64,000 nucleotides of DNA, from positions 276,474 through 340,473 of the forward strand of contig JAQGBZ010000034.1 of the NCBI GenBank assembly GCA_034687125.1, read 5' to 3'. Every line of letters begins with the position of its first letter. Position 1 is the first letter of the stretch. The DNA comes from Neelides folsomi. Its lineage: Eukaryota; Arthropoda; Collembola; Neelipleona; Neelidae. The notes beneath the pieces are model-generated. The model saw only the letters and a list, made by a program, of their open reading frames with translations. It had not been told where the DNA came from and ran no database searches. Below are positions 1-64,000 of the stretch, one piece after another. The position numbers were made by a program, and so were the translations under genes.

Positions 1-2381
1 TAGGTATTAGGTATACTATATAGTATTTTGTGTACTGTCTACATATTATTAAATATGTAGTTTGTATATAAAAATAACTAATAATTATAATAAATATACT
101 ATTTAGCTAAATGTACAAAACTGATATCTATAAATAAGAACAATTGTATTTAAAATTTTGCTCAGTGTTTGTTGGCTATTAAGAAGCTTGGATTTTAATT
201 ATAACTACTGATATACCTATGTATAATACTAAATACTATATATGTATCCTACATATTATATTGGTATATATATAATATTGCTTACATTTAGTTTCATTCA
301 TTGAGGCGGGAGTTGAAGTTCATTGAGTAATTAAAAGTTAAACGACCGTCAGGGAGTTGTTTTAGTAGTCATAAGAAATAGGCACATTTTGATAAGTTGC
401 TGCATAAATTAAGCAACTCTCGCTTTCATCAAAGAAAATGTTGGTCGTTTCGGTCAAGTGAAAGACATTCATTAACTCCGTCGTTATTTGAGATGTTGGG
501 AATGAATTATTATTAAATTACTTTATTTAAGGTAGGCAATTGATTGGGATGTTTACCAAGCCAGGCAAGTGAAACTATTGTTCTCATTCACCAAACACAT
601 GCCATTAAAAGACAAATGGAGGGAAAATGACATCATTTTCAAAACGAGAAAACTATAATTATATTAAATATATAACATGGATCATTATGTAATTATATTA
701 AACTATGGATGGGCGTGTTGCATTCTCATAGAATTCATTAAAGTGATTAGGGATCTGTAAATGATTCCTTTTAAGGTTCAAATAGGAGTCAAATCAGTGC
801 ATTGATTTTCTCATCTTTTTTGAAAATTGGACATTAATAATGTTAATTGGATTTCAGTGGTTCTCGATTGTTATGTATAATGGTTATAATACATGCAGTA
901 ATAATAGAGTATGTAATAATGTACAAAGTGTCTGTAGTTATATGGAAGGAGAATATGTTGAAGTGATTAATAAAAATCGTTCTAAAATTTCATTTTGTTT
1001 TGAGGATTGATGGTGGCGGGAATGGGAGATAGGGAGGTTGGTAATTGGAAATTGGTGGAGAGGGTAAGACTGGTAGTGAGGAAGGCTATTAGGAGAAAAG
1101 AAGGTGTAATAAATACAAAGAGACTCAAGAAACTCCCCATATTAATTGAACGTCTCTCGAGTGAACGGTAAACAGACTACTGGTTATTGTGGGGAAATAT
1201 TGACAAAATTTATTAGCTTCTCTCCCACCAGACAAACTTAGAGGAGTCTTCAGTCTTCCCTTTAAAAGCGACATATTTCAAAACCCTCATCTCACTCCTT
1301 AGACCTAATAATACTTAATAATACATATAATACATACCTGTATAATACCTGTATGTATACATTTATTGTATACAGCTTGGAGATTTATATTCACCAGACT
1401 CATCATGAACCAGGTAAGATGTTTCTCCCAGACAGAATATACTTAACTACCAAAGTAATAGTAATATGGTAATATCGACCCATGTGTATTTATCAGTATA
1501 TATTATACTTATATATATATATGTATATATTATATATTGTAATACATGTCTTTCCTGTGGTAATGTTTTATATTATTTAAGGGATATCTAATTTAATATA
1601 GGATTCATTCATTTGTTGGGGTTTGGGGGTCTCTTTAACTCCTTTGGTCTTTCCCTGTCAAAAAGAAGAGAGAAAATCATAATGAATTTCCTCCTCCTTT
1701 CCCTCCCAATTCATTTGAGTCCCTCCGGACTATGTAAACGTAATATGGATGCAAATGAGATTTTTCCCTCAAGGGACTCAACGATGGTCACTTGGACACG
1801 AACCCTCGGATTCATTTAAACACAGATTGTTGGTAAGTAAAAGTGTACATAAAAGCAAAATGCAAACAGTGATCCTCAAATCTTCATAGGAAATTTCTAC
1901 TAAAATATTTCTGTACTATCTTGAATTAATATAACTTTAGCACATATTGGATTGGTTGGTTTTACAATATTCTCATTTGTTTAACAATATTTAATTATGA
2001 TTAAGGACAAAGGTTAAAATCATTAAGCCTTTGATCTTGATATCTTGAATCAACATATCTTTGTATAATTTAATAATTTCTACAATGGATTTAACGCTTC
2101 TAATCTTCCTTGAGCTTCTATTCCTCTATCAATGGAATTATAACTTTGGAAGATAAAGATTACATTTAATACCTTTAGTTTAACTGGCTAATCATAAAGG
2201 AACAAAAGAATATTTATATTTTCTCACGAATTCATTAAAAATGTCATGAGTCAACTGAAAGTGAATAACAAAGTCGAAGGAATTACGCGGCTTCGGATCT
2301 TTTCCATTCAAAATGTTCATGTTGGGATGTTGGTGAAGAAAGGCTTTGTTCCTTAAGACCTGTTGGTGGAAAGGAAGGAGC
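1..2381. other. Intergenic or intronic sequence, no gene seen
   Basis: AT-rich start, then mixed sequence with a TATA-type island at about 1320-1560. No supported coding exon on either strand. Confidence 0.5.
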
Positions 2382-2389
2382 TTTAAAAA

Positions 2390-3023
2390 CAGTGCTCTCT
2401 TAGACATTAGGCATTGCCCAATTAGGCGTGCTTAATTAGGCATTGGGCAAAAGTCGAATGCCTAATTAGGCAGTGCCTAATGCCTAATTCTCAAATGACC
2501 AATTTCATGAGAAATGTTTAATATGAGACTAGATTTGGAAACGTATCAAGGCGAATGAATTCAAATAATAAACTTTCAGAGTATTTAAAATTATAAGTTC
2601 ACATTGTTTAAAGTTCTATGGTATTTTAAATTTAATTTTTATTTAATTTTTATAATTGCCATTTGATTAGCTTAAATTGTATCTTGATCCTGAATGAGTG
2701 AATACGCCGTTTAGACTTATTAACACATGTACTACATTTCACGGCGAGGTGTTGATGCACAAAAATAATTATTATAGGTAATTTATAATTTTAAATTATT
2801 CATGCATATTTAGAATAAAAATACAATTAAAGTTAATCAAATGGCAAGCTTAAAAATATTATTATTTCATATTTTAATTTCTAAAATATATATGTAATAT
2901 TATTCAACTTTAAATAAAATAATCTCATATTACCTCTTAGGCAAAAATTAGGTATTATGCATTAGGCATTATTAGGCAATGCCTAAGGAATTTCTGAATT
3001 AGGCTGCCTAATGCAGAGCTCTG
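2390..3023. mobile_element. Non-autonomous hAT-like element with 8-bp target duplication
   Basis: Termini CAGTGCTCT (2390) and AGAGCTCTG (ends 3023) are inverted, with the CAG/CTG ends of hAT elements. Flanks TTTAAAAA (2382-2389) and TTTAAAAG (3024-3031) match at 7 of 8 bases, as an 8-bp target-site duplication. Both ends carry many subterminal TTAGGCAT / ATGCCTAA copies, as expected for transposase binding. An inner inverted pair TTGCCATTTGATTA lies at 2656-2669 and 2834-2847. No transposase ORF, 634 bp: a MITE-like derivative. Confidence 0.75.
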
Positions 3024-6000
3024 TTTAAAAGTCAATCTTTAACAACCACGCTACTTAAAAACTAAAAATCAACATTTTTTATAACTTTATTCATCTTTTC
3101 TCTGTTATGAGTTGAGCAAAAGTAGAACAATTTTCTATAAGAACTACACATTGCTTATTTGCATAGTGACTAAAAATAAGCGTGTAATAAGGTATGATTA
3201 AATCATACCTACCTGTATACAATATACCTGTATAAGGATCCTTATCTACCTGTACAATATATAAGGATACATAATAAAATCGAATATTCTTGTATACGAT
3301 GAAAATATAAGTTATAAATATAAGTTATATAAGATATAATATATGTTATCTATATGATAAATGCACCATGTGTATAATCCATTATGACTGCCAAATACAA
3401 ACGTAATAATTGATTTATGTAGTAAAGTAAAGTTTTTAAAAACTCTTAGCGAGTCAGTGGCCAAATGGAATTGAAAAGAGTTGAATGAATGACATGCATA
3501 TTTGTATGTATTAGGCATGGACAGAGAAGATGTGTAAAGAAGTGTGGAGGAGAAACAAAAGATTTTGGAGTTTCATTTCTTCCTTGGGATTGCCGGACAC
3601 CTGATGAGCCCCAGGTGAGCTTCATCATCTTCCTCTCATTGGGATTCGGAGGACTCGGAGGAACCCTGGTCTGGGCATGGAATGAATTGAGGGTCCTTGG
3701 CCAATTGATTACTTCCCTCCCTATGGGATTAAGGGAGTGAGAAGTTGGAACAACTTGCGAGGCCGCGAGGACCACTCATGCAGATTCGGCCCATTGTTCC
3801 CCCCTTTTTGCGAGGGAGAGTCTCCTCAATATCAAGGATGAGAGTGCAACGGCCCGTTCGGTTCACTTACCCTCTCCATACGCAGCTCCCCCACAGATCA
3901 ATTTACAGGTGGATTAGCATGCCCCAGCTCATAAGAACGCCTTAATTACAAATCCTAGGCACATGGGATGACTTCAAGATCAATTTCTTGCCGATGTTGG
4001 GGAAGAGGTTCTAATGGGTTCCTTTTGGAATTCCCAATGGTTGAACCAACGCAGTGGATATATTATACACATGCATTTGGCGAAATTTGCCAGTGGGGAT
4101 GGAATAGATTATTATTAAATTTATTATTCAAACTCCCCTCGACACGTTTGTCCACACAGGAGAGTGTTGAGCCATTTATTAATAAATAACGTGTTGTTGG
4201 GGGAAAGTGAGGTTTGACTACTGAGCGATGGTTAATTTGGTTTTCGGGCGTTCCGCTTGCGGCCCAAAACGATAATGACCAAGGAATCTGGATAATGAAT
4301 CTTGGGCTTCTGGAGATTTGAACTTGGTTGGCTCCTGGTTTGGAATTTTGAACTTGATTCATCGCCCAACGTCACCTCTCAATGATGGTGATGGGGAAGA
4401 GATATGGAGAAGTGGGGAAGTGATAAATCACATTTATGGCTCCGCCATTGGAAACACGTCGTAAAAGTGTCGATTGAGGTCCGAGGTCCGAGTCTAAGAA
4501 CGTCCTTCCGATTTACATGATCAAAACTCGTCTCGTCCACATTCTCAAATAATGGAGAGACATTTATCATATGATATAATGCAAGTGCGTGAGTGTGTGT
4601 GAGTAATGGACCATCGAATTACCTTCCCAGTATAAATACTTGTTATTCTCAACAGAATGTTTAAAAAACAAAAGTGAATCTCTTGGAGTACAGTTAAATC
4701 CGTTTGAAACTACTTTATGTAACATCCCACATAGAGTATACATAATATAAGTAGAAATTACTTTTACTTACCCCAACTCCATCGTATTAAATTTCCAAAA
4801 GGTGTGAAAACTCTATTTGGACCATCTTTAGAAATGCATTTAAAGGTGTAATTATATGGAGATCATGTATACAAAATACACATCCAGAGTCAAAATACAT
4901 CTAGAGCCCACAACACACGAAGAGCAAATATTTGTACTGAAGAGACGTAGTTGTATAAAGAGAGTGTGGGCGTATGATGAGAGGTCATAAATTCCCTTTT
5001 GGATTCTTGTATAGGGATCAATATAAAAAAAGAGACGGGCGTATGAAATGAGAGCTGTCGCCTTCTCGCTGTCGGACCAACTCATCCAATCTACATTTAA
5101 TTCCAAGGCGCCCTCACCCATTAAATTTGGCCGTTGGGGTGGGAAGAGGGTGAGAGGAAAGAAAAAAGTGGGATCGAGAGGTGAAGACTTTTCTTAATGA
5201 TTCCTCTCAGCATCTTAATATTCAATCCATTAAATACACATATTAACTATATATCAAAATAATATATATTTAATATTTATGTATGTATATTATACATAAT
5301 TAGAATATTATAATGTATAATTCTTATATATTACAAAGCTATGTTTAGTTATTAAGTGGAAGGATTGGTTAAATATTTTATAATAAAATAATTCATTCAT
5401 TGGGATTTATCTCCTCCAATTCCAATAAATATGGATCGATGAATTGATATGAGATTGGCAAAGGGAAGGAGATATATAATTCCTATAATTCCTACAGGGA
5501 GTGAAAAGTGTCGCGTTTGAGTTTAACGGCCGAAAGGAACCAGATCCGTTGGGCTAATGGATGTTTAATAGTCTGGAACGAGAGACTCGTTGGGTTGAAC
5601 GTTGGTCCAAGGAACCAGCCGAGTCAAGATTCATGATCCGAGAGGGAAAAGGGCAGGTTTGGAAGGATCTCCCCTTCCCTTTTTTCTCCTCGGCTGACTC
5701 AGGTGGATCTGAAAAAGGAATCATTGTGGTCTTCTCCAAGGCCATGGACCACTCTGGCCAACCCCCGACCAACGGCTGCTGCCTGGGAAAATCACCATGT
5801 TAAGAACCCTTCGATTATGACTACTTTAATTCCCTATAAGAATTAAATGGGAATCGTTGGATCAACTTTGACCCCACTTGTTCTAATTCCTTGGCATTCC
5901 ACTCACCTGTGCCACCTGTTCCGCACATGCAGGTGAGACTTTCCTGGTCATCATTTCCATGGGAATAATGAGAAAGCGAGGCGCAGAATTTAAAATGGCA

Positions 6001-9000
6001 TTCTCCTCCCCTAGACGTTAAATACGATGATGTGGAAAAGAAATTCCAAAGGATCTTCCAACAATCTCCTGGACCACAATTTTTGAATTTGGAAGCTGTC
6101 AGGATGTGGAAAGACTCCACTTTGTATGTGTCTTCTATCCAGTTTACGACCCTCTCACCTGTTCCTTCTCCTCATGGTTCTCGAATCCAAAGGATAATTG
6201 GCCCATCACTAAGCCCATGGGAGAAAAACTTCCCATCCCTTCAAGTCTCCCGTCTAATTTATGTAACCGAGAGACGGACAACTTCTGACCTCCTCATTTG
6301 CATATTATTCTACGGCCAACTCGGAGGTCCAAAACCCTTCCAACCATCATTCAAATAAACATCCAAATCCATTTCCACGCACTCCACAGTTTAAACATCC
6401 AAGGGAAGGAAGGGTCTTATATAACTCTTATATAACACAATACTACACATATAACAAGGGACACCTTTTTTCTATTGTGATCTTAAAGTTTAGATTCCCT
6501 GTATTTATTCCTATCCCTGCTTGTACCATATACTATATTATGGTATATATGGTATATTCCATTTGGGAGTTATTTGAACACTGAGATTTCCACCACCTGT
6601 TGCACATTTCCCCATTTTCACCCAATTTTGAGAGGAAAGAAAAGTCAGGAGCTGAACCTTTCAATCACGTTGTTCTAAACAACACCTGTCAATAGAAAAC
6701 GTGTTCGTTTATGAACCGGAACGTGGCAAATACATATCCCATATAAATACAAAAATCCCATTGGTACAATGAATACCTAAACACTTACAACTACTATACA
6801 ACTACTACATTATATCCGAACATGGTATAGTAAATATTGTATAAGTATTTATTATGAATTATTTTCTAATACAAAATGAAAATTTTTCTGACTCTTTAAG
6901 GGAGAGATTTCAAACAAATGGGCGTTTAAATATGTAGAACCAACTGTTGCTTTCTTTTCAACACGGCTACCCAATAAGCTACAAAGTAGAAATAGCAAAG
7001 ATATACCAAACTATTTAGGTCTTTCTTACATATTTTACTATATATTTAATAGTAATGTAAAATATATAATAAATAGTAATTTAGCATATAAGTATATGGT
7101 ATACAGTATATACCATATATAATATATTTAATATGTCCATACGTTTTATATTTTACATAATCTCGAGGGTGATCTTGTGAGACATTGAGAAATCATAAAT
7201 TCCGTCGTTTTGTCAAAGGATCATTTGGAGGACTGAAAGCGTTTTTATCTGGGATAAATCTCCCACATTGGATCCCCTTCAATTCCCTTCTGCATTGTGA
7301 TGATCAAAGAATTCCGTGTTGGAACGAGTCGGTTTAAATACCGAAGGAATATTTGACCCCGAGCGAGCCGAGGAAGGCCAAGTTATTAACCTCCCTAATG
7401 GACGTGGAAGTGGTGGGTGACTGCGGGCGGATTGAAGGGGGCCCTTCCTTGTCATCGCTTCTTTCACTCCAACCCTTCCTACCCCGGGCCTAATGCCATG
7501 ACTCCTTTCTTACATAAGCCCTTGTTCGAATGCTCAGGTGGATCAGATGAGAAATCCGAATGTGAATTGTCTACAGGATTATGTCATGTTAAAATTACTT
7601 GTGTTTCCCATAGTCTAATGAATCCCCCATTGTCCAATGACGTTTTGTTCAAATCTCAAATATTCGCGACATCCGTCTCAAAAGCGACACGGGGGTTGTG
7701 AGCACAATGCAATTGGGTTTCTCCGAGGTTCCTCATTGTCACAATCCCACTTTAATCTCAGGCTTTGCGTTGTTTGTGCAAAGGTGTGCAATTCCTGGAG
7801 GTCGCAGAGTTCCAACTGGAACGAAATGCAAGAAGATGCATTTACGAGGATCTTGATGCAACCAAGGAAGTGTGACCGATTCTCTCAATCCACTTCACGC
7901 CAATTCATTAATTTATTTAATTCGACTCTCTTCATGTGGGCCTTGCATTTAATTGAGCGGAAGGGTGAAATCCACAATGCAATTTTTCCGTATGTTTGGG
8001 GAATAACAAAAGGCATTCTCGGTTTCGTTACGTCCAACATTCAACGACTGCATATAAATACATTCTCAATGTAAACTTGCATTTAAATCTCCATGGATTA
8101 TATATGTAAGTATTATAATAATAAAAGCAAATAATCTCCGACTCGCCACTTGTTCCGGTCGATAAAATGAAATTGTTGGACTCCTTCGGCTCCTTTCTTC
8201 TTCTTCGACTACAATGGGGGTGTTATATTACCGCATTTCCCTTCCCTCTCAATTATCACAATTCCAAGCCCTGTCAATTGTTCTTCTTTACTACGCCCAG
8301 TATCAGAATCTCTATCGACTCCTTTCATTTTACATGATTTTAACCTCACTAAATGGGGAATACAACCTTTACAAGCAAGTTTACATATGGTACATACACG
8401 TTTAAAGACAAGAGAATAGTAAGACTTGATTTTAAACTATATTGGATCATAAAAGTAATCGTGTCATTACAACTTTATGACGACACTGTAAAAACTGAGT
8501 GAGCTTTAAATTTAATTGTAATTTAACGCAAGCTATCTGATATCCGATCAAACAATTAATTAATTATGTGTAGGTAAAGGAGTTGTAAAATCCCTTTTGA
8601 TATTCTTTCCCATTAATCATATGTACATATATCATCGATATTATTACTTATTACTTAAAATTACTAATGAATCACTTTTTGAATTACCTCCCATTTTGAT
8701 AAAAGACCTTGACTTTTTTGTTCACAATTATTTCCAATTATAATAAAAGTTATATTATATTTTATATATGTAATATTGTATATGTTTAGTATTTAGTATG
8801 CATATAATTTTTGATCGTACAAGTTGTATTTATAAGTACAGATATGATAGTGATAATGATAAGTGAGGTGTTTACATGTTTTATAAAGCTAAAACATGAA
8901 TTAATTTTAAATAAAAATGAAAAAGAGTGTATGAATTTAACAGAAATTCATTCAATATTTTCTCAATAAAAATGTAATAAATAAAGAAGTTTATTTTTTT

Positions 9001-9692
9001 GCACCCAATCATTACCATTCATTTGCATATCAATAATGTAGTCAAATAGGTAGATCCACTTCATACCCATTCAATGTTATTAAGAACGTGCTTAAAAGCT
9101 CTGAGAGTTATGACTCAATTTGTCCAGAGGCAATTGGCAAGGTTACATATAAATGACCATTATTGTGACGTTTGGGAGAAATTTGGCAGTAAAAGCAATC
9201 ACCCCTCGCAAGTAGCAATTATTAGTCCCAAATGTGATGTGATTAAACCTGTGATTTGCATTATTTTAATACGCTCATCATATTTTCCCTCATATCGAAA
9301 TGATCAAGGTTGGTGGGTTTTTTCGTCCGAAGGACTCGTGGGGAATGATGTTATGGGAAAGGGTTGGTTGGAGCCCTGTGATCTTCCAAGGCGGGACTTT
9401 CAGAGCTGAGCCGACATTTCCCAACGTTGGGAAGAATGCGATCCTCCGGTCACGAAGGTGAGGTGAAGGTGACCAACCGACCTCAGAGTCGTTAATAATG
9501 AGGATCTGGGAAGTCTGATCCATCCCCAAATCCACTCTTCCTCATTCTCAAAAGATCCCAGGAACTTTAAACGCCCAGCCTCTTGAAGGGATCAATCGAC
9601 GTTCTCAGGTGGAGTCGGCATGCGGCCACTCTCATTCTAATCATAATCTCCCATGGTCCATTCCCACTATAATCATCTCTTGTTAACCCTTC

Positions 9693-9716
9693 CACCATAA
9701 CACCATAACACCATAA
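9693..9716. repeat. 8-bp tandem repeat, 3 copies
   Basis: CACCATAA three times in exact tandem. Confidence 0.75.
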
Positions 9717-10329
9717 TATACAGATAACATATTCATACATTCCAATATATGGTATACATAATATGTATAGTTATATTTATATTATGTATTTCTACTCAGC
9801 CGCATTCTCGGTGCATATTAAACGTGGAAAGATAATCTGGACCTATTACGGAGATGGGTCACAATGATCGTATTTGTATTCCATAGTTCACCTGTAATAA
9901 TACTACATGAGAAGCCCTCCAGGGTTCTCCCTTTTTTCTCTGGCCTTTAAATGAAGGAATGATGATGTTCATCTCGAATTCTTTTCCTCAATCCCCAATG
10001 CCCAGTCAGCATAAAAAGATGGACAATCGAGTCCTTCATTTCCTATGGATCATCATCATATGTAGTTATAATATGAAACAGGGTTTTGGGCCAGGGAGCC
10101 CAGGCGGCTTTATCAGAAGAGCTATTAGATTCCATTGCATCAGCATTTGTTCTCATCCGGACTCACGTTCTTCGGTCGCCGCCGCTTCTTCATATGATGT
10201 CTCTTTGAGGGATGAGAAATTGAAGTCATTATTACGAGAAAACTCATCCAGACTTCCACCAGCAGCCAACCAAGAAACCCAATCTCGGCTAATCCACCCC
10301 ATGAAGGACCAACCTAACAATAAATGTAC

Positions 10330-10500
10330 ACAAAACTATCTGAACAGTATACATATATCCAATAAATACAGTATGTATTCAATTTACATATGGTATATAT
10401 GTACAGACATGTATATTTATGTATGTGTGATGTATGTGTGATGTATCTGTATATATAGTATGTATGTATGATGTTATATATTTAATGTATGGAATGAGAT
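10330..10500. repeat. TA/TATG-rich low-complexity island
   Basis: Interspersed TATG, TGTGATGTA and TATA units. Representative of TA/TACATA-rich islands that recur through the window (e.g. 14780-14960, 21390-21620, 36930-37170, 63060-63330). Confidence 0.7.
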
Positions 10501-12358
10501 GTATAGTGGACGGGTTTTATAGGGACCGATATTTGAATATTCCACCTGTCTGGACCGAGCACCATCCATCCGAGTTTCGGAATTTGTATCGGCTCCTTTG
10601 TTCTCAGATCGGGGGAATTAAGGTCGTGAGGAGAAGAAGGAGGTGAAAGCAAATAGCCGCCCGGCTCTTTTAATAACGAGGATTTCACGAGAAAATGAGG
10701 GTCGGAAAGAGTGAAATGAGCTCGTGTCTCACGACTTTATTACCTAGACAATACATGGAGGATTGGAAGGAGTCTCCATTGTGCAGTTACCTTTTATTCT
10801 CACTGCCTTTCTTCAACCTGCTAAATCCAGCCCAATCTCCTCATTCCGGGATCATCTCGGAAGGGTTTAATTCCCACTGGCTCTAACGAGCTGCTGATTT
10901 AAATCATTTATATTATTCATCCTAAACCACTGTGGAGGAGGAATGTAAAATATTACGTTCTTTATCGTATAAAGTTCTTTATTACGTTCCTTGCTTTCTC
11001 TCTCTCGAGATATCTTGGGGGTGTTTGAATGGAAGAGTCGGAAATCCTTCTTAACGTTTGAGCAGAGTGCTGATGAGTGGCTGAATAATTCAAATCCCAA
11101 ATTTACAATTTCAGCCATTGGAGATAATGGGGAAGGTGTGTGTTTGTCATTAGGGGTGGATTACAAGAAGGAATCATTCCAAATGTGCTGTGTCTTAAGA
11201 GAATAAAAAATGAGTTCTTTTGGATCTTTCATTCCGAATGCTCTCACTTCTAATCACCGTCTTCCCAAACGTCCCTGCATGAAACTGGAAGGGATGTGAG
11301 AGGGAAATCCTCTTGAGGGAACGACTACCTTCACAGATCCAACAACAATATTACAAATATATAGGTATGTTGGTATTATATGAATTATATCAAAGTTAAA
11401 TAATAGGAATACCTACATTAGCTACTACAGATATATTGAACATCGTAAACATTATTAGTGCGAGTCCCAGGGTGTATATTAATACAATATTTATATAGGT
11501 GCAGGTATAGGTTACATTACAGGGACTAGTGGGTCCTTTGTATGTAGGTTTAATATGAGCCCTCATCTTGTGTCCTCAGTTTTTCTTGTGCAAGTGAGCG
11601 GGCTACTGCCTTACGCAATCCCTTCCCCACCTTTTTTGAAGTTCTTGAGAACGTCTGAGCCGCTCCCTTTTCCTCGTCCCAAATCATCCCTTTCTTTTAA
11701 AGACACATTAAACGAGGAACACATTAAGTGTATTCTCTCACATGGAGCGATACAATGGGGATCCGTAAAGTAGGCAGGAGAGCAACGGTCAAAATATTTT
11801 TTTCTCTCGTCTTCACTCTCTCCTTCTTCAAGGGCCTTTGGAGAAGGGACGAGGAAATTAGGTAATGATAATCTCTCTTTATGAACCCCCACAGGAAATG
11901 TATAGGAAGCCCCAATATTTCATCGACCCTGATGAGGAAGGAAAATCCCTCCATGGATCAACGGAAGGAGTACTTTAAGTACAGACATTACGGTCCTCTC
12001 CATTACAGGACTCTACCTGGCCTTCTCCCCATATTTCCTTCAGCTTCTCGCCATGGGCTCTCTCGGGTTGACCAAAAGGGTTTCCCCAACGGCGGGTTTT
12101 CTCAACCTCGATGGAGCTTCTGTCTCCGTCCTTTGTTTTAACCCTTAATTTCTTCATAATTCATCTCTGGGCCCTTCCTATCTCCTTCCTATATCTTTCT
12201 TCCTATTTCCCTCGACAGGGTCGCAGGGCCGGAGAGTAAATCTTCTCCCCCCGCATTTCCCACCAATCAACAAATAAGTACGAGATTCTTTCTTAATTCC
12301 ATCCTTGGCCAAACTCCCAGTTTCACACAGACTCTCCGGCCTGTTTACATTTGACCTA

Positions 12359-12756
12359 TAGGGTTGTCTGTTATATTCGTAGACTTTTGCTAAATGGCTA
12401 TAATATGACTAAATTATGTTATAAGAATTTCATAACTATTCTTAATTTTGCTTTGCAATTAAGCAATTTTAAAATGAACTATAATTTTGATTTAATTGAA
12501 CAAAGTGTTGTCATAAAGTTTTTAGCTTTGGAGGGTTTAAGGGGAAAGGCAATTCACTCTCGCTTGCTTAACGTTTATAGGAAAGAAGCGTTAAAATATA
12601 AAACGGTTGCAAAATGGGCACAAAAGTATCGAACTGGACATCTGAGTATTATTGATGGCCATCGTGAAGGAAGACCAAAATCAATAATTGAATAAATTCT
12701 CATTAAAATAAAAATCAATTTTTCATAAAAGTCTACGAATATAACAGACAACTCTA
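12359..12756 (+). mobile_element. Internally deleted mariner-type element
   Basis: 30-bp terminal inverted repeats (12359-12388 and 12727-12756) share TTGTCTGTTATATTCGTAGA, with one mismatch near the tip, and the element is flanked by TA on both sides. Between them lies only the N-terminal part of a mariner/SETMAR-type transposase. The 398-bp length, against about 1.3 kb for a full mariner, shows deletion of the catalytic domain. Confidence 0.82.
12474..12695 (+). pseudogene. Truncated mariner transposase, helix-turn-helix part only
   Basis: The frame from ATG 12474 holds IEQSVVIKFLALEG, then a second helix-turn-helix segment (KYKTVAKWAQKYRTG) and the linker GHREGRPKS, typical of mariner DNA-binding domains. 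It stops at 12695, right before the 3' terminal repeat. The DDD/DDE catalytic region is absent, so the product could bind terminal repeats but not cut. An open frame extends upstream to 12351. Confidence 0.8.
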
Positions 12757-12759
12757 TAT

Positions 12760-15700
12760 AACCTGTAATCTTTGACTTTTCACTCAACTCTATCTCATAT
12801 TAACCAAATTACTCCATCGGCATCAAATAAATGTAGAATTAATTCATTAGACATTTTAATTAAATTAAAATTTTAAACATTGTTAATACGAAACTAACAC
12901 TGTACATTGTATACTATACATATGTCTGTGCCTGTCTCGTCAAGTATACTTTTATATGAGATATCTATGCAAAATGTTAGACCATTTGTAAGTGAGGTAG
13001 TGAGACATGGAAATCGGTCCTTGAGAGTTTTTTAATTAAGAGCTGCCTCATGTCGTCATCTTTTTATGAGGTGGATAAACGGAAATGAGTCTGAAGTGAA
13101 AAAAGATTCCTCACTTCATCTAATGCAGATGAGATGAAAGGTGCCGTCGGTGCAGGTGCCTTCATCTTCTCGCCCATTGCGGTCCACCGCTCAAACGCTC
13201 CCATGTAAAAACATTTCACTCTTCTCCTATGGAAAACTCCACATTTATAAATATGTATACATATACTAACATGTACACACACATATGGTCAGTAATATAT
13301 CGTATAAGATGTACGCAGGGAGGATTCGCCTTTACAACAAGTCCTGTTGGTTTCAATCAACCAAACATTTTTAAACATTCACTTTTTGCCCATTTCGCGA
13401 AGGTTTTTCATCAACGTGGTTGAGATTAAAGAGGCGCCAGTAGGACAATCAAACACCGCAAGGAATACATCCAAGGTATTTCAATCTTTTTACCATCAAC
13501 AACACTAAAAATCAAAAGAGGTTTAAAACTTTAAACTTACAAACTTTAAACCCAACGAGGAATTTAATATAAATAAATATATGGAATATGAAGTCATCGA
13601 CCTAATAAGTAGATAAATAAGTTATTTAAAATGAATCAACAGGAAGTGCATGTTCATGTCACATTATTTTCCTCCTTATGGGTTGGATTGAAAAAAGAGT
13701 GAATTTCATTGATTCTCTGAACTCGTTTCTCCACATGATCGTGACATTGTAAGAGTTGTAAGCCAATTGATCCCAGAGGTGATTCAATTAAAGTGGAAGA
13801 AGATAGGAATAAATGAAAATGGAGATAAGCCATCTGGGCCTTCGATGAACCCTCTTTGTTCGAGATATGGCGGGAGTGAGAGATACCGGAAAGGACGAAG
13901 AAAGTGAATGTGGTGAAGGGTCTCTTCCGGTGACCTCCTTTCGGCTCCCATTACCATCCTTAAGATTCAACAAGAAACTTCATTTCCATTCCAAACATCT
14001 TTCAGCCTCATGTCCCTTTACTTCCATTACCACCACCATAATCTTATTAATTTACATATATCATCAATGGAGATTTGAAAACCAAAATAATCAAATTTTA
14101 AATATAATTATTCTGAGATTGCATATTTTATAAATTTAAATATATTATATATTCTTAAATATATTATAAATATCTTAAATGCATAATAAATATCTGTACA
14201 TAATCAATGTCATTGATTTGCCTCATGTTTCTTTGAATATCTGATGGACCATTTATTGAGTAATTAAATGGAGGTTTCCTCAGATTTGGGAATGAGTTTG
14301 AAGGGAAGTTGTTAAGTCTTTGTAACGATACCTGGGAGAAGTTTGACTGGGCCCTGAGAACCCTTGGGAAGGTGAGAGGGCTTAAATGGGAACAGACGGC
14401 CCTGCCATGTGCTTCATATCCGCATCCGTCCGTCCCTTCCTCTTCTCACATTCGTTGGCCTAGGTCATCCCTCTCACCTTCCTCCTTTCTCACAACCATA
14501 AAGAAGACCGAAGGCGGGAAAAGTCGACCGGAAGAGAAAACCTTTTTTTACTCATCTTCAAGTCTCCAAAACACCGCATGGGAAAGCTTTTCATTTCACT
14601 ACTACTCACCTTCTCATCCACACCAACAAAAAACACATTCATGGATGAATTCCATATTATACTACCCATTTAATATACTACCCATTTAAATACATAATAA
14701 ATACCATTATTATTTTTAAAGACAGTTGAACCGCCAAACAAATAAAATTCCAAAATCACTGGACTTTAAACAAATAAGGTATAAAACGGTATAATAAATA
14801 CATACCATATATGTATACAGATAGTATATTATGTGTCATATGTAATATTTAACCTCTTATATGTAAATGTATAATATGTGTAATATGTCATATTTAACAT
14901 GTCATATTTAATACAAATATACATGTAATATTTATATAAGTAAAGATTGATTTTGTAAGTATTGATTTATATTATTTTTCATATATTTGAAGTTGTTGGA
15001 CAGAGATTCATTTGAAGGGACCAAGTGGCCTGCAGACGCGAGCCAGGAAGGGACTCGAATCACCGAATGAATGGTAGTGAGGTCCTCCAGCTGGCTACCG
15101 TGAGGAACCCTTGGTCATTATGGTCATGGCACGGGAAGGGATCGACAGGTGGTTCCTTGGAGATGATGATCTGATTCCTCCATGTCTTAGCCTCATGTTC
15201 AAGGGCTCAAAAAGAGTCCCAAACAGACAAAGACTTGCTTTCCCGCTCTTCACTTCCTTTCCTTCATTTCGACCAATGTAGATTTTAAATAAAATTTACA
15301 ATATTAGTTAGTAAAATAAAGTTATTTAGATACAGAGGAATTGACAAGTATTTAATAAAATTTTGTAATAAAAAATTGGGTTCATTTAATAATCCAAATT
15401 TTCATATGGATGTTTGCCAATGTTGAGGTAATTTGAATTGAAGGATATTAAAATAATTAAGCCAATGAAGTTGTCAACTTTTCTGTGAGTGAATTTAATA
15501 TCGTTAGAGTTTGCATGACAGATGTGAGAATTTGGTTAGTTTGCGATAATCAATGCTTATATAAGCTACACAAAGATCAATGAGCCATTTATTAAATATT
15601 TACCTACTCAGATAGCACCTTAATTTCATTTGTCGTTCCTTGTTATCATTGGAATATTTGTTACTTTAACACAATTAATTGAATCAATAATCCTAATTTA

Positions 15701-16335
15701 TTCTTTCTCAACAGTTTTAATAAATTACATTTTGAGGCAACTACTTTATTTTCAGATTCTATTATCTCTTATGAATATGACTTCCCATTTCTAAATTTTT
15801 CTATTATTTCTCAATTACATAAATTTCATGTTACTAATTTTTAATTTCGAGCATTTTATTTTACGCAGTATTCTATGCCATTTTCTTGTGACCATTAATA
15901 TAATTAAATGTAAGTACACATATGTTTTAGGAATACGCTAATCACATATTACATAAGAGTACTGTATAGTTTAGTACTTCAATAAACTTGATAACTAACT
16001 ACGTATGGTATATTGTTAAACACTTAATTGCTACTTTTATTATCTTTATATGTATTGTAATGCTTTGTAATTAACATTTATTCAAAACTAAATATCAGTA
16101 GATACTATATATGTACTTAATATAACATTAAATGCATAAAAACACCATTTATACATTGTGATAATTAAACTTGTAAAATTTTAAATAATACTTTTGGATT
16201 TCTGTGAGTGCCATGCATTATGCTCATACGGAGCGAAAATTGCTATTTATGCAAGTTATCAAATATCAAATATAATAAATACAAGAATTATTTAGTTGGT
16301 GATGATTCATGCATAAATAGTTACATATGTGTATT
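12760..16335. other. Intergenic sequence, no gene seen
   Basis: Mixed unique sequence and, from about 15270, very AT-rich DNA. Nothing recognised. Confidence 0.5.
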
Positions 16336-16768
16336 TTCAATGTAAAAACGGGTATCTTTTTGGGGGAAATTCGTTAGTAACGAATTTTTTTTAATTGAAT
16401 TTCCTAAAATTGTGACATACAGGTATTAGAACAAAAAATGGGGCATGATACGTCAATTAAAATATGAACAAATTAGTATTTATATATGGTATAAATGTCA
16501 ATTAATGCTGAATCTATATAGTATGATATTTGAATGTTAATTGGCAATTTTAAAGTCTACTTGATAACTTAATTGGTTTTACTAAATGTTATATGCATTT
16601 TATTTAGTGCAATTCTTTAAGCAAATATTGATAATTTTTGTATTTAATGACAAATTAATTTTGAAGTATTATCATTATATTTATAATATTCTATAAAATT
16701 AATTGTTTGATAAAAAAATAAATCGTTAGAAACGAATCTTTCAGAAAGATACCTGTTTTTACATTGAA
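16336..16768. mobile_element. 433-bp inverted-repeat element
   Basis: Ends share an inverted repeat of about 45-48 bp: TTCAATGTAAAAACGGGTAT at the left and its near-complement at the right (ACAGG for ACGGG), continuing into a TTCGTTA...TAACGA palindrome. The interior is AT-rich without coding capacity. CATATG lies just outside both ends, but no clean target duplication is visible, so the superfamily is unassigned. Confidence 0.65.
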
Positions 16769-17264
16769 AGGTTTCATATGTATAATACAATTTAATTGAT
16801 ATTTTTAATTCTTGGTAACTTTATATTCATATTACTTACATACATTTAATATCTAACAATATGTAACACTTATATGTACATAGGTATGTATATTTGTATA
16901 TGTATCATACATATCTGATGTACATATACTTACTACCTACTTATTACATTAGTTACTGTTACTAGTTACTTAATGGTTATATCTGTAGGTATTTGTAAAT
17001 ATTTGTTATCTTCTTTTAATTGATTTCCTTTCTAATAAATTTTGTAATTTTTTTGTTATTCAAGAATATGATTATTGTTTAAATATGGAAATTAGTAAGG
17101 TAAGTATATGAATAAACTTTCTTAATTATATTTTGCAAAAACAATATTCGTCTTAAAAAAGAATTTCCTGTATATGAATCAAAGACCGAATTCCTTTTTC
17201 AAAATAGGTTTCAAATTGGGATTACCCGATACATATTTCATTTCTAAGATTCCTCCCCTTAGTA

Positions 17265-17270
17265 TTTATT
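17265..17270 (-). terminator. Candidate poly(A) signal overlapping the Ilp7 stop codon
   Basis: On the minus strand the stop reads TGAATAAATAC: a canonical AATAAA shares its first A with the TGA stop. If used, the 3' UTR would be only about 10-30 nt. A later signal may be the real one. Confidence 0.35.
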
Positions 17271-17399
17271 CAAGTTTTGAGGGATCGACGTGACCGACCG
17301 AATCGTCGATGTGTGGGGCAATATTCAGCATATTCTTCCCAAGTGCAACCTGCTGGACTACAACACTCGTCAGTTATTGACTTGCTCTCTCGTTTCCCT
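17270..17399 (-). CDS. Ilp7: Ilp7 coding exon 3: A chain and stop
   Basis: 130 nt. The acceptor is CCTGTGTTTTCAG|A. The first base completes AGA (R115), followed by a GKR cleavage site, the four A-chain cysteines and a basic tail (THRRFGRSRR) before TGA at 17272-17270. The exon lacks an ATG of its own, so a simple ORF search misses it. The 238-bp intron before it is typical of this locus. Confidence 0.93.
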
Positions 17400-19626
17400 C
17401 TGAAAACACAGGTCCAAATTAGGAATTCCATTAGTGATATTTTGATCATCTAAGGAAATTCTAAACTTCATTATTAACAACACAAGCCTTGACTCAAATC
17501 CTTCAAGACTTGTAAATATTCTCACTTCAACCATTTCTTAATTCTTGTTCAGGGGAATGATTTTTGACAAGTAATTTTGTTAATTGGACGGAAAGGAGTT
17601 CGTGAGTTTGGGTGATTAAATGAAAATCCATTTTTACCTGTCATATCCACTCCATGGCTTGATCAAATGATTGGCCTCTCGCTTGTCGATGAAGATTTCC
17701 TCAAGGGCCTCGTCCGAAGGCTCCTTTGGAACCTCGTGGGATCTTTTGTCAAACCGATAAATATCTTTTTCACATGCCCAATCCATATGGGTGAGGAGCT
17801 GATCTCGGCACCGAACGTGTTTCTCCAAGTGCCAAGCCGATTTCCATTCATCTTCGTTCCTATTATTCCATGAGATTAGCATTCCCAGAAATCATCTCTT
17901 TTTAATCTCCACCCTTGAGGACCAAAAAGGGCCCTTGGTTCACTGAAGGGAGATTCTCCCACAAACCCTTCTGCCACTCCTTTTACCTTCCTTCAACAAA
18001 ATCCACAATACCAAACATCCTAGGAAATGTGTAAATGAAAAGGTCAATGTATAAAGACTTGTTCATCTCCGGAACAAATTGACTTCTCCCTTAAGTCCCA
18101 ATGAGACGTTTTTGAGTTAAAGCGTGAGAAAACACAGGTCGTAAATTACATGGACATTTTAATCACCAATTGGATTATCCTATAGAACATCACCTGGTAC
18201 TGATAACCTAATAGGATATACTTAATAACTACCATATGTATATAATAACAGTATATGTAAATGTACCTGTACCGTATATGTAATACCTACCTAATAGTAA
18301 AAGATATATCAATTAGAAGGTGTAGTGTACAGATATATTATTATGTGTATGCCTGGAATGTAAATACACCAAAGTAATGGGGAAACACACGAGATGAACA
18401 TTAAGGATGCAGAAGCTGAATCAATGCATTTTTTGATCAGGTTGAATAAATGAGAAACATGTTGTTAAAGGGAACTTGGTAATCAATTACGTGTCCACAT
18501 GGGAGAGAAATCCCAATGAATGAATGAATTCCAATTCTTCCCCATAAAAATTTCACTGTCAAAAGTTGGCCAGCCCAGAACAATAAAAGCCGATGAAGAT
18601 CTCTCGGTTACCCCAGTGAATAAAAATCCAGACACGAAGAGTCGGAATGTCTGGAATTCATTGAACAAATCTTTCCCATTCTCTTCATCTCCTCGGTTTG
18701 ATGGGACTTTGATGCTCCACAACAAATTGGCCACCTTCACAAACCTCGCCCATTTCAAAGAGAGAAAAGTGTTGAAAGAATATGTGTTCCGTGGTTTGAA
18801 TGCCAAATTCCCCTTCTTTATTACATTAACTATGCAAATTGTTCTCAAAGTTCATCAATATTATAATTTTATAATGTGAGTAAACAAAGAAGCTCTTTAA
18901 AAATCATCAACCTTTGCATGGATTCTATGTGTAAACTATCGATCATCTTCCAGCCTTTTTTTAATTCCTTTCAGAACCAACACTTTAACTTCTTTCTCCA
19001 ACACGTTGAAATGGATAAATGGATATTTGCATAGTGATTATATTTTTTACAAACCTGCGTTTTACGAGGTGCGTAAGAGTGCGAAACATAATAATGAATG
19101 ATATTGGATTCTAAAGGTTAATTGAAAGCTTTTAAATTTTTAAAACAAGGCCACTTGCTGTCTCCTATTTCGTTCCACTTACAAGCCAATGCAATGCATG
19201 TACATGTATGGGACATGTACACATGTATCTGTAAGTTGTATGTAAGTACAAGGTATTAAATTTTAACAACTTTGTAATTTCACGATGGAGAAAGGAAATA
19301 AAAAGTGTTTTATGGCATCACATTATCGTCTAACGGATGACCTGGAGAAATATACATGAATATTGTAAATATAAATAAATTGAAGGAAGTGAGGAATGGG
19401 ATTGAATCTAATTAAGGAGTCGTCATTAAGAAGGTCCAGGGGAGTAAACTTTCTCTGAGGGCAGAATTTGAAATGAAGCGTCGTCTAGACGACTGCGAGT
19501 TCACCTTAATTGAAAGATCTTCTCGAGCTGTGCCTCTCGGTCGGTGAATGCCGGACAGGGGAGGAGAGCAAAGGTCGCAAGGACGAGACTCACGCAAAGC
19601 AGAGGAGGAGGAAAACTTCTGGACAT
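17270..19626 (-). CDS. Ilp7: Insulin-like peptide 7 (relaxin-like prohormone), 3 coding exons
   Basis: The spliced coding sequence is join(19626-19505, 17859-17638, 17399-17270), 474 nt and 157 aa, with phase-2 joins at both introns. Residues 1-26 form a signal peptide with a hydrophobic core (LLCVSLVLATFALL). The B chain carries C58 and C70, 12 residues apart as in insulin, inside CRDQLLTHMDWACEKDIYR. The C peptide has basic cleavage sites at DKR80, DKR101 and GKR118. The A chain has CC127-128, C133 and C142 inside ECCSPAGCTWEEYAEYC. The CC-x4-C spacing and the WACEKDIYR and GCTWEEYAEYC blocks match Drosophila Ilp7 as I recall it, not generic insulins. In flies Ilp7 is a secreted neuronal hormone of the relaxin-like class, thought to act through an LGR-type receptor. 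A start at M19626 gives the best signal peptide; other upstream ATGs in the same frame would place charged residues first. Confidence 0.95.
17638..17859 (-). CDS. Ilp7: Ilp7 coding exon 2: B chain and most of the C peptide
   Basis: 222 nt. The acceptor is AATAATAG|G, with a good branch-like CTAAT about 20 nt upstream; the donor is GACAG|GTAAAAAT. The frame holds W46 and W50, then C58 and C70 of the B chain, and dibasic KR80 and KR101. The ORF could read a few codons further upstream (MLISWNN) without splicing, but only the spliced start matches exon 1 in phase and the family sequence. Confidence 0.92.
17860..19504 (-). other. Ilp7: Ilp7 intron 1
   Basis: 1,645 bp between the signal-peptide and B-chain exons. 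No nested gene recognised. Confidence 0.8.
19505..19626 (-). CDS. Ilp7: Ilp7 coding exon 1: signal peptide and propeptide start
   Basis: Encodes residues 1-40 plus two bases of R41. ATG at 19626-19624, then a proline-rich, leucine/valine-rich signal sequence ending near PCPAF-TD. The exon ends AAG|GTGAAC (donor GT at 19504-19503). Phase 2 joins to the first base of the B-chain exon and gives FQLR-NEDEW, which parallels the RER...DWENVW region recalled for fly Ilp7. The following intron is 1,645 bp. Confidence 0.88.
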
Positions 19627-22600
19627 TCCTGGGATGCCGCTCCTCCTCAATCTGAACAAGATAAAATTCCGAGTCATCTTCAATCCAAGATGAGACACTG
19701 TAAATAAAAGGAGCCCAAACATTGTTCGCCTCCTTGTACCCGGTGGTCCAATTGAACCTCTTCCCAACAACATATGGAGATTCACATCCTTATGGGAGCC
19801 AACACTGGGCCACTCGACGGACATTCCAAGGGATCTCTCAGAGATTCTCTCTCAGAAATTCTCGAGATCCAGAGGAATGACACAAGCCTTGTTGGTGGGA
19901 ATAATTACCAAATCCCACCAAGTGCCCCACTTCTCCCATCACCCCCGGCAAGTGTGAATAAATTTATTGTGTTGGGCCCTATGGGGAAAATACCGGGGAT
20001 TCCCTATGTAGATACGAATTCCCTAAACGTCTAATCTAAACGGCTCGTGGCTGTGGGCAACAAAAACGCCTTTAACCCTTCCCGTAATTTAATCACAGCT
20101 TTCACATCCGCAACCCACATTTTTCACTTTATATATTTCTTTCCAATTGACCTTCAATTCATATTTATTCTTCATGATCACAACCTATATTTAACTTCCC
20201 TTATATTAACTTAACTGTATTAACTTAACCAAAAAATTTCCTTATATAAATAAAGTCAAGATCATTCCACCCCAATGTCAATCACGTAATAATATGTACG
20301 GTTTTTTACATCTCTTTTGATCTTACTACCAACAAGTGGATCCGCTATAGTCAATACTTGAGACCTTTTAACAATATATAAGAAATTTAGTATTTTTTCC
20401 TCCTTCACACCCTGGCTTAAGTATTTGGTGTTTAGAAAAAGGGTGGATTTTGGAACTTGGGAGATCACTGGGGGCAAGAGGAAATAAAGGTAAGATTTCC
20501 AATCTAATCTCCCGTTACTACATGTATTCTTAGTAATAGTATTACAAGTACCATAATGCGAGTGAGGGTAATTAGGAAGTTTGAAGGACCCAAGGTTTAA
20601 ATGAAAAATGAAGGAGTTACGTTTACCCACCTGTCAAATTCAATATTCCAATTTCCTCCAGACTCAACTGATGAGGAATTTTTTGAACAGCGCTGAGGGA
20701 AAGTCAAGTGATCATAATTTGTATTTATCTGGAGGGTTGTTGAGAACCATGGGATTAAATCGGCCGGAGTCGAGGACGAGAGACAAATGGGGTTGAGAGG
20801 AGGACAGGTGAAAATTAAAAGGCTTTCCTCAATGACGAGGGCAACATGCGCCAGGACGAGTTGGGACGGTTTTACATATGTTGTGTCGCCAGGGTCGGAT
20901 GAAGGTGACGTTCCAATTCCGGATTGTCCGGGAGTTGTGAGGGCGGGGTGTTTTGATGCGTCGTCGTCCTCCTCCGCTGCCCCCAACATTTATTATCCTT
21001 TGTTTGAGGACGTAGGAGGAGGTTTGAGCTACTTTCAAAACAAAGAATCACTTTAATAACAATGTAATAGCCCAAGATTCAATTCCAGGTGTACACACCA
21101 TTCATTCCATTCTTCCCATTCCCATTGGACCACATTGACGACGCTTCTTTCTGCCCTGACAACTTAATGGAATCTTCTCACTATCGAAACAAGTAGCTAA
21201 ATGGTAAATAAAAACGTCTAATTAAAATTATAACCAATTTTAACGTCTCGTACAATTTATCATTAAACTATTTTAAGCGGATCCGTCACTTTGTTGACCA
21301 ATTTATTCTAGGATTTTTATACACGTCATATTGGACAAAAAAGATTTACTCGACAGTATGCTAATATGACAAACTCAATTCGTGTTCATGATTAAATCCA
21401 TATATGTCATATACGTCATACAATACATATGTCATATGTCGTATACCTAAGTACTGCATATGTATGTAACAATGTAACAAAGGACTCTAAAAATAAAATG
21501 TATATTAAGTTCATGTATTTATTATTATTAATTAAATGGAAATATGATAAGATCTTATATATTATGGTAAATACGTATACTGATTGTATTCAATATATAT
21601 ATATTTAATGTATTACATCATATAAGAACGGAAATTTTGACTTTTCTCTCATCTTGCGTGAAAAAGTTGGGAGTGAAGTTGAAAGTTTGTTTGGAAGAGG
21701 GCGAGTAGTTGAAAAACGTTCCTTTTCGCTTCTACACATTTCATTCACATTCACATTCAAGTTTAAACATGAAAAAGGGTTTGTCTAATGAAAATTCATT
21801 TATTTATTTATTAATGAATGTAAATTAAATATAATGATGAAATTAATATTATTATTAATTTTTATTACTTATAATAATGTTATTTAACATTATTATAAGT
21901 AGTTGATAAATAAATAAATGCTTATCGATAAGAATGGGGTTCAAATGATGAGTTCTAAGAGGAGTTTGCTCACAATCAAAGGTCGAGTAAAGATAAACTA
22001 TAAATTTATTTAATATTTATATGTACATACAATATACATGTATATGTAATATATATATGTATGTATATTGAGTATCCATATCTTTATATTATAGTCTTAA
22101 TTGATATACTGATATATAAACATCTTATAAAAATAGAAAAAATGGAATTGGGTATGTTAATGAGTTTTTAAAATGTTCTCTGCGACTCCCCAATGATGAT
22201 GGATGGTGATTGAATAGTGAGGGGGATAAAGAGCTTCCATCATTCTTTATATTCATTATTGGCATTTATTAGTAAAAAGGCCGGGCCGAACTAATTTTGG
22301 ATAAAAATGTCTTTTATGTGACCCTAGATTGGACGTGGACGTGTGTGGAATTGATTTTGCTTGCTAAACCCCCGGGTCCTTCCCATCCCGAACCGAGGAT
22401 TATTGGAAGCCGAAGTGTTGAATCTCTTAACAGCTCAATGATCTCCAAGGAGAGAAAAGGATTCCTAATGATGGTCCCGGAGCACATTTAGCCGTCAGGG
22501 ATTTGTAAGGTCCTTGTAATGTAAGAGGGATGAAGCCGCACGTTCCAACCCTCACCTTTGACTCCAAAGATTCATTAATATCTCATTGAAAGTTGTTCAC

Positions 22601-25572
22601 TCGGCGTTGCGCTCATTGAAGACCACATGGTTCCTTTTAATTCTCTTTTTAAACATCCGATGGATCGAATCTCTCATCTTTGTGATCAATCACTCAAATC
22701 TCTCCCCCAGCACCGGCCTTTATTGTCCACTCGACTGGATTACATTTCATTACCTTTTCAAGACCTTGACACTCTCAGTCCCTTTCAGACTTCTCCCTCA
22801 GGCCCACATCTATCCGATGACTAATATTCCATCAAGTGTCAGGAGGGGAATTAGACACGATGGAAATCGGGGCAGGTAGGAGCTATGTTAATGAATTCAA
22901 TTCCAACTCTTTCAAACTGAATACTCTGAGTCTCTAAAAATAAATATTTAAATACCAAATACTCATTTACATTTCAAAACACAGTTTACATACATTCCCC
23001 ATCTATTCAGAATGGATCCAAGGATAGTCTATATAATGATTAGAATTAGAATATGTATTAAAGTTTTTAATAACTCACACACTTTCCACCTTATGTTTCG
23101 CAGAACAAATCCAAGATCCCTTCAATGACCTTTGTTGAGTTGAAACGAAAAAATGAAGTTTAAGGGCGATGAAAGAACTTAACATAATGTATGATCATTT
23201 CTTTCAAAATCTGTTCCAACTGGATCTCTGGCTAAACTCATGCAATGCATAGAAATGCAAATATGAATTAATATAAAAGACAACTGATTCTTATTCTAAA
23301 TACATACCATACATATACGCACTATATTATACTATAAATAAGTACATAATGTATATTGTAATTGTATATATAAGAATATGTAAATATTCCTAACTTATAA
23401 GTTCAAATGAAATTTTATGAAAAATTACTTGTATAACTTATGTATATAAGATATGAATATTACTTTCATCATGGTTGGCTCCTTGGCTCAATAGGAAAAA
23501 TAATATTAAAATACGACCGAAGTTGGATGAATGTGGAATTGTGAAGTGAAAGGTTCTTGCTATATACATACTTATATAAACAGAAATACATACAAGAAAA
23601 GTTGATATAGTAAATGTATCATACTTATTATATCCATTATGATATGTATCGTATTCTACCTTAGATCTTCATTAATATGGATTAATTTGAAAGGATTTCT
23701 CGTCCAACCGCCCTTCAGCGCCGTTCAACCCAAGTGGCTCTTGAGAATGTGAAGAGTTGAATGGGAATCAATTTCTCTCTTCGCCTCCCGGTTGTCACTC
23801 TCCGGGGACGGACGGGTGTGAAGAAGAATTATTTTCTAACATACACGGCTAATTGACTTTCCCTTTCAACTTTACTCAATTGGCCCTTGTGGACTTCCAC
23901 CGGGAAACAAAAGCCGAAGGGGCATAGAAAACCTAAAACTAAAATTTAAACTCTACAATGATGGACAATTGAAAGAGTCAGATGGCCAAAACATAGAAGT
24001 CGTACTTTGAACATTGATTCAAGTGATATTTAAATTTAAAATGTTCCCGTTCCGCACGTCCGTTCCTCAAGGGTTCAACTCAATGGTCAACATTTTTTGC
24101 ATGACAATTTTGACTTACTGCACATGTGTCTATTTGATTAAATCAACAGCTCCCCTTGTCAAGTAACTTGATTCACTCAATTCTCCTCTCATACAATTTT
24201 TTATTTCGGGGAAAGGAGAAACATGAACTTTTGGAATGGTTCTCTGGGCTGGAATTGACATTGGCCGTCATCCCAATCATAACTCATTCCTTTGAGAGGA
24301 ATTTGAAGTCCGTTGGTTTGGAACAACGACTTTGCCCCATTTTTTCATTTTTAAAAACTGGTGGGCTCGAGTATTTAATTTGTCATTCTGTATAAACAGG
24401 GATAGTTTCATTTGATACGTAGCCTACTTGCGTGAGGTCATTTGAGTAGAAGGAGGGACAACGAGGGATTTGTATGTCAATAATCTGTAACTGTCAGGAC
24501 GAGGATTGTGATGTAACAAAATGGTCATATTTAGACTACACTCATATTTACTCAGGTAGGTTTAGGTTCAATACTTTTCCTATCTATCAACCTAATAGTC
24601 ATCCATAGTCCATAGTTGTAATCGAGTGGAAAAAAGGTGAATGGGCTTTCATTTACCTAAATTGTTAATGGACGAGTAGCCTGGAAGTTCCATTTACATT
24701 TATTCACAAATGTAAAGTCAACAATTGAGGAAATTGGATCCAAATGAAATACAAGAACAAATACAACCAAACGTTCGACTTATTTCACAAACACGCTTCT
24801 TGGGCTTCATTATCCAATTACCATCCGGGTGGTCGACGTTAACGGCTAACGTTCAGTTATTAATTCAACTAAATTGTTGTCAAAAACCGCAAAAGCCGGA
24901 GTTAACCATTTATTTATTTAAATTAAATGAATTATGTTTAAACTAACAATAATGTTTAAACTAAATTTATTGTGTTTAAGCTAATGCCGTCTATTTATGA
25001 TATTTATGAATATGGATCACAAAATGAGTGTTAGCTAACTGCCATAAGTTATCCATGAGATAACATAAGAATAAAGTAATTGATGAAAAATGGTGAAATA
25101 AAAACACAATTTTCATTTGAAATTTTATTGCGAGCTTTGAACGGTTGGGCGGTACAAATAATTAAAAAATAATCATATACATTTGAGTATTAAGTCAATT
25201 TAATATTTTTGAGTTAAGTCTTAAATAATCGTAAGAAATTAAATATTCAGTCACCAGAATAATTGATTCTATTAACGAGATTCTTCATTACGGAGTCGCA
25301 AAGGAATTCAATCACTAATTATAAATTAATTAACTGGAATCTTTAACAGCACATTCCGAAAGATGGGCACTCACACACACAATGGCAGTCTTCTCTCAAT
25401 GGATGTAAACAAATGTTATTTAAGGCCACAATCAATTCGGAACAATTATAAAACTATTTTAAAGTAATGTTAAAAAGTAAAAATATTAAGTTAAAGGTAC
25501 GAGTACCCTAAAATTTGATTTGTTACAAAATCGATAAAACTAAGGCTGGTAAGGAACTTGATAAAATGAAGT
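19627..25572. other. Region between Ilp7 and the HP1-like gene
   Basis: Should contain the Ilp7 promoter and 5' UTR, which I cannot place. It includes a hairpin at 21866 and triplicated ATGTTTAAACTAA-like units at about 24935-24983. No other coding exon supported. Confidence 0.5.
21866..21901. repeat. Perfect 17-bp AT-rich hairpin
   Basis: TACTTATAATAATGTTA and its exact complement flank a TT loop, inside a long AT-rich stretch. Confidence 0.7.
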
Positions 25573-25578
25573 TTTATT
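25573..25578 (-). terminator. Candidate poly(A) signal for the HP1-like gene
   Basis: This AATAAA on the minus strand lies about 250 nt past the stop codon, and I saw no canonical signal nearer. Cleavage-site evidence is absent. Confidence 0.3.
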
Positions 25579-25788
25579 ATCAATATATAATTAACATACC
25601 ATGTAGTTATATTAGGTAGAAAATAAATTTAATTTAATTGAGTAAATGACAATTGATCAAACACTAAGGTTAGGAACTTAAAAATTAATTTTATGACTTA
25701 CAAAGGTCAGAATATTAAAAAGGGGGGAAAGGTATACATAAAAAGCATAAATAACCATCATGAAAAAGAAATTGATATAAAAATCAAG

Positions 25789-25908
25789 ATGGCTGCTAAG
25801 AGAAATACAAATTGGAATTGTGTTTTATACAACAACTGTACTAGTGGGAGGAGAAATGAAATATTGAGTTTTCATATAATTCCCAGATTGGGGCCAACTA
25901 GTCTTTGA
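25789..25908 (+). other. Short THAP-like reading frame, likely a degenerate fragment
   Basis: A plus-strand frame from ATG 25789 reads MAAK...NWNCVLYNNC, then SFHIIPR, and stops at 25906-25908. Two cysteines followed by an S-F-H-x-x-P block resemble the start of a THAP (C2CH) zinc finger, common in P-element-derived sequences. The first cysteine spacing (five residues between) is one more than usual, and the second half of the domain (C-x2-H) is missing. It overlaps the last HP1-like exon on the opposite strand. It may be a transposon remnant or chance. Confidence 0.25.
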
Positions 25909-26085
25909 CTCGTAATAGTCGATAATTAATTGAGGGAAATCATCCCGAATGTTGGATGACAAAACGATATCTCTATAAGCTGATTTACTCCACTGTACAA
26001 GATACATCACTTCACCCATCCCGTTTACAATAGCTCCATAAATTTTGTAAGGTCGAAGAGAACGTTCAGAGCCGCTCCTTCCGTT
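25825..26085 (-). CDS. HP1-like coding exon 3: chromoshadow domain and C-terminus
   Basis: 261 nt, 86 aa plus TAA at 25827-25825. The acceptor TTTTGTTTTTCAG|AAC has a strong pyrimidine tract. The chromoshadow domain fills residues 499-552; a 22-residue tail (ending PPTSTVVV) follows. The DNA of the tail is antisense to a short plus-strand THAP-like reading frame, so the tail may be a recent extension (inference). Confidence 0.9.
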   Translation of the reverse strand, partial: NGRSGSERSLRPYKIYGAIVNGMGEVMYLVQWSKSAYRDIVLSSNIRDDFPQLIIDYYESKTSWPQSGNYMKTQYFISPPTSTVVV

Positions 26086-27814
26086 CTGAAAAACAAAAAA
26101 GAACTCAAAAATTAAATAAAAGATTCCAAATTGGGTTAGGTTAAATTATTAAAAAATAAAGATAATAATAATATATATGTAACATTTATATATCCAACAT
26201 GTTTAAAATATATTAATTAAAGATGAGAAGGAATGAAAATGAACTCTTACTAACGTTAGCCGGCTCTTTGTTAATCTTGGAAGATTTCGGGCCCGGCTTT
26301 ATTTTTATCTGAATTTTCGGCTTCGTCTCGCCCTTTTTCTTCACCTCTGGCTCGCCCTTGTACTTCCCGCCAGTCTTTTTTGCTGACTCGGTGACTTTAA
26401 TTGGGCTGAGAGGGAGAGTTTTACTCTTAGGACCAGGTCGCTTAGTAATCGACTTCTCAGGAGTGATTTCCTTTTCAACAACATCCCAATTATCCTCATC
26501 GTCATCTTCTGACGTTTGGTCTTTAGTGGATTTCTTGGAGTTCTTTGGAGTCCGTTTGCCCTTTTTCTCAGATTCCCGTTTAGTCTTCGAATCCTTCGAA
26601 GTCTTTCGTCCAGCATTTGAACCTGGTTTTCTCTTTTTCTTCATTTCTTGCTGTTTCCGTCTCCACTTGACCTCGAACTCATCGATCAGGTCATCGCATT
26701 GCAGTCCCTCATTACGCTTTTGCCACGTATTGTCGCAGCTAGAAGTAATCGAAATTTTATTAAAATAAATATAATTAAGAATATAATCTTAATATATAAT
26801 GGAAAAGTTTAATTAATTTTAATTAAAAGCTTACTGGTCCCATCCAAGCCATTTTACTTCGTAATAAACGTTGGGCTTATTCTTCCCATTCTTTCCCTTG
26901 ACGTATTCAGTCCGTTTGTCCAGAATGGCTTCGACCACCCATTGCTTCTCTCCATTCTCGTTGACTTGATAAGCGTCGGGTTTCACTCCAGTGTAATCGT
27001 CCAGGTCAGGGAATGGCTGAAGAATGATAGGCGATTTTGGCCTCGGTTCCTCCTCCTCCTCACTCTGTTCGGGAGTTGGAGGTCTGGTCGACTTTCGTTT
27101 CTTCGTCACAGACTTCTTCTTCGGCTCATCGTCCTCCTCCCTCTCGACCTTCACTTCGGAGTAGTCCGCTGAGACTGACTTACGATCAGACTTTTTCTTA
27201 TTCTTAAAGCGTTCTTGAGTCGACTCCTTGTCGGAAGATTCAAGATGCTTCTTATTCGAGGCAATGATCCTGGCCCGAGTCTTATTGGATCGCTCCTCCT
27301 CCTCTTCCGGGGTTTCTTCACGTCTCGCCCGTTTATCCTTCCCATTCATCAAAGGCGTCTTTTGCTTCTTTTTGGGTTGGACGGAGTCGGCCGACTCTTC
27401 GCGTCTCTTCTTTTTCCCTCTTTTCACCGACTCGTCATCGGAAGACTCATCGCGGCGACTCTTTCTCTCTGATGCCTTCCACCTGGGTGGAGATTCCTCA
27501 GAAGATGACTCGCGCCTTTTCTTACTTTCAACCTTCGACTTGACCTTTGACCTTTCCTCGACCGACTCTTCGGACGAGTCCCGCCCCTTTCGGCTAGCCC
27601 TCACATTGGCCTTTCGTCGTTGTTTCTGGTAAGCCTCCTCAGATGAACTGCGTCCCTTTTTCGTTGCCGACTTGGGGCCCGGCTTTCTGGCTCGCCTATC
27701 ATACGACTCCTCAGACGATTCCCGCCTTTTCTTTCTTTCCACCAGGGCCGGGGCCTTCCTGTCGGATCCCGACTCCGACTCCTCCGAAGCTTCTCGCTTT
27801 GACCGCTTGTCCAT
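25825..27814 (-). CDS. HP1-type chromodomain/chromoshadow protein with long N-terminal extension
   Basis: join(27814-26835, 26738-26255, 26085-25825), 1,725 nt and 574 aa. The start is supported by an in-frame TAG ten codons upstream. Residues 1-290 are a lysine/arginine/serine/glutamate-rich extension with repeated basic-SSEE blocks (RRESSEES, GRSSSEEA, GRDSSEES, RRESSSEES, RRDESSDDES). Residues about 291-355 are a chromodomain: QWVVEAILDKR, then YYEVKWLGW, then CDNTW and DDLIDEF. Residues about 356-498 form a basic hinge with KRPGPKS and KPGPKS motifs. Residues 499-552 are a chromoshadow domain (RPYKIYGAIV, MYLVQW, PQLIIDYYESKTSW) with the final Trp that receives PxVxL partners in HP1. The pair chromo plus chromoshadow defines HP1 (known family): it reads H3K9 methylation and dimerises in heterochromatin. 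The extension far exceeds usual HP1 size (about 200 aa), so which HP1 paralogue this is remains open. Confidence 0.93.
26255..26738 (-). CDS. HP1-like coding exon 2: end of chromodomain and basic hinge
   Basis: 484 nt. The acceptor is TTACTTCTAG|C, completing H327, then CDNTWQKRN and CDDLIDEFEVKW, the chromodomain C-terminal helix. The remainder is a lysine-rich hinge with TSEDDDEDNWD and three basic proline-glycine motifs. Two donors overlap here: GCTAAC|GTTAGT and GTTA|GTAAGA. Only the first keeps the frame into the chromoshadow exon, so it is chosen although GTAAGA looks stronger. Confidence 0.87.
26835..27814 (-). CDS. HP1-like coding exon 1: S/E/K-rich extension and first half of chromodomain
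   Basis: 980 nt, residues 1-326 plus two bases. ATG at 27814-27812; donor GACCA|GTAAGC. The C-terminal part holds the first chromodomain strands with aromatic-cage candidates W292, W322 and W325 (Y, W and F/Y in typical HP1). An extra run of about eight residues (KGKNGKNKPN) lies between the first two strands. Upstream, acidic-serine blocks next to basic residues look like casein kinase 2 sites (inference). Confidence 0.92.
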
Positions 27815-27929
27815 TTCGAGAATGATTGTCGGTGTCGAGTGTCTCTACTTGGTCAATGCGCAGTACCTAGGGATATAAATAGCCTAAGTATATGCAACAG
27901 GTTTCTCTATATGCACGTGGTATCTCACC
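27815..27929 (-). promoter_or_regulatory. HP1-like 5' UTR with candidate 62-bp intron
   Basis: A donor TTGAAG|GTGAGA (GT at 27928-27927) and an acceptor TATATCCCTAG|G (exon resumes at 27866) define a possible 62-bp intron just upstream of the start codon. Its size fits the other mini-introns in the window. The same stretch holds TATTTATA about 30-40 bp before 27845, so a TATA-type promoter with transcription starting near 27845 is the alternative reading. Confidence 0.4.
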
Positions 27930-29190
27930 TTCAATTCCCCGACTCCGAAGCCGGTCAAGTGGAGAATGACGCACCTGGGTCGGGAAGTGACTGTGGAGGA
28001 ACTTCAATTACCTCTGGAGTGAAGATGTGACTTGCCGTTGCAGAACCGGAGGGTTCTGAGAATAAATGACGCCGAATTATGAAGCCGTCGTGTCGTGGCC
28101 TGAAGAGAAAGTTAAGCCACAAATTGGAGGGATTTTATTTCGCGTTCTTCATCCTCCCAATCACTCACTTTTCTCAAGTCTCCCCGTCTCATACAAAAAT
28201 GTCTTGTATTTATTTATGACCACTGCACTTGATAAAACCAAAATGCTGGACCAAATATTCCAAAGACGGCTCCTTTGGTCACTTAAAAAACAAACGAAGA
28301 ATTAGGAACCTTAAAAGACCTCCAAGGGTTTTTCGAGCCCTTCTAACATTGAACAAGGTTTTATTTATTCCTAGGTTTATTTATTCCTAGCTATGTGTCA
28401 CACATTTTATTTTCAGAAGGGCCCCTTATTAGTAGTTTTTCAGTACAATAAATATTATAACTGTATTCTAATCTTACAAGATGTAATGGAAAATAATAAT
28501 TTAACTAATTTGATATTTTATGATTTTCTTTCTCATTGGCTTACATTTAGTAAATACATTGAATCAGTCATAGTGAGTCAAAACAATGGAGCTAATACTT
28601 ATGTAATTTGTAATTCCATGTTACTTTTATGTATCTGATAGGAATGTACATTAGTTTGGATTTATTTGAATTGAATTTGGTTCTACTGGTCAACTAGGTT
28701 CCCTGGTGAGACTTTCTCAATGTGACTCTTGTGAATATTGACAATGACATTTCCATCACTACAATCCTCATGTACTGAAAGGGAGTTGATCAAAGGTGAA
28801 GGATCGAAGATTGGAAAAAGTCTAAATCTCGGCCATTGAAGGGTGATGAGATGTGAAGTGTCGTGAAAGAAGGGCTCACTTAAGGGCGCTCCGAACCAAT
28901 GGACCCGAAGGAGAACCGGCTTTGGCCCGGTCGAGAATCCCCAATCCTTTGTGTCCCGACTCCTCTTCATATTATTTAACTTCCTCTTCATATTTAGCTG
29001 AGGGAGGAGGTCTGCATAGTAATTGGGGCTGTAAGAGTAATTGTGTGAAAAGGGCAGGGCGGGGAAGACCGCGTGAAGTTGTCAAATAAATAGATGAGGG
29101 CCAGATGGGTTAGTGGTCACTCACTGAGAAGGTGGGACCGGTGAATTAAAATTCCAAATTGGGCTTTTGTCCTCACAACTTGACTTTCCT

Positions 29191-29209
29191 AACCGAACCG
29201 AACCGAACC
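29191..29209. repeat. AACCG pentanucleotide repeat
   Basis: AACCG repeated nearly four times. It is not the arthropod telomere unit (TTAGG). Confidence 0.7.
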
Positions 29210-32200
29210 ACCCAGGGAGGACTCCTCGGCCTTTCCACACGCCCCTTCCCCATTGAGGGCTCCTCTCAGTCCAACTCTCGTTCCAACTCTCTTTCATCAA
29301 ATCACATAATAAATGAGAGGGGAAGTTTGAGTCCACAACTCCCGGGTCACTCTTTTATCCCCATTGTCGGAACATTGGCCCTCTTCTTTAAAGTCCTTGT
29401 AAATGAAGCTTTTGTTCGATCCTGCCCCATTTACCAAATTAGGACTCGGGATATGTAAAGAACTCCCTTTTGTCTCTACCAGAGCTTTTCATTAAAGGGA
29501 CTCTTTGACCTCTTCAATGATCCCAAATTGCCTCTCAAACTCTTTCATCCCCTCCAATGTGCTGAGTGGGGAGAGCATTGGGAATTGATTTATTGGCTTG
29601 GTCCAAGACCCTCGTGGAGCTCATTCTATACCTTAATTATTCCTAATTGCTCTCGACCCAACCGTTGATTCTTATTATTACGACCGTTTTCATCCATTTG
29701 GCTTTCATCTCCCATCCATTACCCTTTCCCCCAATCTCCCATTGTTCCAAAGACAGATTTCCCCTATTTTAACTCCACTAGTTTAATGCCGGCTATTAAG
29801 ATTAAATTTATGATCTAACCATTTAAGATTTAGTTATAACTCATACTGATAATCGACATCAAAAAATTTCCAATTTGATTCACTTCAGGGTCTCAACTTT
29901 GTTGCAAGTAATTAATAGTATTAAAATATTGAGAAAACAATTTCATACATCAACATTTGCCATTACCACTGGCTATATGATGAATTTGCATTTAATAAAA
30001 TTAGTAAAGGATTCATCAATCGAATCTTAAATCAGCGTAATTTGACATAACTCCCCATTATGGTATTGACATCTCTCAACATTAGCTGACGACAGAAATG
30101 AGTAAATTATAGACTTTGCTATAAAATAGACAGAAGATTGAGACTTGGGTGGAATGAATTGATAATGGCGAAAGTAAAATGTTGAGTTTAATGCAATTAT
30201 TGTTTTGTTTACTTGATTCAAATAAGGACTTATTCCATGCTTCCTTTGTTTACTTAATCTTTAAACGAAGCTTGAAGGAGAAGCTCAAATTTCACAATTG
30301 ACTAATTTCCATTGGATAAATTCTCCAGTTGCTCTTTTCCCTATTCTCAAATTTCACAATAATACATTAAATACAATGTTAAGAATGAGTTTAACCTTTA
30401 GGTTCAGTTTCGCTAACCAATAACAAAATCGTTATCAATGTTTATCAAACCCATAAACTTATAAATATGGCACGATAACCTTAACAATGTAGACCCAATA
30501 CATATATCATTATCATACATATCGTTATCATTTTACTTTTATTAAAAATGATTTACTAAATTGGTTGTAAGAAGAGTAAAGGAGATTTAATTACTAAAAG
30601 GAAAGTTAATGAATATATATCGGAAAGTTAATATATATCTAAAGGTACATTTCTTAAACCATTAAAGTTGAATCAATGTATTAATACATATGAATGAAAA
30701 ACATTTTATTTCACGGTGGAGGAACTCATTCGAGCCCAGGATGACTTTCAAGACTTGTGAACGTAAAAAAGGGAAGGATTTGTTTACCGACCGACATTTG
30801 TCCGTTGATGTTTTTTGTGCGGAAGAGCGTCGGTCAGCGGCAGTCGGCAGCCTGTGACGATCAAATGCATTGTTAAGCTCCCATCCGAGTCTCCTTGGCT
30901 CAAAAACATCTTTTCACCACTCCAGAGATCCTCGGGGATAAGGGCTGGTTAAGGCCCATGCCCATGTGTGTTCGGAGGGAGGAAGCGGATTGAAGCTTGA
31001 TTGCTCATCCCTGAACTTCTCCTCCTGGTCCAGCAAATCCACCACAAATCTCAGACTTCTTTGCCTACACAGGAAGAGGAAAACTCTCCAGACCCATGGG
31101 AATTGATCCGTTATTTAAATCATCCAACATTATTAAATATATTACATGAAGAATATGTTAATACACCATTTAGAATATGTACATATCTATGTATAATAAT
31201 ATTATATGTATCTGTATTTAAATGTTAGTGGAACTGCATGCTGCAGTCAGCTCCCAATTGTGCAACTCGAGCAGAAAACTCAATTGCGAGACCCGTTGAT
31301 TTAAATCACATTTAACTACATTGACTATTTCTAAAATACACACATGGAATATTTATTTTATTTTCATGATTTACAATGTCTATGTATTGTCAGTTTTTGA
31401 AAGCCGGTTTCAATGTTTAACTTAAATGCATGTACAGATATACACATATGCAATGTATTTGTATGTAGATTAATGTATTATAGATATGTATCTGTAGTTT
31501 TAAAAGAGTGTAGTATGTATATGTATATGGGATTATGTATGCTTTTATAAATAAGATATTTATTGATAAAAATGAAAACCGTTTAGACCATTTTTTCTCA
31601 TGTTCGGACGGAGAATGAAAAACAAGAGGAATTGATAACAAACATTAATTTTTTATCTGAAAGTATTTAAAATCTCTGAATGAAGACAAATCAACAACAA
31701 AGCCTATAAATATCATTAATTTTATACAATTATCTTCTGTATCCTTAAGCTTTTTTACCAAGCTAGAATAAACAGATTCTATATATATTAATCTCTGGAC
31801 GTTTGAACAATGTTAAAATTAAAATTAAAGATGAGAAAAATATATTCTATCGACTCGACGCTGAACTTAAATTATAAACTAATGTAAAATAAACATTTCG
31901 GTAGTTAATGACTTATGACTACACAACTTCTCAAGTATTTAGAGACACAATTTCTAAAATATACATTTTCTGGATTTCTACATACAATTAGATAAAAAAT
32001 TATCGACTAGAAATTATTGATATGATTCGCGTAACTTGGTCTTTGCTTTGTTATAAAACGCGTCTCGATTGAACAAAAGTCCACATGAATAAACTTTTTA
32101 GGAAACTCATTGAAAGGAAAAAGAAGTAAATTTTTGATTAAGGATTTGACTAATTACTAAAATTAAATTGCAACATTTTTTGACTAATAAAGAAGAGTTA

Positions 32201-32493
32201 TAATTGACGCCTTTTCATATCAATCAGTCTAAAAGATAAAAATGATAGCATATATTACTGAATACAACAGTAGGAAATAGGCTCTTGTAACGATTGTACA
32301 AATGACTATTAAAGTGTAAATCTTTCAGTAAAAAAACTTTCATCGCAAACTAACATAGGTAATTGAACTAATATTAGCTTAGGGATAATCAAATTTGAAT
32401 TTGATTCCTGAACAAGAATCCTACAAATGAAAACTAAACTTATAAAACTACTCTTAATGTGAGTTAATAGAGAGAGATAGACAAATATCAATT

Positions 32494-32564
32494 AATTAAA
32501 AGGTAATCTGTAACTAAACTTAAACTGTAATTAAAAGGTAATCTGTAATTAAACATTAAACTGT
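32494..32564. repeat. 35-bp tandem duplication
   Basis: Two adjacent copies begin AATTAAAAGGTAATCTGTAA and end TAAACTGT, with few differences. Confidence 0.75.
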
Positions 32565-32999
32565 ACTTAAATTCTTTAACTATTCTGAATATTAATTCTA
32601 AAAGTTGTGAATAACTGTAAATTATGATCTGAATTGATAGTGAAAAGAAGGTGTTTAAAAAGTGAAGAATTAAGGAAGTGGAGGATCGAGGAGACGTTTG
32701 GATTTGGTTCATCACAGCACATCAGATCTTCTTCGCCCGATTGGTTTTTTTGATCTTCATGTATTCTGGAAGTGAAAAGAATGGTTATTGGTAAGAAGGG
32801 GAGATTTGGAGCGGAACATAAAAATGGTTAGCATATGGCTTGTAGACACAGATCTTTAAAAGGCGGATGCATTTCTTTAAATGTCCAACTCTCGGGTTCT
32901 CCGAGACGGACCGAGTTAACATGACCGATATGAGTCAAAAATGTGGACCAATGGATCATTCCAGACACTCCCTCAGACAAAAAAGGGCATATAAATATA

Positions 33000-33240
33000 C
33001 AAGTACATATATACTAGTATATATATATATACATAGTTATATGGTCTGGTAGTAAATACTACGTCCTGGACTTCTTTCTACCCCTCGCCAGTTATTCTCA
33101 TACACACCGGATCTATCTTCTACGCATATGAGTTGGACATAATATATAAATATATATACATACCTATGTTCCTAGATAGTATATGTATATATGTACATAT
33201 AATACAGTAAATATATATATAAATATATGTAGTATATATA
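33000..33240. repeat. TA-rich low-complexity island
   Basis: TATATATATA and TACATA runs interrupted by about 80 bp of unique sequence. Confidence 0.7.
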
Positions 33241-34700
33241 GTCCAGACACATGGATCAGCTTTTGGATGTCCAGTCCCCTTTTTGAGCCATCCACACATG
33301 TGGATGTTGAAATGGTCTTTGTTGAAGCTTCGTTAATTTTCATAAGGAACATATGCTCATAATAATTCCGATTCTACGGATTGACCCTCCAAGTCTGGGT
33401 CGGACTGGTCCACGGAATGACGGAGGATGATGAAGAGGGAAATTCAACTCTTCCGAATGTCACGTAAGAAGGAAGGCAATTAGATAAGGGATCCCTTGTC
33501 TCAAACCCTCAGTTGTAATTACTCATTTCGGACAGACGTCCAAAGACATCTCTAGTTCGAGAAACATGAAAACACCGTCCACCATGATGGACCGATATAC
33601 CCTCACAGATCACTTACGCCACGAGGTTGTAATAAAAACACCAAAATGTAAATATGTCTTGGGCCAGAAAAGAGACGAGTTTTTGGGGGCTCCTCATGGG
33701 GTCCAAAATGTACCTGGACACTACAATATGAAGTTCTTCGAGAGACATTTCCAAGAATTACGTTCCTTTCATATTTCACAAGAACATGATCTCTAAAACC
33801 CCAAACTTCATCTCAAGACTTTAAATCATTAACCCTTCTCCCATAAAAGAAATGCCCTTATTGGTAAAACATTTTGGTGGTCCCTTCAATCCCAAATCAA
33901 CTCTTTGGACTTTTTTAACTCCTCGGTCGGTGTGTGGAAGCGGATGGAAAAAGGTCCCAGGAAATACCTCCAATTTGTTTGTTCCAGAACAATAAGTTAT
34001 ATAACCTCAACATTGTCCCTCATCTCTCTCCACACACATAACCTTCCTCAAAAGTGAAGAAATAACATGGACAAACACTTGTGAATTTGTGACTCATTCT
34101 CGAGTCAGTGGGACAAGCCAATAAAATCAGGTCCCATAAAAGACAATCGAGAAGAGATAAGAATTCCCTCCAAAACTGGACCCTGGAGCGAAACATGACA
34201 TATCAAGTCAATTGATTGGCACGAGGGCCAACTCCACACATTTACATTACATTCAATCTTGTGAGCTCGGACAAACAACGTAAGATAATGAGGAGGGCAA
34301 ATACACTCACTGGGGAGAGATAAACATAAAAAAACTGGCCAGAGCTCGAGTAAATGTAAAATGCCGAGAAACATGGACAATCAAATATTCGCTCATTTTT
34401 AATCGCCATTTGGGTTGATTATGAATATCATACATTACAAGGAATTGTATTTATGGTACAATTAGACTTTCCACACATGTGTATTGTACGTTTCCAAATA
34501 CTTTTGATATTTCCAAGCCCTCCATTTGACAGTTCTGGGTGAGCTGTGGAAGTCCCTTTTAGAGATATGGAGCTCCATTGCGTAATCCACACAACCCTCC
34601 GATCACTTAAATAATGCCTCTAATGACGCGTAAAGGGGAAATTAGATTCGAGAATGAATAGGCCGAACATTTGACTCGAATTATCCCCATAGTCAGAAAG

Positions 34701-34739
34701 GGAATCAAATCCTATTTATTTCAAATAGGATTTGATTCC
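34701..34739. repeat. Perfect 17-bp hairpin
   Basis: GGAATCAAATCCTATTT and its exact complement are separated by a 5-base loop (ATTTC). No other feature lies around it. Confidence 0.8.
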
Positions 34740-35800
34740 GGTGGTCACAATTGGGCTCATGAGACTCATGAGGTAAAAAGAGATGAATTTGGTGTAATTG
34801 TGGATGGAATATAACAGGTAATAATAAATGCTCATCTCTCGTGCTAAACAAGTGAAGGTCTCTGGAGGCGCAGATTTGAATATCTACCTACATGGAGCAT
34901 ATTGAGAATTATGAGAAGATCCTTGGCCGAGTGAACGTAGGAAGATGTGAAGTTGTTTCTTCCTGGTGTGCAAATCCCCAGTCTGTAGGTCACCAAATCC
35001 CACTCAGAGCGGCAACAACTCCCAGGTTGTTTTCTTCATGAATGTGAATGTAGGTGAGGTGTTGGTCCCTTTCTTCCAACACTTTCCCGCGAACAAACGG
35101 CCTTGTCGCGTTGAATGAATAATAACACCATTAGATATTACTCCATTCCCTCACTGGCAAATATAGGAAAAACTCGTTGCCTTGGATGGAGGAATTCTGG
35201 AATTTGCGAGTGGTTCGCGAATCGCAATTCATTCATATAGCCATTTACCACATATTTGTATGTCAATGCGGAGAATCCAACCACGTGGAGTAAGAGCGCC
35301 GAAGAGATGAAAAAAGAACAAAGGTCCGCGGCAATTAAAACAACTGATGAAGAAGATGACAATGAGTTTCATTTTCCCTCTCTTTGTTCCGGGAAGGTGA
35401 GAAAGGACGTGGAATCAGAAAAGGATGTCAGTGTGTTAATGAAGTCAAACAGACGGAACATTGCGAGAACTCCCGATTACTCAACACACTCAACAGAGAC
35501 CTTCTCGAGATGACGAGGGGAATGACGAGATTCAAACTGTTTGCTGATCCGCACAATATAAAGAGAGTTGGAGAGATGAAATGATTTGAGCCGCAAAGCC
35601 CCTCGTTTCAACCCATCACAAATTCTGATTCAGAATCCATCTCTAATCCTTCTCCAATAATAGCAATGGTCTAATGGTCCAATGTGAAGGATTACAACTT
35701 GGTAAATCCTTTTTAATGGTATTTGACGAGTGTTTAAATATGCCTTTTATCTACGCGACCTGTCGTTCGTGTCAAGGGTGAATAAAATAAATAAACTTAC

Positions 35801-36278
35801 CGGAGATGGTCCTTTGCCTCAGAACGGGAGGGAAGAGGAACTTTGGCTTCGTCTTGTTTTGGATGATGGGACTAGTGGCTGGAGTGGGAGGCGATGACAA
35901 TTTGGGCGATATGCTGAGATGACTTTCGGTTGGACATTCTTCGACGACTTCCATTTGATTTGTCGTTAGGGACGTTTCGTACCGGGCGAAGAGCAAAGGC
36001 GACTCGATCACATTCTCCGGTGGACTTGACTTCTCCCATTGGAACTTCTCTTCGGGAACTGCGGAGGCCACGAGGTGTCTTTGGCTCAAATTCTCAGACT
36101 CGTCCAGGTTGAAGTTCCATCGACGTTGGAAAGTCATGATCTTCCCCGAGTACACTTTGGTCATCAGTTGATCGTTTTCGGCAGGATTGGGGGATCCGAA
36201 TAAGGCTCTCGGAATCATTTTTACTCTTCCGTTTTCTCCCTCTTCGCCCATTTGGTTTTGAAATATATTTTTTGCCAT
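35801..36278 (-). CDS. dap: CIP/KIP cyclin-dependent kinase inhibitor (Dacapo/p27-like), main coding exon
   Basis: 478 nt, 159 codons plus one base, from ATG 36278 to donor ATCTCCG|GTAAGTTT. The kinase-inhibitory domain is clear: the cyclin-docking motif RALFG at residues 24-28 (RNLFG in p27), QRRWNFNL at 51-58 (QRKWNFDF in p27) and FQWE at 79-82 (YEWQ). These segments bind cyclin and the CDK N-lobe, blocking G1/S CDK activity in the nucleus (known family). Residues 124-137 hold four Ser/Thr-Pro sites, plausible phosphodegron or CDK sites. The exon ends in LRQRTIS, which resembles the basic run before the C-terminal TDF-type motif of p21/p57. The terminal exon is short and I cannot fix it with confidence. 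Distance from M1 to the LFG motif (about 28 residues) fits a complete N-terminus. Confidence 0.88.
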
Positions 36279-36334
36279 TGGAACAAGGTACTTAAAATTA
36301 TACAATGAGGACTTTCTGGTTATTTCACAAGACC
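36279..36334 (-). other. dap: dap 5' UTR part of the coding exon
   Basis: The exon begins at acceptor TATTTTCTAG|G (first base 36334). The frame is open back to the acceptor but has no ATG before 36278. It is therefore read as leader sequence, though coding from an upstream exon is not excluded. Confidence 0.5.
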
Positions 36335-36694
36335 CTAGAAAATAAAATATAAAATAATTTAAATTAATTAATTCAAGTAAATAATCAAAATTAGGTTATT
36401 AATTATAATTAAAATATACATTCATACACTAGGAATGATAACTAGTCAGAACGTTAAATAAAACGGTTCCGCGCCAAGATAATTTATCCCTCCCTCATTT
36501 ATTCCAATGTAATGATGAGTAATGGAAGCTAGTACGTTGAAACGTCAGGTTTAAATAATTTCCAACGGCTAACACAAAAGCTTGTAAGGTAACTGCCATT
36601 GAATATATGAATTGAGGTAAATTCCCTAAGGACTCTTCCCTTCCCTAATGACAAGTTAATGTGAGGTCCTTAAGGGATTTGTCCGTTGACATAC

Positions 36695-36860
36695 CTGAGT
36701 TTGTGATTGTTGTGTCGAATAGTTGTTTGCCGGGGTATGTTGACTTGTCGGAGCTGTGGACGTGACGGTTGTCGGAGGTTGAATATCCGTTACGATTCCT
36801 CGTCGAAGCTTAAGTTTGGTCCCTGTTTGGTCCCCAAAGAGGAGAGCCGTTGAGAATCCC
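36695..36860 (-). other. dap: Candidate dap 5' non-coding exon (upstream limit approximate)
   Basis: A CA-rich, unstructured minus-strand stretch (ACACAACAATCACAAACTCAG) ends at a good donor CTCAG|GTATGTC (GT at 36694-36693). With the acceptor at 36334 it would give a 360-bp intron. Composition fits a 5' leader. The transcription start is not visible and 36860 is a guess. Confidence 0.35.
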
Positions 36861-39800
36861 CCTCACAACATTGGGGAGATTTAACTTAAGGAAATGGCCA
36901 CCTGGCGGATTTACATCACTTACACTTTCAATTCATAGATATTGTACGTATGGTATACGCATAAGTATTATACGTATAGTATACACGCTCCCACAACTCC
37001 CATGCTAAACATCTTCTACCAATTCTATATTCTTCTATGTATATTCTTCTATATATCCACTCATATAAAAATAAAACCATATTTGATACAAAATCATAAA
37101 TGATAATCACATCATAATAAATAATGGTAATTATATATAAGATATATTTAAGATATTGCGTCTGATATTGATACATATTATGTTTATTGTCTAGGAGCTG
37201 TTGTGCATTAAATGTAAGTATTTAAGTATGTGTATTGTTTAATGGGAATCGTGTATCCTATCCATCTTTTCCGTTGCGTTGTCCCGACGCCCGGTACACA
37301 AAGCATAAAATAATATAATTGAGGTTCATATTCATATACAGGTAAGTTATGAATATATGAATATTATTGAATATGTGAATTGTGAATATCTATGTATATT
37401 GATGCTGTAATGTATGATGCATCGCCGAAAGCATAGATTAAGATAATAATCTCCTTGAGAGGTCCATCGGAGTATCCAGGTGTAAATTATCCAGCAATCA
37501 TCTCCCGAGATCACCTGGCCATTAATGAGAGATGGTCAGAGTGAAAGTGTGCCTAGGCAAACCTCCGGGTGGTAGTGAGGAAAGATGATTAAATGAACCC
37601 TTTAATTCTCCCTTGGTCATAAACATAATTGTAATGACGACCCCACGACGGCCAGCTCCTTCCTCTTAAGCCCTTCATTACACCCAATTCTTCACCACAT
37701 CCACGAGAGGAAAAAAGAGCCGTCTTTGAGGCTGCATCACCATTATTGGCTTATAAAACTAATTGCAATTGCTCTTAAGAAGGAAACTCCATTTTATTAT
37801 TCATTTCATCCATTCTATGTATACACATGTATAGTTCCCTTTGTATTTTAACTATTCAAGTATTGTGTTTATTGGTGGTCACTGGGAAAAAATTATCTTT
37901 CCTTGTTGGGTAACCAGAGCGAATAATGCGAACACAAAGAATTATTTAACTTGTCCGTTGAGAAAGGATAATCATTTAAGTCTCCAAACGAGACGGGTAT
38001 TTGGAAAGGGGAAATTAAATGATCCAATGATGACAATGCAACATTGAGGACCATTTGGTGAGAAGTGGGCAATTGGGAGGGTTAAATATCATCTTCATCT
38101 GGGTCGGGGAATTTGTGGAGGAATCTTCATATTTTACAACCAAAAAGGGTTTGGTCATAAACCATCAAGTTGTGAAATGTTATGAACCTCTGTGATTTAT
38201 CGTACAAGTCCTCCAATCACACACCCTTTTGGTCCTCGGTTTTTGGTACCCACAAAAGTACAACTGAGGGTTAAAAAGATTAATAACTGGGGTTAACTTT
38301 GACCAACTTTCATTTCTTGGTCCTTCAATGGGCCATTAGAACCGAACGAGGGTCATTGTGATGGTGGTTGGAGGTAATGAAGGGGTTTGAGGGTCCTTAA
38401 GACGACAGACCAACCACATGGGAGACGAGAAGTGTCTGCCGTGGAGACGCTCCAATTCCTAGTGACCATTATTGTGATTTGGAACTAATGAGGGTTGAAA
38501 GACCGTCGTTGTTTTAATGGGGATTTAATGTGTAAATGTTCTCTCTCTTTTTCACTCATCGGAACCATTTCACCTGCTGTGAACGATTTGTTCCCATCTT
38601 CCTGCTTACAACGGATATCAACCAATTTCCCTATTTTTTATCACCTATAGGTTAAATTACCTCAACGATTTATTTGTTTCCTGCTCTGGAACCTCCTTTT
38701 CAATTCATCGCCTCTTAATTACATTCAACTACTATCTAATATATATAATCTCATGTACTCCTGTACATATTCATACTACAGTATATTTATATGGTACATA
38801 CATACGCATCCTGTCAATACGCAGATAGTTATGTACATATTTGAAATATATACTTTAGTGACTATGCAATGACACGATGACAAATTGCTGGGAAATAAAC
38901 CGGGAACGACCCTGTGGATCTACATAATTTTGTGTGTAATCCAAAGAGCAAAGTTTATTTCACTCAAAGGGGAATGAAGCCATGGATTTCATCAACCCAT
39001 AAAGATGATTTATGCTCTTAGGACGGAACTTTATTTAAACCAAATCCAATTATTGTAATATAGTAATCACATCCAATGTCTGCTTTGTAAAATCCCAAAT
39101 CGCAAGAATTCCATTATTAAATATTTTGAGGATTAAAATGGGAAAAAAATTATCATTAGAATGATTTAAAACAAAGGAATTTTATATTTATTGGGCTGTA
39201 ATCTTTGAAATTGATCATTTATTGATTTTTATTGTACCATCATTTGTGTTGTGAATTGGATGATGAAACGATGTGTTTTGAGCTTCGTTGTTTATCGAAT
39301 TAGTATAGAGATGAAATCAAAGGTATTAACATGAAGGCAGGGGGAGACCTTTTAGGGGTGAGCTTTGTGAACGAGGAGGGTGAGTGAGTACCCGTGGTCG
39401 GCATGTGCGCCTTATCAATTTTGGGAGTAAATTGGAAGGGAGGGTCCCTTTGATGGAGATCCCGCACGGAAAGAAGAAGATATTAATAAATAAACATTGT
39501 GACTTGGAGGTGAGTATTAAAAGGGTCATCTGGAAATTCACCCGAATGAGTTTCCAATCAACCATATGTTGGATTGGGATTTTATGGGTGCCAGTCAGGG
39601 ATGATTCACACACCCTTTGACTCCCACCAAGTTTTGTCAAGCTCATGTGGGAAACAAAGAGAAATTCGTGTCCAACTGCCAACTCAGACCGGCCTTTGTT
39701 TCCATCCCGATATTCAACCACCAGGGAAATTCTTTTTTTACCTATGTGAAACCGCTAATAACGATACATTGTTCGATTCTCCGCACTCACTTCCGAGATC

Positions 39801-42026
39801 ATCCAAAGGTTCATGAATTGGAAAACCATTGTATTTTACATTCCATTGTTGGATCTATATTATTAATACCACTGAGCCTCATCATTATTTAATAATTGGC
39901 CCAATATACATAATAAACATAATAAACTGTACATACACTATTACATAATAGTACATATCTGTATATTAGGTATATGTATGTATCTACTGATATTGTACAT
40001 GTGAAACACAGTTCCAAGTCCGCTTTAATAAAATGAGGTTTTTCTCACAATTTCTAAGTACATACATGCATGTGTGATATGACACAATTTGGCCCAATTC
40101 AATGTCGAGGGTCTGGTCATGTTAACTACTAAATATTTACAGACTTACATGTTGTAACAACATAAAAAATATGAGATGAAAGCAGGGGAGACATGAAGAC
40201 ATGCAATGCCCGCACTTTCAATTCCATGCGTGCTTTATCGTTAGATCAATTGTGAACAATTTTTGCGCATCTTTCACATCCACTCTATGAAAAAAAACAC
40301 TTAGGTATGAAACTTACCAAATGTGACTTGACAAGGGACAATGCGAATTTGTAGAGTCATTAAGGTTCATTGAAATGAGAAAAAAAGAATCCGTTGACTA
40401 AATTTTGACATCTTGTTTGTTTGACACATTTTCATTGGCAATGGCTTTTGTTTAACAATTTAATTTTTGTTCAATAGTTTTATTTACCATTATTAAACTT
40501 GTTATTTATATAGAACATTTTAACAATTGGAGTTTTTTTTAACTATTCAAGTCTTCTTAGAATTATGAAGAAGCCGAACTGTGAAATATGAATGGGAATG
40601 AAACGATACTGCTAATTAAACTAATAATAATGAAAAATGACTAATGTAGTTAAAATTATGTATTTATTCTATTTATTTCTTTATTCTTAATATGAGTAAC
40701 TCATCACTTATTCAAATGTGGGTGAATCATTTAGGTGTGAAGTCGCGAACTCAATTTCCTATTCCTTTTGAAAATGTGAAAATGAAAAATGATTATTTTA
40801 TGGCAATGAGTACGAATTGGCATTTCCCAATTGACACCTAAATGAGGTGAGTCGAAAGTGAGTGTCGTCCCAACAAAGGAAGAATTGGAGTCAATGGAAT
40901 TTTGGGTGCCTTGGTCGGATTGAAATTATCCCAAGTTGTCGGGGATTTTGTACTTAACGGTTCATTAGGGTGGGTGGGGCACTTGGAGCTCCGACCAGAT
41001 GAACTCCACGCATTGATGCAGATGCCAAATGATGCGTCTCATTTCATTTTGCCCTTTAACAGCTGGCCCTTTGATTCCCCCTTTTTTCCTCACACTCTCT
41101 CGGAAGAAGTTAATCTTCCCATCTACTCCAATCTCCCTCATCTCTCATCCTTTTCAATAAACCATTACGCAAATCAATGTGTATCAAAATCCCATTGAAA
41201 ACCGATCACATTATGCCGCCGTTCATAAGGCCATTCATTCGCGGTTGGGCCCAGGACATATACTATACATATTTATTTAATACATACAAAACCAGGGGAC
41301 GATTAAGTAATATTTGAATAATGTTACATCACATGGGTACATATTTAATATTGTTCCTCGGATTCCATCAATGTGATGACGTTCGTTTGGATGTGCAAAT
41401 ACGGGCCTAATCCATTAGGATGATCCATACAAAGACTATCATTATTTCATTATGCATGCATGGATGTTGAGGATGATAATTCACATAGGGAGGGTTTGTG
41501 CTTCTTCATTGTCCCTTTGAGGACAAGATGAGATGATATGAATATTCGCAGCTCAATTGATGGAGAGATGTCAGAGTTCGGTCGAGGGTTGAAACCGCAT
41601 CTTTGAATTCACATTCACCCAACCAGCCGGATCAAAACATCATTTATCAAGTAGTCATTACCATTCGGGAATATGATACTTTGCATAATATGTCAAATGG
41701 AGGATCTTGAAGTTTTTCATATTAAATATATATTGAGTCCTTCCATCCCCGACCAACCCTCGTTGTCCTCGTCTTCAATTCCGAATCTCTTTGTAAGGAA
41801 CTCCAACTCCACATGTGTTCTCTATGGAAGGATCAATCCACCCGAATCAATATGAGATTCAAGAGACACTCGGCAATTGCCCCAAGGCCCAAAGTCTCAT
41901 ATGTATACTATATTAGTAATAATATGAAATGATTTTTATATTTATTACAATGACCTATATTATTATATTATATAACATTATATGATTATACACAAAATAG
42001 TTCTATGAATTTATTGGACAACTCTA
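36861..42026. other. Region upstream of dap, no gene seen
   Basis: TA-rich island with repeated TACGTAT/GTATAC units at 36930-37170, then unique sequence. No supported exon. Confidence 0.5.
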
Positions 42027-42141
42027 TACAGGGTAGCCCTTAAGTAACGCAAAATCAATAAAATGATTCTATAGGAAAAATTGATAAAATAACAATTTAC
42101 GATTGATTGAAAATTTTGCGTTACTTAAGGGCTACCCTGTA
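42027..42141. mobile_element. 115-bp palindromic MITE
   Basis: TACAGGGTAGCCCTTAAGTA at the left is exactly inverted at the right; the match continues through ACGCAAAAT for about 29 bp. Ends are TA, fitting a Tc1/mariner-type TA target. The central 55 bp are AT-rich and non-coding. The two arms are identical, so the insertion is probably young. Confidence 0.82.
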
Positions 42142-43567
42142 CATATGTATAGTAATATCATCTGCAGTAATATCTGTATATTTAAGCATGTATGAAATGG
42201 AATGAGTTTGGATGGATTGGTATGGCTAAGAAAGTAACATTTTATTCATTTTACTCAATTTTACTAAAATCTCTAAACCTTACAATTTATGCACATTGAG
42301 AAACATTGAGTAAATGTATAATTGTGTCTATAAATTAATCACTTACAATTAATGCGTTTTTTAGCTTTCTTGGGTCTATAAGCAATTGGTAAGCAATAGT
42401 AAGAGTTTAATGCAACACAAGTGTTTAGAGTGCATTGGCATGATGAGACATCATTACTATACATTTAAAATTTAACTTTAAGTTCATCTTTGAATAATAC
42501 ACACGATGGAGTGTTTTTACGCTATTGGTAATTGTGTAATTAAAATGAGTTGAAACTAGTTGTGTTGGCGGATCAAATTTCTAAGAAAAAAGATCCACGT
42601 CGTCCGATCACTTATTGACTAAAATTTATACCGACTCACTTATTATAATAACTACTTACAAATTACTATTATTGTACCTATATATTATATATATATAATA
42701 TATACATTCGTTATTCTTCTATTTCTCTCTATTCAACTTCACTAAGTTTAATTAAGAAGTCCTTTTTACATGCATATTAATATCAATGGTTCCTTCTTCC
42801 ACACGATGTCAAGTTTGTAGCACTACACATGGTTTGAATTAGTCATACAAATAATATTTAATAGTATCAATAGTAAAATAATAATAAATATATTTGGCAA
42901 AAATTAACACCCCTTATTATTCTTAAATATTGTAAAATTGTAATACACATTATACATTTGAACAATACACGATGAATTTGAAGTCTAAGAGATTTCATTA
43001 ATTAAGGTGTGTGTCATTATTTATAAACATTACAATTATTTATTTACACCCGTTATAATAAATTAATCAAGTCAGTTGGCATGCCCTAAAGATTTCGAGT
43101 TAAAGTAATAGCCATTATCATGGCCGCCAATTTTAAACTATAAAGAGAATATCTTAGCAACAATTAGCGCAGTTAAGATTGCTCACAGTATTTAAGGAAA
43201 CGCTTGAGTGAACATTTCTGATTAAATTGAATACACCGGCATAAGATAGCATAAATGTACATTAATATATGAAAATGGAGATTGCCAAATTGGTATCATT
43301 ACATAATATGTCTCCCACTAACACTAATCAGAGCACTCTTTCAAATACATAATATTATATGTAGTACTATAGATATAAAATTATATTTTTGTATCTACGC
43401 TGTCTTAATACATTAAGATTAGTTCATTTTTTAAAAGCTATACATAATTGTGATTATATTTAAGTTATCTACATTAGGAGTTTAGAATGTGCATTAAGAC
43501 ATAATAATGGAAATCGTATATTTATACTTGAGATTTACACGCAGGGATAGGTGACTAATTAATGATC

Positions 43568-43599
<32 letters not shown>

Positions 43600-44568
43600 T
43601 TAACAAATGTAACATTAAAATGGATATAACAATAATATTTAAAAGTTTACTAACATTAAGTGATGGAATTGGAGGATCAACTTGTTTCAACGGCCAATGC
43701 AACATCATTCAAGTCAAAAAATCCCCAAAGAGTTTAATCTTGGAGACAAAGGAAATATTTTGACTAAATAATGCGAATTTCTATATTAATTCTCAAATTC
43801 TTTTCATTAATATTCCTAATCCTAATTTCCTAATTTCTATTTTATACAATCGCCCATAAGTTGGGGACAATTGAGATTTTATAACTCATTAAAGTTCGAA
43901 AATTTACGTTTTATTTTTAATTGGGTCGCTAATTAAACTGGCTGATTCTCCACATTGATAAATCTCATTTGAATTAATTTAATAAAAGCCACGGATTTAA
44001 AAAGTTATCATTTATAAAAAAGAAAACTTGTAAAACTAATTTAATTTAACAATATAATAAATAAAATGTTTAAATACTAAAATTACTCAATAAATGAAAA
44101 CTAAATATGAGTAAACTTACATTAAGTAGGTATATAGTAGTTAGTTATAGGTATAGGGTCTCTAACGAAAAAGCATTTTAAACTTTTTAGTAAAATTTCC
44201 TACAAGACCTTAAAGCTATAAAACATTATACAAATGTGGTAATCTAAACAGTCACAATGAATGAATGATATTATTAAATAAGCAATGTAAAAGTTGGATA
44301 TTAAAATTAACAAATTCATTATTTCTAACTACGCGATGCAATCTATTTAATTGACACAATTTAAACAAGAAGGCCACGTATGTTGGACTAAAGAATAGTT
44401 TGGCTTTAAACCTACATTTAAATATATAACTACATTAAATACATATATTATTCCACACACACTGTGTTCTTAAATACAACCACGTTTAAAACATCGACCC
44501 AATTAGTGTTCCAAGTTGTAGTAATGTTCTCATCCACATCTTTCGACTCTGAGAGGAATGCGGGGCGT
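42142..44568. other. AT-rich region downstream of SoxD
   Basis: Presumably holds the SoxD 3' UTR. The first AATAAA seen on the minus strand is at about 43910-43915, 650 bp past the stop. ATT microsatellite at 43569. No coding exon. Confidence 0.5.
43569..43596. repeat. ATT microsatellite
   Basis: About nine exact ATT units. Confidence 0.9.
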
Positions 44569-44662
44569 TTAAGGAGAACTTCCTTGAGCTTCCATTTCGT
44601 GGATATGAAGGGAGTCGGTGAAGAGACTTCCATCCGCACTGCTCGTCTCACTCGTGTCATCT
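44569..44662 (-). CDS. SoxD: SoxD coding exon 9: C-terminal tail
   Basis: 94 nt behind a 67-bp intron with CTAAT branch-like sequence and acceptor CATAATGCAG|A. It encodes [29 protein letters not shown] and TAA at 44571-44569. The acidic/serine composition resembles the C-terminus of other SoxD proteins. It has no ATG in this frame at its start and would be missed by ORF finding. Confidence 0.75.
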
Positions 44663-47600
44663 CTGCATTATGGGTGGATTAGTGAAGAGCTTCTAATTGA
44701 TCCGCTCGAGTGATTGTGAAGTCAAATACCTGAGATTGCCTTGATTCAATTCAGTCCCGGACCCTTGGAGAAAATGGCTCAAGTCGGAAATGTCGTTGAG
44801 GTTGGGATTTCCAGAAGGAGGATTCAGCCCCCCTTCTCTGCACCAAATTTGCCTCATTTCCTGACGTCGCTGTCTCATCAACGACTTGTACTCCGAGATT
44901 CTCATCTTCTTCCCGTCCACAATGCAGGTCCGCTTTGGTCGTGGTCTGTACCGGTAATCTGGATGCTTCTCCATGTGGAGCTTAGAAAGTCGAGATTGCT
45001 CTTCGTAGTACGGCTGCTTCTCGCTGTTGCTCATCGATTTCCATCGAGCTCCTGTGAAAAATTTAATTGAATTAAGACACCTTTTATTAATTAAGACACC
45101 AATACACTTTTGATTGATTAATGGACAATTTAGTGGCAAACTAATGGACATTATTTCAAGGCCATACCAAGAATCTTTGAGATGTTCGAGTTGTGCATGT
45201 CGGGACAAGCTTTGAGAATCTTCCTCCGTTCATCTTTGGCCCAAACCATGAAGGCGTTCATGGGCCTTTTGATATGAGGTTTGCTCTCAGTCTCACGCTT
45301 CTGCTGGCGGATTATCTTTGCACCTGGAAAAACAATTAAATTACAATTTACTCCGAATTCATATAATTATTGAATTTAATTATAATTAATTTAATTATAA
45401 TTCATATAATTGTGATTAATGATTGTTTAATTAATTTTACTCTGTTGGCAGGCGGAGATGAAATCTCCTGACTCCTCCTTCCCTCTCATGTGATTCTGAG
45501 GTCCAGCATTGGGCAGAGCCGACATCCCTTCGTCTTCTCCATTCCCGTTCATGTTGAACATTGACCCGACGGGGTATTGAGAAACTTTCCCTCCGCTCAT
45601 CGGCGGCGGAAGACTCGGCGAAAAGGGAAATTCCTTCCCAACTCCTGCAAATGACCCATAAACTATTTGAATATTTCCATGAGACTCTCTTTATCGGACT
45701 CGGCGGCCCAACCGGGGTCTTAATTACCCGAGTGCAGGGGAAATGTGGCGAATGGCATGAAATTCGGCGGAAGGACGAGTCCAGGATGAACTCCGGTTCT
45801 TGAGCCATCGGGATGGCCGGTGTGGGCCGGCAAGGGAGGGGATCGATCGTTCCCGTTGAAAATCATCCCACGCCCGCTCGGCGCCCCGCTCTGACCCTTC
45901 GGTTTTGAGAGGTTCAAGGGCCCGTCAGCTTCAGCTGGAGCTGGAGGCGATGACTGCTGCGGGGTCATCGAGGGTCCTCTGGGAGCAGATGGTGGAAGGT
46001 TGGGAAGTCCCGGCCAAGGCCCAATTTGGGAAATCAAGTGCTGCTGGATGGAGAAAACAATTAATTGACAAAGCAATGATTTGACCACAAGTCTTACATT
46101 TGTTTTTGGAAAAAATGGTTGCATGTTTTGGAGCGGAGATTGAAAAGCTCCAGCAGCGGCGGCTGACGCGTGGTGCAGTTGATCCAGAAATGGAAAAAGA
46201 ACAAAATTTTGTCCCATTGCGGCCGCTGCAGCAGCCGCCGCTGCCGCTTGGCCCATAAATGGTCCAATGGGCGATGGGATCGAAGGTTTGCACCCGTTGG
46301 CCTTCTCAAACAACAAACACAATTATTGACAATCATTTCCAATTATTCCATCATATTCCGCAGAATCATTTTTTAGTGTAGTCAGAAAGGATCGTGAAAA
46401 CCCCAATTTTAAACAAAATCTAAGGGACCATAAATTGTCCCGCAAACATGAAAGCCAATTGAATAAATTTGAATGTAAAGCTTGGGAATGACGGATGATG
46501 ATCATCATAATAGCTAAATCTTTCATAACAGTGAAAATGGGGCGTGGGTTGAAAAGGAAAGCCGTAAAATTAAAAATGGCAAACAGACTCGGCCTATTTT
46601 AAATCCAGGAAGACCAACCCCCAAATATTAGTACGCATTAAAGTGTGGTTTAATTATTAGGGCTCACTTTTCCAGTTTCCTCGTGTTCTCCCCGATGGTT
46701 CCGATGGTTGGAGTGATCCCGGAAGTCCATTTTTTGATGTTGCCCATGTTGAGAGTTCTGATGTCCAGAATTGTGATGCATCGTCTGAGGGATTTCGACT
46801 TGTTCCTGGACACCGCGACCCTGGAAATCAAACATTTTAAAATGAAACATTTAGAAATAAAACATTGCACTCAACGTCTCCAAAGGAAAGAATCTTGTGG
46901 AAGAATGATCCTTTGGATCCTGTGGATAATTAAGAGACGCGTGTTTGGCCCTTTCATCACTCAAGACCGAGATCCTAATTGAGATGATCCACAAATATGG
47001 GGAGGTTGGAATGTTGTGCCACGTAGGCAGAGAATATGCCTTGTCTTACATTATCTCCCTGTGGTGATACACAGAGTTGACATTCATGACCTGAGAAAGA
47101 CATCACTTGGCGAGTGACATTCGAAAGAGAATCCCGGGAGAAGAAAAGCTCTCTTACATCATCTCACTTGGAAGCAGATCCTTCCCATAATGGAACAAAT
47201 GTGAGGTGATGAGAGTTATACTACAATTCCTCGCTGTCCAACACCCAAACCAAACTCAAGAAACCTCTCCCACTCTTCTTTTGGGGAGAGGCCAATAAAA
47301 ATTTACATCTGCCCTTCTCGAAAGTAACCAACCATTCTTCAACCACCATCACAAATCTCCCCCATTCTTCCAAATTCCTCCGACATTGCAAATACAAATA
47401 CACAATGTTGAAATTTTATCTGTAAGTTTATACAAGTAATAAATTGAGATGTATGAAATTAAGAAGGGAAAAGGGAAAGAATGGGGAACCAGAATGGGTT
47501 TGACAAAGGTGAAGATTGAAATGAGTCCTAGCGAGAGATGAGATTAAGGGCCAAACAAAACTATGCTTTCATTTTCTAGTTTGATGAGGAAACCTGAAAG

Positions 47601-50600
47601 CTTCCAATTTTCATGCTAAAATCGGTCAAAGCCGCATTACCAAACTCTCATTGTCCTCATTTAATGGGAACTGGGAGATGAAGCTTTTTATCCAGAGATT
47701 CACCATGTAATGAGTCCCATTGTCGCCAAGTAATCCAATATGTAAACCATCCGCCCATGAACTCCCATTTATTTAAAACCATCCACATTCACATCTTTGA
47801 GAAAAATGAGGCCCATGTGGTTGGAGGAAATTGGAAACCTCTCGGTAATCTCCTCAGGGATAGGAAACAACAATGGAGATTTAAAACAAATCCAACCGTT
47901 TGAAATCATTGGAAACTGTTTGAAACTGTTTAAAATTATTTGAAACCATTTGAAACTATTTGGAACTGTTTGAAACAATTGGGATGAATCTTTCCCATTT
48001 GAGAAGATGTATTAAAGGCATAAGGTGATTTGCATAAGGAGATTTCCATCGTAGCGGTGGGGAATTTGGTTTTTGGATTCAGGGTGGCCTCTCATAGTTT
48101 CTCCGCTCCATTGGGAATAGTATGGATTATATACGAGACGTCCACATTCCGACGCTCAAAATACCCTCCCCGCTCCCTGATCCGAAGATGATGAGGACAT
48201 GAACTGTATGAAAGCTACGTTCGGGTCACAGACTCATAATTCCCGGACCCAAACCATTGCTCTTCCCTGTCCCATCCCAGAGGATCTATGAACCTACCCG
48301 GGAGGCCCTACCTCATAAATTTGTCCAGGGAAAAAATCGGAAATCCAACACTAAAACTACTCAAGACTTTCTTCCCCGAATTTAAATTTACCGATTCATT
48401 TCGAGGGCCTCAAGGGCAGGGAATGTATTGGAGTTGGGTGAGGAACTCAATTGACCCTCAAAAAGAATGTTTTTTTGAGCCGATTCCACATGGAGGGCAA
48501 ATCCCCGTCTGGCACTTGTGAGGAAAGGAGTTGAAGAGAGCTCTTTGGGAAGACAGCGTGGTTGGCTACAAAAGACCCCCCCCCTTGGGGCGAAGGGAAT
48601 CATAAAGAGAGGGAGAGTGAAACTGTATTTATTTGTTCGCTCTCGGAGTTTTCGCAGAGGCTCTGAAGCCCATTTGTCAAGGAGGAAGAGGATGTACTAA
48701 TCATCAGCTCATTGTTCCATACTGTTTGCACAGGTCACAGAAACCATTCTTTATCTAAGAACCAACTCCCAGCCTTCCCAAGGAGGGAAAAAAATCCTCG
48801 CCCTTTGACTCAACACATTCCGAATATTTTTCCAACAACTCCCACATTGCCCAGGAACCATCTGAGCTCATGGGAAATTGGTCCTTACACGACCCGGACC
48901 TCAATTAGAGCAAGATTGGAAAGAATGTTCATTTGAAGTTCCCCTTGTTGGTGTAGAGGAGTTTTAATTGAAAAGTTTAATTTGTTTATTGGCCCATTAT
49001 GAGAGTTGAAAATAATCCTTCATTAAATGTGTAGAAATTGAGATGAAAGAGATCTGGCACAATTTCCCTTATTCATTAAAGAAGAGAATGAGAGTCTTAA
49101 TTTTAAAGGGATTTGAATGTGAGAATGGGAATTTGAAAGAATGGCGCCATTGAGAGTGGGTTGAAATGGAAAGGGCAAAGTTTGAATGTCTTTTAACTGG
49201 CTCTATAAGTCGAGAAGGAAATCGGATTACAAATGGGTGACTTTGTTAAGAGACTCTTAATTTCCAATGAAAAAGACAGTCTTGATCACTCGGTGGAATC
49301 TCCCGACATTTCCCCTCCAAAGAGAAAAGAACTCCCAATTCCGTCGTTCCGGCATTAAATCAATTGAGAAAACTCCAATTGCCAAGGCGTCAAAAAACAA
49401 GTTCAAGAGGGATCTCATTAGAACTCCCCAAAAGACAGCTAAATACACTCAAATGAACCTTCCCATTCACCAACACATTCCTTCAAATTCTCTCTATCAA
49501 TTCATCAAATTATTCATTGTCCAATTGGGCTAAGTTAAAAAGAAGGTGATTTTAATATTCCAATTTCCTTTCATGTCCAATCCACCATAGGGGAAGATCT
49601 AAAATATAAAATACAAATTGATGGAAAATGGAAAGTGGAGTTAAATGGGATGGGATGTTTTGCAGAGGCGCAAGAAAAGAATAGGAAGGATTGGAGAAGA
49701 TCTTTGGCTTTTTCTCTCCTCCCCCTCACATTCTCTTGGTAATAGTCATTTGTCTATTTGGCTCTACAATAGGCCTCCTTCCCAGGAGATCTCCGCCGAG
49801 TGTCATTTTGGCAAAGTGGAGGGAAAGCCTCTTTTTAATTAAGACCGTTCGCATTAAGAGCTCATGTAGAGGATTAATAGAGTCTCAAATGGAAGTCTGG
49901 AAAGAGGATCAGAGTGGGAGTGGAGCTCAGAGGGAATTCTCAAGGGAAGCCCTCATTTCAGTGAGAAAAAGTAAAGTATAAAATGTTTGGGATTTGTCCG
50001 GTCGGCCAAGAGATGTTTGGAATAATGGGACCCGACAACGTGGAGGAGAACAACTGAGACGGTCATTCCGCATCATTGTCGACCCGGAGAGGATCATCAT
50101 TTATGTATGGGGGCTGTGTGGAAGGAAAGGCATTTACGCCATTTGAAGAATTCCTCACGCCGAGCCGAGAAATCCGGTGGGTGACAAGGAGGAATTTGTT
50201 CCCGGGATGGGTCTGACAAATGAGAAAGATTTCACTGAGCAACGACCTGACAGCAGGGAGGCGGAAATCAAACCTCGGTTCCTCTGAAACAAAACCCGCG
50301 TCAAGAGGTCGGCCAAGCCGAGAATGCATAACAAAACCTCCGCATTGTGTGAATTGTGAATGAGGGATCGGAATTCGGAGCACGAACTCCCACTTGACGC
50401 AAAAATCCAATCCTTTGTGACACTCTTAAATTCTCCTTGGAAGTGAGAGGACAATGTCGTCGTCCCCCTCCGCAACCCTTTCAGTTCCATCATGTCTGGA
50501 GTGGGACGTCGCACTCACTTCCCATCCCTCTTGTCTTGACGTCTTTATTTTTACACCCTCATTGGAGAGAGGAGAAACCATTTCCTCATACTTATTAACC

Positions 50601-53600
50601 TAACCTAATCACAATCATTAAATCACTCCATGACCTCCTATCTGATAAAACCCTAATGACGATCAGAGTTCCTATTATTAACAACCATGAGTAATAAGTA
50701 ATAAGAATACAAATTGAAATTGAAGATCACATAACAAGTTCCTTAGAGTTCCTTTAGTCAACTTGGACAAACCATGTAATACCAAAAAATATTACCTTGG
50801 TATTGAAAATAACAAGGAAATAAAAAAATGAGTCTTTTATTAACCTCAGATTAACTCTTAGAACTTTGGCGGAATCAAAAAATCTAAACAACAATTTTGG
50901 AAAATGACAATCATAGAGAGTTAAAATGAATAAGAGGAAAAAATTGGATTCTCTTTTTTCGCATCGGACTTTGAAAACATCATTTATTGGTTCAAACATG
51001 AAAATGTGATTAAAGTGGGGATTTTGAATATTGGGAAATAATAATATAAATCATCTTTTATTTTCAACTCCAATTCCTCTACACAGAGCTTGAGGACTCG
51101 CACTTAATAATATATGAGTTACTATGGATACATTAATTATGTCTTGTGGTTAGTTTGGATCTAAATAATATCTCTGAAGGAAATTACAAGTTGGTTGAAA
51201 GAGCATTAGCGGGTAAAATACGAGATATTTTAAATGATGTGTATGGTGTAATTCTTATCTCAAATTGAATAGAACCACTTCCCGGTAATTGTGTAAATCA
51301 AAGAGATCTCAATAATTCTCAAACCAATTTAGATTCTTTCATGAGAGCCTAATAATTTCTCATTTTTCGGCCCAACCAGTTGTAGATCGTATCTCTGGGA
51401 GATAAAAAGATATTTGAATAAGTTATGGCGCCCGAAGATGAAGATAAAAGGGCGGATTCCTCCCGGCCCGGCTCCAATATTGTTTCCGAGTCGGGTAATG
51501 ATGGGGAGATGGATTGGATGTAAATCGATAGATCGGAGAGGCAGTAATAATTTAGAGTCGGTGTTATTGGTGAGTCCCGCGGGATTGGCCCTGACTTTTG
51601 ATGGAAACAGATTCACTCTTTCCTGACATCCCGATTCTTCTCCCTTCCCATTCTCTCCTACGACTCCGACCATTATTCCCCAACGTCCCAACGGAGGTTC
51701 CTTACCCTTTCCGTCCACACAATTCCGATCTTGATTCTGACTAGAAACATCGAAGAAGATGAAATGAGCGATCAATTAATTTATCCTATCTGGATGCTCC
51801 AAACCCTCCATATTCCCCATAATTTCCCGCACCTCGAAGAGAAATGATAGAACCTATTTGGAGCTTGACATTGATGGTTCGAAACATTTGAGATGTGTTG
51901 GATTCCTGGAGAGAACTCCCCTATCTCTTTTCCCTGTTCGTCCATCTCCAGGGCCTGAGAATTAGACGAATTTGTTGTGTCGTGAGTGATTGATTAGGAC
52001 AAGAGCCTGGGAGAGACAGAAAAGGATTAAAGACGTGGGAAGGAGAGCCAACTACCAATATATACATATATGTACTCAGATGTTCACTCAAACTAAATGT
52101 AAGTATTAGAAGTGAAGTACTTATATAAATGTGTACGTATAGTACACTTCCTCTCCATGGAGTCTTTTACATGGAAGTTTGAGCGGTTCCGGTAACCGAA
52201 TCTTATTTACTCTTAAACCCCTTTAACCCCCCCCCTCCATTTTCAAATCGAAGGATCGAGTTCTGGTCAACAATTGAGAGAAAATTGTTCTTTTAATAAA
52301 TTCATTATAGATAAATTCATTGAATAGATAAATTCATTGAATCATCATTCTTAATGAGAATAATTTTAACAATGATTTTATTTTTTTTAAATGGTCAGAA
52401 TAAAGAAATACAGAATGTATGTATATTAGAAATTGTATAGGAGTTAATGTATAAGCTTAAAATTATGAATTTGAGTTGGAAAGTGAAGTAAAAGAATATA
52501 TTTTATTACAGTGTGGAGATTTGTTTTGATGGGAATTTGTTTTGATTGTTGGGTCACCTGTGAGACATTTTTGAAGGTGATTGTGTGGGCAGGAAGGAGA
52601 TTTGACGATGGTGAGAGAAAGAAACTTTTTTATGAGTCTTGAACAAAATGGGTTTCGCAGATGCCTTTTTTCAATGGTTTGGAACCAAAAAGAGGAATAA
52701 TGTTTTGAGTTCTAAATGCGGAGGAGCCATTGGAGGCGAATGGGAAGCATAAAGCGGCGTCTCTGGCACTATACCCCATATGTCTCTGATCAGAGGTTTA
52801 CCAGAACAGAAATATTCGTTTTTGATCTTCTGTGCAGATATTATTTATGACACACTACTGTGTTCCTCCACAAAAGCAGTTCCCCGATGAGAGACTCAAT
52901 GAGAGATCATCTCCCATGGAAACCCACCAACATCCCACAGCATTATCAAAAAGACACTCAGCTCCCATCCATAAAAAATGTCGACCAGAATAACTTGTTT
53001 ATTCTTTCCGGGCTAAAAGGGATCCTACCTCTCCCGAACAACCCTAATTGCGGAGAGGACGCGATAACAATTACATCCTCAAACAACCGCAGAACAATAA
53101 TAAGGTTCCTCTCTATGTGAGTGGAGAACCAAATGGCGCTCGTAACTCACCCAATCTAAAAGATAGGATCGGAGGAACTAAGCAGCTCTCAATTGGCTCT
53201 CTCCTCCACACAGCCAACAACAGGCTCGAAGGGTGTCAGGTGGAAGATAATACCCCTACCAATCACGGCCCCGGAGGTCATTCATCAATTAAACCCTCAA
53301 AACAAATTATAGACAATATTTACAATCACAATCTTGAGACACTTTTATATACTTTTGTATAAGAAGTAAAAATTAAAAAAAGGAATGTATTTTGTGCAAA
53401 CGATATGGATGTGAATTATTGTGAATAATGTTCATTTGTCATCCCCCTCGTCCCTTTTTGAGGAAGTGTTGTGAGTGCGAGGGGGCTGAGGATCCCAAGA
53501 GCTTCTCTAATTTGCGAACCTTCTGGTGAATCTGATAAGATGATGAGAGGAGGGAAAAGTCAACATTTTCCCTCTTCTGATTCCACCGTGTCAAACCTCT

Positions 53601-56600
53601 TGATCTTCTCCCAAAGTTGTGCAAATGAGATTCCCAAGTTCCTCATCAACATGATAGCCTGGTGCTCATTCACGCGATGGAGAAATTCCTAAATGATGAC
53701 AAATTTGACATGGGTTTCTCTATCACTTCTTCACACATCCCGTGTTGATCTACTTATTATAATTATATAACGAACCATGGGAATGAGAACACTTCCACAC
53801 TCGGAGAGTCTCTTAATTCATATACAAATAAAAGACCTTTGCTAATTCCATCTCCGTTTACCGCTCTTCCAATTTACCCTTCCCGAACGAATGAGATAAA
53901 AATTGACATGGTGACGTTTCCTGGGCCATCCGAACTTGTAGGATCCACTAGAGGGAAGTTGGCCAATTGACTCATTCACAAGTGAATATTTATTTTACAA
54001 GTGTGAAATGGGTTTTAAAAACCGGGATTAAGTGGCTGGAGGGAAAATGGTAAAGTGGATCTGCATGAGAGATTATTCAAATAGCCGCCTGGTTTTTATT
54101 GTGGAATTGAGTGGGATCGAGGAATTGATTCTGGATGAATAGAAACGGGAACGGGATTGAATTTCGTCAAGAATCGAGGGTTCACACTGTTGGTGAAATT
54201 GAGTTTTCTTCCAATTGGGTTTCCAACTCGCGGTTTGGACCGAGGAACAATCGAATCAAGACTCAAATTGAGTAAAGGATAACTAGAACCCAAGTGGAAA
54301 TCTCATTACCATTTCGCCCACTCTTGACAAATTTCCAATCGGAGATTGAAGGTTCTTTGATGGCCTTTGAAGCTTCCGTAAGTAGTACAATAATGGTGGG
54401 GGTTGAGGAAACGGTGTTTGTTTTGACGTTGGAATAATTAGCGAAGAGGTTCCTAAGAAGATGGCAAACAAAGCTCAAAGAACCCTCTTCCCCACTTCCG
54501 GGCACGAGGTAACAATCTGGGCAAATCCAATCTCGATAATTCTAATAAGAACCCATAATCCAATTCCCCGCGGCGATAAAAACTCCTGACTCCTCGGGAT
54601 TTTAAAAACCAGGTCCTTGGGAGTGACCTCGAACCATACGGCCAATTTGTGATCAAATTCCGCCAATTTTGGATGGGCTGGGGGTTTGGTGGGGACAATG
54701 TCGCGTGGCCGAATGTGACCAATGATTCTCGTCTGCCGGTGAGCAGGACAAATAAAAAGGGTTCCGTATAAATTAGCCGAGAGAGGAAATGAGATCTTTT
54801 GAGGTTGGGACTTAGGAGAGGCAGAAAGGAATAGAAATGACATTTGGATGGAGGGGAGAAAGCCGGCTGGTTAGCCTCAATTCACTTCACCCTCATCATC
54901 ATGAGGAGGAGAATGAGGAAAAATAAAATGGGGATTGCTTTGATTTCTCCCAGAGAGACAAAGTTCAAAGACTTTGATTCTCATTTGAAAAGCAATGATG
55001 ATCTATTCTCTGGAGACGCTTACCTCTTGGTCTCAGAGGAAGGCTTAAGAATACGAGCCAAGTCTATTATCCTTCATATTTACCCGGGATGAAATAGGAG
55101 TTTATTTCCTAGCCCATTAACGGTCGCGCGTAATAGACCTCTCAACCTTTTTTCTCGACAGCCGGGATGCTGGAACAGTTTCCCCGCACAATGTCTCCAT
55201 TATCCACCATGCCAAAATGAGTGAGGAGGAGTGCGAGGAAATGAGAATGGGCTGGAGAAAGATTTCGGGCACGAACGGAGTCCTTAAATAAAATTATGAT
55301 GAGCCGGGTCGTAAAGTCGAATCCCTGTTTTGTTGAGTCTGTGGTGTCAATTTGTTGGGACAGTTAATAAAATGTGGGGAGGGAGGATGAAAAGAAAGCC
55401 ATATGTGCGAGGGGCCCATTCTTATGTATACAGATGGCTGAGAGTTGTTGGTGAGGAGTTATGGAATTCATATTCTTAAGGACAAGATACAAACTTCCCC
55501 CTTCCCACACCCACCAGAGAAACGGTGAGAAACCCGAGAGGGTCTATTAATACACACGGGAACAATTCCCCGTTCAAACCCGTCCCGCCCAGTCCCGCAG
55601 TCCGCGGAGTTTAAACCACTCGAATTAGTCAAAAATAATTGATCGCACTTCTCCAACTGTTGAGAAGCCATCCATCACAGGGAGATGACATCATTAACCC
55701 AAACCGATTTGTCTCATTGCTCACCCCGGGTTTCAAGGAAGAGGATATTAGCATTATGAGCACAAGTTTTAACACCTCTTACCCGTCCTATCAATCCTCG
55801 CGAAATGAAATATGGGCGACAAGACCAATAAAATCAAATCATTACAAGATCCCCCAATGAACAAAATACATCCTTGTGGACAATCTCCAGAGTCGTAAAT
55901 AGTATCATAGCTCCTAATCCCAACCACCCAATCGTGCTAATCCCACTAATCCCCATCGCCCCACAGGTAGAGAATAATCATTCCAGCTCTGGGAAATGTT
56001 CATTCATCTCCCGATGTGGGAGAGAAGAAGTTGACACGCATTGGCGCCGTCAAACGAATTCAACGAGGAGACGATAAATTAACTCTAATCGAATCCCATC
56101 CTCGTAAATTATTCTCAAGGACATAAAATGAGGAAGACAAGGAAATAAATATCATTTTTATCTCCCTAATAATGAGCGGATCCTTGGACTCTGAGGGAAA
56201 TTTTAAATCCTCTCACGCGCCTCTCTATACTTAGATTTTATATGCAAACTCAAAAGGTCAATTAAGAATCCTTAGGAGAAAACCTACGAACCAAATTGGC
56301 CTTTTAGCTAAAATATTTCAAGACCATTAAATATATATACATTATATATCCACTTATATAAACCTACTTATATACAAGATACACATCTTAATACATAGAT
56401 ACAGTACACAAATCACATACGACCGTCATAGTATATACGACCGTCTAAGTTAAGTACTAGTATTGAACTTGTAAATTACTGTCACCATTGAACTTTGACA
56501 TTATTTTAACAAAAGTAATTGGGTTGGGTGGTGAAATGTTTTATTGAACTTGAGAGAGTTGGAAAGGTATTTGGAACAAAAGGTCCTTGAGAAATTAATT

Positions 56601-58999
56601 GAGATAATTAAACCATGGAGGGAATTTAGGAGTTGGAAAGAAAGTTTGGAGAGTTAGGTAAGTTAATAAACTTAAACGTCTTAATAATAAGGTTGAGTTA
56701 TACAAAGGAATTGCGTACCTTTGAAATGCTTGATCCGCTGTTGGGACTATTTGGATTCCCATAAATGGAACTTGGGCTCACAACTCCAGTCGAGTTCCCG
56801 GACTTGCCATGAAGGATTTGTTCGCGGATCCTCTGGAGTTGGTTGATCATCGCTGAGAGCTTTTGCTCGTTTTCCAGCAAACACTCTTCCCCAGAGAGAG
56901 AAACGGCCGCTCCGATGAGGCTAGACATTTAATTTGACTCATTGTACATTGATGATTCCAATTGACAAAGAATATTTTAAAACTTATCATCGACGGCCTA
57001 AATTCCAAACCTCACAATACCCTTTATTGGTCTTTACAAATGTGTCCATGTGTATTACTATTATTGGACCTATTTGGATGTACAATGAATAATTAAGGAA
57101 AACGATCCCCTTGGACCAAAGCAATTCCTATGAGTCTTTTGTCCGGGACAAAGACTGTCAAAGGTCAAGAAAGATACCCCTCACCTGATGATGAGCGATA
57201 AGGATGATAAGGGAATAAAAGAAATGTATTTACATATCCCTTTTGACCAATCGTTGATCTGAATAGCAATAAGGAATTGAGTGGGTTGGAAATCCAACAT
57301 TAGTATTCATTTATTATTAATCGGCACAATAGGAAAATATTTTTGTTTATTGGCAAGTCTAAGAACAACAATAACAATAAAAACGCAATCGTTCTCTAAA
57401 GCCTTATAATAAATAATAATAAAGAGTCATTAAATATGAGAGTTTATATATTTATTTATATAATAGTGATTATAAGTAGCCTACAATAGACGATTTTTGC
57501 ATTTCCTCGTCGAGCCGCAGTGGTTCGTTTAATGTCGCCAATTTGTCTCTTCAAATGAAGTAAATAAAAAGTTAAATAACGAGTCTTCTAAGGTTTCTTG
57601 AACTTTAGAGGACAATGAGGAAGTTTAGTTGTGAAGTCGTTTAATCCGGCCCTCCTGCCAGCCCAAAGGTAAAACCAACTTGTTTTGAATGATCCGACAA
57701 GGCGTACAAGGGACATAATATGTAAATTTAGAGTGCCATTATGTATGTATGGAATTTTGAAAGGAAGTTTACATCATAGACAATTCCTCTCTGTTCCACT
57801 CGGGTTCTTTGTAGGGGGTTCCTGTTCTTAGCTTCCTTGGTTTCACTGTTTACCTTCGGCTCGCTCAAAGAAACTCCGAGATCTCGAGAGAGAAACAAAG
57901 AAAGAGACCAAAGTGCACTCCCACACACAACGGAAACAAAACTTAGTTGGAAAAAATTAAATTAACATCCCAAGGAGTCTTTAATGACATTTAATTTCAT
58001 AATCATCACAACCATATTATCAATAAACTTCCAAGTCAATGGCCTATATCTACACAAGTACTTAATATACATAGGTTGTAATAGTAAATACAATCATCTT
58101 CGCTTTCTTGCAACCCGGAAGGAAATACCCAAACCCTTGCGCCTTGTAAACCTTTATTTCTCATTTCCCCCCAATTTGGCCATAATAAATAATAAATATA
58201 AATACCTACGATATATCGTATTATCGCGATAGATAAATAGATATGTATTAGTAGATATATGGTAAATATTATGATGAATATGTAATGTATGTATTATAGT
58301 CTAATCATTTATTGGAATCAATTAAAAGATAATTAAAAGACAATTAAAAAATTTAATTAATTACCTGTTCTCAAGGGCCATTGCAGACAACGGAGCATTA
58401 GCTGAAGATCCCGAAGAAGCCCTCGATGTGAGTTTCTTAAGAACGTCGTCCATCGACTTTTTGCTATTCTTTCCATCGGCCTGATTTGGTGAGAGAAACA
58501 ACGGCGATTTATTCGATTCCCCCGAAGTTGAATTGTTGAGACTCCGCCGGCCCGAACAACGACCATTGGGCTTTTGACCTTTCCATACGAACCTCGGGTC
58601 ATCCTCCTCCTCCTCCTCGGGAAGTTCTTCCTTTTCGGAAAAGGACTCCGACACGAGGTCGGACATCTCGTCTCCGCTCAGTTCCATCCCCACACTTTCT
58701 CTCTCCACCTTGGAGAGGATGGAGTCGTGAGGGTGGAACTCCAATTCCTCGTCCATTGTGTTGCCCCGTCTCAAGAGACTTTGTCTGGCCTTCGAGACCA
58801 TGATCCCAGAAGGTGGGTCGACCTCGCCCGGCTCCACCTGATTCCCTTTGTAGCCACCTGAGGTCTTGGGACTCTTCGGCCCTCCCCTCACACCTTCTCC
58901 CCCAATCCGTCCGCTACTTCCGCCCTCGACCAATCGACTCGACCCGTTGTTTCCGGCCTCTTCGAATTTATTCGGCGGTGACTTTCTCTTTGAGCTCAT
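44569..58999 (-). CDS. SoxD: SoxD-family HMG-box transcription factor (Sox5/6/13, Sox102F type), 9 coding exons
   Basis: join(58999-58365, 56920-56719, 46820-46668, 46304-46098, 46043-45728, 45644-45441, 45323-45168, 45051-44730, 44662-44569), 2,289 nt and 762 aa, phases consistent at all eight joins. The N-terminus is MSSKRKSPP (vertebrate Sox5 has MSSKRPASP). Residues about 230-250 are the SoxD coiled coil ([17 protein letters not shown]). PLNLS at 441-445 matches the CtBP-binding motif of Sox6. The HMG box (about 589-665) includes [19 protein letters not shown] and [12 protein letters not shown], then [13 protein letters not shown], and is followed by the SoxD signature RPRPKRTC...[14 protein letters not shown]. 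SoxD proteins bind AACAAT-type sites in the nucleus, dimerise by the coiled coil and lack a strong activation domain (known). The glutamine-rich second coiled coil of vertebrate SoxD was not found. Confidence 0.95.
44730..45051 (-). CDS. SoxD: SoxD coding exon 8: second half of HMG box and post-box region
   Basis: 322 nt. Acceptor TTTTCACAG|GA; donor AATCTCAG|GTATTT. Encodes [19 protein letters not shown], the basic RPRPKRTC stretch and the [10 protein letters not shown] helix. If the donor is ignored the frame runs on for 11 codons to a TAG at 44695-44693. I prefer splicing, because the downstream exon reads as a typical acidic SoxD tail. Confidence 0.93.
45168..45323 (-). CDS. SoxD: SoxD coding exon 7: first half of HMG box
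   Basis: 156 nt. Acceptor TTTTCCAG|GT; donor ATTCTTG|GTATGG. Encodes [19 protein letters not shown] and [13 protein letters not shown], the N-terminal strand and first helices that bend DNA in the minor groove. The intron position inside the HMG box (after SKIL) is a SoxD-type feature. Confidence 0.96.
45441..45644 (-). CDS. SoxD: SoxD coding exon 6: pre-HMG linker
   Basis: 204 nt. Acceptor CATTTGCAG|GAG; donor CAACAGA|GTAAAAT. Encodes [18 protein letters not shown] through ...DFISACQQ. Phase 1 at both ends. The frame was chosen by splice phase: the other two frames are also open for much of the exon. Confidence 0.85.
45728..46043 (-). CDS. SoxD: SoxD coding exon 5: PLNLS co-repressor motif
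   Basis: 316 nt. Acceptor TTCTCCATCCAG|CAG; donor CACTCGG|GTAATT. Proline-rich, with GPLNLSKPK, equivalent to QPLNLSAKPK of Sox5, a CtBP-type docking site. The 54-bp intron before it has no stop in frame, so an unspliced isoform with 18 extra residues is possible. Confidence 0.88.
46044..46097 (-). other. SoxD: 54-bp in-frame mini-intron in SoxD
   Basis: GTAAGACTTG at the 5' end and TTTTCTCCATCCAG at the 3' end. The length is a multiple of three and the frame is open through it, so splicing and retention both give intact protein. Confidence 0.7.
46098..46304 (-). CDS. SoxD: SoxD coding exon 4: polyalanine region
   Basis: 207 nt, 69 codons. Encodes [16 protein letters not shown], similar to the YKAGCSDPYPVQLIP segment of Sox5, then a ten-alanine run and a second AAAA block. 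The acceptor is TTGTTTGAG|AAG, or AAG|GCC three bases later (46301), which would drop one lysine. Donor ACAAAT|GTAAGA. Confidence 0.82.
46668..46820 (-). CDS. SoxD: SoxD coding exon 3: His/Gln-rich linker
   Basis: 153 nt, 51 codons, phase 0 at both ends. Acceptor TTGATTTCCAG|G; donor GGAAAA|GTGAGC. The sequence is histidine-, glutamine- and asparagine-rich ([23 protein letters not shown]). I assign it to SoxD by strand, order, phase and composition. It has no clear vertebrate counterpart. Confidence 0.72.
47891..47980. repeat. 10-bp minisatellite, 9 imperfect copies
   Basis: Units of exactly 10 bp with consensus TGAAACTRTT run without a shift in length through SoxD intron 2. Confidence 0.8.
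52292..52342. repeat. 17-bp tandem repeat
   Basis: ATAGATAAATTCATTGA twice in direct succession, preceded by a partial copy. Confidence 0.7.
56719..56920 (-). CDS. SoxD: SoxD coding exon 2: coiled coil
   Basis: 202 nt. The acceptor ATGTCTAG|C completes S212; the donor is TCAAAG|GTACGC, phase 0. [19 protein letters not shown] aligns with KERQLMGMINQLTSLREQL of Sox5, the SoxD dimerisation helix. The following sequence is serine/asparagine-rich, not glutamine-rich. A 1,444-bp intron precedes and a 9.9-kb intron follows. Confidence 0.9.
56921..58364 (-). other. SoxD: SoxD intron 1, no gene seen
   Basis: AT-rich sequence with TA-rich stretches near 58180-58290 that include GATATATCGTATTATCGCGATAG. 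Nothing else recognised. Confidence 0.6.
58365..58999 (-). CDS. SoxD: SoxD coding exon 1: N-terminal region
   Basis: 635 nt, residues 1-211 plus two bases. Start ATG 58999; donor GAACAG|GTAATT. It holds a glycine/serine-rich start, an acidic run ([10 protein letters not shown]) and [15 protein letters not shown], comparable to the LADVVDTLKQRK segment of Sox5 just before its coiled coil. An acceptor (TTTTTCCAG|A, first base 59033) lies 34 bp upstream of the ATG, so at least one further 5' non-coding exon must exist to the right. Confidence 0.9.
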
Positions 59000-59033
59000 C
59001 GCGTTAGTTCAGAGGAAAAAGGAATCGACGATT

Positions 59034-62000
59034 CTGGAAAAATAAAAACATTGTCAATATTAATATTATACTAATTAATGTAATTAAGATTTATTTCTCA
59101 ACATGATTTTTTAATAATTAGGAATTATTCAAAAATTATTTTAGAATTTATAATCAACATTTCCCTAATTTGGTCTCAATTATGTGCATACATCAGTATT
59201 ACAGATAGTTGTGGAAATTTTTTATTTAATTAATTTTGATTCTTAATTCAAAATATTAACGATTTTAATTCTTTATTTCTATTTAATAAAAGTAGTTATA
59301 CGTTGTTGTCCTTGTTGTTCTTACGAGTTGTGTTAATTATATTCCTTGTCCTTTTGGAGTTAAATCACTCGGAATTGTTAAATTGCCGATGGGCAGACCA
59401 AATGGTAAATCAAGGAGACAAAGAAATGGATTTTTGACATGATGAAACAAGAAACCTTAATGTTCCTTCTTTTTATCGTTTAAACGTACATCCCAGAATA
59501 TTTAAATTGACAAGAGTCAAAGATATTATAAGATATTAATACCAAATCACATACGTTACATATACATTAATAGTACATATTAAGTGTAGAGTAGACCATT
59601 TGGATAGGTACCATATACATAGATAAATACCACATAGATAAATATCATTGGTTTTTTGTTTTAAATTGAATGAAGCCCATAGGAGGGTGTTTTAGCCCAA
59701 GTTTACGAGGTTTTGATTTAATTCTGTACAGACGAGATATTGAAGAAAGGATAAATTGTGAAGATTCCTTTGGTGATGTCCTGAGAAGTCCTGGATTTGT
59801 TGGATGTGTTGGATGTGTTGGATGTGTTGGATGGGTTGAATGGGTTGGTTGGGAGAAGTTTGGTGGAATGAAAATACTAAAATAAAATCCTTGGATTGAA
59901 TGAATGTTTTGGGCCCGAGAAACTGTTTCTCCTCTCCATCATCACACGCTGGGTCTCTGGGCGGAGTATAATGGAATTCTGTGAAGAAAAAGAAGCCTCG
60001 GCGTTCCTAAATAGACACACACATTCATAATAGCCATAAGTCATGAGAGGGGGAGAATATGATCATTGTTGAATGGAATCCACTGTGTCATGGTACACTT
60101 TGTTTCATACTCCGAGACCCTTCTTATCGGCATCTTTCAAAATATCTTTGGAAGTCTATGATCCGTGCGGAGTACATGGAGTCCTCCTCTGCATGGTGAT
60201 AGTGGGACACACGGCTGGACCCTCACCACCACAGATAAACCCCTTTTTTAATTAAGCAATCACGAAGAAAGTATCGCTTATTCACAGTTTCCTCATTCTT
60301 CTCAAGAGAGAGAAAAACAAATTACCAAATGGGATTCTCCGCATTTACCATTTGGCCTCTCATACGGCTCGACCTCTCGCTGACCCTTTTTACTTGTCAA
60401 CTGAGAATTGGAGTTTGAAACAACGTAGATAAAACACACAATCATAAAATGTCAACTCCACAATATCTACACCATACATAAGCAGAATAATGTGTAATTA
60501 TTGGGTTTGATATTAAGGCCTCCTTTATCTCTTCATTTGTGAATTATCAGAAGTCTTTTACAGTCCGCTTTGGATCACTCCAAACTCTCTCTTATACTTA
60601 AATGTACTATATGTTAAGTAAATGCAAAGAAGCTGCTGGGTTGTCATTTATGAATCATTTCGCAATTCCAAAGGCAAATTACTGCCATGCTCAGCACCAC
60701 CCAACTTCATTCATCGAAATAATAATAAGTTCAACGATGGACTACCTTTTAATAACGCAAGGTCACCAAAGTGAAACGTAAGCTTTTATGGAAAGATAAT
60801 CAAAATAATTAATTCACAATTAGCCTTTACATGTTGAGAAATATATAATAATATATATAAAATATTCCATTGGGAGATGAATCATATTCCATGTTGTATT
60901 TACATATATATTATATGGTGAATAATGGATTTATGAATCTTATCATTTATTTAGTAATTCCTTTGGGAGGAATAACAAGAGATGGGCAGAATTTATAAAT
61001 CATCAAGTTGCGAACAGAACTTGCAAATGGTCTTGAGTAATATTTATTATTAATTATTACTCTTGGACTGATATGAGAAGATTATTAAACGTCCACCAGA
61101 ACTTGTCGCGAACTCCCAATTGATTCATGGATCTATTTATTAACTAATGATACCAGAGCGAATCTGTATGAAGTAATATGGGCCTGTAATTGGGGTTTGG
61201 ATGGTGGTCGAGACCCAGGTGGATTGATTGGAGTCCAAAGAGAGGGAGGGCGATTGGAAGTGATTGTATGTCGGTTGATGGATGGGAAATTTAGAGAAGG
61301 ATGACACGGACTTTGCAATTCCTGAAGGGTTCATTTTGCACGGTGGCAAGCATGACGATGCCGTAGGAGCCAGAATCCTCCACGCTACATGAAATGAGGA
61401 GCGAAACAATGAGTGAAAGATGGGGCTTCCATAACCCGGAGTTGGCAATGGTTCTTCTCGACAGGATATGAAATATAAAGTTGAGTTTGTCTTTTGATAT
61501 TGGCCCATCTGGGTCCCAGAAAGGTCTCTCCCATTCTCCAAGCCAAACGACCTCATTCGGATGCACAGACGCTGTAATTACTCAGGAAGATGACTCGAGT
61601 GGGTGTCTTCTTCATTGTTCTGTCTCCTCTCATTAGCTCCACTGGGATGAGCCAATGAGTGAACAAAGCCACCAAATTGGCACCCTCACCCTTTTGACCC
61701 GGAGCCAGAACCGATCCCGCCCTCTCCGCGACACCCCTTTGTCCCGCTCCGACACAAGGAAAATGGATGGGGAAAACAAGGGCCCGGAAGAACCGGGACA
61801 TTCCGGACTAAATGGGGAGCCGTAAATTGGCTCACGGGAGTGAATGGGAGGGTCCGAGGATTGACCGGGGGAATGTGGAAATGGACTCTCATAATTTTCT
61901 GGTCATCGGAGAACAAAGAGGTCGGGAGGGGAATGTTGGGAACCACTCCTCGTCCCCTGACAGCTTATTTATCGGGGTCCATATTTCAGCGTCGGGGTTT

Positions 62001-64000
62001 TGGCACGGGTTGTTGGGAAGGGGCCCTCACCCCCACACCACCACAATGCCCGCATGTTATTACCTAAGGACGGACGGAGGACAAACGAGGAAGTAAGGAC
62101 CTTCGGAAACACTGAATAAGAACGAGGAGTGATTGTGGGGAGGAGAATAAAAGTCTGCATTGCAGGAATCATTCAAGACTCAATAGACCATAAACAATAA
62201 ATATCCCTCTTTCAAATATTCCTCCCATTCACAACCCGTCGTCGTCCCAGTGCCTTTCAAGCCCCTGACACATTAAAAATGACCCTTTTATTGTTCCTCA
62301 TTATCATTTATTATTTCCGAGAGCCTCCCCTCTCCACAATAGAATATCAATGGAGAATTACGGAATCAATCCCATTCCGATCCAGGCCCATCCAAGGAAC
62401 GCGGAAAGAAATATCCCCCACATTCATCACCTCGCTCCACCCGGAGTATTTGAGTAGAAAAAAAGAGAATCCTCCATCCAATTCCTCCAACAAAATATCA
62501 TTCAATATAAGCAAATAGTTGACCATAAATTCATTAAACCCACTCGTTTCAACAACCATTCTTGGAAATGTGTGACAAGTTTTCCCTCATTAATGCCTTC
62601 AAAAAAGGTGTTGTGAGGCGGCGTAAGGAAGTAATTGAGTTTCTTGGAAAGCGGAATGAAAGAAAGATAATTCCCAGAATGTTCTCACGATTCCCAAGGT
62701 TTGCCATTTTGCCCAAGAAAAGCATCTCATTTGGGGTTTCCCTCCCCATTGGACTGGGCGATCGTTGACCTCTTCCTTTCTTTATTTCCCACTTGGGCCC
62801 AATGGACTTCGTAAAAAGTGTCTGGTCTGGAAATGAGGGAGGGAGGAGCGGAGAAGGATCAGCTCCCAACCCTCCAATGGAGATCTCTCACACAATGTTC
62901 ATTGTTCAGAAGAATGGAGAAGACGTTGAGTGAGAGCGATAGCTTTTATAGCCAAGTGCATCTCAGCTCTCTGGTTTCTCTCACGATTTTGACGTTCAAC
63001 TTCTCAAGTGTTTTTCTCAATCTTTTTACATTTTATGCTCTTCAACCAGACCAATACTGAAAATATATAGAAAATACTTATACTTATGTACCCTGAATCT
63101 ATTGTATATAGCCCCTACATACATAGTCAATACAATAATATTGTACTATCAGTAGGTACATGTATCTGTATATGCTAACATTACATACTACAATGCTAAT
63201 ATGCTACATACTTGTACAGATACTTCTACACACTTGTAACAGACAAATTTGTATATGAAAGATGATGTTGCAATATGAGTCAAATGAATATTGGTAATAT
63301 ATTGGCTATATATTGGTAATCTTATATAAATATATAGGTTGTGTCATTTGAGAGATAATAATAAGAGCATGGAGATGAGTTTTGTCTAGCAGAAAGTCCT
63401 TCATTGTCATTCATTGGTCGCGCGTGGGTTCTCCGCCCATTGATGTCGAGGAACTGGCGCATTAACCTGTCTGTCCATTTGATCTCTTTGACCCTTCGCA
63501 CAAGAGGAAAACAACGAGTCTGATAAATCCCCAAACACCCGCTCTTAAGAAATCATAATAACTTTTTCCGCCAACCCCCTCGTATTGACATTGAACGAAA
63601 TTCCAGGGAGTTTTCCTCTCACTCTCTCCGCACCCCATTTGACTTTCAGTTTCTGGACCCCATTATGTCAGCCCTTTATGAACTCACACCTACTGGAATG
63701 GAGGACTATAAAAGACCCCTTACACCCACTCACAAAATTCCCAATATGGACCATATATTACAATATATTATATGTATTGTAATATATAATAGTATGAATA
63801 TATGATGTATATGAGAGTACCGGGTGACCAGTCTGATCCACTCATCTATAGTTAATATTGCGAAGATAGGAATATTATTTATAAACTGAATTAAATTATT
63901 AAAAACGGCGTTTTATAATAAAAATTACTAAATGCCTAATTATAAATTGATATTTAAAATGAGAATTTTCTTTTATTTATTTGTGGAAACCATCAACACA
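59034..64000. other. Region upstream of SoxD coding exon 1
   Basis: Probably includes SoxD 5' non-coding exon(s) and intron. Unique, more GC-balanced sequence at 59900-62900 between TA-rich stretches. One weak Ig-like two- or three-exon candidate on the minus strand at 61291-61801. Confidence 0.45.
59798..59847. repeat. 9-bp tandem repeat
   Basis: TGTTGGATG repeated four times, then two degenerate copies (GGTTGAATG-like). Confidence 0.8.

Follow-up and report, generated by a model that had tools for sequence, protein, structure and literature searches.

Three exons on the minus strand of the 64-kb window (the whole stretch of DNA analyzed) very probably make up a complete gene for Ilp7 (arthropod or invertebrate relaxin) that looks functional. 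Joined at GT-AG sites, the exons stay in phase and encode a precursor of 157 amino acids (471 nt of coding sequence). A first-pass annotation of this DNA had proposed three minus-strand exons at the positions given in Table 1, joined in phase into a precursor of that length, and both translation and the GT-AG junctions bear this out. It had also described an A-chain exon without an ATG and a distant leader exon; no in-frame ATG is present in exon 3, and the leader exon is indeed set apart by a 1,645-bp intron. A three-exon hormone gene was thus read correctly from raw sequence, and the result serves this animal as a usable model of a conserved peptide-hormone gene. Ilp7 is a well-known hormone of the invertebrate insulin/relaxin family, and the finding opens no long-standing question.

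Gene model and splice sites

Table 1. Features of the proposed Ilp7 gene, with positions counted from the first base of the window
Feature	Position	Strand	Length	Intron phase	Content	Basis or remark
Coding exon 1	19505-19626	-	122 nt		Signal peptide (MSRSFPPPLLCVSLVLATFALLPCPAFT...) and start of F-domain (LEKIFQLR)	Translation, donor AAG/GTGAAC, hydropathy, alignment to Ilp7 leader and F-domain
Intron 1	17860-19504	-	1,645 bp	2		Separates leader from B-chain
Coding exon 2	17638-17859	-	222 nt		Remaining F-domain (NEDEWKSAWHLEKHVR), B-chain core C-RDQLLTHMDWA-C, KR at residues 79-80, most of C-domain with KR at 100-101	Translation and alignment
Intron 2	17400-17637	-	238 bp	2 in best model		Within C-domain
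Coding exon 3	17270-17399	-			KR at residues 117-118, A-chain CCSPAGCTWEEYAEYC, basic tail PTHRRFGRSRRSLKT	Stop codon TGA included
Possible poly(A) signal	17265-17270	-			AATAAA; overlaps the stop codon by one base, its first A being the final A of TGA	Consensus match only

The junction of intron 1 reads AAG/GTGAAC...AATAATAG/G. Seven GT/AG pairs keep the frame between the exon-1 reading frame and the B-chain exon, and only one of these, 19505/17859, keeps the whole leader and LEKIFQLR before the B-chain. With 19557/17851, most of the leader survives along with some of the LEKIFQLR segment; the remaining five retain just 1 to 12 residues of exon 1. Exon 1 was linked to the gene in part because 19505/17859 alone retains intact both the leader and LEKIFQLR, the latter aligning without gaps to Ilp7.

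Splice sites were scored with a rough consensus matrix. The junction of intron 2 reads CAG/GTAAAA...TTTTCAG/A, with the donor CAG/GTAAAA at the 97.6th percentile and the acceptor, TGTTTTCAG/A, at the 94.8th. Nine in-frame pairs are available for this intron, among which 17638/17399 scores best at 5.2, the runner-up reaching -0.9. At the 5' end, the hydropathy of the leader peaks at 2.65 in an 11-residue window. The start codon is uncertain because the frame of exon 1 is open upstream to position 19851 and holds further in-frame ATGs, for example at 19677. The weakness of the intron-1 acceptor also counts against the model.

A model that is right about the gene and slightly off in its structure, which would be compatible with the preferred explanation, is the likeliest alternative, and we regard it as unlikely without being negligible. 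The true gene could use another start codon (the ATG at 19677 would add 17 residues), include a further coding exon upstream, or have its intron 2 in phase 1, with 17651 joined to 17397. The frame left open upstream, with its ATGs, speaks for such a model, but the ATG at 19626 places the hydrophobic stretch near the N terminus, as is usual for a signal peptide. As to intron 2, the family intron is described as phase 1 in PMC11863921, and two phase-1 pairs exist, one of which (17651/17397) retains the KR ahead of the A-chain; however, these two pairs score -5.4 (17651/17397) and -13.6, against the 5.2 of the phase-2 pair.

The best model thus differs from published Ilp7-type genes in the predicted phase of its C-domain intron, which is reported as phase 1 in insulin-family genes (PMC8286064 and PMC11863921). 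The odds seem evenly balanced that the intron has moved from phase 1 to phase 2, through shifted splice sites or through loss and regain, in which case the insulin superfamily could not, in this lineage, be recognized by an invariant phase at that intron. This possible shift is the sole unusual feature found, and it would be a small point for insulin-family gene evolution, such genes being classified partly by intron phase (PMC11863921).

Downstream of the coding sequence, matches to the AATAAA/ATTAAA consensus were found at 17270, 17020, and 16850, with four more down to 16604.

The precursor and its similarity to Ilp7

The six insulin-family cysteines that had been claimed from the first reading are present at residues 58, 70, 127, 128, 133, and 142, and two extra cysteines lie in the leader (residues 11 and 24). 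Their spacing is C-x11-C in the B-chain and CC-x4-C-x8-C in the A-chain, an arrangement regarded as a trait of Ilp7, though not an exclusive one. The earlier description of an Ilp7-specific CC-x4-C therefore stands for the spacing and falls for the specificity, because the viral insulin-like chain 7u23_C has CC-x4-C-x8-C. KR sites flank the C-domain at residues 79-80 and 117-118, and a third KR lies inside it at 100-101. The tail past the last A-chain cysteine (17265-17317, minus strand; PTHRRFGRSRRSLKT) contains RR, FGR, and RSRR; the A-chain end may therefore be trimmed, the basic tail (HRRFGRSRR) perhaps being cut back to a modified A-chain end.

All comparison sequences (Drosophila Ilp7 and human insulin, relaxin-2, IGF-1, and INSL3) were entered by hand, not taken from a database. 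Against this Drosophila Ilp7, the product is identical at 56 of 146 positions (109 bits) over a match spanning the leader, the F-domain, and the B and A chains; by block, identity is 23/44 in the F-domain plus B-chain and 18/22 in the A-chain. The four human proteins gave 18.5 to 22.7 bits, so that the identification as Ilp7, with no better match to another insulin subfamily, held up among these sequences. The alignment score against Ilp7 was 283, above all 1000 shuffles (maximum, 60). Exon 2 alone and exon 3 alone likewise scored above all 1000 shuffles, and for exon 1 alone the observed score was attained in 3 of the 1000. By second-order Markov simulation (200 runs), the A-chain motif was expected 0.01 times per window with its exact spacing and 0.205 times with a looser spacing.

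Using Pfam, a weak match to the Insulin family (PF00049; 18.2 bits, E = 0.0051, residues 58 to 142) was obtained, below the gathering cutoff of 23. The proposed Ilp7 assignment draws on the cysteines, the F-domain, the phase-2 intron, and the KR sites, and the product is not filed under the Pfam Insulin model. No NCBIfam family was matched by the product. Among PDB sequences no match was better than an E value of 0.94, and 7u23_C (E = 1.4) was the only insulin-type chain among the four matches listed. Searches for relatives gave six pattern-matched stretches in a viral sequence collection, which holds no animals, and 111 pattern matches in a prokaryotic contig collection, which is uninformative about animals; none was confirmed in either. 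The A-chain letters were not found in papers. Among the papers listed for relaxin and Ilp7 in copepods and for sea lice, titles and abstract openings did not point clearly to a gene of this kind, which does not amount to a claim that the gene is unpublished.

That the locus is a decayed or unexpressed copy of Ilp7 is very unlikely. In its favor, the acceptor of intron 1 is weak, ranking at the 72.5th percentile among AG sites on the minus strand, but the three exons are open and in phase, none of the six cysteines is missing, the C-domain has a KR site on either side, and no second copy was found in the 64-kb window by two scans for A-chain motifs.

Surroundings of the gene in the window

Genes for aIGF, gonadulin, and relaxin are reported to adjoin one another in some arthropods (PMC7357564). 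Because of this side-by-side triplet, all six frames of the 64-kb window were scanned for other A-chains. The patterns CC-x3-4-C-x7-10-C and CC-x2-6-C-x6-14-C each matched one place, the Ilp7 A-chain itself; such scans detect unsplit chains of the set spacing within the window and miss those that are split by an intron or spaced otherwise. A pattern resembling the B-chain, C-x11-C with hydrophobic positions, occurred at 11 places. One is the B-chain of Ilp7 itself; none of the remaining ten came with an A-chain-like pattern. The tandem aIGF-gonadulin-relaxin triplet was therefore not seen within the window, since neither scan gave another one-piece insulin-type A-chain.

Approximately 0.5 kb downstream of the gene lies an inverted repeat (16322-16362 and 16742-16782; positions 10000 to 30000 were searched) with 41-nt arms that are 83% complementary and 379 nt apart, which is perhaps a small inverted-repeat transposon. 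A fragment on the plus strand at 12297-12695 resembles the helix-turn-helix of mariner/Mos1 transposases (Pfam HTH_48, 20.8 bits, under the cutoff of 24.1) and is probably a transposon relic. Long, highly charged reading frames occupy 26213-27844 on the minus strand and include part of a chromodomain (20 bits against Pfam Chromo, under the cutoff of 25.1). The stretch after it carries CDDLIDEFEVKWRRK, and this region is possibly a split HP1-like gene. A Sox-type gene, which we take to be SoxD-like, lies on the minus strand at 44693-45276 and 45720-46322, with its HMG box in two separate stretches. The first half of the box begins at 45267 and the second half matches Pfam HMG_box (E = 3.6e-07, profile positions 35 to 69); the frame at 45720-46322, which matched no Pfam family, is presumed to belong to this gene. 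Within the window, no Rfam family was matched at gathering thresholds and no tRNA was detected with ARAGORN.

Place among insulin-family hormones

Two published features bear on the subfamily. Orthologs of dilp7 are described as sharing a conserved F-domain N-terminal to the B-chain (PMC8286064), and Ilp7-type genes are told apart from relaxin/Ilp8-type genes by an intron in phase 2 that separates the leader from the B-chain (PMC11863921). Both were found here: the F-domain LEKIFQLRNEDEWKSAWHLEKHVRC aligns gap-free to Ilp7, and the phase-2 intron lies between the signal-peptide and B-chain exons as predicted from sequence. The Ilp7 reading is supported.

Least probable of all is that the gene is instead of the relaxin/Ilp8 (gonadulin) type, an aIGF, or a neuroendocrine insulin: these share the insulin-family cysteine core, and the C-domain intron is common across the family (PMC8286064 and PMC11863921), but the phase-2 leader/B-chain intron and the F-domain mark the Ilp7 type here, the block identities to Ilp7 contrast with the weak scores of the four human proteins, and the model has no long C-terminal extension of the aIGF kind (gonadulin and aIGF being judged by description, not by sequence). 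The gonadulin/Ilp8 type in particular was set aside because of how the gene is built, its F-domain, and how strongly the product matches Ilp7, a judgment made from these features and not from a tree.

As an Ilp7 gene, the locus is presumably transcribed and likely to have a physiological role in the animal. The precursor would enter the secretory pathway by its leader and fold with three insulin-type disulfides; neuroendocrine convertases, to judge from the sequence, would cut at the KR sites flanking the C-domain, and the hormone would be released as two chains, the B-chain being extended at its N terminus. Its most likely receptor would be a leucine-rich-repeat GPCR of the LGR4 type, with perhaps an insulin receptor tyrosine kinase in addition. 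In PMC7357564, Ilp7 and LGR4 orthologs are reported to co-occur across genomes and a possible second action of Ilp7 on a receptor tyrosine kinase is discussed, and indirect evidence for Dilp7 as a ligand of LGR4 in Drosophila is cited in PMC11863921.

Among known systems, the insulin-like peptide of the virus LCDV-1 (PDB 7u23, chain 7u23_C) has the same A-chain spacing, CC-x4-C-x8-C, in a gap-free alignment, but the match is weak (E = 1.4) and limited to the A-chain part (query residues 120 to 142). Relaxin/Ilp8 (gonadulin) precursors have the insulin-family cysteine core and the C-domain intron in common with this gene; according to PMC11863921 that type is without the leader/B-chain intron and the leader-to-B-chain segment, whereas the Neelides gene has both. 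The phase-2 leader/B-chain intron is one that it shares with the Ilp7-type genes described there. The closest likeness in arrangement is to Drosophila Dilp7, in the leader, the F-domain, the C-x11-C B-chain, the CC-x4-C-x8-C A-chain, and the GCTWEEYAEYCP block, the two differing in the C-terminal tail past the last cysteine, which has 15 residues here, with RR and RSRR, compared with nine in the Drosophila hormone.
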